Origin: an uncultured Bacteroidota bacterium | GTDB lineage: Bacteria > Bacteroidota > Bacteroidia > Chitinophagales > Chitinophagaceae | NCBI GenBank assembly: GCA_903903635.1 | Contig: CAIUZK010000083.1 | Span: 1-64,000, forward strand | Direction: 5' to 3' | Length of the DNA: 64,000 bases | Shown: positions 1 to 64,000 of the stretch, piece by piece | Position numbering within the stretch: position 1 is the stretch's first letter | Layout: each line of letters starts with the position of its first letter | Position numbers and translations under genes: made by a program | Notes under the pieces: generated by a model | Told to the model about the DNA's origin: nothing | The model's input: the letters and a program-made list of their open reading frames with translations, nothing else | The model's database searches: none

Positions 1-73
1 CCCCAGCATGCACCCCAATCAATGTTTAGTAGTTGCAAATGATTACAAACCAATTAGTTGCAACTTTTGTATG

Positions 74-145
74 TGGCCTCGCCAGGAATCGAACCTGGAT
101 CTGGAGCTTCGGAAACTCTTATACTATCCATTGTACTACGAGGCC
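74..145 (-). tRNA. tRNA-Arg (anticodon CCG)
   Basis: The minus strand folds as a complete 72-nt cloverleaf. The 7-bp acceptor stem is GGCCTCG/CGAGGCC, the D arm GTAC/GTAT, the anticodon loop TTCCGAA (CCG at 34-36, reading CGG, Arg), and the T arm CCAGG-TTCGATT-CCTGG with discriminator A. The first pair of the anticodon stem is mismatched and the variable loop is short. The next genomic bases are CAT, so CCA is not encoded and must be added after transcription, as is common in Bacteroidota. Confidence 0.95.
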
Positions 146-378
146 TTGTGTTTTTCCGAGCGGCAAAGGTATTATTAATTGCCATCCTGAAAAAGGCTAT
201 TTTAAGGATATTTTCAATTTCGCGTTTCTTTTGCCCGGATGGTGCGTTTTTGCTTTTCTGCCGGGGACTTGTTTGAGATACCTGCGCGTTGTATGCCGGC
301 ATCTTTGATGGCGCAATAGGACACTTTTAGATTACCAGGACGCCACTGAAACAAGTCATTTTCACAAGGATTATATTC

Positions 379-672
379 AAGGAACGTTGACGAAATAAGT
401 TCCACCATATTCCGAAGTTATATTTCCTTTATTAACTGCCATAGCTTTAGCGAAGGCATGTTTTATGAGGCATGCCCGCAAGGGCACGAGCGCAGCTCTA
501 TCTGTGAATAATGAATTATTTAAAGACTTTTGCAACGAAATAAAAATGGAACCGCAAAGCCCTCACCGAGACAAATAAAAATGATTATGAACGAGGTAAT
601 AGAACGAGTAAGATGGTGGGCGTTATTTTCTTCGTTCCCAAAAGAAGGTTACTTATTTCATCAACGTTCCTT
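379..672. repeat. Pair of ~22-bp inverted repeats, possible MITE remnant
   Basis: The segment AAGGAACGTTGACGAAATAAGT near 380-400 is repeated in inverted orientation at 651-672 with a single mismatch. Inside it, CCACCAT (402-408) also has an inverted partner ATGGTGG near 613-619. The arrangement, about 294 bp with inverted ends and no open frame inside, resembles a miniature inverted-repeat element or a decayed insertion. No flanking target duplication is obvious, so this is only a candidate. Confidence 0.3.
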
Positions 673-713
673 TAGATGTATTGAGACATGAAACAATAGC
701 CAAAATAAGTTTT

Positions 714-721
714 TATATTTG
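714..721 (+). promoter_or_regulatory. Bacteroidota -7 element TATATTTG
   Basis: This is an exact match to the TANNTTTG -7 consensus of Bacteroidota, 50 nt before the ATG at 772. No clear TTG -33 element at the usual 19-21 nt spacing is visible. Confidence 0.4.
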
Positions 722-771
722 CACACTTCATTTTCCGGGGTTACAATTCGGGAGCAACAAAATCAGAATGT

Positions 772-1587
772 ATGTCAAAGATTAAAGTATTGAAAGAGTT
801 GTTGATTCACCCCAAAGAAATCATCACTTTGGGCTACCAGGCGTTGATGCGGAGGAAAAAGGCGATAGACTACGAGAAAATGGTTTTTGACAAATTCAAG
901 GTTAAACAATTACCTACAATAGATATCCTGGACCTGGAGCCCGGATTGAAAGATACTATAAATGTATATAGCTTTCTACCTAATACCTCTACAATACCGG
1001 ATATGCTATTGCTGAGGTTACTTGCCAGAAAATTTAAAGATTGTGCTTATCTGGAGATCGGAAGTTACCGAGGTGAAAGCCTTGCATCAGTTTCGGAAAT
1101 AGCCAAAGAATGTACCTCAATTACTCTTTCGAAGGAAGAATTGAAGATGTTTGGCCTTTCTGATGAAGAAATTAGCGTTCAAGGTGTTTTTTCCAATAAC
1201 ATTTCCAATATCACCTCTATTTACCATAATTCGCTAACCTTTGATTTTGATGCTCATAAGAAAAGGTATGATCTGCTTTTTGTAGATGGCGACCATGCCT
1301 ATGAAAGCGTTGTGATAGACACAAGAAATATTTTCAAGCTGTTAAAAAACGAGGATTCAATTATTGTATGGCATGATTATGGCTTTGACTCAGCATCTGT
1401 AAGATATGATGTTTTTGCAGCTATCATAGAAGGAACACCGGAAGAATACCGGAAGAATCTGTACCATGTATCGAATACCATGTGCGCAATATTTATCAGA
1501 GGTAATTTTTCCACGACTTACACCAGCCAGCAGCCATTTCCTAACAAGATCTTTAAAATAGGTGTGGAAGCTATAAAGTTTGGATAG
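772..1587 (+). CDS. Class I SAM-dependent methyltransferase (Methyltransf_24-like)
   Basis: This 271-residue protein has a Rossmann-type methyltransferase fold. The glycine-rich SAM motif LEIGSYRGES is at residues 94-103 and the acidic motif DLLFVDGDHAYESV at 167-180, followed by WHDYG at 200-204. That LFVDGDH signature is typical of the Methyltransf_24 family, whose members often modify sugars or secondary metabolites. The N-terminal ~75 residues are variable and give no clue to the acceptor. The gene stands alone between a possible promoter at 714 and a strong terminator at 1605, so it is probably monocistronic. The substrate cannot be told from sequence. Confidence 0.8.
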   Translation: MSKIKVLKELLIHPKEIITLGYQALMRRKKAIDYEKMVFDKFKVKQLPTIDILDLEPGLKDTINVYSFLPNTSTIPDMLLLRLLARKFKDCAYLEIGSYRGESLASVSEIAKECTSITLSKEELKMFGLSDEEISVQGVFSNNISNITSIYHNSLTFDFDAHKKRYDLLFVDGDHAYESVVIDTRNIFKLLKNEDSIIVWHDYGFDSASVRYDVFAAIIEGTPEEYRKNLYHVSNTMCAIFIRGNFSTTYTSQQPFPNKIFKIGVEAIKFG

Positions 1588-1604
1588 GTGATGCAAACGA
1601 CTAA

Positions 1605-1645
1605 GCGGATGCCTGACACTTTTGGTGTCAGGCATCCGCTTTTTT
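1605..1645 (+). terminator. Strong intrinsic terminator
   Basis: A perfect 15-bp GC-rich stem (1605-1619 paired with 1625-1639, arms GCGGATGCCTGACAC and GTGTCAGGCATCCGC) with a 5-nt TTTTG loop is followed by six T. It lies 18 nt after the stop of the methyltransferase gene. Confidence 0.93.
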
Positions 1646-1921
1646 CCCCATAATCACTTTAGTGAGAACCCAATAACTCATTTTCCAAATGGGACTTGAT
1701 AGAATATCATTTATAGCAGGGGTTATGATAATTCCAGCTACAGCCTTATTAATGCCCCAAAATACAGAAATTTTACAAGGGCAGATGGGCTTGGATGGGA
1801 GGGTATTCTATTTTGTGTTTATGAAATTGCGTCTTGTTTTACCAATAGGTATTTTAGCTCATTATTACTCATAATCAATACTGTGGATAATAATCCTAAT
1901 CATTAATTGCCATCCTTTTAG

Positions 1922-2923
1922 CTATCCATTTTTCGACTTCCTAAATTGATGATACTGGTTCCAGGTAAATGGATTTTCATTAACCGGAAATTGATTATAG
2001 GCCCGATAAATGATTAAGTCATTGTTTTTTTCAACTCCGGAAAACATACCCAGTACTGCATTATGGATTTCATTATATTCCTTTTTCAAGTTGTCTTTAT
2101 CACTCAAATTTATAGATGTCTGATAAAGGATGGTTAAATAGAAACCGTTATTTTCCCTGGTATATTCGATCTTAAATATTCTGGGCTTTGACTTTATGTT
2201 GTTTATCGTATAAGGGAAAGCATAAGCTGAAAATAATTGCTTTTTTAGTTTTTCCTGCAGTTCGGAAATTTTGGAATAATTATTATATACAAGATTGGGG
2301 CCACAAGGATTTAAACAAGTATTGCATAAACCCATAATTAAAAATGCATCAACAATATCCCCCTCTCTATACAACTTTTGAGCATGACGGTAGAAATCTT
2401 GTGCAGTTTCATTTTTAAAAGAGTACGAATTCATTTGTAAAATATTAACTTTCCATTTACCACCATAATTCCCATAAACAAGTGTTAGCATATCTGCTGT
2501 AATGGAGTCGCTCAACAATAGTAATGACATGTAAGTTTTCTTGTTCATTGGAACTACATTTAGTTTAAACGCATTTTCATTTTCCCCATCAACGACTCCA
2601 AGTACCAATCCAGGATTAGAAATTTTCCAGTAATATTCCTTAAAAATACTAACAGACTTGCCTTTAACTTCACCCCGATATTTTTTGAAAAACCCTTCAA
2701 CATCTACATTCTTCAATTGTTTCAGTGAATCTGACAATAAATCATTATAACTCTTTAAATCATTATTATTTATGGACTCAATAAACTTTGCATTCAGTTC
2801 TTTTATATCGGATCTAATGGCATAGTTAATATCCTGATTTTTCCAACCAGCTGTAGTAATTATAGGACCACAGCCTGAGCCTAATGCCAGTACCAATATA
2901 CTTATGGCGAGTATGGTTTTCAT
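1922..2923 (-). CDS. Predicted lipoprotein of unknown function
   Basis: This 333-residue protein starts with a short basic N-terminus and a hydrophobic stretch ending ALGSGC, so Cys18 is a likely lipidation site. The -3 position is Gly rather than the usual Leu, so the lipobox is imperfect. The rest is a charged soluble domain with no motif I recognise. Residues 190-230 contain three Cys (CNTCLNPCG). The gene is separated by about 110 nt from the membrane-protein gene upstream on the same strand; co-transcription is possible but not shown. It is probably anchored to the periplasmic side of a membrane or to the outer membrane. Confidence 0.65.
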   Translation of the reverse strand: MKTILAISILVLALGSGCGPIITTAGWKNQDINYAIRSDIKELNAKFIESINNNDLKSYNDLLSDSLKQLKNVDVEGFFKKYRGEVKGKSVSIFKEYYWKISNPGLVLGVVDGENENAFKLNVVPMNKKTYMSLLLLSDSITADMLTLVYGNYGGKWKVNILQMNSYSFKNETAQDFYRHAQKLYREGDIVDAFLIMGLCNTCLNPCGPNLVYNNYSKISELQEKLKKQLFSAYAFPYTINNIKSKPRIFKIEYTRENNGFYLTILYQTSINLSDKDNLKKEYNEIHNAVLGMFSGVEKNNDLIIYRAYNQFPVNENPFTWNQYHQFRKSKNG

Positions 2924-3034
2924 TAATTTATAAATTTAATAGCAAGGTATAAATTTGATTTTAGATTTTCTTATTCTTGTTTAGGGCACAAATTAGAAAG
3001 AGCAACCAAAAGTTACTAAACTGTAATTCAAAAA

Positions 3035-3664
3035 TCACCTCAATAGCTTCACAAAACTCTTCCCATATTTGTCTGTAAACTGAAGTTGTTGTCCATTCGA
3101 AGTTTTGGAAATGGAAAAAGCAATTGAATCTGAAATAAAAAGGTCAGTCCTATCGTCAAAAAAATCGGTGATGTCTATTTGTTTTTCCAATGGCACAACG
3201 CCATAAACACGATAAGTTTTAAAGATATATCTTGTATTTGAGTTGAAGACACCGCCATAAGTATATCTTCTCACCTCATATTTATTTTCCCCATTGTCTT
3301 TAAAATTGAACTTTCTATCCCATTCAAAATCTTGTGCGGCATAGGCAAAGAACGGAAAAGTCAAGAAACAAAAAATCCCAATAAGGCCCACTGAAACATA
3401 GACCGCCACCCTGAGGACTTTAAGTAAGCCAGACTTATATATCTCAGTTGAAAAGAGGAGTAAACAAAGCCACAAATAAGACAATGCCAATAATGAATAA
3501 TCGATGTAGTCGCCACGAAATGAATATCCCAGATAATAGGCAAGCAAGTACCAAACGGTGAATGGAGACACCCTTAATGCATACTTCACTATTCTGCCAG
3601 CCCCGAAATGATTACGCAAGAATAAAGCCAATATAGGGAACCCTATAAAAGTAATACCATACAT
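3035..3664 (-). CDS. Membrane protein, four TM helices plus soluble C-terminal domain
   Basis: The first ~110 of 209 residues are strongly hydrophobic and can form about four transmembrane helices (roughly 2-18, 33-48, 57-72, 84-110). The remaining ~100 residues form a polar domain rich in Tyr, Phe and Asp. I do not recognise the family. The ATG at 3664 is the first methionine of a strongly hydrophobic N-terminus. The lipoprotein gene downstream is on the same strand. Confidence 0.6.
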   Translation of the reverse strand: MYGITFIGFPILALFLRNHFGAGRIVKYALRVSPFTVWYLLAYYLGYSFRGDYIDYSLLALSYLWLCLLLFSTEIYKSGLLKVLRVAVYVSVGLIGIFCFLTFPFFAYAAQDFEWDRKFNFKDNGENKYEVRRYTYGGVFNSNTRYIFKTYRVYGVVPLEKQIDITDFFDDRTDLFISDSIAFSISKTSNGQQLQFTDKYGKSFVKLLR

Positions 3665-3774
3665 GTATCAGGAAAACGGAAATTCGAGCAAGGTTTCCAC
3701 GCCATTCAAAAATAGGATTTTTAAAACTTACACTGCAATAAAACCAATCTGCGATTGTTAGTGGGTGTACCGAA

Positions 3775-4395
3775 TTATTTATAATCCCCAATCACAATCT
3801 GCTCTTTGCAAAAGTAGTATTCCCGCTCATCGTTGGATGCTACTATAATGAGGCGGCCTTTGCCGTAGGTTTCTATCCAGTGTTTATACTGGTCTACGCC
3901 TTGCTGGTCGAGGTTGGTGCAGGGCTCATCTATGAGCAATACCGGGGTATCGGCAAAGATAGCCTGGGCCAGTTTAACACGCTGCTTCATGCCGCTGGAG
4001 TAGTCGCCTATGGGCTTATGCTCGGCATCTTTAAGGCCTGTGAGTGCAATGATCTTATCTATATCCAGCCCCGGCAATGGCTTTTTGAAAGAGAAATGAA
4101 ATTCGAGGAACTCCCTGAGGGTCAGTTCCTCTATGAGTTCCATACCCGGCGCACAAAAACTGATGTCGCTGAAGATGGATGTACCGGGCACTGCCTGCCC
4201 CTTGTCATTATGATAAAACACCTTGCCGGCAGATGACGACTGCATGCCCGCTATAAGTCGCAGCAATGTAGACTTTCCGCAGCCATTTGGCCCTAGTAAT
4301 GCATAGGCACCCGGAGCCTTAAAAACATAGTTCACCTCCCTGAAAATCCAGTAGCGCTGAAAACGTTTGCTTATGTGCTCGAGGGTGATGTTCAT
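3775..4395 (-). CDS. ABC transporter ATP-binding protein
   Basis: This 206-residue nucleotide-binding domain has Walker A GPNGCGKST at about 35-43, the signature YSSGMKQR at 132-139 and Walker B VLLIDEP at 152-158 followed by the D-loop. The open frame extends further upstream, but MNITLEHISKRF is the conserved beginning of such domains, so the start at 4395 is preferred. The usual H-loop histidine is replaced: the segment reads IIVASNDE, with Asn near 188. No permease gene is adjacent, so it is an orphan subunit here. Its small size resembles CcmA-type ATPases of Bacteroidota. The transported substrate is unknown. Confidence 0.85.
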   Translation of the reverse strand: MNITLEHISKRFQRYWIFREVNYVFKAPGAYALLGPNGCGKSTLLRLIAGMQSSSAGKVFYHNDKGQAVPGTSIFSDISFCAPGMELIEELTLREFLEFHFSFKKPLPGLDIDKIIALTGLKDAEHKPIGDYSSGMKQRVKLAQAIFADTPVLLIDEPCTNLDQQGVDQYKHWIETYGKGRLIIVASNDEREYYFCKEQIVIGDYK

Positions 4396-4706
4396 TTTTT
4401 TATATATCGAAAGTATTTTGTAGAAAGTAGAAAGTGAGCGAACAAAGTCCAATGTTAAATTCCAGTACTCAAATTCCAAATTCCAAAAGTAATCAGGGTT
4501 ATTTTGGGTTGGGCAAATGTAGAGATTATGGGATAGAAACTAAAAAGGAATTTCACCCCGACGTCGTTCCTAAAGTTTTACAATGGGAAATAAGTCAAGC
4601 TACCGCGCAATTATTGACTAGTTTAATAATAAAACTAACTAAGCCCTGTCGAGGCCTCTTATATTATACCTTTATTAAAATATACCATGTAGGTTTGCAA
4701 AAATAA
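4396..4706. other. Divergent intergenic region
   Basis: These 311 bases separate the minus-strand ABC ATPase from the plus-strand MFS gene and hold no credible gene. Near 4411-4435 is a degenerate GTAGAAAGTAGAAAGT motif resembling low-complexity sequence at 17855-17900. A promoter-like TAGGTTTG lies just before the MFS start. Confidence 0.5.
4690..4697 (+). promoter_or_regulatory. Bacteroidota -7 element TAGGTTTG
   Basis: This is an exact TANNTTTG match whose end is 9 nt before the MFS start at 4707, predicting a very short leader. A TTTA at 4671-4674 could be a weak -33 element, with a spacing slightly shorter than usual. Confidence 0.5.
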
Positions 4707-5957
4707 ATGGATCAAAACCAAGACAAATCGCCAAACAACTACTTTCTTACCTGGAGATACCTTCTCTTCTGGATATCCAGCCTGCTGTCGAATATTGGTA
4801 GCTGGATGCAACAGGTGGCACAGCCCTGGCTGGTGCTCAGCCTCAGCAATTCTGCATTCTGGGTGGGGTTCACCGGCTTTGCCACCACCTTCCCTGCCCT
4901 GCTGTTCACCCTGCCGGGTGGTATGCTGGCCGACCGATATGACCGTAAAAAGGTCACATTGTTCTTCCAGTTTATCCAGTTTTTGTTTGTGGGCGTAATG
5001 CTCGTATTGCTGATAAAAGGCCTCCTTCGGGTATGGATGATTATTGTTATCTCCTTCATTGTGGGCATCACTGATGCCTTGTCCGTCCCCTCCTTCCAGA
5101 CCATCATTCCCTCACTTGTTGCCCGCAAAGATATTCCCCGTGCAGTGTCGCTCAATTCCACACAATTCAATCTTTCCCGTGTTCTGGGGCCGGTTATCGC
5201 AGGTATAGTAATAGCGCGCTATGGCGGTGTAGCATGCTTCAGCGCAAACGCCATCTCCTACCTCCCCTTTTTTATTTCCATCTGGTTTATTTATCCCCGC
5301 AACAGGGTAAAAATAACTACTACTACGATTCAGACAAAACCTGTAAACCAGTGGTTTGAAATCCGCGACCTGCTGCGCATACATGCTGTGCGGTTGCCGC
5401 TGGTGACCGTATTTGCCGCCAGCTTCTTCTGTGGCCCGCTTGTTACCTTCTGCCCGGTAATCATCAAAGATGTATTTCATTCCGGTGTTGGCGATTTCGG
5501 ATGGGCCATGACCGCATTCGGAGGTGGGGCTCTTATTGGTGCGGCTGTTACATTTATTCCTTTTCGTGGGCCTTACGGACGAAACAGGATAGCTTCGGCA
5601 GCCGCTGTTTTACTGGGATTCATCATTATTGCCATAGCTATGACCCATTCATTCCTGTTATTAAGCATAATGCTTGTATTGGCTGGTATCACCCAGATCG
5701 CAGCCAATATATCTGCCAATACCTTCCTGCAGGAAAATGCAGCAGATAACCTGAGGGGCCGGATTACCAGCTTATACCAGTTGGCGATGTATTCAGGCTT
5801 ATCTATAGGTACGCTGTTTACCGGGTTTATGGTTTCGCGGCTCGGCATAGTCCCCGCATTTGTGATTAACGGAAGCATTGCTGTAATAATACAGTCAGCA
5901 CTGTTGTTGCGGCAATTGCACCAACCAATAGTTAATTCATTTGAAGTTAATAAATAA
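4707..5957 (+). CDS. MFS transporter, MFS_3 (EntS-like) family
   Basis: This 416-residue protein has about 12 transmembrane helices. The N-terminal segment SNIGSWMQQVAQPWLV and the following LPGGMLADRYDRKK (loop 2-3 motif, near residues 71-84) are characteristic of the MFS_3 group that includes the enterobactin exporter EntS. Such proteins use the proton gradient to export small molecules. Nothing nearby indicates a siderophore pathway, so the substrate is unknown. It probably forms its own transcript from the -7 element at 4690. Confidence 0.85.
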   Translation: MDQNQDKSPNNYFLTWRYLLFWISSLLSNIGSWMQQVAQPWLVLSLSNSAFWVGFTGFATTFPALLFTLPGGMLADRYDRKKVTLFFQFIQFLFVGVMLVLLIKGLLRVWMIIVISFIVGITDALSVPSFQTIIPSLVARKDIPRAVSLNSTQFNLSRVLGPVIAGIVIARYGGVACFSANAISYLPFFISIWFIYPRNRVKITTTTIQTKPVNQWFEIRDLLRIHAVRLPLVTVFAASFFCGPLVTFCPVIIKDVFHSGVGDFGWAMTAFGGGALIGAAVTFIPFRGPYGRNRIASAAAVLLGFIIIAIAMTHSFLLLSIMLVLAGITQIAANISANTFLQENAADNLRGRITSLYQLAMYSGLSIGTLFTGFMVSRLGIVPAFVINGSIAVIIQSALLLRQLHQPIVNSFEVNK

Positions 5958-5975
5958 CTTTACGAAATTTGAACA

Positions 5976-6387
5976 ATGAAAATAGATACCGCCTATTTAG
6001 AACGATGCATAGCAACCCTGGATAAAGCACTTTCCTTACTGAATAGCGCTGATCCTGAAAATATAAGATTATGATATGTACCGTTCTGCCTGTATCAAAG
6101 CGTTTGAGCTGATATTGGAGCAAAGTGGCAAACTACTCCGTAAAGGGCTGAAACCCTATTTTCATACATCCAAAGAAGTGGATGGGTTGATATTTAAAGA
6201 TGTATTCCGGCATGCTGTATTGCGAAATATTATTTCTGATGAGGCCTGTGAACGGTGGCTGCAATACCGCGATAACCGGAACAGCACTGCCCATGATTAT
6301 GGCGTTAACTTTGCCGAAGAAACTGTTGTGCTCCTGCCTCAGTTTATTGCAGATGCCAGTGCGCTTGCAACAGCAATAAAAGAATAA
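5976..6387 (+). pseudogene. HEPN-domain protein (HI0074/HepT-like), interrupted by a 1-nt frameshift
   Basis: The frame opening at the ATG at 5976 encodes MKIDTAYLERCIATLDKAL and 16 more residues, then meets TGA at 6072. A +1 frame starting at 6076 carries the rest of the domain. Removing one T of the TT at 6069-6070 restores a continuous reading ...PENIRYDMYRSACIKAFE..., which is the expected conserved sequence of nucleotidyltransferase substrate-binding proteins. The C-terminal part carries RNSTAHDY, an intact RX4HXY HEPN motif: R and H form the RNase site of HepT toxins, and Tyr is the residue AMPylated by the partner. Either this is a true frameshift mutation or an assembly/sequencing error; reinitiation at 6076 would lose about 35 residues of the first helix. 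The MNT partner follows after 1 nt. Confidence 0.75.
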
Positions 6388-6388
6388 A

Positions 6389-6718
6389 ATGAAGAATAAA
6401 ATGCTGATAAGGGAAAAGGACAAACAAACATTGCTGCAAATTTTTGGCAGTGTAAAAAATATTCCTGTAGAGGTATGGGCATATGGCAACCGGGTAAACG
6501 GAACAGCGCATGAGGGCAGCGACCTGGACCTGGTAATGCGTGGCCCTGGACTTAACCCACTGCCTGTTTCTGTAGTAGCAGGGCTTTATGAAAAAATCAA
6601 AGACAGCAATATTCCCATATTGGTAGAATTAAGGGATTGGGCGCAATTGCCCGCTACTTTTCATAAAAACATAGAACGGCAATATGAAGTACTGTTTGAT
6701 AACCAGAATAAATACTGA
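6389..6718 (+). CDS. MNT-type nucleotidyltransferase (MntA-like antitoxin)
   Basis: This 109-residue protein has the minimal Pol-beta nucleotidyltransferase fold. The family motif GSX10DXD appears as GN at residues 33-34, ten residues, then DLD at 45-47, so the Ser of the GS pair is replaced by Asn. In known HepT/MntA pairs the MNT protein transfers AMP to the Tyr of the RX4HXY motif of the HEPN toxin. The gene starts 1 nt after the HEPN stop, so the two are translationally linked. A second in-frame ATG (codon 5) is an alternative start. Whether the GS-to-GN change reduces activity is not known to me. Confidence 0.8.
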   Translation: MKNKMLIREKDKQTLLQIFGSVKNIPVEVWAYGNRVNGTAHEGSDLDLVMRGPGLNPLPVSVVAGLYEKIKDSNIPILVELRDWAQLPATFHKNIERQYEVLFDNQNKY

Positions 6719-6751
6719 TTTGCAAGAACAATGATGTGGCATATTAACTAA

Positions 6752-6771
6752 AGTGACGATGATTAAATAAA
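6752..6771. repeat. 20-nt exact repeat, copy 1
   Basis: AGTGACGATGATTAAATAAA occurs here, 7 nt before the start of the M50-like gene, and identically at 28317-28336. The function is unknown. Confidence 0.5.
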
Positions 6772-6778
6772 GTACACC

Positions 6779-7540
6779 ATGAAAAGAAGCCCGGCCAAAT
6801 CACTTTCATTTGATAAACGGTTGTTTGCAAGCTTGCTGTTTTGCTTTCTGATCATCCCTGCTATAATAACGGTTACCCATGAGGGAGGGCATTATGTTGC
6901 TGCCCGCATGCAGGGGCATGGTAATGCACGATTGCACTACAACCATACCGATACAGGGCGCAATGCTATAATAGATGGGTACAGGGCTGTGAAGCAGCGC
7001 AATAAACAGGCTATTGCCAATCATCAGCCCTTTGCCGAACAGGAGCTATACAACAAGCTGCACGAACAATATGAAGGGCTTTGGGAGGCTTATAAAGACT
7101 GGAAATTCACCTCCCGGGAGGCATTTCTTTATGCAGCAGGGCCAATGGTAAATCTACTTACTGCCCTGATTGGATTAGGGTTATTATTGTATTTCAGAAG
7201 CAGTTTCAGGCAAGCAGCGGAACTGAAACCGGGCCAATGGCTGATTATTTTCGGGGCTACATCGTGCTATCAGTATATCCTCACCTTGATGGCAGTATTG
7301 TTTCATCCCTTGTTCGATCCTGATTTCCGCACAGATGCCTATAAGGTTTCGGTCCACTTCGGACTATACCCATGGACATTTAATATCCTTGAGGGCATCT
7401 TTGGGGGATGGACATTATGGTTTGCCTTTAAGTTCGTTCCTCAAGGCCAGAAGTTTATACTGCTCGTGGCAGGAATTACCGGCATTGCAGCAGGCACCGC
7501 CTTGTGGTGGTATTATTTGGGACCGTTGTTGTTACCCTAA
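6779..7540 (+). CDS. M50-like membrane zinc metalloprotease family protein
   Basis: This 253-residue protein has an HEGGH motif at 34-38 inside the first hydrophobic segment (HEXXH zinc site) and AAGPMVNLL at about 119-127. That Gly-Pro-x-x-Asn element is typical of site-2-protease-like (M50) proteins, and further transmembrane helices follow. Residues 45-110 form a polar insertion. The usual third-ligand motif (NXXPXPXLDG) is not evident; LFHPLFDPDF near 176-185 may take its place. It could be an intramembrane protease or an inactive relative. It ends 9 nt before the convergent lpxA stop. Confidence 0.65.
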   Translation: MKRSPAKSLSFDKRLFASLLFCFLIIPAIITVTHEGGHYVAARMQGHGNARLHYNHTDTGRNAIIDGYRAVKQRNKQAIANHQPFAEQELYNKLHEQYEGLWEAYKDWKFTSREAFLYAAGPMVNLLTALIGLGLLLYFRSSFRQAAELKPGQWLIIFGATSCYQYILTLMAVLFHPLFDPDFRTDAYKVSVHFGLYPWTFNILEGIFGGWTLWFAFKFVPQGQKFILLVAGITGIAAGTALWWYYLGPLLLP

Positions 7541-7549
7541 TGCTCTGGA

Positions 7550-8350
7550 TTAAGCCATATCCTCACTATGCCTTCTTACATAGCCCTTCATGATACCACG
7601 GCCGGTTTCGCGCACGAATGAGATGATCTCGTCGCGCTCATCGCTTACGGGAATTTCAGTTTCGATGATACTCAGCGCCTTTGATACATTGTAACCACGA
7701 ACAAAGAGAATACGGTATATATCCAGGATATGGTTGATCTTGTCTATGCTGTAGCCCCTGCGTTTCAGTCCTACCGAGTTGACCCCTACATAGGATAGTG
7801 GCTCCCTGGCTGCTTTTACATAAGGTGGTATATCCTTACGCACCAGCGAGCCGCCGGTAACGAAAGCATAAGACCCGATACGCACAAACTGCTGCACAGC
7901 AGTAAGTCCGGCAAGCACCACGCAATCGCCCACAATAATATGACCTGCAAGAGTAGTGTTGTTGGAGAAGATACAGTTATTGCCTACCTCACAATCGTGC
8001 GCTATATGGGTATAGGCCATGATGAGGCAGTTGTTGCCTATCCTGGTCATATTACGGTCTGCCGTTCCCCTGTTGATGGTCACGCATTCACGAATGGTGG
8101 TGTTATCACCAATGACGCAAATGGTATCCTCACCCTTGAACTTAAGATCCTGGGGAATGGCCGATATTACAGAACTTGGGAAGATGCGGCAATTCTTGCC
8201 TATACGGGCGCCTTCCATTATGGTTACATTCGATCCTATCCAGGTTCCCTCCCCTATCTCCACATTTTTGTGGATAGTGGTGAACGGATCAATTTTCACA
8301 TTTGGCGCTATTTTAGCGTCCGGGTGGACGTATGTAAGGGGATGGATCAT
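7550..8350 (-). CDS. lpxA: Acyl-ACP--UDP-N-acetylglucosamine O-acyltransferase LpxA
   Basis: LpxA catalyses the first step of lipid A synthesis, transfer of a 3-hydroxyacyl chain from ACP to the 3-OH of UDP-GlcNAc in the cytosol. The first ~190 of 266 residues are hexapeptide repeats of a left-handed beta-helix (IGEGTWIGSNVTI, IGKNCRI and so on). The catalytic motif HIAHDC is at 115-120. The C-terminal helical domain (about 195-266) is present, so the protein is full length. Its ATG overlaps the stop of lpxC-fabZ in an ATGA, indicating coupled translation in the order lpxD, lpxC-fabZ, lpxA. Confidence 0.97.
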   Translation of the reverse strand: MIHPLTYVHPDAKIAPNVKIDPFTTIHKNVEIGEGTWIGSNVTIMEGARIGKNCRIFPSSVISAIPQDLKFKGEDTICVIGDNTTIRECVTINRGTADRNMTRIGNNCLIMAYTHIAHDCEVGNNCIFSNNTTLAGHIIVGDCVVLAGLTAVQQFVRIGSYAFVTGGSLVRKDIPPYVKAAREPLSYVGVNSVGLKRRGYSIDKINHILDIYRILFVRGYNVSKALSIIETEIPVSDERDEIISFVRETGRGIMKGYVRRHSEDMA

Positions 8351-9813
8351 TTATTTTCTTTTCTTACGATTTGTGCTACCAGTTCCGCTTCGGTAGCTAA
8401 TTTATTACCAACATATGCAGTTCCCTTCATTTCGCATATACCACGGCGGATCGGATTCAGCAATTCCAGTTTAAGAATAAGCGTATCGCCGGGGCGAACC
8501 AGTTGCTTAAACCTAACCTTATCTATCTTCAGGAAATAAGTATCATAGTTTTCGGGATCCTTGATATTGTTGAGCGCAAGGATACCACCGGTTTGCGCCA
8601 ATGCCTCAATCTGCAATACACCGGGCATAACCGGATTGCCGGGGAAATGACCCTGGAAGAAATGCTCGTTAAAGGTTACATTCTTTATCCCCACCACGTG
8701 GTTATCGCTAAGCTCAATAATCTTATCTACAAACAGGAACGGGAACTTATGCGGCAACGCCCTTGAGATGTGGGATATGTCGTAAATAGCCTCCTGAGAA
8801 GGATCGTAATGAGGAATATCTGAAAGGTGTTTATTCTTTTTGATATACTGTTTTATCTTCTTGGCAAACTCTACATTGGTGGCATGTCCCGGCCTGCTGG
8901 CTATGATATGCGCCTTGATAGAATGCCCAACCAGCGCCAGATCGCCAACCACATCAAGCAGCTTATGCCTTGATGGCTCGTTGGTAAAATGGAGTTGAAT
9001 ATTGTTCAGGATACCTTCCTGCTTAACCTCTATTTTTTGTTTGTTGAAAATTTTCGCAAGCCTGTTCAGTTCATCCTGGCTCACTACCTTGTCTACTACT
9101 ACAATGGCGTTACTCAGATCACCACCTTTGATCAGGTTGTTATCCAGCAGGTATTCCAGTTCATGTAAAAAACAAAAGGTACGGCAGGGGCCGATTTCAG
9201 TTCTGAATTCAGACAAATGCTTGAGGGTAGCATGTTGCGTTCCCAGCACCGGTGAGTTGAAATCAATAAGTGTAGTAACCTGGTATTCGGCCGAAGGCAC
9301 AGCCAGCATATCCACATTCTTTACAGGGTCGTAATAATGTATATTGGTATCTATAGAATAAACGATTCGTTTTGCTTCCTGCTCCAGTACACCTACGCTA
9401 TCTATTGCCTCAATAAATAGCCTGGAACTGCCATCAAGAATAGGCACTTCAGGTCCATCCAGTTCAATGAGGGCATTATCCACCCCCAGTCCTACCATGG
9501 CGGCAAGCGTGTGCTCAATAGTACTGACCCGAGCGCCATTATATTCAATAGTAGTTCCTCTTGAAGTATCTACAACATAATCTACATCAGCCTTTACCAC
9601 CGGGCGGTCCGGCAGGTCTACCCGCTGAAACCGTATACCATATCCGGGAATAGCCGGCTTAATGGTCATAGTCACAATTTTGCCTGTGTGCAGGCCAATT
9701 CCATGAAGTGTTACCGGTCCTTTTAAAGTCTGTTGGTTCTGACTGTTGTTAGCGCTATGCAAAGTATCGGTAGTTTTCCTGTTTTCTGTTTTGCTTAAAA
9801 TGGATTCACTCAC
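8347..9813 (-). CDS. lpxC: Bifunctional UDP-3-O-acyl-GlcNAc deacetylase LpxC / 3-hydroxyacyl-ACP dehydratase FabZ
   Basis: This 488-residue fusion is characteristic of Bacteroidota. Residues ~29-330 are LpxC, the zinc deacetylase of lipid A synthesis, with EHTLAAM carrying a zinc His and HKLLDVVGDLALVG the second zinc site. Residues ~345-488 are FabZ, a hotdog dehydratase of fatty-acid elongation, with LPHKFPFLFVD and the catalytic segment HFPGNPVMPGVLQIEALAQ. The start is GTG at 9813: lpxD ends AAG TGA and this gene starts at the overlapping GTG, giving a 4-nt overlap. A single polypeptide ties the use of 3-hydroxyacyl-ACP to both phospholipid and lipid A supply. Confidence 0.97.
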   Translation of the reverse strand: MSESILSKTENRKTTDTLHSANNSQNQQTLKGPVTLHGIGLHTGKIVTMTIKPAIPGYGIRFQRVDLPDRPVVKADVDYVVDTSRGTTIEYNGARVSTIEHTLAAMVGLGVDNALIELDGPEVPILDGSSRLFIEAIDSVGVLEQEAKRIVYSIDTNIHYYDPVKNVDMLAVPSAEYQVTTLIDFNSPVLGTQHATLKHLSEFRTEIGPCRTFCFLHELEYLLDNNLIKGGDLSNAIVVVDKVVSQDELNRLAKIFNKQKIEVKQEGILNNIQLHFTNEPSRHKLLDVVGDLALVGHSIKAHIIASRPGHATNVEFAKKIKQYIKKNKHLSDIPHYDPSQEAIYDISHISRALPHKFPFLFVDKIIELSDNHVVGIKNVTFNEHFFQGHFPGNPVMPGVLQIEALAQTGGILALNNIKDPENYDTYFLKIDKVRFKQLVRPGDTLILKLELLNPIRRGICEMKGTAYVGNKLATEAELVAQIVRKENK

Positions 9814-10883
9814 TTTTTATATTCAAGGTTTTGAGTACTTAATAATGCAGTTAATTCCTGTATTGTTTCCTCCAGCTTTTGCAGGCGCTGCTGCATTTCC
9901 GGCAAATTTCTGAAAATTGCCTGACTTTTCAATGAGCTTTTATGATCGAATGCGGGTGTACCGTTTACCGTGGTATTTCTTGTAGTTATCGATTTCGATA
10001 AGCCGCTTTGTGCATTAATACGGGTACCATCTGCAAGTTGTATATGGCCCACGATACCTACCTGTCCGCCTATAATGCAATTCTTTCCTATCTTGGTACT
10101 GCCCGATATGCCGGTTTGGGCAGCTATAACTGTATGTTCTCCTATCTCGGCATTATGGCCCACCATTATCAGGTTATCAAGCTTTACGCCCTTCCTTATA
10201 ATAGTTGAACCCATTGTTGCCCTGTCTATGGTGGTATTGGCGCCTATTTCCACATCATCTTCTATAACAGCATTACCCATCTGGGGTATTTTCCGGTAGG
10301 TACCATCGCCAAGCGGCGCAAAACCAAATCCATCGCCTCCGATCACTGAGCCTGAATGGATTACCACCCTGCTGCCCAACACACACTCATCATATATCTT
10401 TACTCCTGAATAAAACATGGAACCGGCCCCTATCACAACGTTCCGACCAATATAGCATCCCGGATAGACCTTTACACCATCGCCCAAAACCGCATTTTCG
10501 CCTATGTAAGAAAACGCGCCAATATATACATCCTTACCCAGTTTGGCTGTTTTTGCTACAAAAGAGGGTTGCTCAATACCTGTCTTACTGCCTCCTGAAA
10601 CCATCTCATTATACTTCTCCAGCAAAAACGCAAAACCGCTATAAGCATCTTTTACTCTTATCAATGTTGGCTGCACAGGTTTCGATAGCTCCAGAGTCTC
10701 ATTGACTATAATGATAGAGGCTTTCGAGGTATAAAGATACTCTTCATACTTCGGGTTAGATAAAAAACATAAAGAGCCTTCCACTGCCTCTTCAATCCTG
10801 GCCACATCGCTTACCTTGGCATCCGGATTACCCTCCAGTTTGCCCTGAATCAATGTAGCTATCTGCTGCGCTGTAAACTGCAT
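9810..10883 (-). CDS. lpxD: UDP-3-O-(3-hydroxyacyl)glucosamine N-acyltransferase LpxD
   Basis: LpxD adds the second 3-hydroxyacyl chain to the glucosamine nitrogen. The 357-residue protein has the N-terminal uridine-binding domain (1-~100), a long hexapeptide-repeat beta-helix (~105-310) with GHNAEIGEHTVIAAQ near 241-255 that contains the catalytic His region, and a C-terminal coiled-coil-like tail (RNLPEMQQRLQKLEETIQ) expected for the trimer. It is the first gene of the lpx operon. The upstream 70 nt separate it from the HD gene on the same strand. Confidence 0.96.
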   Translation of the reverse strand: MQFTAQQIATLIQGKLEGNPDAKVSDVARIEEAVEGSLCFLSNPKYEEYLYTSKASIIIVNETLELSKPVQPTLIRVKDAYSGFAFLLEKYNEMVSGGSKTGIEQPSFVAKTAKLGKDVYIGAFSYIGENAVLGDGVKVYPGCYIGRNVVIGAGSMFYSGVKIYDECVLGSRVVIHSGSVIGGDGFGFAPLGDGTYRKIPQMGNAVIEDDVEIGANTTIDRATMGSTIIRKGVKLDNLIMVGHNAEIGEHTVIAAQTGISGSTKIGKNCIIGGQVGIVGHIQLADGTRINAQSGLSKSITTRNTTVNGTPAFDHKSSLKSQAIFRNLPEMQQRLQKLEETIQELTALLSTQNLEYKK

Positions 10884-10951
10884 GTCGATTAATTTCTGGT
10901 GTTCATCAGTTAGTAAACATTAATTTTCAATTATTTTTTCAGGGTGCAATA

Positions 10952-12196
10952 TCATTGAATGTAGCAAATGTAGTTTTTATGTACGGCTCTGGCAAGTGTT
11001 TGATTCACCAATGAATCGTCTATTTCAGTTATATTTTTAATAAGTCCGCTCTTTGTCTCAATTTTAATGCGCTCATCATTAATATTATAGGTACTGTTTG
11101 AAGTAACACCGGTAAAGGCAAAATACCCTACTTCATCGTCATTCAGGTTTAGTAAAGTTTTCGCTTTTTGTTGTTTTTCTTCCAGTTTATCATCCAGCGA
11201 CTCTGAACTCAGTAAAACCTTATACAACTTTCTCAATACCAACATATTGCACATAGTCGACAGTACCTTATCTTCATGGTTTTGCCATACTTTTATGGAG
11301 ACCATTACATCATTATCATCGAGCAGGCAAAAATTATTAAGGTGTTCGGGATTTTCGAAAAAGTCTGCTTCTGTCAGGTTTCTGGACAGGAAATAATTCA
11401 AGGCAGGAGAAGCAAATAGTTTATGCCCGTTTGCTACCAGTTCTTTGGCCCGTTTAAAAATATTGATCAACAACATTTCGGACCCCAGAACGGTTTTGTG
11501 CAAATAAACCTGCCAGTACATCAGTCTGCGGGCTATAATGAACTTTTCGACCGAATGCACGCCCTTCTCCTCTACTACCAGTTCATTATCCCTTACAGTC
11601 AGCATCTGCAGTATGCGGTCATAGCCTATTACCCCTTCCGATACGCCTGTATAAAAACTATCCCTGTTCAGGTAATCCATCCTGTCTACATCTAACTGGC
11701 TGGATACGAGTTGGTGCAGATACCGGATACCTCCGCCCCCTGAAGGGGTGTTGGCTAAGTGAGAGTAATTAAAAATCTCCATCGTTTTATCCAGCAAACC
11801 ACCGAATTCAGTATTCATGCGCTGCATGATAAGCCCCGAAAGGGTTTCGTGTGAGATATCCCCCACCAGCAGTCCTTCGAGTGAATGGGAAAAAGGTCCA
11901 TGCCCCATATCGTGCAGCAGCGTAGCCATTCTTGCTGCCAGGCATTCTTCTTTATCAGGCACAACATCCTTAGCCTTCAATTCATCGAGGGCCTTGCCCA
12001 TAAGGTGGCATGCACCCAGCGAGTGAGCCAGACGAGTGTGCATGGCACCAGGATATACTAAGTGAGCCAACCCCATCTGCTTGATATGCCTTAATCGCTG
12101 AAACCACGGATGATCTATTATCCGCATCAGCTCAGGCTCCGGAAAACGGATAAATCCATATACCGGATCATTAATTATTTTTACTTTTTTAGACAT
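10952..12196 (-). CDS. HD-domain phosphohydrolase (dNTPase/SAMHD1-like family)
   Basis: This 414-residue protein has the metal-binding HD fold: HTRLAHS at 53-59 gives the first histidine and LLHDMGHGPFSHSLEG (from ~93) gives the HD pair and additional ligands. The opening segment (DPVYGFIRFPEPELMRIID) is conserved in the widespread YdhJ/dGTPase-like group. Related enzymes hydrolyse dNTPs or other phosphate esters, but the substrate for this subgroup is not established. It precedes lpxD on the same strand with a 68-nt gap, so read-through into the lpx operon is possible. Confidence 0.85.
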   Translation of the reverse strand: MSKKVKIINDPVYGFIRFPEPELMRIIDHPWFQRLRHIKQMGLAHLVYPGAMHTRLAHSLGACHLMGKALDELKAKDVVPDKEECLAARMATLLHDMGHGPFSHSLEGLLVGDISHETLSGLIMQRMNTEFGGLLDKTMEIFNYSHLANTPSGGGGIRYLHQLVSSQLDVDRMDYLNRDSFYTGVSEGVIGYDRILQMLTVRDNELVVEEKGVHSVEKFIIARRLMYWQVYLHKTVLGSEMLLINIFKRAKELVANGHKLFASPALNYFLSRNLTEADFFENPEHLNNFCLLDDNDVMVSIKVWQNHEDKVLSTMCNMLVLRKLYKVLLSSESLDDKLEEKQQKAKTLLNLNDDEVGYFAFTGVTSNSTYNINDERIKIETKSGLIKNITEIDDSLVNQTLARAVHKNYICYIQ

Positions 12197-12331
12197 TTGA
12201 GGCTGTAATTTACCTCAAATTTTCTTACCCTATTCAATTGAAGAAACCTGCTGCAATTTACATAAATATATGTAAACAAATAATATATTTAATAAATTGG
12301 CCATCATCAGGAATTTTATACCCCCCGGGAA

Positions 12332-12760
12332 TCAACTTACCTCTTTTGATGTGCGGTAGGCTGTTCCTTTAAATAGGGATACCAATTCACCTGCTTTGTT
12401 GGTAGTGCGGATATCATACAATGCTGTTTTATGTCCCAGGTGTATTTCCTTTGCTTCTACAAATAGTATATCACCTTCACTTGCAGGTCGGGTAAAAGAA
12501 ACAGAAACATCGAGCGCGACCGCAATACGGCCATGCGAATTGCAGGCAAATGCAAAGGATGAATCAGCCGCCGAAAATAAAACGCCACCGTGTATACTGG
12601 CAAAACCATTCAGCATTTCTTTACGCACCTTGTAATGAAGCCTGCAATATCCTGATCTGACTTCTTCTATTTCGAGTCCCAGCCATTTCGAGAATTCATC
12701 GCGGCCCATCATGAAGTCAACGATCTCCTGAGGGCTCTTTATATTTTTCTCCTGGTTCAT
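12332..12760 (-). CDS. PaaI-family hotdog acyl-CoA thioesterase
   Basis: This is a 142-residue single hotdog domain. The segment NGFASIHGGVLFSAADSSFAFACNS contains the HGG turn and the acidic residue (Asp of AADSS) that activates water in PaaI-type thioesterases. MNQEKN at 12760 is chosen as the start because the 17 residues encoded upstream are not typical of the family. PaaI enzymes clear stalled aryl- or hydroxyphenylacetyl-CoA. Since this window also encodes an aryl-CoA catabolic cluster some 20 kb away, a link is conceivable but unproven. Confidence 0.85.
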   Translation of the reverse strand: MNQEKNIKSPQEIVDFMMGRDEFSKWLGLEIEEVRSGYCRLHYKVRKEMLNGFASIHGGVLFSAADSSFAFACNSHGRIAVALDVSVSFTRPASEGDILFVEAKEIHLGHKTALYDIRTTNKAGELVSLFKGTAYRTSKEVS

Positions 12761-12968
12761 ACAATGTTCATTTACATAATTTGAGCCCAAATACCTATAC
12801 AGGCATAGCACACCGTAAAATTATACAATTAATCATGGGTGAGGTAATTCAGTTCATATCTCTGAATATATCCGGATCCCGTGTTTCGCATCCCAGATTA
12901 TTAACGAACTGGCTCATTCTTAATTTAATGTGCCGTTCCGGCTTTAGCGCCTAACTTTACCTAAAAAC

Positions 12969-14156
12969 ATGGGTATGAAGATAATAACCCGAACTGTCTG
13001 GCTGTTATCACTGGTAAGTCTGTTTACGGATGTCTCAAGCGAGATGTTATACCCTGTTATTCCTATCTACCTGCAAAGCATCAACTTCTCAATAGTCTTC
13101 ATCGGCATTCTTGAAGGCATAGCCGAAGCCACAGCGGGCCTTACCAAGGGTTATTTTGGTAAAATGAGCGACAATATGGGGAAACGCCTGCCCTTTGTGC
13201 GATTAGGTTACTCGCTGAGCGCCCTTTCAAAACCCATGATGGCCCTTTTCACCTTTCCCTTATGGATATTTTCGGCCCGCTCGCTCGACAGACTGGGTAA
13301 GGGAATACGCACAGGGGCCAGAGACGCCATGCTTTCGGGAGAGGCTACCCCCGAAACACGGGGCCGCGTATTCGGGCTGCACCGAAGCATGGATACGCTG
13401 GGCGCGATACTGGGTCCATCACTTGCACTGGCCTATCTTTTTTTCTTCCCCAAAGAGTATAAAACCCTCTTTTACATAGCCTTTATTCCCGGTGTGGTTT
13501 CAATAGCATTTACCTTCCTCATCAAAGAGAATGTGAACACCGAGAAAAAGAAGCTGGTTAAAACCCGTTTCTTCGATTTTATAAGATATTGGCAAACCAG
13601 TCCGGCGCATTACCGCAAACTGGTTTCGGGGCTGCTTCTTTTTGCCTTATTCAATAGTTCAGATATGTTTCTGATATTGAAAATTAAGTCTTCAGGGTTC
13701 AGCGATAGTGCGGCCATAGGCGTTTATATTTTCTACAACCTCATATATGCGTTATTTTCTTACCCACTGGGAGGTATAGCCGACCGCATAGGCCTGAAAA
13801 AAGTATTCATTACCGGGCTGATCCTGTTTGCCGTGGTTTATTTCGGCATGGCTTTTAATAATAATATCTATATTCTATTCTTCCTTTTCCTGTTGTACGG
13901 CATTTATGCCGCCGCTACCGACGGCATCAGCAAGGCATGGATCTCCAACATTACCGACAAAAAAGATACAGGCACTGCAATCGGTACCTATACAGGGTTT
14001 CAGAGCATTTGCAGTCTTATAGCCAGTACACTTGCAGGGCTGATATGGTATAAATTCGGAGCCGGTGCACTCTTCATTTCTACGGGCATCGTTACTATTT
14101 CGGTACTGGTATACTTTCTGGTAATAGTCAAAAGCGGAGGAAAAAATACTAACTAA
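12969..14156 (+). CDS. MFS transporter (MFS_1)
   Basis: This 395-residue protein has about 12 transmembrane helices. Motifs include TDVSSEMLYPVIPIYL in helix 1, the loop LTKGYFGKMSDNMGKR, and GKGIRTGARDAML near residues 111-123. The latter is typical of a broadly distributed bacterial MFS subfamily of unknown substrate. It carries its own upstream region with TAACTTTA (7 of 8 to the -7 consensus) just before the start. The next genes on the strand encode T9SS proteins, so it is probably monocistronic. Confidence 0.85.
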   Translation: MGMKIITRTVWLLSLVSLFTDVSSEMLYPVIPIYLQSINFSIVFIGILEGIAEATAGLTKGYFGKMSDNMGKRLPFVRLGYSLSALSKPMMALFTFPLWIFSARSLDRLGKGIRTGARDAMLSGEATPETRGRVFGLHRSMDTLGAILGPSLALAYLFFFPKEYKTLFYIAFIPGVVSIAFTFLIKENVNTEKKKLVKTRFFDFIRYWQTSPAHYRKLVSGLLLFALFNSSDMFLILKIKSSGFSDSAAIGVYIFYNLIYALFSYPLGGIADRIGLKKVFITGLILFAVVYFGMAFNNNIYILFFLFLLYGIYAAATDGISKAWISNITDKKDTGTAIGTYTGFQSICSLIASTLAGLIWYKFGAGALFISTGIVTISVLVYFLVIVKSGGKNTN

Positions 14157-14243
14157 TTAACTATATGTGAACGAAATTGTAAAATGGCACAGTAATTGCT
14201 GTAAATAGTTCAGGATTGTATAACTATCATAAAACATACAGTT

Positions 14244-14309
14244 ATGAAAACCTTTATAGTTTTAATTGCGCTCTATCTGCTGATCATTTCTTTAACTATT
14301 GCAGCATAG
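14244..14309 (+). CDS. Possible 21-residue hydrophobic peptide
   Basis: An ATG at 14244 opens a 21-codon frame, MKTFIVLIALYLLIISLTIA plus Ala, then TAG. The peptide is one hydrophobic helix with a single Lys at the N-terminus and could insert in the membrane. No ribosome-binding signal or homologue is known to me, and it could equally be chance in a 260-nt gap. Confidence 0.25.
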   Translation: MKTFIVLIALYLLIISLTIAA

Positions 14310-14416
14310 ATTTTATTTTGAGTTGGGGAGGATGGATATTGTGTATGGTGATTTTATGCCATTGAGCCTTTCATAATTTTTTATTGTATCTTTATTAATC
14401 CCAGATATGATTCATT

Positions 14417-16099
14417 ATGAAAAAAAATACACTTCTTTTTCTGTTTTTCCTGTTTTGTAACCTGCATCAATCATCAGCCCAAGGTTGGGTATGGGGCAGG
14501 GATGGTAAGATAAACTCAAATGGCATAGAGGAAGGCGGCCCATTAAGTATCGATAAACAGGGGAATATTTATGGAATTAATTTGGTGGGGTCATTGCTTT
14601 ATACACCAGGTTTATTAACCAGTCAATACGGCCCCTTTTCAATTAGCGACTCTCTTGATTACATTCAGTATGTTGTTTACAGCCTCGATGATTCCGGCCA
14701 TTTCAGGTGGGCAACCGGTACATATGGTGGTCTGCAATTGAATAGTATAGGATCAGATGATGACGGCAATGTTTATATAAATGGCTATAAAACGTTTGCA
14801 CCCGGATTTTTTGCCGGGCTATATTTCCCGGATACATTGTACCGGAATTTCATTGTGAAATTAAATACTGCAGGCACGGGGGTATGGGCAAAGATGCTAC
14901 CTGCAGGCATAACTATCAATAATATTGCTGTGAGCCATACTGGTGATATTTTCTTTACAGGATATTTTAAAACTTCACCCATCACTTTTGGAAGTTCAAC
15001 CATTACCAGCAATCATGATAATGATGTCATTGCAGGCAAGTATGATTCGGCAGGTAACCAGCTATGGGCAATAGCATTTGGCGGCGACACAGCTGATTAT
15101 GGCAACAACATTGCTCCAGGCCCCAACGGAGGCCTTTATCTTTCCGGAAGTTCCTACTCAACCTCCCTCATTATTGGTCATGATTCATTATACAACCCAT
15201 CAGGGCCGGGAAAGCAATTTTTGTTTGTTTGCCGGATTGATTCTAATAAAAACCTGCTTTGGGGTAAAAGTATCATACCATCAATAGATGGCGGAGGGAT
15301 TACCGGATTAGCAAAAGGCCCTAAAGAAGATCTATACTGTTCCGGCGGATATAATAACAGTATATATAGTGGTACTGATACGCTGCCACCTGGTCCAGGC
15401 CCTGGCCGCATGTTTTTATTCAGGTTCGATTCATCCGGACTATTAAAATGGGGAAGAACCATTAATGATTACGCCCTCTTTGCGGCCAGTTCTATGGATG
15501 TTGATGATTGTGGCAATATTTGGGTAAGTGGAGAAGGCGGGCACTTAGCCGATCCTATTTCCGACCAGATGTACCTTGCCCGATTCGATACCTCTGGCAA
15601 CTTAAAAGATACTCTGTTTTTGAAATCCGGGGGAGATGATTCCAACTGGATAAAATTGGATAAAAAAGGGTATTTATATGTAAGCGGAGATTATATGCGT
15701 AATCCATTTATTTTCGGTGATGATACCCTGGATAATTCAGGCACCCAGGAATTCCTGTTCGTAGGAAAATACATTTACGCCCTGCCTGAGTGTGTATTGG
15801 ATACGGTTACCTACCATCACATAAAAACCGGAATCACTTCTATCGGGGATAATACATTATCAATTTCAATTTTTCCAAACCCTGCCAACGATGAAGTCAC
15901 AATACATTCCGATATTCCATTCCCATCAGATTCAAAGGTTGAAATTTTTGACCTATCCGGCAGATTGATATATACTTATAGTTTATCAGGTCGGGAAACT
16001 GAAATAACCCTAACCAAATACCCAGCCGGAATGTACCAATGCAGAATAATCGTTGGATGTAATCCGGTTGTGACAAAAAAAATAATTGTATTAAAATAG
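14417..16099 (+). CDS. Secreted T9SS protein, beta-propeller-like, paralogue 1
   Basis: This 560-residue protein has an N-terminal signal peptide ending near SSAQ (residue 21). A body with repeated blades such as DDDGNVYINGY, SHTGDIFFTGYF, AKGPKEDLYCSGGYN and DDCGNIWVSGEG resembles SBBP-type beta-propellers. A C-terminal Por sorting domain begins ISIFPNPANDEVTIHS near 478 and ends KKIIVLK. It is exported by Sec, then crosses the outer membrane by type IX secretion. The next gene is a same-length paralogue 47 nt downstream. The biochemical function is unknown. Confidence 0.85.
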   Translation: MKKNTLLFLFFLFCNLHQSSAQGWVWGRDGKINSNGIEEGGPLSIDKQGNIYGINLVGSLLYTPGLLTSQYGPFSISDSLDYIQYVVYSLDDSGHFRWATGTYGGLQLNSIGSDDDGNVYINGYKTFAPGFFAGLYFPDTLYRNFIVKLNTAGTGVWAKMLPAGITINNIAVSHTGDIFFTGYFKTSPITFGSSTITSNHDNDVIAGKYDSAGNQLWAIAFGGDTADYGNNIAPGPNGGLYLSGSSYSTSLIIGHDSLYNPSGPGKQFLFVCRIDSNKNLLWGKSIIPSIDGGGITGLAKGPKEDLYCSGGYNNSIYSGTDTLPPGPGPGRMFLFRFDSSGLLKWGRTINDYALFAASSMDVDDCGNIWVSGEGGHLADPISDQMYLARFDTSGNLKDTLFLKSGGDDSNWIKLDKKGYLYVSGDYMRNPFIFGDDTLDNSGTQEFLFVGKYIYALPECVLDTVTYHHIKTGITSIGDNTLSISIFPNPANDEVTIHSDIPFPSDSKVEIFDLSGRLIYTYSLSGRETEITLTKYPAGMYQCRIIVGCNPVVTKKIIVLK

Positions 16100-16146
16100 C
16101 ACTAAATGCTTAACAGGTAAAATCTCTGAATTTATAAATAGCCGTC

Positions 16147-17829
16147 ATGAAAAAATACTTCTTCCTTTTAACCCTACTATTATTTGCAATGCAATGCTTA
16201 TCGCAAGGATATAAATGGGCTAACTATTCCTGGTCCGTAACTAATGTAATTAGTGAGGGTGGGCCGGTAACGATAGATAAATCAGGAAATGTTTATGGAC
16301 TAAACTTTGTCTGGCCACAAATCGCTGCTCCTGTTTTATCAACAAAATACGGCCCTTACACTATTATTGATTCCCAGTTTGAAGATCAGGGTGTGGTCTA
16401 TTGTCTTGATTCAACCGGAAAATATAAATGGGCGATTGGGACACAAGGCGCACAGGCTTTTTTAGATGTGATTCATAATGATGATGCCGGTAATATTTAT
16501 GTTATGGGCTCAAAAAGGGTAACAGATGTTATGACTTTGGGCGGATTGACTCTATCCACTACCTCTTATCCTGCCTACTATGATCATTTTATTGCAAAAA
16601 TAAATTCAGCCGGACATGCTATATGGATTAAAGACCTGCCTGTTGAATTTACAGTTACAGATTTCAACGTAACACATTCGGGCGACATATACTTCACAGG
16701 CTGTGTTGTTGGCGGTATCTTATTTGGCAGCTCCAATATTACTTACTCTGGCATCGGGAATGTGATAGCAGGTAAATATGATTCTTCATTTACGCCACAG
16801 TGGGCGCTAACCTTTGGTGACGACTCTTCGAGTATAGGAAGAGAAATTTCCGTATCCGAAAACGGCAGTATATTTATTGCCGGTCAGTATTCCTCCCTGA
16901 CTATGATCATTGGCCATGACACTTTAATTCGCCCATCCGGTCCGACCAAGTATTATTTCGTAGCTAAAATTGATACCGGCAGGAATCTGGTCTGGGGTAA
17001 AAGTATTTATTCAGGTTCCATTACTGACTTTTTATCAGGGATAGCCGCCGATAACCTGGATAATATTTATATTGCCGGCACCTATTATAATACAATTTCA
17101 ACTGGATCTGATTCTCTGCCTTCAACACCTAATTCAAGGTTATTTTTGTTCAGATATGACTCTGCCGGCAATGTAAAATGGGTAAGAACCATTGCCGACA
17201 ATTTACTTCATAATGCCTCAACAATGGATGTGGATTATTGTGGTAATATATGGATAAGCGGACAGGGCGGACATCCTGGCGCTTATTCAGTTGATCAGAT
17301 GTTTCTGGCCCATTACGATTCATCCGGCAATTTGCTGGATACCTTGTTTTTAGATTCAGGTGGCGACGACGGAAACTGGGTGAAGCTTGATAAAAAGGGG
17401 AATTTTTATGTTAGCGGCGATTATGGCATTAATCATTTTGCACTAGGTGATAATATATTACCTCCTATTGGCACTCTTGACGAAACAATGTTTACAGCTA
17501 AATACATTTACGATTTCCCAAACTGTACCAGAGATACAATACCCTATCATATAAAGACAAGTATCTCAGCCATCAGTGATCAGAATATATCAATTTCTGT
17601 TTTTCCCAACCCTGCTACCGATGAAGTCACTATACATTCTGAAACCCCATTCCCCAATGGAACAAACATTGAACTTTATGACCTAACAGGCAGGCTGACC
17701 AATACTTATCACCTTTCTGGGAACAATACAGAAATTTCAACTGCAACCATTCCACCCGGCCTGTACCTATGTAGGATATATACAGGCGGGAATGAACCGA
17801 TAACCAGGAAACTAGTGATCTTGAAATAG
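16147..17829 (+). CDS. Secreted T9SS protein, beta-propeller-like, paralogue 2
   Basis: It is also 560 residues and co-linear with the preceding gene: signal peptide to about QCLSQ, blades such as DDAGNIYVMG, THSGDIYFTG and DYCGNIWISGQGG, and a C-terminal sorting domain beginning ISVFPNPATDEVTIHS. Equal length and the clearly similar tails (FPNPA-DEVTIHS, YDLTGRL, RKLVILK) show a tandem duplication, followed by substantial divergence. The two are probably co-transcribed. It converges with the carboxyltransferase gene on the other strand. Confidence 0.85.
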   Translation: MKKYFFLLTLLLFAMQCLSQGYKWANYSWSVTNVISEGGPVTIDKSGNVYGLNFVWPQIAAPVLSTKYGPYTIIDSQFEDQGVVYCLDSTGKYKWAIGTQGAQAFLDVIHNDDAGNIYVMGSKRVTDVMTLGGLTLSTTSYPAYYDHFIAKINSAGHAIWIKDLPVEFTVTDFNVTHSGDIYFTGCVVGGILFGSSNITYSGIGNVIAGKYDSSFTPQWALTFGDDSSSIGREISVSENGSIFIAGQYSSLTMIIGHDTLIRPSGPTKYYFVAKIDTGRNLVWGKSIYSGSITDFLSGIAADNLDNIYIAGTYYNTISTGSDSLPSTPNSRLFLFRYDSAGNVKWVRTIADNLLHNASTMDVDYCGNIWISGQGGHPGAYSVDQMFLAHYDSSGNLLDTLFLDSGGDDGNWVKLDKKGNFYVSGDYGINHFALGDNILPPIGTLDETMFTAKYIYDFPNCTRDTIPYHIKTSISAISDQNISISVFPNPATDEVTIHSETPFPNGTNIELYDLTGRLTNTYHLSGNNTEISTATIPPGLYLCRIYTGGNEPITRKLVILK

Positions 17830-17849
17830 CAAGCCCTTACGACTCCCGG

Positions 17850-17900
17850 CTTAGTACTTTCTACTCCCAGCTTTCTACTTTAGACTAAATACTTTAGACT
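17850..17900. repeat. Low-complexity CTTTCTACTTTAGACT-type sequence
   Basis: Degenerate copies of TACTTTCTACT / ACTTTAGACT follow each other in this convergent gap. A related GTAGAAAGTAGAAAGT lies near 4419-4434 on the opposite strand. Such short degenerate repeats are frequent between Bacteroidota genes. No function is assigned. Confidence 0.35.
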
Positions 17901-17902
17901 CC

Positions 17903-19441
17903 TTAGAGCGGTATATTTCCATGCTTACGTTTAGGCATTGATGCTACTTTATTCTCAAGCATCTTAAAACCCTTTATCAGTTTCGACCTGGTCTCGTCGG
18001 GCATGATCACTTCATCAATAAATCCACGGGCGGCAGCGCCATAAGGATTGGCAAACTTATCTATATACTCCGTTTCCTTCTCCTTCAGCTTGGCTTCATG
18101 GTCTGCAGCTTCCGATATCTCTTTTTTGAAGATTATTTCGGCTGCACCCTTAGCGCCCATAACGGCTATCTCGGCTGTGGGCCATGCATAATTCAGGTCG
18201 GCACCGATGTGCTTTGAGTTCATCACATCATATGCCCCGCCATAAGCCTTACGAGTGATAACGGTCACTTTAGGTACAGTTGCCTCACTCAATGCATAGA
18301 GCAACTTGGCGCCATTAATTATAATACCATGCCACTCCTGATCGGTACCAGGCAGGAAGCCAGGCACATCAACAATAACCAGCAGCGGGATATTGAAAGC
18401 ATCGCAGAAACGCACAAACCTTGCACCCTTTTTACTCGAGTTGATATCCAGTACACCAGCCAGGTAAGACGGCTGATTGGCCACCACCCCTATGCTGCGG
18501 CCACCCAAGCGCGCAAAACCAACTACGATATTCTCGGCAAAATCTTTATGCACTTCGGTAAAGGAATTGGCATCAGCCAGTTCTTCAATCACCTCTTTAA
18601 TATCATAAGGCTGATTCGGATTAGCCGGTATTATGTCATTTAGTTTTGGCCTGGACTCGTCCTTAGCCTCATAGGCATAGACCGGTGCATCCTCTTCACA
18701 ATTCTGTGGCATATAGCTCAGCAGACGTTTTATCTGCTGAATACACTCCACTTCATTGGCACAGGCAAAATGCGTAACTCCCGATTTGGTAGCATGAGTA
18801 TGCGCCCCACCCAGTTCTTCACTGGTTACATTTTCATGAGTCACCGTCTTCACCACATTTGGTCCGGTAACAAACATATATGATGTATGCTCTACCATGA
18901 GTATAAAATCGGTAATAGCAGGCGAATAAACCGCGCCACCCGCGCAAGGGCCCATAATAGCCGATATCTGCGGCACCACACCCGAGGCCCTTACATTCCT
19001 GTAAAAAATATCAGCATAGCCTCCCAGCGATACCACCCCCTCCTGTATACGCGCTCCTCCACTATCATTCAATCCAATAACAGGTGCGCCATTCTGCATG
19101 GCCAGCTCCATGATCTTAACTATCTTCTCAGCATGGGTTTCCGACAGACTACCGCCAAAAACAGTAAAATCCTGTGAGTATACATAGGTAAGGCGACCGT
19201 TTATGGTGCCATAACCTGTTACCACACCATCTCCGGGATATATTTCCTGCTCCATACCGAAATCCTTACACCTGTGGGTAACCATTTTGCCAATCTCTTC
19301 AAACGATCCCTCGTCAAGCAGTATTTGCAGACGCTCACGGGCAGTTAGCTTACCCTTTTTGTGTTGCGCCTCAATGCGTTTATCGCCACCACCTTTCAAT
19401 GCTTCCTCATTCTTATGCTTCAATAAAGCTATCTTATCCAT
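17903..19441 (-). CDS. pccB: Acyl-CoA carboxylase carboxyltransferase (beta) subunit, propionyl-CoA carboxylase type
   Basis: This 512-residue protein has the two crotonase-like halves of biotin-dependent carboxyltransferases. The N-half contains [13 protein letters not shown] and [13 protein letters not shown]; the C-half contains [18 protein letters not shown] and [14 protein letters not shown]. It transfers CO2 from carboxybiotin to an acyl-CoA, most likely propionyl-CoA to (S)-methylmalonyl-CoA; acetyl-CoA or another acyl-CoA cannot be excluded. The biotin carboxylase/BCCP partner is not in the window. It has its own promoter-like element TAAGTTTG just upstream, suggesting a separate transcript. 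A B12-dependent mutase is encoded at 42617-44625, but in another cluster. Confidence 0.9.
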
Positions 19442-19449
19442 AATGGAGG

Positions 19450-19457
19450 CAAACTTA
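19450..19457 (-). promoter_or_regulatory. Bacteroidota -7 element TAAGTTTG
   Basis: This is an exact TANNTTTG match on the minus strand, 8 nt before the carboxyltransferase ATG. No -33 TTG is seen at the right distance. Confidence 0.4.
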
Positions 19458-19685
19458 CAGCAAAAAGCAGGTTTTTCTTATTCCGATTGTTTTTATGTAT
19501 TTATAAGAATCTGTAATTTTATATTTACAATGCGTTTGGTATAAAAAAGTAACAGATCTATGGCAGTTGATAATATCATATTACCGTCAATATTATTGTC
19601 AGGCCATTTCATATAAAAGCACATGAATGGTTGCAAAATAATTCAGTTGCCATCTAATTCATTTTGCACGTATATCATATTAACA

Positions 19686-19715
19686 TTGGTAAATGAAAGG
19701 CAACCCTTAGTTTTG
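19686..19715 (+). promoter_or_regulatory. Bacteroidota-type promoter TTG-N19-TAGTTTTG
   Basis: A TTG at 19686-19688 is followed after 19 nt by TAGTTTTG at 19708-19715, matching the -33/-7 consensus and spacing. The ATG of the thioredoxin-like gene is 18 nt downstream. This is the best promoter match in the window. Confidence 0.6.
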
Positions 19716-19733
19716 TACATAGCATATATCCTA

Positions 19734-20213
19734 ATGAGAAAACTCCTTTTTGCCTTTTGTTTCCTTTGCTTATCACTCAGTGGTAATGCTCAGCAAATCC
19801 CTGCCTATACCGCCAAAGACATTTTCGATCATACGGCCTCCCCCGATACCGTTTATATCATCAACTTCTGGGCTACCTGGTGTGCGCCCTGTGTGCATGA
19901 GTTGCCTGAGTTCAACGACCTGTATAACTACTACGAGGGCAAACCAGTAAAAATCATTCTCATCAGCCTCGACTTTAAAGAAGATTATCCATATAAACTT
20001 GAAGGTTTCCTGCAGCGCAAAAAACTATTACCGGCAGTAGCCTGGCTATCTGATCCCGACCCCAATTCGTTTATACCTAAAATAGACAATTCCTGGCAAG
20101 GCTCGATTCCTGCTACTCTTATAGTTGCCCCTTCCGGTCATTTCAAAAAATTCATTGAAGGAACCATCACCAAAAAAAGGATAACCAAAATCGTAGACCC
20201 TTTGCTTAATTGA
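19734..20213 (+). CDS. TlpA-like periplasmic thioredoxin
   Basis: This 159-residue protein has a signal peptide ending near GNAQQ (residue ~21) and one thioredoxin fold with the active site WCAPC at 49-53 and the cis-Pro segment GSIPATLIV. Such exported TlpA/ResA-like proteins reduce or exchange disulfides of envelope proteins. The frame is open further upstream, but ATG at 19734 gives a proper signal peptide and sits right after the promoter. It is a single gene, followed by 126 nt before the FUSC gene. Confidence 0.88.
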   Translation: MRKLLFAFCFLCLSLSGNAQQIPAYTAKDIFDHTASPDTVYIINFWATWCAPCVHELPEFNDLYNYYEGKPVKIILISLDFKEDYPYKLEGFLQRKKLLPAVAWLSDPDPNSFIPKIDNSWQGSIPATLIVAPSGHFKKFIEGTITKKRITKIVDPLLN

Positions 20214-20278
20214 GCCACTAAGGCATTGTCAGACACTTCTGCTTTAACTTTATAAGAAACCCTTAGCATTTCTATTTT

Positions 20279-20286
20279 TACTTTTG
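20279..20286 (+). promoter_or_regulatory. Bacteroidota -7 element TACTTTTG
   Basis: This is an exact TANNTTTG match 52 nt before the FUSC start. A -33 element is not clear. Confidence 0.4.
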
Positions 20287-20338
20287 CCCCGGAACTGAAG
20301 GTTATTTTAGCAGTTCCTGTTTTATTTTAACTTATTTA

Positions 20339-22477
20339 TTGTCCTATATAGATTCATATAAACGTCTTGCCAAACTGATCCAGAACGAAAGTTTTGAACC
20401 CATGATCAGCTGGGGATTGCGTATGGCGCTATCGGGTACACTACCCGTTATATGGGGACTATCGACCGGCAATCTCAACGATGCTATCTGGATCACACTT
20501 ACCGCCGAGGCCGTAACCTGGGTAGAGATGAAGGGTTCTTTTTCCTGGCGACTACGCACATTGTTGCTGGGGGCTGTGCTGGCCATATTTTTTGCCATGC
20601 TGGGCACGGCTACCGCGGGCATACTATGGATCAGTTTGCTCTGTATGCTTGGCACCGGTTTCTTTGCCACCCTGCTCAAGAGCATGGGCGATCGTGCCAG
20701 TGGCCTGGCCTTATGCGTTTACCTTATGTTCATTATCTGCAATGGCTTTCCGGTTGCGGGTTATGCACAACTGCAGCATAGGTTTGCGCTGGTGTCAATA
20801 GGCGGTGCATGGCCGGTTGTAGTAGGTGTTTTCATCTCGCTGCTCATGCCGGCAGGTGAACCTTTCCGCAGGCAGATCGCGCTGATATGGCGATCGATAG
20901 CCGAACTGGCCGATACCATTGCGCAAAACAAGGGAGGAAGGCACTCTGAAGTGTATGTGCGCGAAAAAGATGTGCGCACCGCTATCGACAATTCTTACCA
21001 GTTTTACGGCAAAATGGCCCACCAGGTCAATCAGAAGGACAACAGGCATTATCAGTTGGCTGTGTTGCGTAAGGTAGCGGGACTGGTTTCGGTAAATGTG
21101 CTGGCTATGGGCGAAGAACTGGAGCACATAGCCATTTCGGAACTGGATGAAGCACTGCGCATAAAAACCGGCACGGCATTCAACATCATGATCGAGGCGA
21201 TCAACCGTATATCTGTTTTTGTCATCACCCTAAAGCCCGAAGAAAAACTCCTGGCAGTGTCGCAAATCAACAGGCTAAAAAAATTCAATGATATGATCCG
21301 GCAGTTTCCACTGCAGCAAAACACGCAACAAAACATCTCAATCAAACGTATCATACAGCTTACCGACCGCACTATCCGCCTGCTCGAAAATGCCATTCAG
21401 CGCATCGATAATATGGGTACCGATGTGCCGGTATATCAGTCTTATTCATTTATTAAAACCCTCTTTGTCCTAAGGCCAAAGTATATGTTGCGCAACCTGC
21501 AGTTACTGTTCAATTTCAATACACTGACCACGCGCTATGCCATCCGCTCGGCCATAGCCGCAACCGTTGCAATGGCCGTCTATATGGTTTTTCATATAGA
21601 TCATGGCTACTGGCTGCCATTTACGGTGATGATTGTAATACAACCCTACTTTGGCGCCACCCTCAAAAAAGCCATTGACCGCATCATAGGCACATTGGCC
21701 GGAGGAATTATTGGCAGTCTTATATTTTTATTGCCTGTTGGCCTGCATATAAAGGAAGTAATCTTGTTCCTGTCCTTTATTTTCATGGTGTATTATATCC
21801 GTAAGAATTATGCCGTAGCCGTATTTATAGTTACACTTAACCTCGTATTGCTGTTCAATATCGAAGCAGCGTTCAGCAATACCCTAATGGTGTACCGGGC
21901 GCTATGCACCACCGGGGGCGCAATGCTTGCTATATTCTCAGGATTTGCCCTGCTGCCCGACTGGGATAAAAAATGGTTACCTGCCCATCTGGCTGCAGCG
22001 CTCCGCAACAACTACAGCTACTTCCTGGCAACATTTTATTCAGCCGCTCCGGTTAACAACTGGACAAAGCTCAAAAGATTATCCGAATCGAATAACAGCG
22101 ACGTTTTCGATTCTTTCAACCGCTACATTACTGAGCCGGGCAGCAAGAACACAGAGCTGTATTACAGCATTATTACAACCAATGTGCGCACCACCCGCAA
22201 CCTCAACAATATTCACCTGGAGCAGGATGAAACGAAAAAGGACCAGACAAAAACAACTACCCTTCTTCAGCAAAAACGAATCCTTGAATGTCATAGCTAT
22301 TTCACACTTATTCTTAATAACCTACCAGGATCAGCCATTTCGGATTCAGGAGAAAACACTAATGACAACAATCTGCCGTCCATTACACTCAACGAGGCCC
22401 AGATGCATTCTCTTGAAAAGCTTGCCATCGAATTAAAAACTTTATCAGAAGATGTAAAGCTTTTGGCCAAAAGTTAA
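20339..22477 (+). CDS. FUSC-family inner membrane protein (YccS/aromatic acid exporter-like)
   Basis: This 712-residue protein has two membrane blocks of several helices each (roughly 25-175 and 395-545), each followed by a soluble region, the typical FUSC layout. The central conserved region includes HGYWLPFTVMIVIQPYFGATLKKAIDRIIGT, matching the R-x-x-G-T element of the family. Members export aromatic carboxylic acids such as p-hydroxybenzoate (AaeB) or are uncharacterised (YccS). The start is a TTG at 20339; the first ATG would be 21 codons later. An exporter for aromatic acids would suit an organism with aryl-CoA metabolism, but the link is speculative. Confidence 0.8.
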   Translation: MSYIDSYKRLAKLIQNESFEPMISWGLRMALSGTLPVIWGLSTGNLNDAIWITLTAEAVTWVEMKGSFSWRLRTLLLGAVLAIFFAMLGTATAGILWISLLCMLGTGFFATLLKSMGDRASGLALCVYLMFIICNGFPVAGYAQLQHRFALVSIGGAWPVVVGVFISLLMPAGEPFRRQIALIWRSIAELADTIAQNKGGRHSEVYVREKDVRTAIDNSYQFYGKMAHQVNQKDNRHYQLAVLRKVAGLVSVNVLAMGEELEHIAISELDEALRIKTGTAFNIMIEAINRISVFVITLKPEEKLLAVSQINRLKKFNDMIRQFPLQQNTQQNISIKRIIQLTDRTIRLLENAIQRIDNMGTDVPVYQSYSFIKTLFVLRPKYMLRNLQLLFNFNTLTTRYAIRSAIAATVAMAVYMVFHIDHGYWLPFTVMIVIQPYFGATLKKAIDRIIGTLAGGIIGSLIFLLPVGLHIKEVILFLSFIFMVYYIRKNYAVAVFIVTLNLVLLFNIEAAFSNTLMVYRALCTTGGAMLAIFSGFALLPDWDKKWLPAHLAAALRNNYSYFLATFYSAAPVNNWTKLKRLSESNNSDVFDSFNRYITEPGSKNTELYYSIITTNVRTTRNLNNIHLEQDETKKDQTKTTTLLQQKRILECHSYFTLILNNLPGSAISDSGENTNDNNLPSITLNEAQMHSLEKLAIELKTLSEDVKLLAKS

Positions 22478-22507
22478 ATTCTCGTTTTCATACATTAAAT
22501 TGCAGCC

Positions 22508-23095
22508 ATGAATTACCTCGGTCATGCCTTCCTTTCCTTTAATAATACAGACATACTGACTGGAAATATGATTGCCGATCATGTTAAGGGTAAACTGGCA
22601 CTTGATAAATATCCCGAAGGCATAAAAAAAGGTATTCAGCTGCACCGAAAAATAGATGCCACCACCGATGCGCATGCGGGAACCATGCGGGCCAAGTTGT
22701 TGTTCCGGGAGCACTACGGATTGTATTCAGGCCCTATCGTGGATACCCTGTTCGACCATTTCCTTGCCTGCGACCCCAAATTTTTTCCTAAGGAAGAAGC
22801 TTTGTTTTCATTTACACAAAACGTTTATTTGCAATTGGGTTCCAACGAGCAGTTTCTACCCGAAAAATTTGCCGCCTATTTCCCTAATATGAAACAAAAC
22901 AACTGGCTGTATAACTACCGCACCATAAAAGGTATGGAGCGCTCACTTAACGGTTTATCCCGGAGAGCATTATACATGCCACCTATCGAAAAAGCCTATG
23001 AAATATTTATTGCTTCCTACTATCAGTTGAACCAATGTTATTATGAGTTTATTGACGATGTAATTAGTTTTGTTAAAAATGAATCGGATAAATGA
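22508..23095 (+). CDS. Acyl carrier protein phosphodiesterase (AcpH family)
   Basis: This 195-residue protein opens MNYLGHAFLSFN and has NMIADHVKG (23-31), IQLHRKIDATTDAH (46-59) and DTLFDHFLA, the conserved His/Asp residues of the ACP-phosphodiesterase family. AcpH removes 4'-phosphopantetheine from holo-ACP, although the physiological role is debated. The start at 22508 is firm from the conserved N-terminus. It begins 30 nt after the FUSC stop, so the two may share a transcript. Confidence 0.85.
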   Translation: MNYLGHAFLSFNNTDILTGNMIADHVKGKLALDKYPEGIKKGIQLHRKIDATTDAHAGTMRAKLLFREHYGLYSGPIVDTLFDHFLACDPKFFPKEEALFSFTQNVYLQLGSNEQFLPEKFAAYFPNMKQNNWLYNYRTIKGMERSLNGLSRRALYMPPIEKAYEIFIASYYQLNQCYYEFIDDVISFVKNESDK

Positions 23096-23138
23096 ATTAT
23101 TGAAACTGGACTATATTTTTGCTAATACCGGAAAAACT

Positions 23139-24338
23139 ATGCCTTTGACACACACATATATTACTACTGCTTTACTCTCCATTTTATTAATTGCCTGTCA
23201 TTCAAAAACACAACCTGCCGCTGCCCGTACCGACAATTCCAAGTTCCATGAGGTACCGGTTAAGACGACGCCCACACCATTTGTTTACGATACTTTAGGT
23301 GAGCCGCAAAGAAATATCATCAACCAGCTCGATCAGTATTACCGCCGCCAGGTTTCGGCAGGTTTCAATGGCAGTGTGTTGATTGGCATGGGTGGTAAAA
23401 TCATATATGAGCGCTATTTCGGGCTCGCCAGCAGGGAGCGCAAGATCAAGCTTAATCCTAATTCCTCCAGCCAGTTGGCCTCTGTTTCCAAAACATTTAC
23501 AGGCGCAGCAGTATTATACCTCTACGACCGAAAATATATATGCCTCGACAGCCCGGTAAAACACTATCTGCACGAATTTCCCTATCCCAATATCACTGTT
23601 AAGATGCTGCTCAATCATCGTTCTGGTTTGCCGGACTATACCAAGTGGGTACCGGTATACAACAACGATACACGCACGCCTATAAATAACGAAATGATGA
23701 TGGCGCTCATGGTAAAACATGTGCCACGCCTTGAATTCCGCCCAAACAGCCGATTCAAGTATTGTAATACCAACTATGCAGTGCTGGCCCGCATGGTTGA
23801 GCGTATTTCCGAAATGCCTTTTGGCGACTTTATGTATAAATACATGTTTCAACCATTGGGCATGGAGCACACTTTTGTATACAACCCGTGGAAGGGTATG
23901 CCGGCCAATGCAACCAGCAGCTATAAACGCAACTGGATAAGAGAGCCCGATATGTTTGCCGATGGCGTATATGGCGACAAAGGTATTTACTCCACTCCCG
24001 AAGATATGTACCGCTGGGATCAGTCATTCTACCAGAACAAACTCCTCAGCAACGAAACTATTGAATTAGCTTATGGCCCCTGCTCATTTGAGAAAAAGGG
24101 CATCAAGAATTATGGTCTAGGCTGGCGTATGCTATGCTATGCCAATGGCAATAAGGTTATTTACCATAACGGCTGGTGGCACGGAAACAACACATCCTTT
24201 TACCGGTTTATTAAGGAGAATATGACCATCATTGTATTGGGTAACCGGTTCACCAACAGCATATACCATCAAGCGCCATCCTTGTATAGTATTATTAAAG
24301 GTGTTCCTGTGTCCAATGGCTTCGATACCGAGGACTAA
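23139..24338 (+). CDS. Serine hydrolase, beta-lactamase/PBP class C family, lipoprotein
   Basis: This 399-residue protein starts with a lipoprotein signal peptide (LLIAC, Cys20). The catalytic motifs of the family are present: SVSK at 115-118 (SXXK with nucleophile Ser115), YCN of FKYCNTNY (YXN) and HNGWWHGN near the C-terminus (HXG). Such enzymes act as DD-peptidases, esterases or peptidases in the periplasm; the exact substrate is not predictable. The frame is open 23 codons further upstream and overlaps acpH, but the lipobox position fits the ATG at 23139. Confidence 0.85.
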   Translation: MPLTHTYITTALLSILLIACHSKTQPAAARTDNSKFHEVPVKTTPTPFVYDTLGEPQRNIINQLDQYYRRQVSAGFNGSVLIGMGGKIIYERYFGLASRERKIKLNPNSSSQLASVSKTFTGAAVLYLYDRKYICLDSPVKHYLHEFPYPNITVKMLLNHRSGLPDYTKWVPVYNNDTRTPINNEMMMALMVKHVPRLEFRPNSRFKYCNTNYAVLARMVERISEMPFGDFMYKYMFQPLGMEHTFVYNPWKGMPANATSSYKRNWIREPDMFADGVYGDKGIYSTPEDMYRWDQSFYQNKLLSNETIELAYGPCSFEKKGIKNYGLGWRMLCYANGNKVIYHNGWWHGNNTSFYRFIKENMTIIVLGNRFTNSIYHQAPSLYSIIKGVPVSNGFDTED

Positions 24339-24496
24339 TGAGGAAACTGATTATGCGGAATGCTGCATTTTACTTTATCAGCTCAGGCCCAAAACATCAG
24401 CAAATTTCTCAAGCGGGCACCCATTCAAAATAATGGCAGTTTAGTGGTATATTTATTCTTATTTCTACCTGATTAAATAATTGCCACCAATTTTTA

Positions 24497-25351
24497 ATGT
24501 TCTCTAAGTATAAATATTCATTTAAAGAACTGATATTATTTCCGCCGCGACCATCCAGTCCATCAGGGCTGGCGCAAAGGCTGAAGGGTAAAACAATTTT
24601 AATAACGGGGGCGAGTTACGGCATAGGCGAAAGCCTCGCCCTTCAACTGGCTGCAACCGGGGCGCACCTCATACTGGTAGCACGCACAATCGAAAAACTG
24701 GAGCAAGTGAAATACCAGGTCGAAACGCTGGGAGGCAAGGCCACAGTTTTTCAGGCCGATATTTCCAACCCCGAACAGGTAGGAGCGCTCACAGATTTTC
24801 TGCACACCTTGCCCAACGGACTGGATATTGTGGTGAGTAATGCAGGCAAGTCAATCAGGCGGCCAATAGAAGAATCGCTCGACAGGTTGCATGATTTCAC
24901 CCGCACCATGTCGCTCAATTATACAGGTCCGGTACAGTTATTACTATCGCTGATACCTATGCTGAAAAAGAACAAGGGGCATATTGTCAATATATCGTCT
25001 GTATCTGTACTGCTGGCGCCTGCTCCTTATTGGGCCGCCTACCAGGCATCAAAGGCCGCATTCGATCAATGGTTCCGCAGTGTACTGCCCGAGCTTAATG
25101 CATCGGGTGTGGCAACCACCTCATTCTACCTGCCACTGGTGCGCACCCGCATGATAGCCCCGACCCAACAATACAACACTATGCCTGCCATGAATCCCGA
25201 TCATGTTGCGGCTTTAATATGCAGGTATCTTTATACCCGTAAGAAACTGTTTATGCCGTGGTGGCTTATATTCGGGCAGTTGGGTTCAGTACTTTTCAGA
25301 CGCTCATGGGAGAACGCCAATACCTCATTACTGAAAAGAAAACAAGCATGA
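24497..25351 (+). CDS. Short-chain dehydrogenase/reductase (SDR)
   Basis: This 284-residue classical SDR has the NAD(P)-binding TGASYGIG at 38-45, the NAG at 115-117, the catalytic Ser of ISSVS and YQASK (Tyr182, Lys186). A hydrophobic C-terminal patch (PWWLIFGQLGSVLF) may associate it with the membrane. It starts an operon with an AMP-dependent acyl-CoA ligase, whose ATG overlaps its stop, and a UbiA-like protein. This suggests modification of a lipid or acyl substrate; the substrate is not known. Confidence 0.85.
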   Translation: MFSKYKYSFKELILFPPRPSSPSGLAQRLKGKTILITGASYGIGESLALQLAATGAHLILVARTIEKLEQVKYQVETLGGKATVFQADISNPEQVGALTDFLHTLPNGLDIVVSNAGKSIRRPIEESLDRLHDFTRTMSLNYTGPVQLLLSLIPMLKKNKGHIVNISSVSVLLAPAPYWAAYQASKAAFDQWFRSVLPELNASGVATTSFYLPLVRTRMIAPTQQYNTMPAMNPDHVAALICRYLYTRKKLFMPWWLIFGQLGSVLFRRSWENANTSLLKRKQA

Positions 25352-26889
25352 TAACTGCTGCCATCAGAAAATTATACAAGGTAAAATTGCTGAAACCCTC
25401 GGGATTGTATTACCTGGCAGGCTCAGTAGTTTATCATGGCATAAACCTCATTGCATTGATGCGGTATGCCGCCAAGAGCTATCCTCAGCATATAGCCATA
25501 ACCGATGATGAAGCATCAATTACCTATACCGGTTTGTACGAGCAATCTGTTCATATTGGCCAATACTTAAACGACAAATTTCATCTTGCCCACGGCAGCA
25601 AAGCAGCTATACTGTGCTGCAATCATGCATCAATGATCCGCTCTGTATTTGCCATTTCGCAAACCGGCGCCGACCTCTACCTGCTTAATAGCGACATGAG
25701 CAACGCTCAGTTCAGCGACCTGGCTTTGCGGTATAAATTCGACCTGGTTGTATACGACGAAGCCCTTTCAGGCATGATAGGTAATGCCGCTGTTGACCTG
25801 AATACAATTCTGGCTTATGGTTGTGATTCAATAGACCAATTGGCTAAATCAGCGCCTCATAAAATAATCCGGGCACGAAAGAACAAGCCCGGAAAGATCA
25901 TTGTACTCACCGGTGGTACTACAGGCGACTTCAAAACCGCAGACCGAAAAGCTTCGATGATCAATTACTTGAACCCCTTTCTCGATCTTATTGTTCAACT
26001 CAACCTGGAATCTTTCAAATCAGTTTATATAGCCACTCCTGTGTATCATGGATTTGGCATTGCCGCAGTGTTAATGGCCCTGATGCTGGGCAACCGGATA
26101 TTTTTAACACCTGGTTTCGACAAGCAGAAAGCCTGCGCATTGGTGCTGGAGCACCAGATACAGGCAGTCACCCTTGTCCCGCTTATGCTCAACAGGATGC
26201 TACATCATGCACCGGGTTCATTACAATCTCTGAATTGCATCATCTCAGGGGGCGCGGCCCTTGATGCGAAACTCGTGAAGGATACTACACAAAAGCTGGG
26301 CGATATCCTGTTCAACCTGTATGGCACTTCCGAGGCAGGTGTTGCCATCCTGGCCACCCCTGCCGATCTGAAAAATGCCCCGGCTACACTGGGCAAAAAG
26401 ATAAGAGGTGTACATATCAATGTGCTCGGTAAAAACAATAATGAATTGCCACACAACGAGATTGGCCGCATTTGCATAAAAAGTAATTGGGTGGCAGGCA
26501 ATAATAATTCAGGCTATATTGAAACCGGCGACCTGGGATATATAAATGAAGATGGTCACTACTTTCTGAGGGGTAAGGTTGATGACATGATTGTATCGGG
26601 CGGAGAAAATGTATACCCTGTAGAATTGGAACATATCCTGATCCAACACACAGACATCAGGCAGGTAGCCGTTATTGGTGTGCATGATGACTTGTATGGT
26701 CAGCGGCTTAAAGCCTACATTGTACCTGACGGCAATGCCTTATTAGCAAAAGAAGATATCACCCATTGGTTATCTACCAGGGTGGCAAGATACCAGATGC
26801 CCGCGCATATAGAATTCATCGAAGAACTCCCGTTCACAGCACTTGGCAAACCAGATAAGAAAGTGCTGATGCAGCTTAATGCCCAATAA
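25348..26889 (+). CDS. AMP-dependent acyl-CoA synthetase/ligase
   Basis: This 513-residue protein of the ANL superfamily activates a carboxylic acid with ATP and forms a thioester. Motifs: VLTGGTTGDFKTADRK (P-loop A3), YGTSEAG (A5), ETGDLGYINEDGHYFLRGKVDDMIVSG (A7-A8, given here as overlapping short blocks TGDLGY and RGKVDDMI), GENVYPVELE, and a C-terminal TALGKPDKK with the catalytic Lys. The start at 25348 makes an ATGA overlap with the SDR stop; the open frame before it lies inside the SDR gene. It is the only CoA ligase in the window and lies about 6 kb from the aryl-CoA cluster on the opposite strand. Confidence 0.87.
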   Translation: MITAAIRKLYKVKLLKPSGLYYLAGSVVYHGINLIALMRYAAKSYPQHIAITDDEASITYTGLYEQSVHIGQYLNDKFHLAHGSKAAILCCNHASMIRSVFAISQTGADLYLLNSDMSNAQFSDLALRYKFDLVVYDEALSGMIGNAAVDLNTILAYGCDSIDQLAKSAPHKIIRARKNKPGKIIVLTGGTTGDFKTADRKASMINYLNPFLDLIVQLNLESFKSVYIATPVYHGFGIAAVLMALMLGNRIFLTPGFDKQKACALVLEHQIQAVTLVPLMLNRMLHHAPGSLQSLNCIISGGAALDAKLVKDTTQKLGDILFNLYGTSEAGVAILATPADLKNAPATLGKKIRGVHINVLGKNNNELPHNEIGRICIKSNWVAGNNNSGYIETGDLGYINEDGHYFLRGKVDDMIVSGGENVYPVELEHILIQHTDIRQVAVIGVHDDLYGQRLKAYIVPDGNALLAKEDITHWLSTRVARYQMPAHIEFIEELPFTALGKPDKKVLMQLNAQ

Positions 26890-26943
26890 ATAGTTGACCG
26901 GAATGCCGCCAGCAATAAATCGAAACAAACCCAAACAAGGTCA

Positions 26944-27819
26944 ATGAGCCAACGCATAAATACCATTCAGTTACGCTATTTTTACACCGTGAAGTGGCTC
27001 TATCGCATAACCGACCTGGTCTTGTACACCAATTTATTTACTGCAGTTTGTGCAGTGGGTTTGTTTATGGCCACCGAATCCCTGGTAAATGGTGCGATAC
27101 CTCTGCTATTTAGTCTGCCACATATTATGGTATTGGGTGGCACTCTCATGGTGTACAATGCCCCACGCATTCTATACAGAATGAGGCATCCCAATCAACC
27201 ACATCCGCTTGGTGGTTTGTATATAGGTTTCTTTTTTGCCGGCCTGGTCCTGCTGCTACCCGGTTTCTTCTTTTTGCCATGGCGCAGCATAATATCAGGA
27301 ATGGCGCTCACCCTGCTTACGCTGGCTTATTCATTACCCATGTTGCCATTCAAAAATAAAAAACGCATCAGGGATTATGGATTACTGAAGATATTGCTGC
27401 TTGCAGGCATGTGGACCATTGTGACCTCGGTACTACCTATATATTATTGGCACAAAAGCATATCTACCTATCCTGTGGAGGTTATGATGCGGTTCGTGTT
27501 TATTTTCCCCTTGTGCATTATTTTCGATATCCGCGACATGCATACCGACCAGGCAAATAAAATAGATACGCTGCCCCATAAGCTTGGATTAATCAACAGT
27601 TACCGGCTTATAGATGCTACACTTGTATTATTTGTTGTACTCGGTATTATCCAGTATTTCCGGCATCCGGTTATGGCAAGGATTGCAGGAGTGGTATTCA
27701 CTGCCCTGATGATCAAATTAGTGATTGCCTATCTTGCCCGGAAACCATCTGACCGCGCCTACCTGCTACTGGCCGACGGTGTAATGCTGTTTTATGCCGG
27801 AATTGTAATCTTAGGATAG
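26944..27819 (+). CDS. UbiA-like membrane protein with degenerate first Asp-rich motif
   Basis: This 291-residue protein has about eight hydrophobic segments. FDIRDMHTDQANK (~196-208) matches the second Asp-rich motif of UbiA prenyltransferases. At the position of the first motif (NDxxDxxxD) the sequence reads VYNAPRILYRM (~61-71) without Asp. It is therefore either a UbiA-fold protein that lost prenyl-pyrophosphate chemistry or a divergent enzyme. It follows the acyl-CoA ligase by 54 nt and probably belongs to the same operon. Confidence 0.6.
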   Translation: MSQRINTIQLRYFYTVKWLYRITDLVLYTNLFTAVCAVGLFMATESLVNGAIPLLFSLPHIMVLGGTLMVYNAPRILYRMRHPNQPHPLGGLYIGFFFAGLVLLLPGFFFLPWRSIISGMALTLLTLAYSLPMLPFKNKKRIRDYGLLKILLLAGMWTIVTSVLPIYYWHKSISTYPVEVMMRFVFIFPLCIIFDIRDMHTDQANKIDTLPHKLGLINSYRLIDATLVLFVVLGIIQYFRHPVMARIAGVVFTALMIKLVIAYLARKPSDRAYLLLADGVMLFYAGIVILG

Positions 27820-27852
27820 CCGCCCTATAATAAGCAAGTAGTTTCAAGGTTT

Positions 27853-28263
27853 CTACGCGGCAAAACTGTCCTTTTCAAAATCAAAACCGGTACGCTTCCT
27901 TTTGTATTCAGCGAACTGAACGGGATCGCCATAAGGCCCCAAGTATTCTGCATCGCCAAAAGCAATGATCGGGAAAAATATAAACCCGAAGAAAACCAGA
28001 CCTGCCGTAAATCCTGAATCTTTCCCAAAGCTCTTTGAGAACATATTAAAAGACCAGATCAGAAATACATAATTCACAAGGGGTATACACATAAGCAGGA
28101 GCCACCACCATGGCTTGCCCACTATTTTCAGAAATACAATGGCATTGTAAATCGGGATAAGGCTCTGCCATCCCGGCTCACCTGCTTTTTCAAAGATTTT
28201 CCAGGTAGTGATTGCATAAAGAGCTATAAATCCTGTAAAGAGAAGAAAAGGGATTATTAACAT
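27853..28263 (-). CDS. DUF5684-family small membrane protein
   Basis: This 136-residue protein has about four transmembrane helices. Conserved blocks KAGEPGWQSLIPIYNAIVFL, GKPWWWLLL and KSFGKDSGFTAGLVF are typical of a Bacteroidota membrane family sometimes annotated as signal-peptidase I-like, but there is no Ser-Lys catalytic dyad. The C-terminal tail is polar (EYKRKRTGFDFEKDSFAA). The function is unknown. The convergent UbiA-like gene ends 34 nt away. Confidence 0.7.
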   Translation of the reverse strand: MLIIPFLLFTGFIALYAITTWKIFEKAGEPGWQSLIPIYNAIVFLKIVGKPWWWLLLMCIPLVNYVFLIWSFNMFSKSFGKDSGFTAGLVFFGFIFFPIIAFGDAEYLGPYGDPVQFAEYKRKRTGFDFEKDSFAA

Positions 28264-28316
28264 GCTGATTTTTTTTTACAAAATAGTTATTATTTCGAAA
28301 AGCAAAAATAGCCCTT

Positions 28317-28336
28317 AGTGACGATGATTAAATAAA
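28317..28336. repeat. 20-nt exact repeat, copy 2
   Basis: Identical to 6752-6771 (AGTGACGATGATTAAATAAA). Here it lies 53 nt upstream of the minus-strand DUF5684 gene and partly overlaps the terminator stem of the T9SS gene. Confidence 0.5.
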
Positions 28337-28373
28337 AATACCACCCGGAACAAACCGGATGGCATTTTTATTT
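28331..28373 (-). terminator. Intrinsic terminator, probably bidirectional
   Basis: AATAAAAATACCACCCGG (28331-28348) pairs with CCGGATGGCATTTTTATT (28355-28372) around a 6-nt loop, with two G-U or A-C positions. The A/T-rich base of the stem gives a T run on both strands. It follows the stop of the minus-strand gene at 28386 by 13 nt. Confidence 0.75.
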
Positions 28374-28385
28374 ATAGTCAGTCAA

Positions 28386-29342
28386 TTATTGTTTTACGAC
28401 CAGCAAAGTTTTGCGGCTGCCATCTTTTTCAATTACGACATTGTAAAGACCAGTAGCCCAGTTGGCAGTGTTGATGCCGGTAGTGCTGCTTGTACCATTC
28501 ACTTCAATAGCCCGGTTAGCAACCATAGCACCTGTCATACCAAATACACTCAGGGTATAAGTACCAGCCTGTGCGTTATCTAAATTGATGTTCAGATTGC
28601 TGGTAGTTGGGTTAGGGAAAGCGGTGATTGAAAGTGCAGATGAAACTTCAGAAACTGAGGTAGTAACAGAAGATTCATTAAGAACCAAATGATTTGTATT
28701 TGATAGATCGCCAGCATCAGCACCACCAGGAGGGAGATTGTTTACAGCGTTAATTGCAGCCCATAAAGAAACGACACCTGTTCCAGCAGCAGGTGCGGTC
28801 CATGTAATTGATTCAACATAAGTTGTTCCGGTAGCGCCAGTTCCTGATGTAGGTGATAACCTCGTACTATGCTCAACAAGATTAGCATAAAAAGAAGATG
28901 ATGTTCCAGGGGCAGCGAGATAATGAGTGCCGGTTGGTAATCCAGTAGACTGTAAAGCGCCTGCATTTACAACAGTGGCAGTGGCGGTCGCACCCTTAGT
29001 TGCGGAAATCTGGAAACCAAATTTAGGCAAATTACTTGCAGTTGTATTTGTACCTGTAATTTTAATGGTGTAAGTATATCCTGGCTTGTAATGCCCGGTT
29101 CCTAAAGTTGTAGAGGAAGTGGTAACTCCTGCAGAATCTAATTCAATTTTAACGGTTATTCCTGTATTAACTGAGGAACCATGGCAACTACCACCTACAC
29201 AACCTGTAGGATTGCCCGCACCAGATGAAGCATCAGCGCCTGTACAATTATATCCTGCATTTCCAGGACCAGCAGAAGCGCTACTTAAGATAATGTACCC
29301 AAACCCGGCAACCAATGTAAATAGCAAAATTCTTTTCTTCAT
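28386..29342 (-). CDS. Secreted T9SS protein, choice-of-anchor V/reeler-like domain
   Basis: This 318-residue protein has a signal peptide to about SSASA (residue 24), an Ig-like body rich in Gly, Thr and Ser, and a C-terminal sorting domain starting ALSITAFPNPTTSNLNIN near 235 and ending KTLLVVKQ. The N-terminal region GCVGGSCHGSS contains a CX4CH arrangement; members of the choice-of-anchor V family usually show CXXCH there. The position matches that family, but heme attachment with a 4-residue spacing would be unusual. It is exported to the cell surface or medium. A terminator follows. Confidence 0.75.
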   Translation of the reverse strand: MKKRILLFTLVAGFGYIILSSASAGPGNAGYNCTGADASSGAGNPTGCVGGSCHGSSVNTGITVKIELDSAGVTTSSTTLGTGHYKPGYTYTIKITGTNTTASNLPKFGFQISATKGATATATVVNAGALQSTGLPTGTHYLAAPGTSSSFYANLVEHSTRLSPTSGTGATGTTYVESITWTAPAAGTGVVSLWAAINAVNNLPPGGADAGDLSNTNHLVLNESSVTTSVSEVSSALSITAFPNPTTSNLNINLDNAQAGTYTLSVFGMTGAMVANRAIEVNGTSSTTGINTANWATGLYNVVIEKDGSRKTLLVVKQ

Positions 29343-29545
29343 TTTTCTTGATTTTTTAGTTTAAAATATTTTGGTTTAATTTTTGTGAGAAAAACAAATG
29401 TAGGTACTTTTAAAAATACAAACAAATATTTTAAAACTAATTTATTGCAATTTATTGATCTTTGATATTGTTGCAGTTAATTCAGACCATCAAAAATATT
29501 TCTATCATCAGTATATTTTAGCCGTTACCGTTTTCTGCATATCGT

Positions 29546-29553
29546 TATCTTTG
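29546..29553 (+). promoter_or_regulatory. Bacteroidota -7 element TATCTTTG
   Basis: This is an exact TANNTTTG match ending 9 nt before the trmB ATG; it supports the start at 29563 rather than the longer open frame. A -33 element is not clear. Confidence 0.45.
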
Positions 29554-29562
29554 CCCATTCTT

Positions 29563-30246
29563 ATGGGACATAAAAAACTGATTCGTTTCCAGGCTATAGA
29601 TACTTATAAAAATGTGCTTCAATACCCCGAAAACATGAAGGGCAACTGGAAGAACTTTTTCGGAAATGATAATCCGATCACGCTTGAACTGGCATGTGGT
29701 AAGGGCGAGTATAGCGTAAACCTTGGCAGGCAGCATAAAGACCATAATTATATAGGTGTAGACATTAAGGGTAACCGAATCTATACCGGAGCCAAAGCAG
29801 CACTTGAGGAAGGCCTGGATAATGTGGGCTTTCTGCGTATTCATATAGGGCAGATCACTGAATATTTTGAACCGGGAGAGGTGGCCGGGATCTGGATTAT
29901 ATTCCCTGACCCGTTTCTTAAAAAAGCCAAGAACAGGCTTACGCATCCAAGGTTCCTGCACCTATACCAGCAACTGCTAAAAACCGGCGCCACCATTAAT
30001 CTGAAAACAGATTCTAAAGAATTGTATGACTTTACCCTTGAAACTATTGCTGAGCAGAACTGCAATAAGCTGGAGGATATAGCAGACATATATGGTAAGG
30101 GACTGGCTACCGGCCCGCTTGCTATCCAGACTTTTTACGAAAAAAAGCACCTGGCCGATGGCCGCACTATATATTATTTGCGCTTTTCGTTGCCAGCCAA
30201 CCCAATAATTTTATCAGGGAGGTTTGAACCAAAAAGCGATACTTAA
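29563..30246 (+). CDS. trmB: tRNA (guanine-N7-)-methyltransferase TrmB
   Basis: TrmB methylates G46 of tRNAs using SAM. The 227-residue protein has the SAM motif ELACGKGEYS at 42-51, YIGVDIKG at 63-70, IIFPDPF at 112-118 followed by KKAKNRLTHPRF, and the conserved LKTD of the C-terminal part. The frame is open 36 codons further upstream, but the family starts close to MGHKKLIRF and a promoter element sits right before this ATG. Confidence 0.95.
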   Translation: MGHKKLIRFQAIDTYKNVLQYPENMKGNWKNFFGNDNPITLELACGKGEYSVNLGRQHKDHNYIGVDIKGNRIYTGAKAALEEGLDNVGFLRIHIGQITEYFEPGEVAGIWIIFPDPFLKKAKNRLTHPRFLHLYQQLLKTGATINLKTDSKELYDFTLETIAEQNCNKLEDIADIYGKGLATGPLAIQTFYEKKHLADGRTIYYLRFSLPANPIILSGRFEPKSDT

Positions 30247-30284
30247 TCATTATTTTTTCAAGGCTTTAAAAAGTACCGATCATT

Positions 30285-30458
30285 TTGCCGGAAGATGGAG
30301 ACTATATTATACTACCCAATGGCATGTTGGTGTTTACCGCTACCTATCTGCAGGGCCGCGGCTATTGCTGCGGAAACGGATGCCTGAATTGCCCATTCGA
30401 ATACAAGGAAGTACCGGAACCAGGGAGAAGCCAATTATTAATGAACAGAATAGCATGA
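30285..30458 (+). CDS. Small Cys-rich protein, DUF5522 family
   Basis: A 57-codon frame not starting with ATG encodes MPEDGDYIILPNGMLVFTAT, then YLQGRGYCCGNGCLNCPFEY and a short tail. The CCGNGCLNCPF block (CCX3CX2C) and the preceding LPNGMLVFTATY are the hallmark of DUF5522, a small probable metal-binding protein of Bacteroidota. TTG at 30285 is the likely start (ATT three nt earlier is possible; an ATG at codon 13 would remove conserved residues). Its stop overlaps the ATG of the alkyltransferase-like gene in ATGA, so the two are co-translated. The function is unknown. Confidence 0.8.
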   Translation: MPEDGDYIILPNGMLVFTATYLQGRGYCCGNGCLNCPFEYKEVPEPGRSQLLMNRIA

Positions 30459-30805
30459 AAGAGGAAGTAAAAACCAAAGAGCATATTTACGATGCCCTTT
30501 ATGATATAGTGCGATGTGTACCCCGCGGACGGGTAACCAGCTATGGCGCTGTTGCCGCTGCTATTGGTACCCCTTCGGGAGCAAGGCTGGTAGGTTATGC
30601 TATGAATAAATGCCATGGTGTGATGCCCAAAGTACCTGCTCACAGAGTGGTGAACCGAAACGGATTGCTTACCGGGAAGCACCATTTTAATCCTCCCGAA
30701 AAAATGCAACATTTGCTCGAAAAGGAAGGAATAAAAGTAACAGACGACCAGGTAGCAGATTTTGAAAAAATATTCTGGGATCCCATGATCGAATTGGCCA
30801 TGTAG
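30455..30805 (+). CDS. Alkyltransferase-like (ATL) / MGMT-family DNA-binding protein
   Basis: This 116-residue protein has the MGMT DNA-binding fold: VPRGRVTSYGAVAAAIG, GARLVGYAMNKC and PAHRVVNRNG. In O6-alkylguanine-DNA alkyltransferases the active site is PCHRV; here Cys is replaced by Ala62. That makes it an ATL protein, which binds O6-alkylguanine, bends DNA and flags it for nucleotide excision repair without transferring the alkyl group. The start at 30455 overlaps the DUF5522 stop, and the longer frame overlapping trmB is rejected. Confidence 0.9.
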   Translation: MKEEVKTKEHIYDALYDIVRCVPRGRVTSYGAVAAAIGTPSGARLVGYAMNKCHGVMPKVPAHRVVNRNGLLTGKHHFNPPEKMQHLLEKEGIKVTDDQVADFEKIFWDPMIELAM

Positions 30806-30893
30806 GTTTACCCATTTCGTTTTCACCTGATCTGAACTTTAACATATATTTGATATAGTTTTTTATTAACATACTCATTAAGAAATCGTTCCT

Positions 30894-30901
30894 TACTTTT
30901 G
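30894..30901 (+). promoter_or_regulatory. Bacteroidota -7 element TACTTTTG
   Basis: This is an exact TANNTTTG match 14 nt before the ATG at 30916 and 35 nt before the alternative ATG at 30937. Confidence 0.4.
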
Positions 30902-30915
30902 CCCGATAAATATAA

Positions 30916-32580
30916 ATGTGGCCCTGGCCTGAAAATATGTATTTGAATAAACCCGTTGTAAGTATTAGTTTGTTTTTTACCCTGTCAGCTATACTGATTA
31001 TCAGTTCATGCAACAATCACCCAAGGAAACCCGGCCCCACCGGTTTTTCCGATGAAACATTTTCCAGTAAACTGCAGGCATTACTTAAACCGGTAGATAC
31101 CGCCGGCAAAAAATACATCAGGTCGGTATATGATGAGCTGCGAATCACTTACCAGAGTGATGATTACCAACCGATTTGGGTTAAGCAGAATTTTGTACCC
31201 ACCCCCAGCGCTGCCAAACTATTGGATGAACTGGAAGACATGACATGGGATGGTTTCAATCCGGAACGATATAATGTAGCTGCCCTCAGAAAACTCAAAA
31301 TAAAACTCGACACCACCAAAGCCAACTCTATTGCCGATGCCATTACATTCGATACCGGATTGACCAACGGCTTTCTTGCAGCGGCTAAAGACCTGTTGCT
31401 AGGCAGGATCATTCCCAAAAAGGTAGATTCACTTTGGTTTCATGTGAATGACTCCACCTGGAGCGCCCCCCAGATGCTTGTCAACTCCAGGGGCGTTTGT
31501 CCTTCGCTGGAAGATTTCAGGAGCAAGGTATCCACCTACCAGTTGCTGCGCGAAGAGTATAAACGCTTTAAGGCGCTTGGCAATGATTCCAATTTCATTA
31601 ATTCACTTGGCGCCCTTGATCCCGCAGCTAAACCGGATAAGGAAATGATCGCCAATATCGACACCCTTATCAAATTAGAAATGCCCTGGGTTATTCCGGT
31701 GCATAATGATACGGTAAGCGAACAAAAGCAATTGGTAATGGCCTACCAGAACTTTACCAGTATTCCCGTTACCGGCAGGCTAGACAGTATAACGCTTGCC
31801 CGCCTTGCCACACCTATTGATTCATTTCTTGATAAACTGCGTGCCAACATGGAGCGCATAAGGTGGATGCAGCAAAAATTCGGCAACACCTACATTGTGG
31901 TTAATATTCCGCTCATGGAGTTTTATTTAAAAAAAGACACCGGCTTCACCATGCATATGCGGGTGGTGGTAGGCAAACCGGAACGCCAGACACCATCGTT
32001 GTTTGCCAACATGGCCAATGTGGTTATAAATCCGGAATGGGGCGTGCCGCCTACTATACTCAGGAAAGATGTGATACCCGGACTAGAAAAAAGCGGTAAA
32101 AAATACCTGCTTAAGAAAGGACTAAGAGCCTATGATAAGGAAGGCAAGCCTGTTCAGGCCTCGCTGCTCAATGCCCGCAACTACAAAAAATTCTCCTACA
32201 AGCAACCACCCGGCGATGACAACTCGCTGGGATACGTAAAATTCAATCTGCCCAATCCGTGGGATATTTATTTGCACGACACGCCGCACCGGGATGATTT
32301 TGTGAAACGTATGAGGGCCCTGAGTTCAGGTTGTGTGCGATTGCAGCGACCACTAGATCTTGCAGTTTATATACTGGGCGAACTTGAAAAAAGAAATTTT
32401 ACCCCCGGCAAGCTCGATACTATGATCAGCACGCACAAAACCAGGTACGAAGTACTTAAAAACAAAATCCCGGTACACATTACTTACTTAACTGCATTTG
32501 AAGATACCACAGGCAAGCACATCCGGTTTGCACGCGATATCTATCACCGTGATGATAAGCTGATCAATAGTTTAAATTGA
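30916..32580 (+). CDS. L,D-transpeptidase, YcbB-like, lipoprotein
   Basis: This 554-residue protein belongs to the YkuD family that makes 3-3 cross-links in peptidoglycan or attaches proteins to it. It has an N-terminal hydrophobic segment ending IISSC (probable lipidation), an N-terminal scaffold region (~40-270) with a peptidoglycan-binding-like part, and the catalytic YkuD domain (~330-500) with HDTPH from His454 and SSGCVRL at 470-476 (nucleophile Cys473). ATG at 30937, 7 codons downstream, is an equally good start because the signal peptide begins there. The gene converges with the last gene of the catabolic cluster. Confidence 0.9.
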   Translation: MWPWPENMYLNKPVVSISLFFTLSAILIISSCNNHPRKPGPTGFSDETFSSKLQALLKPVDTAGKKYIRSVYDELRITYQSDDYQPIWVKQNFVPTPSAAKLLDELEDMTWDGFNPERYNVAALRKLKIKLDTTKANSIADAITFDTGLTNGFLAAAKDLLLGRIIPKKVDSLWFHVNDSTWSAPQMLVNSRGVCPSLEDFRSKVSTYQLLREEYKRFKALGNDSNFINSLGALDPAAKPDKEMIANIDTLIKLEMPWVIPVHNDTVSEQKQLVMAYQNFTSIPVTGRLDSITLARLATPIDSFLDKLRANMERIRWMQQKFGNTYIVVNIPLMEFYLKKDTGFTMHMRVVVGKPERQTPSLFANMANVVINPEWGVPPTILRKDVIPGLEKSGKKYLLKKGLRAYDKEGKPVQASLLNARNYKKFSYKQPPGDDNSLGYVKFNLPNPWDIYLHDTPHRDDFVKRMRALSSGCVRLQRPLDLAVYILGELEKRNFTPGKLDTMISTHKTRYEVLKNKIPVHITYLTAFEDTTGKHIRFARDIYHRDDKLINSLN

Positions 32581-32659
32581 TAGTATCAATAACTCTTCTT
32601 AATTGAAGAAGGGATCAAATAACCCAAGGGATTACCTAAAGTAAAAACAGCCGGGCAGG

Positions 32660-33661
32660 TTATGACAATAACTCTATTATTCTCGTGTTTGTTTCCTGAT
32701 CACCAATAGTGATCCGAAGAGCCAACTCCTGGCCGAAAACCTTGAGGTCGCAAATAATTATCCTGTTGCTTAATAAAATATCGTAGACCTTTACTTTTTC
32801 CGCATCCGTATCAAACCACAGGTAAATGAAATTAGACTGGGTAGCTATTGTATTGTAACCCATACGCCTGAATTCAGTTTCCAGGTATTTGCGCTGTATG
32901 TCATTCCGGCCTGCCGAATCGTCGATAAACCTGGTATCTTCCAAAGCGCAAGAGGCCGCATGGTAAGACAGATAATTCAGTGAAAAGGGTATCTGGCAAT
33001 GGGTAAGTTCTGCCGCAATATCATTCTCAGCAATCGCAAAGCCAATGCGCAGACCTGCAAGTCCATATATTTTAGAGAAGGAATGAAGGATCACCAGGTT
33101 AGAATGCCTGGCCTGCAAATTGACAGAATTAGGGAATGAAGGATCCGTTACATATTCGGCGTAAGCCTCATCAATAACCACTACTATCCGTTCGGGCACA
33201 GATTCCAGGAAAGCCTGCAACTGGGCATGAGTAATAATAGTACCGGTCGGGTTATTGGGATTGGCAATAAATATCAACTTTGTCTTGTCATTAATATAGG
33301 ACATCAGGTTTACCGGATCACAGGAAAGATCGGCCAGCGGTGCGAAGTGACAACTGTGGTTATGGATATGAGACAACTGTCCGTAGGCAATAAAACTATT
33401 CTCAAAAGTAAGCACCTCTTCTCCATTACCTACAAACGACAGAATCAGGTTATTAATAATTCCAACCGAGCCCGCGCCCAATACTATATTCCTTGACCGG
33501 ACACCATACTTTTGCGCCAACTGTTCTTTAAGCGCATGCGGATGCAACTCTGGATATAAATGGGCATCCTGATAATTCAGGAGAATGGCATCCCTGGCCA
33601 TTTGCGAACAGCCATAGCAGTTCTCGTTCGAAGACAATTTTGTCATTTTAAGTCCGGTCAT
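32660..33661 (-). CDS. HisC-like class I/II aminotransferase (probable aromatic amino acid aminotransferase)
   Basis: This 333-residue PLP-dependent aminotransferase has NPNNPTG at 134-140, DEAYAEY at 164-170 and SFSKIYGLAGLRIG with Schiff-base Lys197. It resembles histidinol-phosphate aminotransferases, a group that includes enzymes acting on aromatic amino acids. No histidine biosynthesis gene is nearby. It is the last gene of the catabolic cluster, overlapping the Mo-hydroxylase FAD subunit by 4 nt, so the inferred role is to convert tryptophan (or Phe/Tyr/His) to the 2-oxo acid used by IorAB. It is slightly shorter than typical HisC (~350). Confidence 0.82.
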   Translation of the reverse strand: MTGLKMTKLSSNENCYGCSQMARDAILLNYQDAHLYPELHPHALKEQLAQKYGVRSRNIVLGAGSVGIINNLILSFVGNGEEVLTFENSFIAYGQLSHIHNHSCHFAPLADLSCDPVNLMSYINDKTKLIFIANPNNPTGTIITHAQLQAFLESVPERIVVVIDEAYAEYVTDPSFPNSVNLQARHSNLVILHSFSKIYGLAGLRIGFAIAENDIAAELTHCQIPFSLNYLSYHAASCALEDTRFIDDSAGRNDIQRKYLETEFRRMGYNTIATQSNFIYLWFDTDAEKVKVYDILLSNRIIICDLKVFGQELALRITIGDQETNTRIIELLS

Positions 33662-34527
33662 TCAAAAATGCTTTTGCTTATGTTGAACAAGACTTCCTTT
33701 CTGTACCATGCCGTTGCACGGATATCTGTAATAGGTGAAGCATACGACAAAACCGTTGCCGCAAACTCTTCTTTTTCCTTCCTGGTTATTTTCTTAAATG
33801 TTTTACCAATCAATGAGCTACATGCATCCTTTGCCAAACGGATGGTGGGCGCCGAAGCCCCAATGGCAACCCCGGCGGCAAGTATTACACCCTTTGCATC
33901 TGTCTGTATATGGCAGGCAAGCGAAACCACGGAGCACTCCATAGAACGGCGCGTACCTATCTTTATAAACCTGGAATAAATCTTTGCTGTTTCCTTATTA
34001 TTCAATGGCACTGAAATACCATAGAGTACTTCGTTAGATTTTAATACCGTCTTCCTGGGGCCTGTAAAAAAATCGGTCACTGCCACACTCCTGCTTTTGC
34101 CATTGGTATTAAGCATTTCACACCTCGCGCCCAGCGCCACAAGGGCACAGGCAATATCTCCCGATGGCGATGCTGTACAAAGATTACCACCTACAGTAGC
34201 CACCTGCCTTATCTGCGTTGATGCCAGATTGTGTGCCGATTCATGCAGTACCGGAAAATGTGTCTTCAATTCATCATTTACTACAATACGCCCTGCTGTA
34301 AACATAGAACCCAGCCTGTATAACTTTGATGTTTTAGTCAGGTTGGTAAGCCGGTCATCAACCACCTGTGCCAGGTTTATGACCGTAAGATCATCCGCCG
34401 GATTTTTCTTTAGTTCCATCAGCAGGTCGGTGCAGCCGGCGCCAAACCTAAAATGCCTGTTCTGACACTTTTCTATAGCAACCAGCAATTCGTCTGTTGT
34501 AGTCGGGCTAATTATTTCAAAGTTCAT
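33658..34527 (-). CDS. Molybdenum hydroxylase FAD subunit (CoxM/HcrB-like)
   Basis: This 289-residue middle subunit of a xanthine-dehydrogenase-family enzyme carries FAD between the 2Fe-2S subunit and the acceptor. FAD-binding elements are RFGAGCTDLL (27-36) and ATVGGNLCTASPSGD (~109-123, the TIGGN motif with Val for Ile); a CO-dehydrogenase-flavoprotein C-terminal domain follows. There is no extra 4Fe-4S loop of the kind seen in 4-hydroxybenzoyl-CoA reductase beta subunits, which argues for hydroxylation rather than reductive dehydroxylation. It starts 9 nt after the large-subunit stop. Confidence 0.9.
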   Translation of the reverse strand: MNFEIISPTTTDELLVAIEKCQNRHFRFGAGCTDLLMELKKNPADDLTVINLAQVVDDRLTNLTKTSKLYRLGSMFTAGRIVVNDELKTHFPVLHESAHNLASTQIRQVATVGGNLCTASPSGDIACALVALGARCEMLNTNGKSRSVAVTDFFTGPRKTVLKSNEVLYGISVPLNNKETAKIYSRFIKIGTRRSMECSVVSLACHIQTDAKGVILAAGVAIGASAPTIRLAKDACSSLIGKTFKKITRKEKEEFAATVLSYASPITDIRATAWYRKEVLFNISKSIFE

Positions 34528-34536
34528 ACACTAACC

Positions 34537-36843
34537 TTATTTTTTTCTTTTCTTCTTGTCATCAAGCGCTTTCAAAACCTTCTCGGGTGTAATGGGTAAT
34601 TCCAGCATTTCCAGGCCCAATGCATTGCATACAGCATTGGCTATTGCGGCGGCGGTTGGTATCAGTGGCGCCTCGCCTACTCCTTTAGCGCCATAGGGAC
34701 CTTCTTTATCATGAGTCTCAACCGGATAAAAATGAATCTCCGGCGTATCGGAAGCTGTGAGCATTTTATAATTATGGAAATTAGGATTGAGTATCCTGCC
34801 CTCATGCATCAACAATTCTTCAGACAGAGCATAACCCACTCCCTGCATAATTCCCCCTTCTATCTGGCCGCCCAGTAAAAGCGGGTTAAGCACCTTACCT
34901 ACATCCTGCGCTACATATATATCAAGTACCTGCACATTGCCTGTATAAGTATCTACTTCCACCTCGATAGACTGCGCTGCAAAAGCATAGGTTCCTGAAA
35001 CGTTTCCCTTAAATTCCTTATCCTGAAACTTACTGGAAGGCTCGTAAAAGAAGGATGCTATTGCAAGTTCATTAGGTTCGGAAAAATGCATTTCGCGCAC
35101 CACTTTATCCAATGCGATCCGTTCACCGGATTTACCAGATATCAGTTTATTATCAGCATATTCAAAATCAGCGTCCTTTATATTCAGCAGTTGGGCGGCC
35201 TTGCTATTCAGTTTCTCTTTCAACAACCGGATCGCGCCAAGCAATGAATTACCCGCCACAAAACTGGTACGCGATGCATGAACACCTACGTCCCAGGGTT
35301 TAACATCGGTATCGGTATTAATTACTTTGATCTTCTTCAGTTCTATTCCAAGTTCCTCAGCGGCCATCATGGCCAACACAGTTTCAGAACCCTGACCTAT
35401 CTCATTTGAACCGGTAATGATAGTACAATATCCATAAGGGTCTATCTTAAGAGTAGTACCGCATCCATCAGACCTGTATATTTTGGCGCCTCCTCCTACA
35501 TGCAACATAGAAGCCAGCCCTATTCCCCGCTTATAGCGATCGTTTTTACCGGAAGTCTTGTGGTTAAAGTAATTACTTTTTTCAATCACTGTTTCCAGGC
35601 ATTCTTTATGACCGCAGGTATCATAATGCAAGCCCTGACCGGTAATTTCACCTTTTTCATTTGCATTCAGCAACCTGATCCCGGCCTTGTCCATTCCCAG
35701 TTCATCAGCCAGCAGATCTATAACCCGCTCCAATGCAAAGGTTGCCTGCGGATTACCATACCCCCTGAATGACCCGGCAAATACATTATTGGTATACACA
35801 GCCATTGCATTAAAACTGCACGCCTTCACTTTATAAAGCGAAGAAAAAGACTGCATGATAACAAACGGAGTAGTGGCTCCCCATGAAGTATAGGCGCCGT
35901 TATCCTTTATAATATTTATCTCGCGAAAAGTAAAATGCCCGTCTTTGTCCACACCTGCAGTCAGGTCTATAATCATAGGCTGCCTGATGGGAGATGCGAT
36001 AAACTCTTCTTCCCTTGAGTAGATGATCTGTACCGGCCGGCCTGTCTTCATGGATAACAGCGCACAGATAGGCTCGAAAGGATGCATATCGAGCTTACTG
36101 CCAAAACCACCGCCAATAACAGGCTGTATAACCCGGATATCAGAAGGATTGATCTTAAGCGCATGCGCCATATCGCGCTGATATAAAAAAGGCACCTGGG
36201 TTGAGCTATAAAGCAGCAGCTTTTTATCCAGATTATTATAACTGGCAGTAATGTTGCTGGTAGCCATGCAGGCATGAGTCATCCGGGGAAGTGTAAACCG
36301 GCGGGATATGATATGCCTGCTCCTCTTTTTTTCCTCCTCCAGGTTGCCATGCCCGTACTGGAATTTCTCGGCAATATTTTTGTTCTCGAATTTACCAGTT
36401 ATAAACTGGTTGATCTGAGGCGCGCTATCTTCAAGGGCTTCAAATGCATCGTAAACACCTTTGCGAACTTTGTATTTTACCTTAATCAGCTTCAGCGCCT
36501 GCCTGGCAATTGCTTTTGTTTCAGCAGCCACTGCCGCCAATTCATCACGTGTGCAGCAGGCCTCTCCTTTCTTCAGTATCGGATGATCGCGCTTATACCC
36601 TATATTGTTGACATCCACATCATCTGCCGTAATTACACACACCACACCAGGCAGTTTCAACGCTTCAGATACGTCAATTGATTCAATAATGGCAGATGGA
36701 TGTTCGGTGCGCAAAATAGCGCCGTACAACATACCAGGCAACACAATATCGTGACCGTAAATAGCTTTACCTGATGCCCGTATATTGGCATCCTGCTTCG
36801 GGATAGGCTGTCCAATGACCTTTAATTCCTTTTTCATCTGCAA
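34537..36843 (-). CDS. Molybdenum hydroxylase large subunit (xanthine dehydrogenase family)
   Basis: This 768-residue subunit binds molybdopterin (MoCo) and the substrate. Seen motifs: GGGFGSK (MoCo contact), FRGYGNPQATFALE, EIGQGSETVLAMMA and GAKGVGEAPL near 718-727, where Glu724 is the expected catalytic base that activates the Mo-OH. Such enzymes hydroxylate a heteroaromatic ring with water and pass two electrons via 2Fe-2S clusters to FAD. In this cluster the likely substrate is the indole ring C2 of indoleacetate or its CoA ester, giving the 2-oxo (oxindole) form. It overlaps the small-subunit stop by 10 nt. Confidence 0.92.
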   Translation of the reverse strand: MQMKKELKVIGQPIPKQDANIRASGKAIYGHDIVLPGMLYGAILRTEHPSAIIESIDVSEALKLPGVVCVITADDVDVNNIGYKRDHPILKKGEACCTRDELAAVAAETKAIARQALKLIKVKYKVRKGVYDAFEALEDSAPQINQFITGKFENKNIAEKFQYGHGNLEEEKKRSRHIISRRFTLPRMTHACMATSNITASYNNLDKKLLLYSSTQVPFLYQRDMAHALKINPSDIRVIQPVIGGGFGSKLDMHPFEPICALLSMKTGRPVQIIYSREEEFIASPIRQPMIIDLTAGVDKDGHFTFREINIIKDNGAYTSWGATTPFVIMQSFSSLYKVKACSFNAMAVYTNNVFAGSFRGYGNPQATFALERVIDLLADELGMDKAGIRLLNANEKGEITGQGLHYDTCGHKECLETVIEKSNYFNHKTSGKNDRYKRGIGLASMLHVGGGAKIYRSDGCGTTLKIDPYGYCTIITGSNEIGQGSETVLAMMAAEELGIELKKIKVINTDTDVKPWDVGVHASRTSFVAGNSLLGAIRLLKEKLNSKAAQLLNIKDADFEYADNKLISGKSGERIALDKVVREMHFSEPNELAIASFFYEPSSKFQDKEFKGNVSGTYAFAAQSIEVEVDTYTGNVQVLDIYVAQDVGKVLNPLLLGGQIEGGIMQGVGYALSEELLMHEGRILNPNFHNYKMLTASDTPEIHFYPVETHDKEGPYGAKGVGEAPLIPTAAAIANAVCNALGLEMLELPITPEKVLKALDDKKKRKK

Positions 36844-37373
36844 TCTTCTTTTGCGAATAACTTTTCTGCTGCATCAATAATCTTAACATAACCTGTACAC
36901 CGGCACAAATTTCCTTCGAGGTACTTTTTAATTTCATCTCTCGATGGCAATTCTGTTCTTATATCACCGGGAACATGCTGCCCTGTTTCATACAGGTCAA
37001 CCATCGATTTAATTGCCATTGCCATACCCGAAGTACAAAACCCGCACTGCACAGCGCCGCTTTGCACCAGTGAATCCTGCACCGGATGGAGTGTACCGTC
37101 ATGACCAATCAAACCTTCGATGGTTTCTATTTGTTTACCATTTGCATTTATCGCCAGGTAGAGGCAGGAATTAACCGGCGCCCCATTTACCAGTACCGTG
37201 CATGCCCCGCACTCCCCTTCATTACAGCCCGACTTTGTTCCTTTGAGATCAAAGACATCCCGGATAAGATCAAGTAAGACAGTAGCACCTTTTATTTTGC
37301 ACGTAACTTTTTTCCCATTCAGGGTAAAAGTCACCTCATGCAATGTTTCTTTCTTAATAGAATTCTTTTTCAT
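36834..37373 (-). CDS. Molybdenum hydroxylase 2Fe-2S subunit
   Basis: This 179-residue small subunit has two 2Fe-2S clusters: plant-type ferredoxin Cys50, Cys55, Cys58 and Cys70 (CNEGECGACTV), and the helical-domain cluster Cys110, Cys113, Cys157 and Cys159 (QCGFCTSGM, CRCTGY). All ligands are present. It carries electrons from the Mo site to FAD. The three genes are in the order small - large - FAD, with IorB 8 nt upstream. Confidence 0.95.
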   Translation of the reverse strand: MKKNSIKKETLHEVTFTLNGKKVTCKIKGATVLLDLIRDVFDLKGTKSGCNEGECGACTVLVNGAPVNSCLYLAINANGKQIETIEGLIGHDGTLHPVQDSLVQSGAVQCGFCTSGMAMAIKSMVDLYETGQHVPGDIRTELPSRDEIKKYLEGNLCRCTGYVKIIDAAEKLFAKEDCR

Positions 37374-37381
37374 AAACCTGT

Positions 37382-37978
37382 TTATGCCGGTTGCCCGTTC
37401 ATTTCAAATGCAACACCCAATTGAAATGCCATTAGTGATTTTTCTTTATAATAACCTGTTACTACATTATTTATAGCCTCCTCCAGAATTCCGGCACCGA
37501 ATGGAAAATCTTTCATTCTTGTCGCTCTTCCAAGGAGGAAAATATTGTACAGAACAGAATTGATGCTTTCCGGAAATTGATTGATAAAAACAACTTCCCT
37601 GCATTGTTGCTCCAGATATTTTCCGAATAGCCCAACATCGGGATAGGCAGCCATCTGAGCATTAACAGAATAGGGCTGCACCCTGTAATTGCCAAAAATA
37701 ACGCTGCTGTTGTTATGCAGATAGGGCAGGCATCTTTGTGTTTCCAGTGGTTCCAGCCCTATAAGCAGATCAACTCCGGCCAAGCCGATAAAACCCGTGC
37801 AGTTGGTTCCGAGACCTATACCGGAAGTTACCACCCCACCCCGCTGAGAAAGCCCATGAATCTCACTGACGCTTACTGGAACATCAGATAGCATAGCCGC
37901 CTCAACAATAATATTTGTGAGATAAACTATTCCCTGCCCGCCTACACCAGCTACCAGTATTTTCATGTTTCTGTTCAT
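37382..37978 (-). CDS. iorB: Indolepyruvate:ferredoxin oxidoreductase beta subunit IorB
   Basis: This 198-residue gamma-type domain of 2-oxoacid:acceptor oxidoreductases has the opening GVGGQGIVYLTNIIVEAA and SEIHGLSQRGGVV (~38-50), typical of IorB. With IorA it oxidatively decarboxylates aryl-pyruvates (indolepyruvate, phenylpyruvate, 4-hydroxyphenylpyruvate) to the arylacetyl-CoA, reducing ferredoxin. Its ATG overlaps the iorA stop by 4 nt, supporting a stoichiometric complex. Confidence 0.9.
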   Translation of the reverse strand: MNRNMKILVAGVGGQGIVYLTNIIVEAAMLSDVPVSVSEIHGLSQRGGVVTSGIGLGTNCTGFIGLAGVDLLIGLEPLETQRCLPYLHNNSSVIFGNYRVQPYSVNAQMAAYPDVGLFGKYLEQQCREVVFINQFPESINSVLYNIFLLGRATRMKDFPFGAGILEEAINNVVTGYYKEKSLMAFQLGVAFEMNGQPA

Positions 37979-40900
37979 ATTGCTGTTACCGGTTCTAATT
38001 CATTTTCATAAACCCATTTAATTGCTTTGTTCGGGCATACATCTATACACAATCCGCACTGGGTGCAACGGTTCATATCTATCTGTACTTTGCCGTCTAC
38101 CTTTACCATTGCCGGGCATCCGAAATTATCAATGCAGTGATTACACTTACGACAGGATTGAAACAAATTATACTGCTCTATTTCCTGCCTGATATTATTG
38201 TCAATAATTGTTTCTCTCAACTTAATCGATGGCATCGGGTTGCGGTTCAACCTGTCAAGAGCGAAATCTCCTTCATAGTCAAATTTGTAACCCTCCAGCA
38301 ATTTCCTCACGCCAATTGCGGCCTTCTTCCCGGATGCAATAGCGCCAATAACACTCATATTGTTGCCGGCGCAAATATCTCCAGCCGCAAAAACGTTTTT
38401 ATACCCGGAGTAATTATTATCGGTATTAATCCTTAAGCTATCATCTTTACTGAGTTGTTCGGCAATACCTGATTCAGCAGTCTGACCAATTGCCGTAATA
38501 ATATGGTCGCAGTGAATGTCCTTCAGCAATACTTTTGATTCAAAAGAATTGATTGAAGCAACAATTCTATTTTCAGAAAACATACAGGCGCCTACAAAAC
38601 TGCTGCAATTGAATTCAATCCCCTCTGCCCTTGCATGCATTACTTCTTCAGCAAAAGCCGGCATTGATCCTTCCTCTTCAATACAGGTAACGATTACGGT
38701 ATTATCCGGACACAATCGTTTTGCCGACCGGGCCGCATCAATAGCGCTGTTTCCTCCTCCTATAACAAGGACAACATCGCCATCATTCAGCTTCTTTTCA
38801 CCTTCATTAAACGATTTCAGAAACGCAAGTGCATCGCTTCTTCTGTTGGCCGGAATATTGCGGTCAATAAGGTTGAGGGTCTTAGCCTTATTCGTACCTA
38901 TAGCCAGGATCACAGAATCATAATCATTTGACAACTGATCCAGGGTAAGATCTTTGCCTAAAGCGGCATTAAAATGAAACTGAACTCCCATTTGCTCCAG
39001 TTGCATGGCTTCAAAGTCATACCCTGCCTTATCCATTCTGAACTCAGGTATAGCAAATGTCACCATTCCTCCTGCCTTATGCTCTTTTTCAAATACAGTC
39101 ACGGAATATCCATTCTGAACAAGATCATAAGCAGCGCTTAAGCCCGCCGGACCTGCCCCAACAATTGCCACAGACTTATTTTTCTTTACAGAATCCAGCG
39201 CCCTCTTTATAGGAATAGAAAAATCCCTGAAATTTTCATCAACTGAAGAAACCATGTGTTTCAGTTTCTTTATTGGCACTACATTGGTGTTGTTGGCAAA
39301 AAGCTCGCAGGGCCTGTGGCAAACATCTCCGCAAGTCCTGGCAAAAAGCATTTTGTCTCTCACTATCTCTATCGCCGCCTTATAATCTCCTTCCAGTATA
39401 GAATTAAAGAAACCATGATTACAGATATTTGCCGGACATAACTCTTCATTGCCCGGAACAGAAACATCGGCTATCAACCTGGCCCGCGCCCTCGACAAAT
39501 TGTTCTTAGGAGCATAACACCGGGAACAGCTCAGATCTATATCCTCATGATTGGCGCAGGAATTGCATAATGACGGATCAACCGCAATTTTTTTGTTTCG
39601 TGCCTTATGATCAGAAAGATCGGGCAGAAAAATACAGGGAGCCCTGGAAACAATGACGGATACACCATTGAACAACAGGCCACTGTTTACCTTATCGAAA
39701 CTCTCCCTGATATTGTAGGGGTTAATAGTTTCAACAAACTCTATACCTAACCCCCGCAATAAATTCGGGAGGTCAATTTCATGATATTTTGAGGCACGTG
39801 AAGCGCCCGGATGAGACTGGTGGCCGGTCATGCCAATAGTACGGTTATCAAATATGATAACGAGAATATTGGCCCTGGTATAAACTGCATTGACAAGCGA
39901 GGTAAGCCCGCTATGAAAAAATGTTCCATCGCCCAGTAATGCCACTACTTTTTTACTTTTTCCAGAGTCATTAAATGACTCATACAAGCCCTGCGCCATG
40001 GAGATACTCATACCCATATGATTGATTGTATCAATCATTCTGAGCGGAGGTAAAGCTCCCAACCCAAAACAGCCTATATCGCCACACATTATCAGCTCGC
40101 TTTGCTCTCTTGGTATGGCAAGCTTCAATAAATAAAAAGTAGCGCGATGAGGGCAACCAGCACACAAAGTAGGTGGCCGGGGAGGCAACTTATCAAGGAA
40201 TTGACTCGTGTTGGTAAGAGGCAAACGTTCTGTCTTCCGGAGTACGGATCCGGTAAAATCTTCGAATACTTTTGTCAACAGATCGATTGAAAATTCACCT
40301 GTGCTGACTAATTCAGAGAAACCTTTACCATAGATATCTACCTGAATATTGTTCTGCTGGGAAATAACCCTTACTGCATTTTCAATAATAGGATCCAGTT
40401 CTTCCAGTATCAATACTTTTTTGAAACCCCGTTTCAGAAAAGCAATAACCTCCTGCTCCGGGAAAGGATGGATTAAACCGAGATCGATCAGTGTGATATG
40501 GTCTGCACAAGCCGAACCGGACAACAACTCGATTGCATAGGTAGTAGAAACGCCGCTACTGATAATCCCCAATTCAGGAGCATCACTTTGCATTACTATC
40601 CTGCTGTTTAGAGCTAAATACGACAATACATTTTCCGATTTCAGCTTATCCAGCAAACGCCTGTGCGCAGTGGCTGTGCGCGCCGGTATGTTGATATGCT
40701 CGGGCAAACGGTCGAACGCAGCCTCATGATTTTCTGCATTAATTGCACCATAAGTCACTACACCACGTGTATGCGATACCCTGGTGGTAGTGCGCACAAT
40801 GACCGGCAATTTTATTTTACCCGATAATACGAATGCCTCTTTGATCATCACAAAGGCATCGGCAGGGGTTGCAGGATTGAACACCGGCACAGAAGCCATA

Positions 40901-41361
40901 GGCCCCCAATACCTTGAATCCTGCTCATTGGAACTGGAATGACATCCCGGATCATCGCAAACCACAATCACCAATGGCGCAATTATGGTTTGGTAAGTCA
41001 CAGACATCAAAGGATCGCAGGCCACATTCATCCCCACATTTTTCATTACGCACATGCTGCTCCTGTTGCCGATAGAATAGGCTATTGCCTTCTCCAAGGC
41101 GATCTTCTCATTGATACTAAACTCAAAATATATATTATGCCTGGTGAGTTCAGGATATTGCTCAATGTTTGCCTGCTGTGATTGAAAACTATTTACATGA
41201 TTGAATATTTCTGAAATCTCGGTGGAAGGAGTACCCGGATAGGCAAACACACCATCTACACCAGCCTCTATTGCAGCGCGTGCAATACCTTCATTGCCCA
41301 TCACACAGGTTTTGTGCGGTGCAGCATGTGGTGTCAATATTTTTATGGTGCGCTCTTTCAT
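37975..41361 (-). CDS. iorA: IorA with an inserted GltD-like NAD(P)H:ferredoxin-type module (1128 residues)
   Basis: Residues 1-~590 are IorA: MGNEGIARAAIEAGVDGVFAYPGTPSTE opening (20-48), LCAGCPHRATF (399-409), and the TPP site GDIGCFG...GDGTFFHSG (427-485). Residues ~595-1030 are a glutamate-synthase-small-subunit-like module: a Cys-rich N-part (Cys599, 602, 612, 615, 642, 647, 677, 681, 685), FAD motif GAGPAG at 735-740, NAD(P) motif GGGNSA at 868-873, and AAGDICAG near 992-999. Residues ~1066-1128 are the usual IorA C-terminal 2x[4Fe-4S] domain (Cys1070/1073/1076/1082 and 1099/1102/1105/1109). Canonical IorA is ~600 residues, so an electron-transfer module is inserted between catalytic core and ferredoxin tail. 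It could pass electrons from aryl-pyruvate oxidation directly to NAD(P)+. It lies 1 nt from the CoA-transferase gene. Confidence 0.93.
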   Translation of the reverse strand: MKERTIKILTPHAAPHKTCVMGNEGIARAAIEAGVDGVFAYPGTPSTEISEIFNHVNSFQSQQANIEQYPELTRHNIYFEFSINEKIALEKAIAYSIGNRSSMCVMKNVGMNVACDPLMSVTYQTIIAPLVIVVCDDPGCHSSSNEQDSRYWGPMASVPVFNPATPADAFVMIKEAFVLSGKIKLPVIVRTTTRVSHTRGVVTYGAINAENHEAAFDRLPEHINIPARTATAHRRLLDKLKSENVLSYLALNSRIVMQSDAPELGIISSGVSTTYAIELLSGSACADHITLIDLGLIHPFPEQEVIAFLKRGFKKVLILEELDPIIENAVRVISQQNNIQVDIYGKGFSELVSTGEFSIDLLTKVFEDFTGSVLRKTERLPLTNTSQFLDKLPPRPPTLCAGCPHRATFYLLKLAIPREQSELIMCGDIGCFGLGALPPLRMIDTINHMGMSISMAQGLYESFNDSGKSKKVVALLGDGTFFHSGLTSLVNAVYTRANILVIIFDNRTIGMTGHQSHPGASRASKYHEIDLPNLLRGLGIEFVETINPYNIRESFDKVNSGLLFNGVSVIVSRAPCIFLPDLSDHKARNKKIAVDPSLCNSCANHEDIDLSCSRCYAPKNNLSRARARLIADVSVPGNEELCPANICNHGFFNSILEGDYKAAIEIVRDKMLFARTCGDVCHRPCELFANNTNVVPIKKLKHMVSSVDENFRDFSIPIKRALDSVKKNKSVAIVGAGPAGLSAAYDLVQNGYSVTVFEKEHKAGGMVTFAIPEFRMDKAGYDFEAMQLEQMGVQFHFNAALGKDLTLDQLSNDYDSVILAIGTNKAKTLNLIDRNIPANRRSDALAFLKSFNEGEKKLNDGDVVLVIGGGNSAIDAARSAKRLCPDNTVIVTCIEEEGSMPAFAEEVMHARAEGIEFNCSSFVGACMFSENRIVASINSFESKVLLKDIHCDHIITAIGQTAESGIAEQLSKDDSLRINTDNNYSGYKNVFAAGDICAGNNMSVIGAIASGKKAAIGVRKLLEGYKFDYEGDFALDRLNRNPMPSIKLRETIIDNNIRQEIEQYNLFQSCRKCNHCIDNFGCPAMVKVDGKVQIDMNRCTQCGLCIDVCPNKAIKWVYENELEPVTAI

Positions 41362-41362
41362 C

Positions 41363-42577
41363 CTATATCAGGTTGTCTTTTTCCAGGTTGATAATTTCTT
41401 CGGTTGTATATCCGGCCTCAGCAAAAACAGTTTTATTATGAGCGCCCAGATGAGGGGCGCATTCCAGCACATTATTATTCGCTTTTAAATAGGCAGTTTC
41501 ATGAGAAGACGGAAACAATGGCACTACCCTGCCATCAGGCATTTTTGCTTTCACCATCTCATCCGACACTATATCCATTGCCGCTACCTCCCTGATGGAA
41601 TTAACCGGCGAAACAGAAAGATTTATGCTCAGGCATAAATCCGAAAATGCTTTGGTAGTATAGTTTATGGTCAGCGCTCCAATCTCCCTGTAAATATTTT
41701 CTTTGTCATCCATCCTTCCCTGGTTGGTTTTTCGGGCGGGCCTGGCCAGACTTTCAAAACCGGGCAAACCGGCAAACTTCGCCCATTGCGAATCATTGCC
41801 TATTGCGAGGTATACCATTCCGTCAATAGTTGGATAAACATTGCAGGGAATAAAGCTACGGTGCTCATTGCCACTGCGTTTAAACAACTCATTATCACTT
41901 TTCACAAACTGCAACTGGGGAAGGGCTGTTATCAGCCAGCTTGCCGCACATTGAGCCATAGAGATGTGTATTTCTTTGCCTATTCCGGTGTTGTTCCTTT
42001 CCAGCAAGGCCAGCACTACCTGGGTAAAAGCTTCATCGCCTGCTTTAAGATCAATGATAGGAATACCGCATGGCACAGGTTTACCTTCCGGTTCGCCGGT
42101 AAGGTAGGTGTAGCCCATCAATGCCTGCAATGCCGGGTCGTAGCCTGCCCTATCGGGATGCGCGGGGCCCATAGCCGAAATGCTACACCATATTATGGAG
42201 GGGTTGGCCGTTTTCAAAGTTTCGTAATCAATACCCAATTGCTTGTACCGCTTGGGTAATGTATTGCACAAAAAAACATCGACCTTCAATTCCTTAATTA
42301 CTTTGCACAGTAATTCCCGGCCTTCCGGTTTTTTCAAATTGATTGTTATGGCTTCCTTCCCCAGATTCGGGGCTATGTAATAAGAATGCAGGTCATGATA
42401 ACCAAGATCGGCTCCGATATATCGGTTAGGATCTCCCGCATTGCCTCCACCCTCTTCCGCCGGTGTCTCCAGACGAATGACGCGCCAACCCTGGTGAACC
42501 ATGCGCTCGGTAGCGAAGGGCAGCGCCAGGGCCTGCTCTAATGACAAAACAGTAATTTGCTTAGCTGTCATGCACAA
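41363..42577 (-). CDS. CaiB/BaiF family (class III) CoA-transferase
   Basis: This 404-residue class III CoA-transferase has YDPALQALMGYTYLTG, and GIPIIDLKAGDEAF, whose Asp is the expected nucleophile forming the acyl anhydride. Such enzymes move CoA between carboxylates without free intermediates. In the indoleacetate cluster of Aromatoleum a class III transferase acts on (2-aminophenyl)succinate; by position next to the mutase, the same role is inferred here. MCMTAK offers two close start codons. It lies 39 nt after the mutase and 1 nt before iorA. Confidence 0.88.
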   Translation of the reverse strand: MCMTAKQITVLSLEQALALPFATERMVHQGWRVIRLETPAEEGGGNAGDPNRYIGADLGYHDLHSYYIAPNLGKEAITINLKKPEGRELLCKVIKELKVDVFLCNTLPKRYKQLGIDYETLKTANPSIIWCSISAMGPAHPDRAGYDPALQALMGYTYLTGEPEGKPVPCGIPIIDLKAGDEAFTQVVLALLERNNTGIGKEIHISMAQCAASWLITALPQLQFVKSDNELFKRSGNEHRSFIPCNVYPTIDGMVYLAIGNDSQWAKFAGLPGFESLARPARKTNQGRMDDKENIYREIGALTINYTTKAFSDLCLSINLSVSPVNSIREVAAMDIVSDEMVKAKMPDGRVVPLFPSSHETAYLKANNNVLECAPHLGAHNKTVFAEAGYTTEEIINLEKDNLI

Positions 42578-42616
42578 AAAGTATTTACAAATGATTATTA
42601 ACCCAAGATACTCTTC

Positions 42617-44239
42617 CTAAAAGAATATCGGCTCATCATATTCCCCATATACTTCTTTCAGCACGCCGATGATCTCACCTACCGTTGCATATTCCTTCAC
42701 TGCGGCAATAATGGAAGGCATGAGATTCACATTTTTCTCAGCATCATCCTTTACAATTGCCAGCAATTGTTTCACCAGTTCATTGTTCCTTTCAGCACGC
42801 TTCTTCTTTAATTTCTTTACCTGGTTATTGGCAGCTTCTATATTGTAAGGATGAAATTCAACAGTGCGTTTTTCCTCTTCCTTTTTGTAGCAGTTAACAC
42901 CCACCTTCAGAATGTTGCCATCCTGCATTGCCTTTTCCCTTTCATAAGCCTGCCGCGATACTGCCTCCTGCACCCTGCCTGTAGCCACACCTTCAATTAT
43001 TCCGCCAAGCGCATCCACTTTTGCCATTTCACTCTTAATGGCAGCCTCCATTTCATTTGTCAATGTCTCTACATAATAAGAGCCGCCCAAAGGATCTACA
43101 GTATCACATACACCCATTTCATTAATCATGATCTGCATGGTACGTAAAGCTATTTCAGCCGACTTTTCAGTTGGAATAGTAAAGGCTTCATCATAGGAGC
43201 ATAGCGCCATAGTTTGTGTACCTGATAATGCACTTATGAGCGCATAGTATGCTGAGCGCACAATATTATTTTCGGGTTGTTCCTTGGTTAGCCCTGCACC
43301 TCCGCCTCCGGCTATCATACGCATCCAGCAAGATTCCTCTTTCTTAGTCTGGTATTCTTCACGCATTATTTTGGCCCACAACCTTCTGCCCGCTCTGAAC
43401 TTGGCAATCTGTTCAAATAAATTGCCGTAAATATCGAAATTGAAGGATAGGCGGGAAGCAAATTCATCAATATCAATATTACGTTTCATTGTTTCGTCTG
43501 AATAGGCCTTTGCAATACAAAATGCATAAGCCATTTCCTGCACAGGATTAGCTCCCGATTCGCGTATATGGTATCCGCAAACACTCACAGGTGAGTATTT
43601 AGGCACATTTTTAGCGCAATATTCAATAGTGTCTACAACCAGCTTCACCGATTTGTCAACAGGAAAAATCCAGGTACCTCTGCCGATAAACTCTTTCAGA
43701 ATATCATTCTGGGCGGTACCACGAAGGCTGCTCAGATCATATCCTCTTTTTTCTGCCAGTGCGAAATACATCGCCATCAATACTATTGCAGAACCATTTA
43801 TAGTAAGTGAAACGGTGATCTTATCCAGGTCTATTCCATTAAAGGCGATCTCAAAATCCTCCAGTGTATCAATGGCCATACCTACCCTGCCAACTTCACC
43901 CAACGCTCTGGGGTCGTCTGAATCAAGACCACATTGTGTAGAAAGATCGAATGCAACATTTAAGCCGTTTTGCCCGTTCTTAATAAGAAAATTAAAACGC
44001 TCATTTGTCTCTTCAGGCGAAGCGAAACCTGCGTACTGGCGTATAGTAAACGGACGTTTACGATACATCAGCGGATGAATACCCCTTGTGAAAGGATATT
44101 GACCCGGCAATTCTTCCTTAAAGCCTGGCAGAATTTTATACTCATCCTGAAAAGTATATAAAGGTTTTACTTCCAGGCCCGATTCCAGGTATACCTTTTT
44201 AATTTCTTCCTTTTTACTGACAGTAGTTTTAGTTTCCAT
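42617..44239 (-). CDS. B12-dependent acyl-CoA mutase, catalytic subunit (methylmalonyl-CoA mutase-like)
   Basis: This 540-residue TIM-barrel subunit belongs to a split mutase. RQYAGF contains Tyr69 and KEFIGRGTW contains Arg187, equivalent to the Tyr/Arg pair that binds the free carboxylate of methylmalonyl-/succinyl-CoA; isobutyryl-CoA mutases have Phe/Gln and 2-hydroxyisobutyryl-CoA mutases Ile/Gln. The substrate is therefore a dicarboxylic acyl-CoA. GYHIRESGA carries the conserved active-site His. In this context it may interconvert (2-aminophenyl)succinyl-CoA and (2-aminobenzyl)malonyl-CoA rather than act in propionate metabolism. The B12-binding subunit is encoded 2 nt upstream. Confidence 0.9.
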   Translation of the reverse strand: METKTTVSKKEEIKKVYLESGLEVKPLYTFQDEYKILPGFKEELPGQYPFTRGIHPLMYRKRPFTIRQYAGFASPEETNERFNFLIKNGQNGLNVAFDLSTQCGLDSDDPRALGEVGRVGMAIDTLEDFEIAFNGIDLDKITVSLTINGSAIVLMAMYFALAEKRGYDLSSLRGTAQNDILKEFIGRGTWIFPVDKSVKLVVDTIEYCAKNVPKYSPVSVCGYHIRESGANPVQEMAYAFCIAKAYSDETMKRNIDIDEFASRLSFNFDIYGNLFEQIAKFRAGRRLWAKIMREEYQTKKEESCWMRMIAGGGGAGLTKEQPENNIVRSAYYALISALSGTQTMALCSYDEAFTIPTEKSAEIALRTMQIMINEMGVCDTVDPLGGSYYVETLTNEMEAAIKSEMAKVDALGGIIEGVATGRVQEAVSRQAYEREKAMQDGNILKVGVNCYKKEEEKRTVEFHPYNIEAANNQVKKLKKKRAERNNELVKQLLAIVKDDAEKNVNLMPSIIAAVKEYATVGEIIGVLKEVYGEYDEPIFF

Positions 44240-44241
44240 CC

Positions 44242-44625
44242 TCAGTTTTGCGATTTGAAATTGCTGATATAATTCACTACGGTATCAATCTGTGTTCCGG
44301 TAGGGAAAGCCTCCATTGTACCTGTTTTACGAAGCGCCTCCACATCATCTGCCGGTATATTGCCACCCACTATCCAGGGAATGGAGATATTCAGCCGCTG
44401 CATTTCTTCCTGCAGTTTTTCGCAAAGAATCTGATGAGTTCCTGATAAAATTGACAACCCGATTACATCCGGCTTTTCTGCAGTCGCCTGGCGAACAATT
44501 TCCTCTACCGATTTTCTCAAACCGGTATAGACTACATTGTGCCCGGCTTCCTTAAGCGCGTGTGCCAGCACTTTTACGCCCACATCATGCCCATCAAGTC
44601 CCGGTTTTGCTAATAGTACTTTCAT
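44242..44625 (-). CDS. B12-binding subunit of the acyl-CoA mutase
   Basis: This 127-residue cobalamin-binding domain has DGHDVGVKVL at 11-20 (DXHXXG; His13 is the lower axial cobalt ligand), GLSILSGTH (SXL region) and VGGNIPADD (GG motif). It pairs with the 540-residue catalytic subunit, as in archaeal methylmalonyl-CoA mutases and in isobutyryl-/hydroxyisobutyryl-CoA mutases. No MeaB-type chaperone gene is present in the window. Confidence 0.95.
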   Translation of the reverse strand: MKVLLAKPGLDGHDVGVKVLAHALKEAGHNVVYTGLRKSVEEIVRQATAEKPDVIGLSILSGTHQILCEKLQEEMQRLNISIPWIVGGNIPADDVEALRKTGTMEAFPTGTQIDTVVNYISNFKSQN

Positions 44626-44688
44626 GAATCTTATATTTTCTTAGAATTACGATGCACCATATAAAAATGGTTTGCCAGCTTAACCCGA

Positions 44689-45243
44689 TCAGTTCAGTAC
44701 ATGCACGGCATGTACTATCTCCTTACCTCTGGCAATTGCTTTTTCATTTTCAGGAATCAGATTATGCCTGCGAAGCGGCAGAGATTTTTCAAGTCCCTTG
44801 TGTATGTATTCAGCATCTATCAAAGGTTTTATGCTCAGATAACCACCCAAAACGAACATGTTGAAAATCTTTGCGAGCCCCAATTTAGAGGCTTCATCAG
44901 AAGCTTCAATGGTGTAAATGTTGATATCGGTTCTCACCGGATGACGCACAATTCCATTTGGATCATAGATAAGCAGCCCGCCTTCCTTAACCGAGTTTTC
45001 AAATTTATCCATCGACTGCTGATTCAGTATAATGGCTGTGTCAAACTTATTTAATATAGGAGAACTTATGCGCTCATCACTGATGATAACAGTTACATTG
45101 GCTGTACCACCGCGCATTTCCGGACCATAAGAAGGGAACCAGCTAACCTCTTTATTTTGCATCATGCCTGAATAAGCAAGAATCTTCCCCATTGATAACA
45201 CCCCCTGACCACCAAATCCAGCTATTATTATTTCTTCGGTCAT
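44689..45243 (-). CDS. 2-oxoacid:ferredoxin oxidoreductase gamma subunit
   Basis: This 184-residue gamma domain opens MTEEIIIAGFGGQGVLSMGKIL and has SWFPSYGPEMRGGTANVTV (~35-53), the hallmark of KorC/VorC/PorG subunits. It contributes to CoA binding in the heteromeric enzyme. It is the last gene of the four-gene oxidoreductase set and precedes the B12-subunit gene by 63 nt. Confidence 0.92.
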   Translation of the reverse strand: MTEEIIIAGFGGQGVLSMGKILAYSGMMQNKEVSWFPSYGPEMRGGTANVTVIISDERISSPILNKFDTAIILNQQSMDKFENSVKEGGLLIYDPNGIVRHPVRTDINIYTIEASDEASKLGLAKIFNMFVLGGYLSIKPLIDAEYIHKGLEKSLPLRRHNLIPENEKAIARGKEIVHAVHVLN

Positions 45244-45300
45244 ACTTTTAATATTTTTTGGTAATTCAATTATTTTCTAACAATCCTTTTAATTACAGCC

Positions 45301-46080
45301 TTATGGTTTAGGAACCTTAATATCACCAAGCGGATAAACAGGGAACATATTTTCTTCCATCCATTTATTAGATTCCAGCGGTGTCATTTTCCATCCCGAA
45401 TTACAATTGGAAACTATTTCTACAAAACACAAGCCCTTTTTCAGCTTCTGATACTGTACAGCTTTTTCTATTGCCTTCTTTGCTTTGCGAACATTGGCAG
45501 GAGTATGCACCGACTGACGGGTTACATAATAGGTGCCGGGAAGCATTGCGAGCAGCTCGGTTATTTTCAATGGATAACCCATTGTAGTAACATCACGGCC
45601 AAAAGGAGAAGTAGCCGTTTTCATACCGGGCAAAGTAGTAGGCGCCATTTGCCCGCCTGTCATTCCGTAAATTCCGTTATTCACAAAAAAGATAGTAATA
45701 TTCTCTCCCCTGTTGCATGCGTGCAGTGTTTCACCTGTACCTATCGCGGCAAGGTCGCCATCTCCCTGGTAGGTAAACACGAATTTATCAGGATAAAGCC
45801 TTTTAATACCGGTAGCCACGGCAGGGGCACGGCCATGAGCTGCCTGCTGCATATCAATATCCATAAAGTCATATGCAAGCACTGAACATCCTACCGGTGC
45901 AACACCAATAGTATCTGCCTGCAAATTCATCTCTTCAATAACTTCCATAATCAACCGGTGGGCTGTACCATGCCCGCAACCCGGACAATAAGAAAGCGCA
46001 GCATCGGTCAATAAACAGGTCCGGTGATAAACTTCGTTCTCCGGTACACATATCTCTTCTCTAGTAAGTAGCTGGCTCAT
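45301..46080 (-). CDS. 2-oxoacid:ferredoxin oxidoreductase beta (TPP-binding) subunit
   Basis: This 259-residue subunit has SYCPGCGHGTAHRL (Cys32, Cys35, 4Fe-4S ligands), the TPP motif GDGDLAAIGTGE and NNGIYGMTGGQMAPTT. It holds thiamine pyrophosphate and one cluster for oxidative decarboxylation of a 2-oxo acid to acyl-CoA. It overlaps the alpha subunit gene by 20 nt. Confidence 0.94.
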   Translation of the reverse strand: MSQLLTREEICVPENEVYHRTCLLTDAALSYCPGCGHGTAHRLIMEVIEEMNLQADTIGVAPVGCSVLAYDFMDIDMQQAAHGRAPAVATGIKRLYPDKFVFTYQGDGDLAAIGTGETLHACNRGENITIFFVNNGIYGMTGGQMAPTTLPGMKTATSPFGRDVTTMGYPLKITELLAMLPGTYYVTRQSVHTPANVRKAKKAIEKAVQYQKLKKGLCFVEIVSNCNSGWKMTPLESNKWMEENMFPVYPLGDIKVPKP

Positions 46081-47176
46081 ATTGTTTCTCTTTTTTTGAA
46101 TGAATAAAATTTTGTTCTAGTACATGCAATACTTCATCAGGCGCAGGTATTATGCCACCAAGACGACCGTAATGTTCAACCGGCACAACGCCATTTACAG
46201 ACAGCCTTACGTCTTCAACCATTTGCCCTGCACTCATTTCTATTGCCTGCATTCCCTTTACCTGTTTGGCGAGTCTTGCCAGTTCATCTACAGGGAACGG
46301 GAATAATGTAATTGGGCGCAACAGTCCTACTTTTAAACCTTTTGCCCTGCCCAGCAACACCGCTTTCTGGCATACACGGGCGCTTGAGCCATACGCAACA
46401 AATAAATATTCAGCATCATCACACATAAACCTTTCAAAACGGACTTCAGTCTGTTCAATATGTCTGAATTTCTTCTGAAGATTCTGGTTGATAATTTCCT
46501 GTTTCACCGGATTCAGATCAAGTGATGTAATAATATTCCTGGGCCTGTCGGGAGTTTTACCTGTTGTCGCCCATGGATATTTCTTCACGATTTCAGCATC
46601 TGTCAGCCTTGGCAACTGATCATCAAGTTCTACCTTTTCCATCATCTGGCCAATAGCGCCATCAGATAAAACCATTACCTGTATACGGTGCTTGAACGCC
46701 AATTCAAATCCAAGTTTTGCAAAATCATACATTTCCTGAACAGATGCCGGAGCAAGGACGATCATTTTATAATCGCCATGACCTCCACCCTTCACTGCCT
46801 GAAAATAGTCGGACTGTGATGGCTGAATAGTACCCAAACCAGGGCCACCCCTTACCACGTTCAGCAACAGACAGGGAAGTTCGGTGCCTGCCATAAATGA
46901 AATTCCCTCCTGCATAAGACTGATGCCGGGACTGGATGAAGAAGTCATTACGCGCTTACCTGCCGCAGCTCCACCATATACCATATGTATCGATGCAATT
47001 TCGCTCTCAGCCTGCAATACCACCATACCGGTTCTTTCTTCAGGATTGTTAGCCATCAAATATTCCAGCACTTCCGACTGAGGAGTAATAGGATAACCAA
47101 AATAGCCATCGCAGCCGGCCCTGATTACGCCTTCAGCAATTGCCTCGTTACCTTTCATTAATCTGATATCCTTCAT
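46061..47176 (-). CDS. vorB: 2-oxoacid:ferredoxin oxidoreductase alpha subunit, VorB-type
   Basis: This 371-residue subunit has GNEAIAEGVIRAGCDGYFGYPITPQSE, the SSSSPGISLMQEGISF segment and YGRLGGIIPAPDEV near the end, which is typical of VorB (2-ketoisovalerate type) rather than pyruvate enzymes. The subunit set delta/alpha/beta/gamma (74, 371, 259 and 184 residues) is complete. Natural substrates may be branched-chain or aryl 2-oxo acids or 2-oxoglutarate; sequence alone does not decide. In aromatic degraders such enzymes also regenerate reduced ferredoxin. Confidence 0.88.
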   Translation of the reverse strand: MKDIRLMKGNEAIAEGVIRAGCDGYFGYPITPQSEVLEYLMANNPEERTGMVVLQAESEIASIHMVYGGAAAGKRVMTSSSSPGISLMQEGISFMAGTELPCLLLNVVRGGPGLGTIQPSQSDYFQAVKGGGHGDYKMIVLAPASVQEMYDFAKLGFELAFKHRIQVMVLSDGAIGQMMEKVELDDQLPRLTDAEIVKKYPWATTGKTPDRPRNIITSLDLNPVKQEIINQNLQKKFRHIEQTEVRFERFMCDDAEYLFVAYGSSARVCQKAVLLGRAKGLKVGLLRPITLFPFPVDELARLAKQVKGMQAIEMSAGQMVEDVRLSVNGVVPVEHYGRLGGIIPAPDEVLHVLEQNFIHSKKEKQYEPATY

Positions 47177-47206
47177 TGTATTTTATTTTAAGAATTTACT
47201 GTTTTT

Positions 47207-47241
47207 GCAAAGAACCGGTATCTCGGGAAATCCGGCTTTGC
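47207..47241 (-). other. Hairpin in the leader of vorB
   Basis: GCAAAG-AA-CCGG (47207-47218) pairs with CCGGCTTTGC (47232-47241), a stem of 4+6 bp with a 2-nt bulge. T8 follows on the plus strand (47247-47254), so it would terminate plus-strand transcription; on the minus strand it lies 30 nt before the vorB start in an otherwise unexplained 152-nt gap after the ferredoxin gene. It could be a processing site or leader structure. Confidence 0.4.
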
Positions 47242-47328
47242 GAACGTTTTTTTTGAAATTATTAGTTTAATTCAACTTGCCTGCGGGTCAATGCCAGAGC
47301 ATTATTTCAGGCCTTATCCACCTTGAGA

Positions 47329-47553
47329 TCAATCCAATTTCACCCGATAAACCGTAATGGCTCCATCCGGACAAACCAGAGCGCAGTTAGTGCAACCGTT
47401 ACAATCCTCATTTATACTTGTAGCATAATGATAACCCTTGCTATTCAGCCCACCTGACATTTCAATTGTTTTTTCTTTGCAAATCGGGACACACAATTCA
47501 CAGCCTTTGCACCTCTCGGTATTGACCACTATTTCCCCTTTAACTTTAGCCAT
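47329..47553 (-). CDS. 2x[4Fe-4S] ferredoxin / delta subunit of the 2-oxoacid oxidoreductase
   Basis: This 74-residue protein has two complete 4Fe-4S motifs: Cys15, 18, 21, 25 and Cys51, 54, 57, 61 (CKGCELCVPIC and CNGCTNCALVC). It is the electron-carrying delta subunit of KorDABC/VorDABC-type enzymes and the first gene of the second minus-strand run. The only promoter hint upstream is TCAATTTG at 47582-47589 (7 of 8 to the -7 consensus). Confidence 0.92.
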   Translation of the reverse strand: MAKVKGEIVVNTERCKGCELCVPICKEKTIEMSGGLNSKGYHYATSINEDCNGCTNCALVCPDGAITVYRVKLD

Positions 47554-47841
47554 ATATTATATATTTTAATTGTTTTTCAGACAAATTGAAGATCGTTTTT
47601 AAAGAACATCCTGATCCCGCAAGATCTGCCGGAGATTTACTCTTTTCAGCCGGGGAACAAGGTGATCCCATGCCAGCAAATAGGATGTTACTTTGCCCAA
47701 ATCCAGTTGCGGTATTTTGGGCAAAACAGATATTTAAAAAGCCATACACCATATCTCAAACAAATCTATCTTTATCGTAGCTCAGAATTTATGATTATGG
47801 TCATTATACAAGAAAAAAAGATTTCTTAGATTTGTATTCAT
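47554..47841. other. Divergent intergenic region between the ferredoxin and CWC genes
   Basis: These 288 nt should contain the control region of the second catabolic run (minus) and of the small plus-strand gene. A 64-codon plus-strand frame is present but has no recognisable features. Confidence 0.5.
47827..47834 (+). promoter_or_regulatory. Bacteroidota -7 element TAGATTTG
   Basis: This is an exact TANNTTTG match ending 7 nt before the ATG of the small Cys-rich gene, giving a nearly leaderless mRNA. Confidence 0.45.
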
Positions 47842-48027
47842 ATGATTCCGGAATTAAAAAAGAATATCAAGGTCTGCCCTTTATGTAAGGCAACTTTCAT
47901 ATGCAAACCAGCAGAATGCTGGTGCAGCAATCTACCCGAAAAACTGCCAATGCTTGAAAATGGAGATTGTTACTGCCCCAAATGTGTGGAAGAAATTGTG
48001 GATAAAAAACTAGGGACACCTATGTAA
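47842..48027 (+). CDS. Cysteine-rich CWC family protein
   Basis: This 61-residue protein has CPLCKATFICKPAECWCSNL, then CYCPKC: the CPXC, CWC and CYCPXC pattern of the cysteine-rich CWC family, probably a small zinc or other metal binder. The function is unknown. It is the only plus-strand gene within the 25-kb minus-strand catabolic region and splits it into two runs. Its stop faces the thiolase stop 51 nt away. Confidence 0.85.
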   Translation: MIPELKKNIKVCPLCKATFICKPAECWCSNLPEKLPMLENGDCYCPKCVEEIVDKKLGTPM

Positions 48028-48078
48028 TTCAGCGTTCCTGCTGATTAACAGACACTTTTTATTCAGGCTAATAAGTCG

Positions 48079-49266
48079 TCAGATATCACTTCCCAGAACG
48101 ATTACCGATGCAATAGCTCCCGGCCCTCCAATATTATGAGTCATTCCTCTTTTTGCATTTTTTACCTGCCGCTCACCGGCATTGCCACGCAGGTGGTTGG
48201 CTACTTCCACAACCATGCGAATACCTGTAGCGCCTACCGGATGACCGCATGACAACAAGCCCCCGCTTACATTAACCGGTATCTTACCTCCAAGCTGTGT
48301 TTCCTTGCCCCGTATCAGATCTTTAGCCTCACCACGGGCGCAAAGCCCCAGATCTTCATAAGTCAGCAATTCTACGATCGAAAAGCAATCGTGCACTTCA
48401 ATCATATCAATCTCCTCAATCGGATTGGTAATACCCGCCTGCCTATAAGCAGTAGCGGCAGCAGTTCTTGTTGCCTCAAACGAAAGAAAATCATGATTCG
48501 GATCAAAGAATGGCAAGTCCCAACCGGTTGAGATGGATAAACCAATACCCTTTATATAAACCGGGTTATGTTTCGATTTATCAATATCCGCTGCTCTGAC
48601 CAGGATTACACAGGCCGCTCCATCGGTGGTAGGACAGCTATCCATTACAGTAAGCGGATTGGCAACCATAGGAGATGCCATCACTTCCTCAATGGAGCAT
48701 GCTTTACGATGATGAGCTTTATCGTTCATTGAGCCATGAAAGTGATTTTTGGCCGAAATAGCCGCAATATCTTCCCGTTTCACACCAAACTCATGCATCA
48801 TCCTGTTGGCATATACCGCAAATGTGCCTGCGGCAGTAAAACCTTTTTGCAAAAATGGATGCCCGTATTCAACCATCATTTTCACAATTGAATCCTGAGG
48901 TTGCCTGTCTCTCAGTTTTTCCACACCCAAAGCCATCGCCACATCACATTCTCCTGCCCTTAATGCATTAACCGCATTCCGGATGGCATCAGCGCCTGAT
49001 GCGCAGAAATTCGAAACCCTGGTTACGGGAATGTTATATAACGAAAGCGGCTCACTGAGATCCATTCCGCTCCGGCCTTTGAAAACACCAATTTCGGGGA
49101 AAGCAGTAGAAAGCCATGCTGCTCCGATTTCGTCCATATTGATGCCCGCGTCTTTTACAGCCTGCAAAGCTGCATCCCGCACCAGGTCATCATAACTCTG
49201 ATGAAAAAGTTCACCAAACCGGGTGACACCTATGCCTATAATTGCTATGTCGGTAAGTTTACTCAT
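48079..49266 (-). CDS. Thiolase (SCP-x/archaeal acetoacetyl-CoA thiolase type)
   Basis: This 395-residue thiolase has the nucleophile Cys88 in RVSNFCASGADAI, EVHDCFSIVE (His of the second loop) and CGHPVGATG (His and Cys-containing motif). This subgroup works with a Zn-ribbon/OB-fold (DUF35) partner, here fused to the HMG-CoA-synthase-like protein encoded just upstream with a 4-nt overlap. The proposed reaction is thiolytic cleavage of 2-aminobenzoylacetyl-CoA to 2-aminobenzoyl-CoA and acetyl-CoA. It is the last gene of the first minus-strand run. Confidence 0.88.
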   Translation of the reverse strand: MSKLTDIAIIGIGVTRFGELFHQSYDDLVRDAALQAVKDAGINMDEIGAAWLSTAFPEIGVFKGRSGMDLSEPLSLYNIPVTRVSNFCASGADAIRNAVNALRAGECDVAMALGVEKLRDRQPQDSIVKMMVEYGHPFLQKGFTAAGTFAVYANRMMHEFGVKREDIAAISAKNHFHGSMNDKAHHRKACSIEEVMASPMVANPLTVMDSCPTTDGAACVILVRAADIDKSKHNPVYIKGIGLSISTGWDLPFFDPNHDFLSFEATRTAAATAYRQAGITNPIEEIDMIEVHDCFSIVELLTYEDLGLCARGEAKDLIRGKETQLGGKIPVNVSGGLLSCGHPVGATGIRMVVEVANHLRGNAGERQVKNAKRGMTHNIGGPGAIASVIVLGSDI

Positions 49267-50627
49267 AGTTGTCGTGCCTTCCAGAAATAATCAGGCTTTG
49301 CATCGTTCTCAATCATTTTTCTTAAAACCAACTGTACTCTTGCCCCTATTTCCATCTTGTTTTTTGCCGGGTACATTGTATCAGTCTGCTGAACAGTCAT
49401 CCTGCCTCCGCCATCCAGATCAGCCACAACCATTGTTACAGGAGGAAATGATGCCGGGAAATAATGTTCATTGGTACAGGCGTATATCGTACCCGTGCGG
49501 GCCAGTTCAACCACAGAGAATTTGCTCTCTTTGCACTTCTTGCACCTGGCCGATTTCAAATAATAAATAGTTCCGCAATGCTCACATTTCAACCCCATCA
49601 GGTAGCGCAGGGTATCCTTCTCTCTTTCCATCATCATTTCTGATGTGAACATTTCTTTTGTTGTATAATCTCCTGCAAGGAAATTTCCGGCCTTTCTCAG
49701 CAGCAAATAATCCTGATAGGAACCAACTAATTCGTAATTATTAATTTGGTCTGCCAGCGACTTACATTCAGCAGCCGGGTTATTTTCAATCTCTAAAAGG
49801 TTCGTACCGTTCGTGTAATCAGCCAGCAGTATTTTTCTTTTTCCATTTTCCAATTCATGAACCAGCAGCAACAATGCATGTACCGATCCGGTATTACCTG
49901 TCTTATTGGAAAGTCTGTCTTTGGCAAACTGGCCTTCATTAAATCCTGCCTTGGCAAAAACACCTCCGGCCATTCTTGCATACACGGAGTTATGTATAAC
50001 CGCATCATAAGACGCAGGCGCAGCGTTTATCTGCTTTACCACCGAGGTAATATTTGCCTTAAATCCTGCATCCCTGCTGAACCTCGGATCATATTGAATA
50101 TGTGCGCCTTTATAATCAAACTCTTCCGCAAATTCAGCGCTGAAAGATTTTGCAAATGTTATCTGTACCGGTCCTTCTTCGCAACTAACCAACATGGCGC
50201 AAGCCGCATGGCCAAAAGGTGCAGATAATTCTTTACCAATCTCAGGAAATTGAACATCGGATGCTATTACAAGAAGGTTCCTGTACTTTCCCGAATCAAT
50301 CAATGTATTTGCCAATAACAATGCATCTGTACCGCTCCTCGTTGAATTAACAAAGTCAAGCGCCAGAATGCCCTGCGGCAGATGCAGCAGATCTGCCAGA
50401 TAAGATGCATGATAACGGTTTTGATAAACGGGAGTAGCCGTAGCAAACAATATGCCATCTATATCACTCTTAGGCAATCCTGATGCGGCCTCATATGCCA
50501 GTGTTACAATATCCTCATCCGAAAAGCAAACCGCTTTCATGATACCCGCTTTCCCCCTGGGATGCAATATACTGTCCTCAATGCGGAAATGAGGTAATGC
50601 CGTACCGTATGATTTTATATAGCTCAC
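49263..50627 (-). CDS. HMG-CoA synthase-like protein fused to a Zn-ribbon/OB-fold domain, catalytic Cys missing
   Basis: Residues 1-~320 of 454 have the thiolase-superfamily fold of HMG-CoA synthases/KAS III. The segment aligned with the nucleophile Cys reads DFVNSTRSGTDAL (91-103) with Thr96 where Cys is expected; His212 (IHNSVYARM) is retained. Residues ~345-454 form a DUF35-type module: zinc ligands Cys348, Cys351, Cys362, Cys365, followed by an OB fold. In archaea thiolase, HMG-CoA synthase and DUF35 are separate subunits of one complex; here two are fused and the synthase is apparently inactive. A structural or acyl-CoA-guiding role for the thiolase is inferred. It overlaps both neighbours by 4 nt. 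Confidence 0.82.
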   Translation of the reverse strand: MSYIKSYGTALPHFRIEDSILHPRGKAGIMKAVCFSDEDIVTLAYEAASGLPKSDIDGILFATATPVYQNRYHASYLADLLHLPQGILALDFVNSTRSGTDALLLANTLIDSGKYRNLLVIASDVQFPEIGKELSAPFGHAACAMLVSCEEGPVQITFAKSFSAEFAEEFDYKGAHIQYDPRFSRDAGFKANITSVVKQINAAPASYDAVIHNSVYARMAGGVFAKAGFNEGQFAKDRLSNKTGNTGSVHALLLLVHELENGKRKILLADYTNGTNLLEIENNPAAECKSLADQINNYELVGSYQDYLLLRKAGNFLAGDYTTKEMFTSEMMMEREKDTLRYLMGLKCEHCGTIYYLKSARCKKCKESKFSVVELARTGTIYACTNEHYFPASFPPVTMVVADLDGGGRMTVQQTDTMYPAKNKMEIGARVQLVLRKMIENDAKPDYFWKARQL

Positions 50628-51751
50628 AATCCTAATTCCTTTGCAATGTTAATTTTCAATATTTCCGATGTTCCTCCACCAATAAGGGTGAACCGGGCAT
50701 CCCTCAAATACCTCTCTATATTGTACTCTACTGCATAACCGTAAGAAGCCAGAACCCGTGATGCCTCGTCGCAAATATTGTTTACAGCCTCTGATGCATA
50801 CAATTTGGCGATCATTGCTTCTTTCTGCCTGGGCAGATTTCTATCGCTTAAAACAGCGGCATGCAGTACATAATTTTTTGCCGTCTCCAACTGCACAGCC
50901 ATATCCGCAAACTTCATCTGAATAGCCTGAAATTTACCGATAAATTTACCAAACTGCGACCTTTCTTTTGCATACTTCAAAGCATCTTCATAGGCGGCAG
51001 TTCCAATGCCAATTGCCAATGCGGCTGTCATGATCCTAATTTCTGCCAATATTTCTTTCAGGCATTTTGTACCTGCGCCAATTTCTCCCAGAAGGTACTT
51101 TGCCGGAAGCTGCACATCTATAAATGCAACCTCACTGGTAAGCGAACCCCTAACACCCATTTTCTCAATGCTCTTTCCCACCATTACTCCCTTAAGAGTG
51201 GCAGGTACAAAAAATATGGAAAGCTGTTCATGATTATCGGTACGGGCCAGAACTGTAAAAAAATCAGCAACCGGAGCCGATGTAACCCATGTCTTCTGAC
51301 CATTCAGAATAAAGCCATCATCTGTAACTTTAGCCAATGTCTTAATTGCCATAAGGTCGCTGCCGGCATTGGGCTCGGTCATACATATTGCCCCAATCTT
51401 ATTCCCTTCAAGTGCCGGAGCGAAATACTGCTCCCTGATTTCATCATTACCAAACCGGTAAAGAAAGTACGTGGCCATCAAGGATTGCATGGTACAGGCT
51501 GCCGCCAAAGACATTGATCCCCTGGCCAACTCCATAACAGCAAGTGAATAAGAAACTATATCAAGCCCGCTTCCACCTGCGCTTTCCGGATACCTCATCC
51601 CGAAAAAACCGAGAGCGCCCGCCTCTTTAAACAAATCAAGCGGGAAATACTTTTCTTCATCAATTTTCGAAGCCATTGGCTTCACCTTCCTGTCGGCAAA
51701 ATCGCGGAAGGTCTGTTGTATCTGTTGCTGTATTTCGGTTAGTTCTATCAT
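50624..51751 (-). CDS. Acyl-CoA dehydrogenase without the canonical Glu base
   Basis: This 375-residue FAD enzyme has all three acyl-CoA dehydrogenase domains: ICMTEPNAGSDL (FAD/substrate) and WVTSAP in the middle, and RSQFGKFIGKFQAIQ in the C-domain. The usual catalytic Glu (YEGTSEI-type) is replaced: the site reads LIGGGTSEI (356-364) with Gly359. No Glu is evident at the isovaleryl-CoA dehydrogenase position either. Loss of the base fits a substrate whose alpha-carboxylate leaves instead of a proton, such as benzylmalonyl-CoA, for which a decarboxylating dehydrogenase is known in the Aromatoleum auxin pathway. An ETF acceptor is not encoded here. Confidence 0.87.
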   Translation of the reverse strand: MIELTEIQQQIQQTFRDFADRKVKPMASKIDEEKYFPLDLFKEAGALGFFGMRYPESAGGSGLDIVSYSLAVMELARGSMSLAAACTMQSLMATYFLYRFGNDEIREQYFAPALEGNKIGAICMTEPNAGSDLMAIKTLAKVTDDGFILNGQKTWVTSAPVADFFTVLARTDNHEQLSIFFVPATLKGVMVGKSIEKMGVRGSLTSEVAFIDVQLPAKYLLGEIGAGTKCLKEILAEIRIMTAALAIGIGTAAYEDALKYAKERSQFGKFIGKFQAIQMKFADMAVQLETAKNYVLHAAVLSDRNLPRQKEAMIAKLYASEAVNNICDEASRVLASYGYAVEYNIERYLRDARFTLIGGGTSEILKINIAKELGL

Positions 51752-51766
51752 TATGTAAGGCGTATC

Positions 51767-52168
51767 TTAATCCGGAATCACTGCTGTTGCTTCTATTTCA
51801 ATTACTGCGGGATGATCCAGCAGGTCAACAACAAATATCATGCTCATACATGGGTAATGGTCGCCCATCAATTGTTTCCAGATCTTTCCAATATCCCGAC
51901 GGGTTGCCAGGTATTGGTCCCTGTCCTTACAAAAACAGGTCATTCTGCAAATGTCCTCACGTTTTCCGCCTGCCTTGGTTACTATGGCAATAATATTTTT
52001 CAGCGCCTGCTCAAATTGCGGAACCAGTAATTCGCTGGCAAACTGCTCTTCTGCCGACCACCCTACCTGTCCTGCCATAAACAACATTCTCCCTTTATTG
52101 GCCAGAATGCCATTCGAATATCCCTTGGGCTTCAGCCATCCATCCGGAAGTATAGTTTCGTGATTCAT
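51767..52168 (-). CDS. Rid (YjgF/YER057c/UK114) family protein lacking the catalytic Arg
   Basis: This 133-residue protein has the Rid fold: GQVGWSAEEQ, EQALKNIIAIVTKAGGKREDI, and the C-terminal VIEIEATAVIPD. The Arg of true RidA deaminases (xPARS) is replaced by Met in YPCMSM, so it probably does not hydrolyse 2-aminoacrylate-type enamines. Relatives without this Arg sit in catabolic operons with other hydrolytic or structural roles. MNHETILPDGW at 52168 is the family-typical start, just after the hyuB stop. In this cluster it may act on a nitrogen-containing ring-opening product. Confidence 0.85.
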   Translation of the reverse strand: MNHETILPDGWLKPKGYSNGILANKGRMLFMAGQVGWSAEEQFASELLVPQFEQALKNIIAIVTKAGGKREDICRMTCFCKDRDQYLATRRDIGKIWKQLMGDHYPCMSMIFVVDLLDHPAVIEIEATAVIPD

Positions 52169-52169
52169 G

Positions 52170-53852
52170 TTACTTCTGTTTAAGTCCGTAAATACTCTTG
52201 GCTGCCTTTGCACTTACAACCTCATTCTTTACATCAGTCAATAATTTTTCTCTGTCGCGTAGACCCGGCTGCCCATAACCGCCACCACCACCGGCTACCT
52301 GGTAATAAGTAGTACCATCAGGTATACCATGTATCATGTCCTTGTTCAGCGGCACCAGTTTCCGGCCACTCTTGCCTGGATATTTCAATTCTATTTTATT
52401 CAGCACACTACCCTTGCCGCCAAACAAACCGTAATTGGGTTCTATATCACCATCACCAAATACCACCATAGTAGTATCATCTCCGCGAAGCAAAATCTTA
52501 GTTTCAGTTCCCAGTCCACCGCGCCATTGACCTGCACCACCCGAATCACACAGGTATTCATGTTGCAGTATCAGGTGCGGCGTTTGCTGTTCATACATTT
52601 CATAATCCTGATCCAGTACACCACCAGATGCATCGATCATACCAATATGATCATAACCGTCATCACCTTTCATAGCGCCGCTTCCTCCTTTCAGTCCCAG
52701 AAAGCATATATCAACATACTTCTTTCCGGTACGGGGATGGTTGCCGGTAAATAATGAACACAACAAATGATTCCAGCCTGCGGTTATACGATCAGGCACA
52801 GCCGGACCAAGCGCCTTAAAAATAGAATCGGCTACCTGCGGGCATAAGTGATTACCAAACGTAGTAGCAGCCGGATAAGATGCATTAAGGATAGTACCCT
52901 CAGGAACAATGTATTTCAGCGGCTTGATCATCCCTTCATTATGCGGAATGTTCGGATTGACCATCTGCAAAAAAGTAAGTGTAATAGCCGAACAGGAAGA
53001 AGTGTACGTACCATTTACAAATCCCTTGGTTTGAGGTGAAGAATTGGAAAAATCAAAAATGATATCCTCATTCTTTACTGTTATTTTTGAGCGAATGACA
53101 AATTTACTGCCCTTGTGCTTTCCATCATAATACACCATGCTCTCCCCTTCATAAACGCCGTTAGGTATATTCCTGATTTCAGACTGCATCATTTTTTCTG
53201 TCGAATCAAATAAAGCCTGTTTATGCGCATCAAAAACCTCAAGTCCATACTTGGCAACAAATGTCTGTAATCTTCGCTCACCCAATGTGCAGGCTCCTAT
53301 CTGCGCCTTAATATCTTCTGGCACCATCTGTAACCTGATGTTGGCAAATATCAGGTTCCATACATCTTTGCGCAGGTTGCCTTTTTCAAATAATTTAACC
53401 GCCGGAATACGTATTGCCTCCTGCCATACTTCTGTGGCATTAGGATTATACCCGCCCTGCACAGCGCCACCAATATCGGCCTGATGGCCCTTTGCTGCCG
53501 ACCACCCCACCAATACTTTACCATGAAAGATCGGCTTGAAAATAGCTACATCGTTATTCTGGTTACCCATCGAGAACACATCATTATGGATGATAACATC
53601 CCCTTCATGAATATCATCACCATATTGCTCGATGATCACCCTGCAAACCGGTCCAAGGGAAAAAGAGAGTATGGGAAGGTTTTCTGTTTGTTCCAGCATC
53701 TGCCCCTTTGCATCATACAACCCCGTCACAAAATCTTTCGCCTCGCACAATATGGGCGAACGGGTAGTTTTAGTCAAAGAGATACTCATCTCATCCGTTA
53801 TGGATTTGAAAGCCCGTTGAAAAATGGAAACAAGTATTTTATCTATTTTCAT
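52170..53852 (-). CDS. Hydantoinase B / oxoprolinase family protein
   Basis: This 560-residue protein opens MKIDKILVSIFQRAFKSITDEM and has HNDVFSMGNQNNDVAIFKP, GHQADIGG (metal-binding region), and the C-terminal YYQVAGGGGGYGQPGLRD. HyuB works with HyuA in ATP-dependent opening of cyclic amides (N-methylhydantoin, 5-oxoproline); relatives are acetone and acetophenone carboxylases. Next to a Mo-hydroxylase/CoA-ester pathway, lactam opening of 2-oxoindole-acetate or its CoA ester is the favoured role. Carboxylase-specific extra subunits are absent. It overlaps hyuA by 14 nt. Confidence 0.88.
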   Translation of the reverse strand: MKIDKILVSIFQRAFKSITDEMSISLTKTTRSPILCEAKDFVTGLYDAKGQMLEQTENLPILSFSLGPVCRVIIEQYGDDIHEGDVIIHNDVFSMGNQNNDVAIFKPIFHGKVLVGWSAAKGHQADIGGAVQGGYNPNATEVWQEAIRIPAVKLFEKGNLRKDVWNLIFANIRLQMVPEDIKAQIGACTLGERRLQTFVAKYGLEVFDAHKQALFDSTEKMMQSEIRNIPNGVYEGESMVYYDGKHKGSKFVIRSKITVKNEDIIFDFSNSSPQTKGFVNGTYTSSCSAITLTFLQMVNPNIPHNEGMIKPLKYIVPEGTILNASYPAATTFGNHLCPQVADSIFKALGPAVPDRITAGWNHLLCSLFTGNHPRTGKKYVDICFLGLKGGSGAMKGDDGYDHIGMIDASGGVLDQDYEMYEQQTPHLILQHEYLCDSGGAGQWRGGLGTETKILLRGDDTTMVVFGDGDIEPNYGLFGGKGSVLNKIELKYPGKSGRKLVPLNKDMIHGIPDGTTYYQVAGGGGGYGQPGLRDREKLLTDVKNEVVSAKAAKSIYGLKQK

Positions 53853-55968
53853 CTACTTTTTTGTTTTTTTTTAATTTATAGCCACCGGGGAATTTTTCCC
53901 GCTCATATACTATGAATGATCCAAGATCATCTACCAGACAATCATAAGCCTCACTTACAAAAACAGAAGTTGTTATTTTCTCTATAACGCAAGGCCCCTT
54001 TATCCTTGCACCATATATAGGCTTGTCGCCATCATAAACCGGTACTTTTTTCATCTCATTCAGCTCGGGTATATATACCGACCTTTGCTCCTTAATAGCT
54101 GATTTTGCAGTAACCGGAGTACTTTTCCCTGCATTGAACTCGGGCCTTTCCTTTCTGCCTATTACACGCAGGCGGAGATTAATAAGCTCCATTTCTGTCT
54201 GCTCTTCCTTCAGTGAATATCCGAACTGCCTGTTATGTTCTTTATGAAATAAGTCAAAAATATTTTCAAGCCGGTAATTAATAATATCATCCAGATTGGC
54301 TTCAAGTTGCACCTCATGATACTGACCAACATACCTTAGGTCAAGAACAGGCTGAATAGTGATCTTCTCCGGCGACACACCTTCTTCTTCAATTAACGCC
54401 TTCATGCCTTCTTTCTTCATTTCTTCAAAAAGAGCAATGAATTTCTTCCGGTCCATATTTTTAAATGACGTAAAATACGATCGTATATAGTCGTGTTTCA
54501 GGTCGCCCAGCAGCATACCTGCCGCGCAAAAAATAGAAGACACATTAGGCACCAGGAACATTGGTATCTCCAGTTCCTTGCATATCTCAGAAGAATGGAT
54601 GGATCCGGCCCCGCCTGCAACGATAAACAGAAATTCTCTTGGATCATAACCCCGCTCCACGGATATTTCTCTTACCCCCTGGGCCATGTTGCTATTAATG
54701 ATCCGGTACATGCCCGCCGCAGTCTCCAGCACCGAGAGACCCAGTTTATCTGCAAGTTCATTTTGTATAGATTGATGCGCTGCTTCTTTGTCAAGCTTCA
54801 GCTTTCCGCCGGCAAAAAAATCAGGGTTCAGATAACCAAGTATCAGATCGGCATCAGTGCAGGCAGGTATTTTTCCTCCACGGCTGTAACACACTGGTCC
54901 GGGCAATGCTCCCGCACTCTGTGGGCCCATCTGCAATAAACCTCCGTCATTTATCCAGCCTATGCTGCCACCACCTGCGCCAATGGTAATTATATCCAGC
55001 GAAGGAAGTGCAATACGGTAGCGGTTAATGTTTCCTTCTGTACTGGTTACGCATTCGTTGTCTATTACAATAGCTGCATCAAAACTTGTGCCGCCCATAT
55101 CAACGGTAATACAATTTTTGAAACCCAGTAATTTAGAATAGTATGCGCCGGCAGTTGGTGCCGCCGCTGGGCCTGACAATACCGTTACAGCAGGATTCTT
55201 TTTCACCTGCTCGGGAACAACTACCCCACCATTCGATTGCATGATGAGCAGTGTGCCCTTAAAATTGATACTATCCAGTTTATGAGTCAGGTTATCGAGA
55301 TACTTAGCCACGATAGGGCCTACAAAGGCGCTCACGGCAGTAGTACTCACGCGTTCATAAAACCTGATGGAGGGCAACACCTCACAGGATGAGGTTACAA
55401 ATAAGCCTTTCAGTTTTTTACGCAGAAATTTTACAGCCTTTAGCTCATGGGTTGCATTCTTGTAGGAATTCATAAAGCACACAGCCACCGACTCTACCTT
55501 TTCCGCCTTTATTTTCTCAATGACAGGAAGAAGTTCCTGCTCATCAAATTCCTTCAAAACCTTACCTTCCGAATCTATTCGCTCATCAACCGTAAACCGC
55601 AGATGCCTGGGCGCCAGCGGAGTTACATTATGGTAATGATTGTTGAATTGCTCCTCGCGAATACCCCGGCGCATTTCCAGTGCATCTCTGAAACCCTTCG
55701 TTGTAATGAGCGCAGTTTTAGCCCCTCTCAGTGTCAGTAAAGCATTGGTGGCTACTGTTGTGCCATGCACTATTGTATCTATAGCTGCTACAAATTTGCC
55801 AAATGGCACACCTGCCATTTCCGCAATCTCACGAATACCATTTAAGAAACCAATGGAAGAATCCTGTGGCGTAGACAACGTTTTATGTACAATAGTTTTT
55901 CCTTCAGACGAAACACATATCAGGTCTGTAAATGTGCCGCCTATATCTATACCTACGTTATACTTCAT
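53839..55968 (-). CDS. Hydantoinase A / oxoprolinase family protein
   Basis: This 709-residue ATPase-type subunit has the N-terminal GIDIGGTFTDLICV (5-18, phosphate-binding), VHGTTVATNALL (~68-79), and a second actin-like core with CITVDMGGTSFDAA and RGYDPREFLFIVAGGAGS. It phosphorylates the amide carbonyl with ATP to drive ring opening by HyuB. The gene starts 1 nt after the dehydrogenase/hydratase fusion. The C-terminal domain (~530-709) includes RYVGQYHEVQ, as in HyuA and acetophenone carboxylase. Confidence 0.9.
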   Translation of the reverse strand: MKYNVGIDIGGTFTDLICVSSEGKTIVHKTLSTPQDSSIGFLNGIREIAEMAGVPFGKFVAAIDTIVHGTTVATNALLTLRGAKTALITTKGFRDALEMRRGIREEQFNNHYHNVTPLAPRHLRFTVDERIDSEGKVLKEFDEQELLPVIEKIKAEKVESVAVCFMNSYKNATHELKAVKFLRKKLKGLFVTSSCEVLPSIRFYERVSTTAVSAFVGPIVAKYLDNLTHKLDSINFKGTLLIMQSNGGVVVPEQVKKNPAVTVLSGPAAAPTAGAYYSKLLGFKNCITVDMGGTSFDAAIVIDNECVTSTEGNINRYRIALPSLDIITIGAGGGSIGWINDGGLLQMGPQSAGALPGPVCYSRGGKIPACTDADLILGYLNPDFFAGGKLKLDKEAAHQSIQNELADKLGLSVLETAAGMYRIINSNMAQGVREISVERGYDPREFLFIVAGGAGSIHSSEICKELEIPMFLVPNVSSIFCAAGMLLGDLKHDYIRSYFTSFKNMDRKKFIALFEEMKKEGMKALIEEEGVSPEKITIQPVLDLRYVGQYHEVQLEANLDDIINYRLENIFDLFHKEHNRQFGYSLKEEQTEMELINLRLRVIGRKERPEFNAGKSTPVTAKSAIKEQRSVYIPELNEMKKVPVYDGDKPIYGARIKGPCVIEKITTSVFVSEAYDCLVDDLGSFIVYEREKFPGGYKLKKNKKVDENR

Positions 55969-55969
55969 T

Positions 55970-57988
55970 CTATTTATGAATAAAATTTGCTTTTACTTTT
56001 GGTCCGTTGGTTTTAAAATTTTCCAGGCCAATTTTCATATCCTCTGTCTGCAGACACTCACCAAACATCCTTGCTTCCAGGTCAAGACCTGCATCAAGTG
56101 TCATGGCGGCTCCGCCATAAATTGCTTTTACCAGTATGGCATCAGTTTTTTTGCTCAGGTGCCCTATATCCAGCGGCATTGGCATTTCAATGCTCACCAC
56201 CGGCAGTTTGGGTATTGGGAGTATTACGGTTTTGCCGCTTGCTATTTCCCCTGCAAAGGCTATGGCATCATCAATCAGGTCTCCCAAAGCTTCTCTGTTT
56301 ATCAACCCTATCTCCATGGCTTCTTTACCCGATACCGGTCTGCCTGTCCTGAGTATTTCGGCAGCCTTAGCCACACCCACTATGCGGGGCAGTCGCTGAG
56401 TACCGCCTGCGCCTGCTATAAAGCCCAGGTTAACCTCCGGCTGGCAGGCGAGAACCGGCAAGCTTTTTTTACTTATCCTGGCTGTACAGGCCATAGCCAG
56501 TTCATTGCCGCCACCAAATGCAAATCCATTCAATGCGCAAACAACCGGCTTGGGGTAATTTTCAACATAATTCAGAATGGCATGAAACGAACGGGAAGTA
56601 TTATAACCCTCATCCGGTGTCTTCAGTGCCGCCAGCATATTCAGGTCAGCGCCCGACACAAAAGCCTTGGTTCCGAAACCGGTTATCACTGCTGCCTTAA
56701 TTGAATCATCCTTTTCCGCAAGCTCCAATTCATTTTTCAGTTGGCTCAATACCACCTGGCTCAATGCGTTCAGCACTTTGGGCCTCCTGAGGGTTAGCAG
56801 TAATACATCGTCCACCTTAGTGGTTACTATATCCTTCAGTTTCCAGCCATTTTCCGACTTTGCTTTTTCCAGTACTGCCGGGAATTTAAATCCGGTATGC
56901 CTGCTGCAAAACTCATGCACAAGGTCATACGCAGCGCCAATACCCAGTTCATTCATATATCCGAATGGCGGCCTGATAACAAGCGACATTTCACAACCCA
57001 TATTCAGGTCGTTAATATCTACAATGCCAAGATCCAGAATATAGGTAGCCAGTGCAAAAAATGCACCCTTAAATTCTTTTACGAGTATCTCTTCCTTTTC
57101 AGGAGGTAATACCACTACTTCACCACGCTGTGCAGTCTTCCATGGCTCCTTGTTATTGCATTTTTCCTGCAAAGCCGCAGGGGTATGAAACCAGGGCATT
57201 AATGCTTTACCCATCTCATCCAGTCCATGAGCAGTTATGGGGTTACCTCCTGTAAGGTTTAATGCAGTAAACGGCCCTACACCCAAACCGAGGGCTTTAA
57301 CCGCTGCCGCATCAATTTCCTTTTCATTACCCCATCCCTTTTCAAGACACAATATGGCAGTCTGACAGATTCCTTCAAATATCGGATCAACAGCATAACC
57401 ATAGGAGCTTTTTACCATTACAGGTATTTTCCCTATCGATTCATAAAAACCTAGCAGCAACCTCGTCAGCAAGGCATCGGTATCCTTTCCTGGCACAATT
57501 TCAACCACAGGGTTTATCTCTGCCGGGAAGAAATAGTGAGCCACCAGGCACCTCGACTTATTCGCGATATTGCGGAAAATCACCTCCGGCTGCATATGCG
57601 ATGAATTGGAAAGATAGATACAGCTATCTTCAGTCAGCGTTTCCACCTGCCTGAAGATGATATCCTTTATCCGTTCATCTTCTGTGGCGGCTTCCACAAC
57701 AATTTGCGATCCGCGCACATATTCATAATCGTTGGAGAACAGCAGGGCTGCCTTCATTTTCTCTGCCTGTTCCGGCTTGAAAGCGCCTGTCTCCACACCC
57801 TTCTGAATTTTCTTGTGCGCCTTTGCTTTTGCTTTCTCCAATGCCTCTGGAGAAATGTCCAAAACAACAACGCTTACTTCATAGGAAGCAAGCGTTTTGG
57901 CAAAATGCAAGGCGATATCCGGACCAATCTGTCCGGCTCCTATAACGGAGATTTTATTAATGCTAAGACTTCTGTATTTGTAGCTCAT
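55970..57988 (-). CDS. 3-hydroxyacyl-CoA dehydrogenase / enoyl-CoA hydratase fusion (HAD-ECH order)
   Basis: This 672-residue bifunctional beta-oxidation enzyme has an N-terminal dehydrogenase: NAD motif VIGAGQIGPDIA (15-26) and AHYFFPAEINPVVEIV with catalytic His. The C-terminal crotonase domain (from ~390) has SGADLNML (oxyanion loop), GGGNELAMAC and CQPEVNLGFIAGAGG with the two catalytic Glu. The order is opposite to FadB/FadJ (hydratase first) and like archaeal fusions. The proposed task is hydration of 2-aminocinnamoyl-CoA and oxidation to 2-aminobenzoylacetyl-CoA. It is the first gene of the first minus-strand run, so it may lead the transcript. Confidence 0.93.
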   Translation of the reverse strand: MSYKYRSLSINKISVIGAGQIGPDIALHFAKTLASYEVSVVVLDISPEALEKAKAKAHKKIQKGVETGAFKPEQAEKMKAALLFSNDYEYVRGSQIVVEAATEDERIKDIIFRQVETLTEDSCIYLSNSSHMQPEVIFRNIANKSRCLVAHYFFPAEINPVVEIVPGKDTDALLTRLLLGFYESIGKIPVMVKSSYGYAVDPIFEGICQTAILCLEKGWGNEKEIDAAAVKALGLGVGPFTALNLTGGNPITAHGLDEMGKALMPWFHTPAALQEKCNNKEPWKTAQRGEVVVLPPEKEEILVKEFKGAFFALATYILDLGIVDINDLNMGCEMSLVIRPPFGYMNELGIGAAYDLVHEFCSRHTGFKFPAVLEKAKSENGWKLKDIVTTKVDDVLLLTLRRPKVLNALSQVVLSQLKNELELAEKDDSIKAAVITGFGTKAFVSGADLNMLAALKTPDEGYNTSRSFHAILNYVENYPKPVVCALNGFAFGGGNELAMACTARISKKSLPVLACQPEVNLGFIAGAGGTQRLPRIVGVAKAAEILRTGRPVSGKEAMEIGLINREALGDLIDDAIAFAGEIASGKTVILPIPKLPVVSIEMPMPLDIGHLSKKTDAILVKAIYGGAAMTLDAGLDLEARMFGECLQTEDMKIGLENFKTNGPKVKANFIHK

Positions 57989-58002
57989 AATTTAATCACT
58001 TC

Positions 58003-58010
58003 CAAAGCTA
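58003..58010 (-). promoter_or_regulatory. Bacteroidota -7 element TAGCTTTG before the catabolic run
   Basis: This is an exact TANNTTTG match on the minus strand, ending 14 nt before the start at 57988. The nearest TTG upstream (58020-58022) is only 9 nt away, so a -33 element at proper spacing is missing. It is a candidate start of the 48079-57988 transcript. Confidence 0.4.
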
Positions 58011-58297
58011 TCTTTCGGACAATTGATAAATTATGACTAAGGTCAGTTTTTACTACCTGAACCCAATATATTAATCAGTCATTTTTTAATAAATTTATAT
58101 GTAAATATTCTATTTTGGAAACTCTCCTGGTTTATTTGTACCAACTAAACAACACAGCAGCCGGCTACTAAATTATTGCCTGTACAAAGTCTGCCTTTTC
58201 TTTACCCTGGATGCTGTACTCCTACTATTCCCTTACAAACCTTGCCTTGTATGGCTTTTCGCCAAAAAATAAAATGAAGTATTGGCCAGGTGCAAAC

Positions 58298-58804
58298 TCA
58301 CTTCATCTGTTGCTCCTCCCATTTTTCCAGTTCCCCTTTTTTGTCCAGAGTAATGAGCTTCTCCACTTCCTTATCCTTAGTAAATGTCTTGTTTGCTTTA
58401 TAGTATTTTATTACACTTTTTATACCTGCAAGGTTACCTTCAATGCTATCCTTATAGTTTCCGCTTTCAATGGCATACTTTGTCCAGCCACCCATATAAA
58501 TGGCTAAGAGCTCCGGATTTATCTCAATGAATGTAATCACATTGGCCTTGATCGAAATACTGACATCCGGGCTACCGCTTATCCATGTAATAAGAAAACC
58601 ATTAACTTTCTTCCTCTTTGCTTCTTACTTATCAACTGGAGTATTTTCGAGCCAGTTAACACAACTCACAATATCCTTATTGTACCTGGCATAGTCAGTA
58701 GTCTTCTGTGGATCAAAACCTTCAGGAACCTCAAAATTCTGGGCACGTATCTGGAAATTAACCAGCAACATAGAAAGTAATAATAAGGAGAATGCATATT
58801 TCAT
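58298..58804 (-). pseudogene. Secreted protein gene broken by an in-frame TAA
   Basis: An ATG at 58804 opens a signal-peptide-like start (MKYAFSLLLLSMLLVNFQIRA, cut near RAQ at 21-22) followed by NFEVPEGFDPQKTTDYARYN. Codon 60 is TAA (58625-58627). The same frame then continues without interruption for another 108 codons to the stop at 58298, ending GELEKWEEQQMK. Both parts read as one small exported protein of about 168 residues; one substitution (for example GAA or CAA to TAA) explains the break. The C-terminal half alone could start at an internal ATG (58540) but would lack the signal peptide. Confidence 0.75.
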
Positions 58805-59203
58805 AAAATGTATTTTAGGATATAAATGTAATATTTATTGCAGCAATAAGCACACCATTATTGCCATCGTCAACTAGATACAAGATTACATGCAGTTAAT
58901 TAAGATCCTGAATTTACAATTAGAAGCGGCAATTGAAACACATATGACAAACTACATAAATGCTTTAAACAATGCTTCCAAAAACAACAGCATAAATAAG
59001 AAACAAACCTCGGATTTTGGTAACAGCATTACCTCACAAGAAAAGAGGTGGAAGACCCACCTCTTTTCTTTCATATTCTCATCAGGCTGATAACGATGAT
59101 TTGCACTGCAACATCATCATTTTCACCTGGACATTAAAAACTCTATCATTAACAAATCAAAACACATGTTATTCAGATCCATTAAACCAAAAACTTAATC
59201 AAC
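58805..59203. other. Intergenic region with terminator
   Basis: These 399 nt hold a hairpin at 59038-59070 and no convincing gene; the 66-codon plus-strand frame at 58890 runs into the hairpin and has no family features. Confidence 0.5.
59038..59070 (-). terminator. Intrinsic terminator (hairpin), probably bidirectional
   Basis: AAGAAAAGAGGTGG (59038-59051) pairs perfectly with CCACCTCTTTTCTT (59057-59070) around AAGAC; the A/T base of the stem supplies T-rich 3' ends on both strands. It lies about 135 nt after the stop of the giant T9SS gene. Confidence 0.75.
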
Positions 59204-62200
59204 TTATTTCTCCATCACGAAATGGAAAACCTTTCTTTCATTTCCTGCCTGCACATTCAGCAGATACATGCCATTTGCAAGATTTGAATTTAATTGAATC
59301 TCCTTATCCAAGGCGCCATTCTGTACCTTAACTATATCGCTAAACACCGACTGTCCAAGCATATTGGTTATCTCCAGATTCACATTGCCTTCAAAACTTG
59401 TACCTATTGTACCTCTGATGATAAATAATCCTTTATTAGGATTAGGAATGAGTTTAAGGTCACCTGCTTCCATATTGATCGAAGGAACAGCATCATCGTG
59501 TATCCTCAAAATTATTGACTTAGGCGTAATAACCGTTCCGCAGGAACTTGTTGTCTTTACAAAAACAGTAATTGAATCCTGATTGTAAAAATTATTGGCT
59601 ATGTAAACTGCGGTAGTTGCACCTGCAATAAAGGTAACATTATTAACCCACTGATAAGAAACTGATGGCCCGCCACCGGTAACATGCGCAGTAAGTGTGT
59701 CATAAGAACCAACCCACAAAACGCCTGTAGGATTTACAGATATGGTAACTGTTGGAGTAAACACTGTATCAATGAAAATAACAGCGCTATCAAACATATT
59801 ACGTGTGCAGGTTGTAACAGGATTGATTGCAACGACCCTGTATATACCAGGCGTGGTATTCAAACCGAAATCAAGTGATGAACCTGTGCCAATCAGTGGT
59901 AAACCAACTGTAGCCGTTCCCAACATCAACTGGTAATGGATTCCTGAATCTGAATTACCTAAATAAACATGTACACCTGTATCGCTGATGCAATGGCCAC
60001 CACCACCGGTAACAGGATATGCATTTGGCAATGGTATTGTACTGATCGTCTGATTACCTGTCATATTATTTACACAAGTAGTTAATGCGTTAGTGCCTGT
60101 AACAGTATAAACCCCAGCAGCAGTCTGTAACCCAAAATCCAAAGCAGTACCGGTACCGGTTACCGCACTACCCACAGCAACACCACCACGGTATAGCTGA
60201 TAGCTGATAGTAGTATCGGAATTGCTTAAACCGATATGCAGCCCTGAAGCGCCGGAGCAATAAGCGCCGCCACCTGTAACAGTATAAGCTACCGGCAATG
60301 GCTTAACTACAAATGACGTTGTGATATAACATCCCGTAGGTAAAGTATAGGTAATGGCAGGAGCGCCTACTGATGCACCTGTAACCACACCTGTACCTGA
60401 ACCCACAACTGCCAGAGTAAGACTGCTGCTCGACCAGATACCGCCGGATGTAGCATCAGACAATGTAGTATTAAGACCTAAACATACCTGTGCAGTACCT
60501 GTAATAGCTGCGGGAAGAGGATCGATAGTCACAAAAGATGCTACAGCACAACCCGTAGGCAAAGTGTAGGATATTGTAGTAGTACCCAATGTTGAACCGG
60601 TAACAGAGCCGGTAACAGGACCAACTGTTGCCACACTAAAATTGGTGCTGCTCCATGTACCGCCAGATGTAGCATCAGTAAAAGCATAGGTTGAACCAAT
60701 ACATACATTGTCATTACCTGCAATTGGCGCCGGATTCGCATTTACCGTAATTGTAGTTGTAGAAATACAACCTGTAGGCAGAGTATAAGTTATATTAACT
60801 GTACCTGCAGAAACACCGGTAAGTAATCCGCTTGTTGCATTGATTATGGCAACTGAAGGAGTACCTGAAGTCCATGAACCACCTGCAATAGCATTACTTA
60901 AAGGAATTGAATAACCAGCACAAACCTGAGTTGAACCTGTGACAGGAGCAATAGGATTAACATTTATGGTAGTAATAGAAATACAACCAGTACTGGTTAC
61001 CGTATATGTAATGGATGAAGTACCGCCGGAAACACCAAGCGTAACACCAGAAGCAGTACCAATTACGGCCACAGATGTATTACTGCTCGCCCATGATCCG
61101 CCTGAAGTAACATCCGACAATAAGGTAATATCACCCTGGCAAACAGTAGTTGTTCCTGAAATTGCAGCAGGTAATGGATTAACTGTCATCACTGCAGTGC
61201 TGATACAACTTGTGCCTAATGAATAGGTAATTGTTGCTGTACCTACTGAATTACCTGAAACGAGACCTGTACCGAAACCTACTGAAGCTACAGATGGATC
61301 ACTGCTATACCAGCCACCGCCGCCTATTCCGCTCAAAGTGGTTGTTAACCCGATACATACATGGGTAGTACCTGTGATTGGAGCTGGCGGAGGGTTAACT
61401 GAAACTACAACTGTAGACAAACAACCAGTTGGCAAAGTATAAGTAATAGTTGTGGTACCAAGAGTAACACCGGAAATAAGCCCTGATGAAGAACCAATGG
61501 TAGCTACGGCAGTATTGCTGCTGCTCCATGTTCCACCTGGTATGTTGCCTACCAATGGCGATGGCAACCCAAGACATATAGACAACTGTCCGGAAATGAC
61601 GGGCAGAGGATTTACTGTTAAACCGGTAGATGTAACGCAACCGGTAGGCAAAGTATAACTGATGGAAACAGTACCGGCAACAACACCTGAAACAACACCT
61701 GTACCGGAAACAACCGATGCCAATGCTGGTATGCTGCTGCTCCATGTTCCACCACCTGCATCACTCAACGTAGTTGTTGAACCTATACAAACCTGAGTAA
61801 TACCGGAAATTGGTAAAGGTTGAGGATTAACAGTTACTTCACGGGTAATTAAACATGATGGTGATAACTCATAAGTAATGGTAGCTGTACCCGCTGACAT
61901 ACCGGTAACCACACCGGTACCCGATCCGATGTCGGCAACAGAAGTATTACTGCTGGACCATGCACCAAATGCAGTAAGATCGCTGAAAGTTGTTGTCGTG
62001 CTGATACAGGTTGTAGCGGCTCCTGTAATAGGAGCGGGAGTTGATGTGATATTTTCAACGTAAGTAACATAACAACCCGTAGGTAAAACATAAGATATTG
62101 TTGACGAACCGGCAGAAACACCTGTTACCAGGCCGGAAACATCAATTGTTGCTACTGCAGGGTTACTGCTGCTCCATGTACCACCCGGAACAAAATCAGC

Positions 62201-64000
62201 CAGTAATGCTGTTGAACCGATACAATAAACAGAAGTTACACCGCCAATAGGTGCAGGCAAAGGATTAACTGTAAACGGCGCAGTTGCCATACAGCCTGTA
62301 GGCAAAGTATAAGTAATAACCGGATTGCCGGCAGCAACACCTGTAACTACACCTGTAAGTGGATTAATAGAAGCCAAAGAAGCCACACTGCTACTCCATA
62401 TACCACCAGTTGACGTATCAAAAAGGGTGGTAACAGAACCAGATGCACATACACTGGCAACACCATATATTGGAGTTGGAACCGGATTTACTGTAATATT
62501 TTTAGTAATCACACAACCGGTAGATACAGAATAAGAAATTGTAACTGTACCAGTGGCAATACCTGTAGCAATACCTGTACCGGAACCAATAGTAGCTATT
62601 GACGTATTGCTGCTGGACCATGCACCAAATGCAGTAACATCGGTATAGTTGGCAGTAGCGCCTACGCAAGCATTGGCATTACCTGTAATGGGCGCTGGTG
62701 TAGGATAAACAGTTTCAACCAAAGAAACTGAGCAACCTGTAGGTAATGTATAACTAATTGTTGTTGTACCTGGGGCAACACCTGTAACCAAGCCACTTCC
62801 TGTACCAACTGTAGCAACAGAAGTAGTTGCACTTGACCATGTACCACCAGGTGTTGCATCGGTAAGTGTAGTAGAGGATGGCAGACAATACAATGACGAC
62901 AGACCGGCAATAGGCGCTGGCAGTGCATTAATAGTCATAGCTTTAGTAGCCATACAACCGGTAGGCAGTGTATAAGTAATTGTTACAACTCCACCTACTA
63001 TGCCAGTAACAGTAGTAGAAGAAGAAACTCCGATACCTACAGTAGCTACAGCAGTATTACTGCTTGACCATGTACCGCCCGGAGAAGAATTACTTAATGT
63101 AGTATTTGCTCCTGCACAGATTACTGATGCACCGGTAACAGGCGAAGAAGCCGCATTGATGGTTATTGAAGTAGTGGTCTGACAACCTGTAGACAATGTA
63201 TAAGAAATAGTAGCAACACCAGTTCCTGTACCCGTAACAATACCAGTAGAAGAACCTACGGTAGCAACAGCAGTATTGCTGCTGGTCCATGCGCCGAATG
63301 CAGTTGCATCGCTAAATGCAGTTGTTGCGCCAACGCAACCTGTAGCAGAACCTGTAATAGCTGTCGGGTTTGGATTAATTACTACAGGAGTAGTTATCAG
63401 GCAACCTGTAGGTAATGTATAAGTAATAACCGGCGAACCTGCAGAAATACCATTAACCACGCCGGTAGACGAACCAACAGTAGCCAATGAGGTATTACTG
63501 CTTGTCCACGTTCCACCACCAGCATCAGTTAGCGTAAACGAAGACCCCACACAAACTGGGGTAGCCCCTGATATAGCGGATGGCAATGGATTGACAGTTA
63601 CGGTAACTGAGGCAAAACATCCGTTTGTACCGGTATATTTAACTAAAGAAGTACCAACTGTAAGTGGGGAAACAACACCTGTAGATGAACCTATGGTTGC
63701 AACGGTAGTGGTGGTACTTGACCAAACACCAGAAGGAGTAATATCAGATAATGTAACAGAAACACCGGTACATTCATTTGCCAAACCAGTAATTGGAGCA
63801 GGAACAGGATTAACTGTAATGGTGGTAGAGGTAGTACAACCTGAACCTACAGAGAATGTAATAGTATCAACTCCAGGTGCAACACCGGTAACGATACCGG
63901 TAGTACCTATAGTAGCAATTGCAGGATTAGTACTTGACCATGTTCCTCCACCTGTTTCAATCAAATTAATAGTTGCCCCGTTCGCACATACTACTGAAGG
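59204..64000 (-). CDS. Giant T9SS surface protein with Ig-like (Big_2-type) repeats, 5' end outside window
   Basis: The frame is open to the window edge: the last bases still encode repeat sequence (PSVVCANGATINLIE). About 1598 residues are visible. At least 17 repeats of ~75-80 residues follow each other, each with a Cys near the start (VCVGSTTTLSDA), GGTWSSSNTAVATVG, G-VTGVSAGTATITYTLPTGC and TVNPLPAPI. Two longer repeats of a second type (YPVTGGGGHCISDTGVHVYL) follow, then a domain with YQWVNN and a C-terminal sorting domain (LKLIPNPNKGLFIIRG ... FHFVMEK). Two Cys per repeat could form a disulfide. It is a probable long surface adhesin or stalk exported by type IX secretion; binding partners are unknown. 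Confidence 0.9.
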   Translation of the reverse strand, partial: PSVVCANGATINLIETGGGTWSSTNPAIATIGTTGIVTGVAPGVDTITFSVGSGCTTSTTITVNPVPAPITGLANECTGVSVTLSDITPSGVWSSTTTTVATIGSSTGVVSPLTVGTSLVKYTGTNGCFASVTVTVNPLPSAISGATPVCVGSSFTLTDAGGGTWTSSNTSLATVGSSTGVVNGISAGSPVITYTLPTGCLITTPVVINPNPTAITGSATGCVGATTAFSDATAFGAWTSSNTAVATVGSSTGIVTGTGTGVATISYTLSTGCQTTTSITINAASSPVTGASVICAGANTTLSNSSPGGTWSSSNTAVATVGIGVSSSTTVTGIVGGVVTITYTLPTGCMATKAMTINALPAPIAGLSSLYCLPSSTTLTDATPGGTWSSATTSVATVGTGSGLVTGVAPGTTTISYTLPTGCSVSLVETVYPTPAPITGNANACVGATANYTDVTAFGAWSSSNTSIATIGSGTGIATGIATGTVTISYSVSTGCVITKNITVNPVPTPIYGVASVCASGSVTTLFDTSTGGIWSSSVASLASINPLTGVVTGVAAGNPVITYTLPTGCMATAPFTVNPLPAPIGGVTSVYCIGSTALLADFVPGGTWSSSNPAVATIDVSGLVTGVSAGSSTISYVLPTGCYVTYVENITSTPAPITGAATTCISTTTTFSDLTAFGAWSSSNTSVADIGSGTGVVTGMSAGTATITYELSPSCLITREVTVNPQPLPISGITQVCIGSTTTLSDAGGGTWSSSIPALASVVSGTGVVSGVVAGTVSISYTLPTGCVTSTGLTVNPLPVISGQLSICLGLPSPLVGNIPGGTWSSSNTAVATIGSSSGLISGVTLGTTTITYTLPTGCLSTVVVSVNPPPAPITGTTHVCIGLTTTLSGIGGGGWYSSDPSVASVGFGTGLVSGNSVGTATITYSLGTSCISTAVMTVNPLPAAISGTTTVCQGDITLLSDVTSGGSWASSNTSVAVIGTASGVTLGVSGGTSSITYTVTSTGCISITTINVNPIAPVTGSTQVCAGYSIPLSNAIAGGSWTSGTPSVAIINATSGLLTGVSAGTVNITYTLPTGCISTTTITVNANPAPIAGNDNVCIGSTYAFTDATSGGTWSSTNFSVATVGPVTGSVTGSTLGTTTISYTLPTGCAVASFVTIDPLPAAITGTAQVCLGLNTTLSDATSGGIWSSSSLTLAVVGSGTGVVTGASVGAPAITYTLPTGCYITTSFVVKPLPVAYTVTGGGAYCSGASGLHIGLSNSDTTISYQLYRGGVAVGSAVTGTGTALDFGLQTAAGVYTVTGTNALTTCVNNMTGNQTISTIPLPNAYPVTGGGGHCISDTGVHVYLGNSDSGIHYQLMLGTATVGLPLIGTGSSLDFGLNTTPGIYRVVAINPVTTCTRNMFDSAVIFIDTVFTPTVTISVNPTGVLWVGSYDTLTAHVTGGGPSVSYQWVNNVTFIAGATTAVYIANNFYNQDSITVFVKTTSSCGTVITPKSIILRIHDDAVPSINMEAGDLKLIPNPNKGLFIIRGTIGTSFEGNVNLEITNMLGQSVFSDIVKVQNGALDKEIQLNSNLANGMYLLNVQAGNERKVFHFVMEK

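Follow-up and report, generated by a model that had tools for sequence, protein, structure and literature searches.

Anatomy of the fusion protein

What kind of enzyme is encoded by a reading frame in which an IorA core is followed, in one chain, by a GltD-like FAD/NAD module and then an IorA-type ferredoxin tail, and what would it oxidise, with which acceptor? The gene raising this question encodes 1128 aa at 37975..41361 on the reverse strand of the 64,000-nucleotide stretch of DNA analysed here (the window), starts with ATG and has no internal stop codon, with all three parts in one frame. The IorA core (aa 1-598, 39568..41361; all parts of the fusion are on the same strand) is of the TPP-dependent 2-oxoacid oxidoreductase type, and is matched by NCBIfam TIGR03336 (IOR_alpha) over aa 17-614 (profile positions 2-566, 581 bits versus a curated cut-off of 650.9) and by Pfam TPP_enzyme_C over aa 428-562. 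It contains a GDG...DN stretch (aa 477-506, 39844..39933), which we take to be the TPP-binding motif, and of which G477, D478, D505 and N506 are invariant in 39/39 rows of an alignment that includes the window's own fusion.

The GltD-like module (aa 638-1030, 38272..39450) consists of a Fer4_20-type Fe-S part and FAD/NAD Rossmann domains, and falls within a match to NF009410/PRK12771 (aa 628-1117, 279 bits, cut-off 516). Both the FAD and the pyridine-nucleotide Rossmann domains are present according to the Pyr_redox_2 match (aa 730-1011, 84.7 bits, cut-off 26.1), while Fer4_20 scores marginally below its cut-off at aa 638-706 (24.9 versus 25.8 bits) and eight invariant cysteines lie within aa 599-685. 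The FAD and NAD(P) motifs are located exactly where the sequence-only reading had placed them, as GAGPAG (aa 735-740, 39142..39159; G735, G737, P738 and G740 invariant) and GGGNSA (aa 868-873, 38743..38760; G868-G870, N871 and A873 invariant), in both cases in 39/39 rows. The 2x[4Fe-4S] ferredoxin tail (aa 1064-1121, 37999..38172; Pfam Fer4 at 1092-1115) has another eight invariant cysteines, so that 16 cysteines potentially holding Fe-S clusters are kept in all 39 rows.

That these parts form one protein, as that reading had claimed, is thus borne out by the NCBIfam and Pfam profiles, and they likewise uphold its proposal of an insertion inside IorA and not a plain C-terminal fusion. When searched alone, the tail (aa 1050-1128) has TIGR03336 as its top NCBIfam match (positions 536-595 of 595, E 3.7e-12), and NF009410 is absent from the best 25 of the 113 families matched; core and tail of the TIGR03336 equivalog are therefore both present, interrupted by aa ~630-1050. 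The same split is seen in four other fused genomes, with TIGR03336 matched at positions 2/6-556/567 and then separately at 542/550-595 in the same ORF. Since a fragment from the start of the ferredoxin part (VDPSLCNSC, aa 594-602) persists upstream of the module, positions 536-566 are matched twice in the fusion, and with this remnant at the upstream junction (aa 594-641, 39439..39582; C599, C602 and C612 invariant, 39/39) a portion of the tail appears duplicated. The match to Monoglobus IorA extends to aa 608 of the fusion, and the tail shares 46.6% identity with residues 550-607 of the Monoglobus protein.

The predicted structure has a PFOR-like fold for aa 14-582 (Z 32.2 versus 7plm), and aa 597-1075 align with the Nfn-ABC structure 9bov (Z 31.6, 31% identity), in a model of moderate quality (pLDDT 77.4, pTM 0.56), with pLDDT below 50 ahead of the tail and in some stretches of the TPP region. 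Scores of the module against Nfn, GltD and DPD chains range from Z 31.6 to 25.2, as for a GltD-type fold.

Occurrence of the fusion

The fusion is not an assembly fault joining two genes, since 38 homologues of >1050 aa were found in other assemblies and 22/395 sampled genomes of the class, own included, carry it. Within the 46 loci compared, 38 have the same domain order in one ORF of >1050 aa (one, L037, cut at the contig start), six are truncated by contig ends (L038, L065, L067-L070) and two are spread over two frames (L060, L066). Among the 22 class genomes the fusion is divided between two contigs in one, truncated by a contig end in another, and has a single in-frame TAA in two more. 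It is present in 3 of 60 relatives, again counting the own genome.

The ferredoxin tail is the exception for IorA in this phylum: the IorA proteins from the phylum loci fetched all stop at 530-564 aa and contain no CxxCxxC (29/29), and one other tailed IorA is part of an IorA-IorB fusion in genome G218. The TIGR03336 cut-off of 650.9 was reached in 0/395 phylum genomes, and so also excludes the tail-less Bacteroidota IorA. The fusion had been called self-contained, which does not hold, as IorB (gamma domain; PF01558, NF005323) is encoded by a separate gene on the same strand (37382..37978), overlapping the fusion by 4 bases and found near it in 42/46 loci.

The surrounding gene cluster and the substrate

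The sequence-only reading had passed over a conserved pathway cluster around the fusion, the genes of which are on the fusion's strand. Next to IorB are the Fe-S (36834-37373), Mo (34537-36843) and FAD (33658-34527) genes of a Mo hydroxylase (together 33658..37373; 39, 40 and 36 of the 46 loci), followed by a HisC-like aminotransferase (32660..33661; TIGR01141, 282 bits, cut-off 276.6; 31/46). On the other side of the fusion are a class III CoA-transferase with a putative IaaL-like role (41363..42577; PF02515; 38/46) and the large (42617..44239; PF01642; 37/46; putatively IaaGH-like) and small, B12-binding (44242..44625; PF02310; 32/46) subunits of a B12 mutase. Further genes encode a thiolase (48079..49266; over the cut-off for NF004810 and also weakly BbsB-like; 23/46), an HMG-CoA-synthase-like plus OB-fold protein (49263..50627; weakly BbsA-like; 21/46), an acyl-CoA dehydrogenase (50624..51751), a RidA-family protein (51767..52213; 13/46), and, from family profiles, a hydantoinase/caprolactamase-type lactam hydrolase (52170..55968; B 52170-53852, A 53839-55968) and a 3-hydroxyacyl-CoA dehydrogenase/enoyl-CoA hydratase fusion (55970..57988). 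The majority of loci stop short of the lactam hydrolase genes, with HyuB in 7/46 and HyuA in 1/46.

Nothing points to the substrate of the fusion more strongly than the surrounding pathway. Ebenau-Jehle 2012 is said to describe an iaa operon with a Mo-hydroxylase, a hydantoinase, an ECH/HADH fusion and a thiolase. For the iaa operon of Aromatoleum aromaticum, PMC8360864 gives roles for the CoA-transferase and B12 mutase, and treats a GGG motif as diagnostic of the IaaF-type acyl-CoA dehydrogenase. This motif is present in the dehydrogenase of the cluster (22/22), which is thus of the IaaF benzylmalonyl-CoA dehydrogenase type, and homologues of at least 85% identity occur in the same 3/60 relatives as the fusion, the next best having 41%. 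CoA-transferase, B12 mutase, lactam hydrolase, Mo-hydroxylase, thiolase and ECH/HADH fusion are all present at family level, with mutase, CoA-transferase and Mo-hydroxylase assigned by family. The cluster hence looks like an anaerobic indoleacetate (iaa) pathway, an oxygen-independent form of tryptophan breakdown, and we found no account of this conserved Bacteroidota cluster in the literature searched.

A difference lies in the entry step, as Aromatoleum enters via the ligase IaaB, whereas the window cluster has the aminotransferase, the IorA-GltD fusion and IorB. Searches by tblastn with two Selenomonas ligases found no IaaB in the window cluster or the 46 loci, many of which are short, so that a CoA ligase could lie beyond them; a FadD-type acyl-CoA ligase is encoded off-cluster on the opposite strand (25258-26889). 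No other HisC in the genome exceeds the cut-off, so the aminotransferase may also, or only, serve histidine synthesis.

On balance we think that the fusion and IorB probably constitute an indolepyruvate oxidoreductase that is CoA-acylating and NAD+-linked (indolepyruvate + CoA + NAD+ to indoleacetyl-CoA + CO2 + NADH), feeding tryptophan into an indoleacetate-type pathway. The aminotransferase would convert tryptophan to indolepyruvate and the fusion would convert this to indoleacetyl-CoA, the entry to the pathway, and with indoleacetyl-CoA made directly, the ATP-costing indoleacetate-CoA ligase would not be needed. Mo-hydroxylase and lactam hydrolase would open the indole ring, after which CoA-transferase, B12 mutase, IaaF-type dehydrogenase and beta-oxidation would lead to 2-aminobenzoyl-CoA. 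The same enzyme could instead act naturally on phenylpyruvate, hydroxyphenylpyruvate or imidazolepyruvate, which we regard as unlikely: the aminotransferase is HisC-like, IorA-type enzymes are tied to phenylpyruvate and arylpyruvates generally (PMC5109826), and a search in PMC13290082 for a motif predictive of indolepyruvate use yielded none, but Mo-hydroxylase, lactam hydrolase, CoA-transferase, B12 mutase and GGG-type dehydrogenase would suit an indole and not a phenyl ring. The cluster is conserved in mostly uncultured Bacteroidota and probably degrades tryptophan via the indoleacetate route.

NAD+ as the predicted electron acceptor

In the NAD+-linked enzyme, thiamine diphosphate in the IorA core would oxidise the 2-oxoacid, and single electrons would pass via two predicted clusters in the ferredoxin tail to two in the N-terminal part of the GltD-like module, and from there to FAD, which would transfer a hydride to NAD+. 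The aryl-pyruvate:NAD(P)+ oxidoreductase proposed earlier fits this anatomy, the motifs and the 16 cysteines, but its NADP+ half is argued against by E895 (38677..38679). The second Rossmann strand of the fusion ends in a Cys, a hydrophobic residue and a Glu ([ILVF]-E in 39/39 rows), where three aligned PDB relatives read Tyr-Arg-Arg. An Arg-Arg after this strand binds the phosphate of NADPH, and the replacement of an Arg by E895 in all 39 rows points to NAD+ being preferred over NADP+, an argument from a single site. Two observations count against it: among the Y-R-R relatives, 9bov carries the title 'complexed with NAD', and when three stand-alone PRK12771-type proteins were compared at this position, Y-R-R was found in L107 and not in L010 and L108.

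Bifurcation is not, in principle, required for a 2-oxoacid donor to reduce NAD+ or ferredoxin. The sequence-only reading had also offered a bifurcating or confurcating unit, in which the FAD of the module would be the bifurcating flavin as in Nfn; while Nfn-type proteins are the nearest folds of the module, the GltD fold is common to glutamate synthase and DPD (PMC8097209), the chain has one flavin module, and no NfnA/NuoF-like domain with a second flavin was found in the fusion or among the cluster proteins scanned. This leaves the proposal unsupported, and we consider it highly improbable. Judged from the sequence, the fusion most likely shows a ferredoxin-type 2-oxoacid oxidoreductase turned NAD+-linked by the insertion of a ready-made electron module, and it offers a concrete, testable case of such a gain.

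Benzoyl-CoA reductase and the ferredoxin tail

It is also possible, though doubtful, that the fusion serves two acceptors, NAD+ by way of the GltD part and soluble ferredoxin by way of the tail, and equally tentative that ferredoxin is thereby kept reduced, by oxidation of indolepyruvate or by NADH together with indolepyruvate, for the organism's own ATP-dependent benzoyl-CoA reductase. In the own genome BcrB, BcrC, BcrD, Had and Oah score above curated cut-offs and BcrA below its own, and homologues of Had (7), of the thiolase encoded beside these genes (6), of Oah (3) or of BcrC (1) adjoin the fusion cluster in 9/46 loci. PMC9973337 names ferredoxin as the electron donor of benzoyl-CoA reductase, supplied by KorAB in Thauera and, as proposed, by the Nfn-type AadN in R. 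palustris. BcrB is over its cut-off in 9/60 relatives, including all three fusion carriers, but the other six lack the fusion, two of these being only 78-82% complete. Further points against are that the Bcr stretch L138 has no CxxCxxCxxxC motif, that the ferredoxin-like frame at 47332-47556 in the window cluster adjoins the Vor genes, and that docking of a soluble ferredoxin on the tail is putative.

The related genome G616, the same as G218, has an IaaF homologue, mutase and HyuB genes together with an IorA-ferredoxin-IorB fusion lacking the GltD part, so the pathway may operate without the NAD module. Its stand-alone GltD-like protein (NF009410) lies next to BzdO and BzdQ genes, both above cut-off, and an ORF resembling ferredoxin, which favours the dual acceptor; this genome and the fusion may be two directly comparable solutions to the same electron problem. 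Slightly more doubtful still is the full form of this idea, in which a single-chain enzyme would split the electrons of indolepyruvate derived from tryptophan between NAD+ and ferredoxin and so power benzoyl-CoA-type ring reduction of that very molecule, and with it the associated, so far undescribed tryptophan-to-ring-cleavage route in Bacteroidota without oxygenase or indoleacetate-CoA ligase. NAD+ as acceptor remains our preferred reading.

Comparison with known systems

The fusion resembles IorAB (TIGR03336/TIGR03334) in its core, TPP site, ferredoxin tail and separate neighbouring IorB, but differs in the GltD-like module of ~390 residues between core and tail, and scores below the TIGR03336 cut-off. 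With regard to the module, DPD has a GltD-like part and a C-terminal 2x[4Fe-4S] domain, with four clusters in the chain (PMC8097209). Both features are shared with the fusion, and the module folds align with Z 27.6, whereas the catalytic domain and domain order of DPD are different and its electrons come from NADPH. The stand-alone PRK12771-type proteins belong to the same NF009410 family as the module, and three of their genes (L107, L108, L111) adjoin an OFOR (nifJ PFOR), but these are separate genes, and the sequence of their ferredoxin tail departs from that of the IorA-type tail in the fusion.

There are precedents for 2-oxoacid oxidoreductases linked to NAD(P) and having GltD-like subunits, which makes the fusion a variation on a known enzyme type. 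In the NADH-dependent phenylglyoxylate dehydrogenase PadEFGHI and the NADP+-linked 2-oxoglutarate oxidoreductase of Azoarcus evansii, both linked to anaerobic aromatic degradation, a GltD-like flavoprotein provides the pyridine-nucleotide link as a separate subunit, whereas in the fusion it lies inside the IorA chain. The Euglena-type pyruvate:NADP+ oxidoreductase is likewise an OFOR fused to a pyridine-nucleotide flavin module, although there the module is of the P450-reductase type and placed at the end of the chain, unlike that of the fusion.

Distribution of the fusion

A scan of genome contigs returned 46 loci with homologues of the fusion, 43 of which carry the title of Bacteroidota or of groups inside it, the other three being titled Ignavibacteriales, KSB1 and (doubtfully) Competibacteraceae. 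The latter genome, titled Candidatus Competibacteraceae BA4 (G453, locus L072), appears to be a Bacteroidota genome. Its assignment to the Pseudomonadota was dropped because the sample taken for its phylum included genome G616, of which contig C23 is identical to one in G218, a genome from the phylum of the window.

A single open reading frame of >1050 aa was present in 38 of the 46 loci, giving with the window 39 rows of 1095–1171 aa, with the 38 homologues being 53–74% identical to the protein in the window; of the eight loci outside these rows, six are cut at contig ends and two have the fusion in two frames. The fusion was found in 22/395 genomes (15/197 genera) of the class sample and in 3/60 relatives, including its own genome, while in the phylum sample (395 genomes, searched with TIGR03336) a fusion-length frame occurred, among the matches listed, only in the window's own genome. 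In the plasmid collection 346 records gave a match, none of which covered 80% of the fusion. The sequence-only reading had allowed for an assembly error joining two genes, but such an artefact is excluded by the 38 intact homologues, in which the fusion is likewise one frame, and by its recurrence in 22 genomes of the class sample.

The GltD-like module is inserted within IorA

The fusion (37975–41361, minus strand) encodes 1128 aa without internal stops. The NCBIfam IorA profile TIGR03336 covers aa 17–614 and the GltD-like NF009410/PRK12771 profile aa 628–1117, and Pfam places Pyr_redox_2 at 730–1011 and Fer4 at 1092–1115; the FAD motif (735–740) and NAD motif (868–873) were both confirmed where the sequence-only reading had placed them. 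Stand-alone PRK12771-type proteins own a ferredoxin tail, and an end-to-end fusion of IorA with such a GltD-ferredoxin protein was therefore possible, and was considered since NF009410 spans aa 628–1117. It was ruled out: when the tail was searched by itself (aa 1050–1128), the top family of 113 was IorA (profile positions 536–595 of 595, E 3.7e-12), and the tails of three stand-alone PRK12771 proteins read differently. The IorA of Monoglobus aligns to the fusion in two pieces, a core up to aa 608 and a tail at 1064–1121 (46.6% identity), and the IorA profile is split in the same manner in four other fused genomes, which bears out the earlier claim that the module lies within IorA and was not appended to it. 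The stretch VDPSLCNSC at the upstream junction (aa 594–602) likewise matches the beginning of the IorA ferredoxin domain, and the junction cysteines C599, C602 and C612 are invariant in 39/39 rows. With the tail matching IorA, the profile split and the junction keeping an IorA ferredoxin start, the fusion seems to have arisen by an insertion in which part of the tail was duplicated.

The tail is not an ordinary feature of Bacteroidota IorA, as it was absent from all 29 such proteins read from the phylum-search loci, the one exception being G218, which has another architecture. In an unrooted tree built from 17 of the 39 aligned fusions, 16 of the 29 Bacteroidota proteins without a tail and five other sequences, the fusion cores separate from the tail-less IorA with support of 100/100, the Monoglobus and 846-aa rows being long branches of unsure placement.

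Cofactor sites and predicted structure

Eight cysteines of the tail (1070, 1073, 1076, 1082, 1099, 1102, 1105 and 1109) and eight between the junction and the front of the module (599, 602, 612, 642, 647, 677, 681 and 685) are kept in all 39 rows, and these 16 would, we infer, suffice to hold four [4Fe-4S] clusters. Where the second Rossmann strand ends, all 39 rows have C-[ILVF]-E in place of the Y-R-R of three aligned PDB relatives, which predicts NAD+ as the acceptor. Two observations count against this prediction: stand-alone PRK12771-type proteins vary at the site (Y-R-R in locus L107, but not in L010 and L108), and 9bov, one of the relatives with Y-R-R, is described in its title as an NAD complex.

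A structure model built from the 39 sequences (pLDDT 77.4, pTM 0.56) matched the PFOR 7plm over model aa 14–582 (Z 32.2, 529 aligned, 5.1 Å), the Nfn-ABC structure 9bov over aa 597–1075 (Z 31.6, 414 aligned, 3.0 Å) and DPD (Z 27.6), comparisons which provide no separate test of the ferredoxin tail.

The gene cluster and its resemblance to iaa

Read from 57988 down to 32660 (all minus strand), the cluster consists of a 3HCDH-ECH fusion, HyuA, HyuB, RidA, an acyl-CoA dehydrogenase, an HMGS/OB-fold protein, a thiolase, a Vor-type set, the mutase small and large subunits, a class III CoA-transferase, the fusion, IorB, three Mo-hydroxylase subunits and a HisC-like aminotransferase. Counted over the 46 loci, and as lower bounds since many loci stop at a contig end or at the fetched flank, the neighbours were IorB (42), Mo-hydroxylase large (40), Fe-S (39) and FAD (36) subunits, CoA-transferase (38), mutase large (37) and small (32) subunits, aminotransferase (31), thiolase (23), acyl-CoA dehydrogenase (21), HMGS/OB-fold protein (21), RidA (13), HyuB (7), Vor (5–6), 3HCDH-ECH (3, all weak) and HyuA (1). 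The Vor-type set (44689–47556, minus strand), a 2-oxoacid oxidoreductase for which NCBIfam identifies gamma, beta and alpha subunits, lies between thiolase and mutase, accompanied by a 75-aa 2x[4Fe-4S]-like ferredoxin frame at 47332–47556.

The resemblance to the iaa genes, the list of which reportedly comes from a 2012 study, was proposed on the strength of the cluster's first half, and the second half then revealed a lactam hydrolase, an ECH/HADH fusion, a thiolase and an acyl-CoA dehydrogenase. According to PMC8360864, IaaF enzymes have GGG instead of YEG. GGG is present in the acyl-CoA dehydrogenase of the window and in the rest of the 22 enzymes read, and also in locus L118; of the ten loci with hits of at most 43% identity, seven were read, six having GEG and one YEG. 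An IaaF homologue of at least 85% identity was found in the same 3/60 relatives as the fusion (next best 41%), a co-occurrence among related genomes that is hence not an independent statistic.

Entry into the pathway

In Aromatoleum the entry step is catalysed by the ligase IaaB, according to PMC8360864. A tblastn search with two ligases from locus L103 found no CoA ligase in the 46 loci, many of which are short; in a control on locus L105 one query was strong (5e-99) and the other weak (3e-5). A motif-based search was abandoned as insensitive, recovering one of three annotated ligases in two control loci. The window has a FadD-like ligase at 25258–26889, on the opposite strand and off the cluster. 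The aminotransferase, fusion and IorB together would turn tryptophan into indoleacetyl-CoA without a ligase, although the cluster aminotransferase (32660–33661) is the sole HisC above cut-off genome-wide, which counts against this route. The organism may be without a dedicated histidine-synthesis HisC, or have replaced it.

Benzoyl-CoA reductase genes and pairings of the module

The genome of the window carries BcrB (683 bits), BcrC (439), BcrD (321), Had (452) and Oah (591) above their cut-offs, and BcrA at 443 bits, below its cut-off of 578. Because of these Bcr, Had and Oah genes, a ferredoxin-dependent reductase could reduce the 2-aminobenzoyl-CoA. Homologues of benzoyl-CoA-type genes adjoin the fusion cluster in 9/46 loci (L043, L045, L048, L052, L055, L056, L057, L065 and L066; Had in seven, a 419-aa thiolase in six, Oah in three and BcrC in one), these counts too being lower bounds, an adjacency linking the cluster to benzoyl-CoA degradation. 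BcrB was above cut-off in 9/60 relatives, namely all three fusion carriers and six genomes without the fusion. Four COX1-family matches suggest a respiratory chain.

Genome G616, which shares an identical contig with G218 and is taken to be that genome, has the mutase, an IaaF homologue (69%) and HyuB together on one contig, and an 846-aa IorA-ferredoxin-IorB fusion (locus L152, 2275–4812) adjoining the gene of a Mo-hydroxylase Fe-S subunit; this arrangement may be another architecture serving the same pathway. In this genome an NF009410-family GltD-like protein adjoins a ferredoxin-like frame and BzdO and BzdQ, both above cut-off. Elsewhere, the gene immediately upstream of the PFOR gene nifJ (L107 and L108), or of a NifJ-like frame named by reading (L111), encodes a stand-alone PRK12771-type protein, which possibly forms with the PFOR an NAD(P)-linked unit. 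A dihydroorotate dehydrogenase-like gene comes after nifJ in L107 and L108. These gene arrangements show several ways in which the GltD-like module has been combined with 2-oxoacid oxidoreductases and benzoyl-CoA reductase, and this keeps alive the alternative that the fusion enzyme feeds both NAD+ and soluble ferredoxin, the latter for benzoyl-CoA reductase.

Comparison with known systems

Among the open-access papers listed by the literature searches, none was seen to describe an IorA-GltD fusion or such a cluster from Bacteroidota. Pyridine-nucleotide-linked 2-oxoacid:ferredoxin oxidoreductases with GltD-like subunits do exist, such as PadEFGHI and the NADP+-linked 2-oxoglutarate enzyme of A. 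evansii, and the fusion enzyme is thus not new in kind; Euglena PNO is also linked to pyridine nucleotide, through another flavin module. In DPD, as described in PMC8097209, a chain of four clusters runs through a GltD-like portion and a 2x[4Fe-4S] portion at the C terminus. The proposed wiring of the fusion would be such a DPD-like chain run in reverse.
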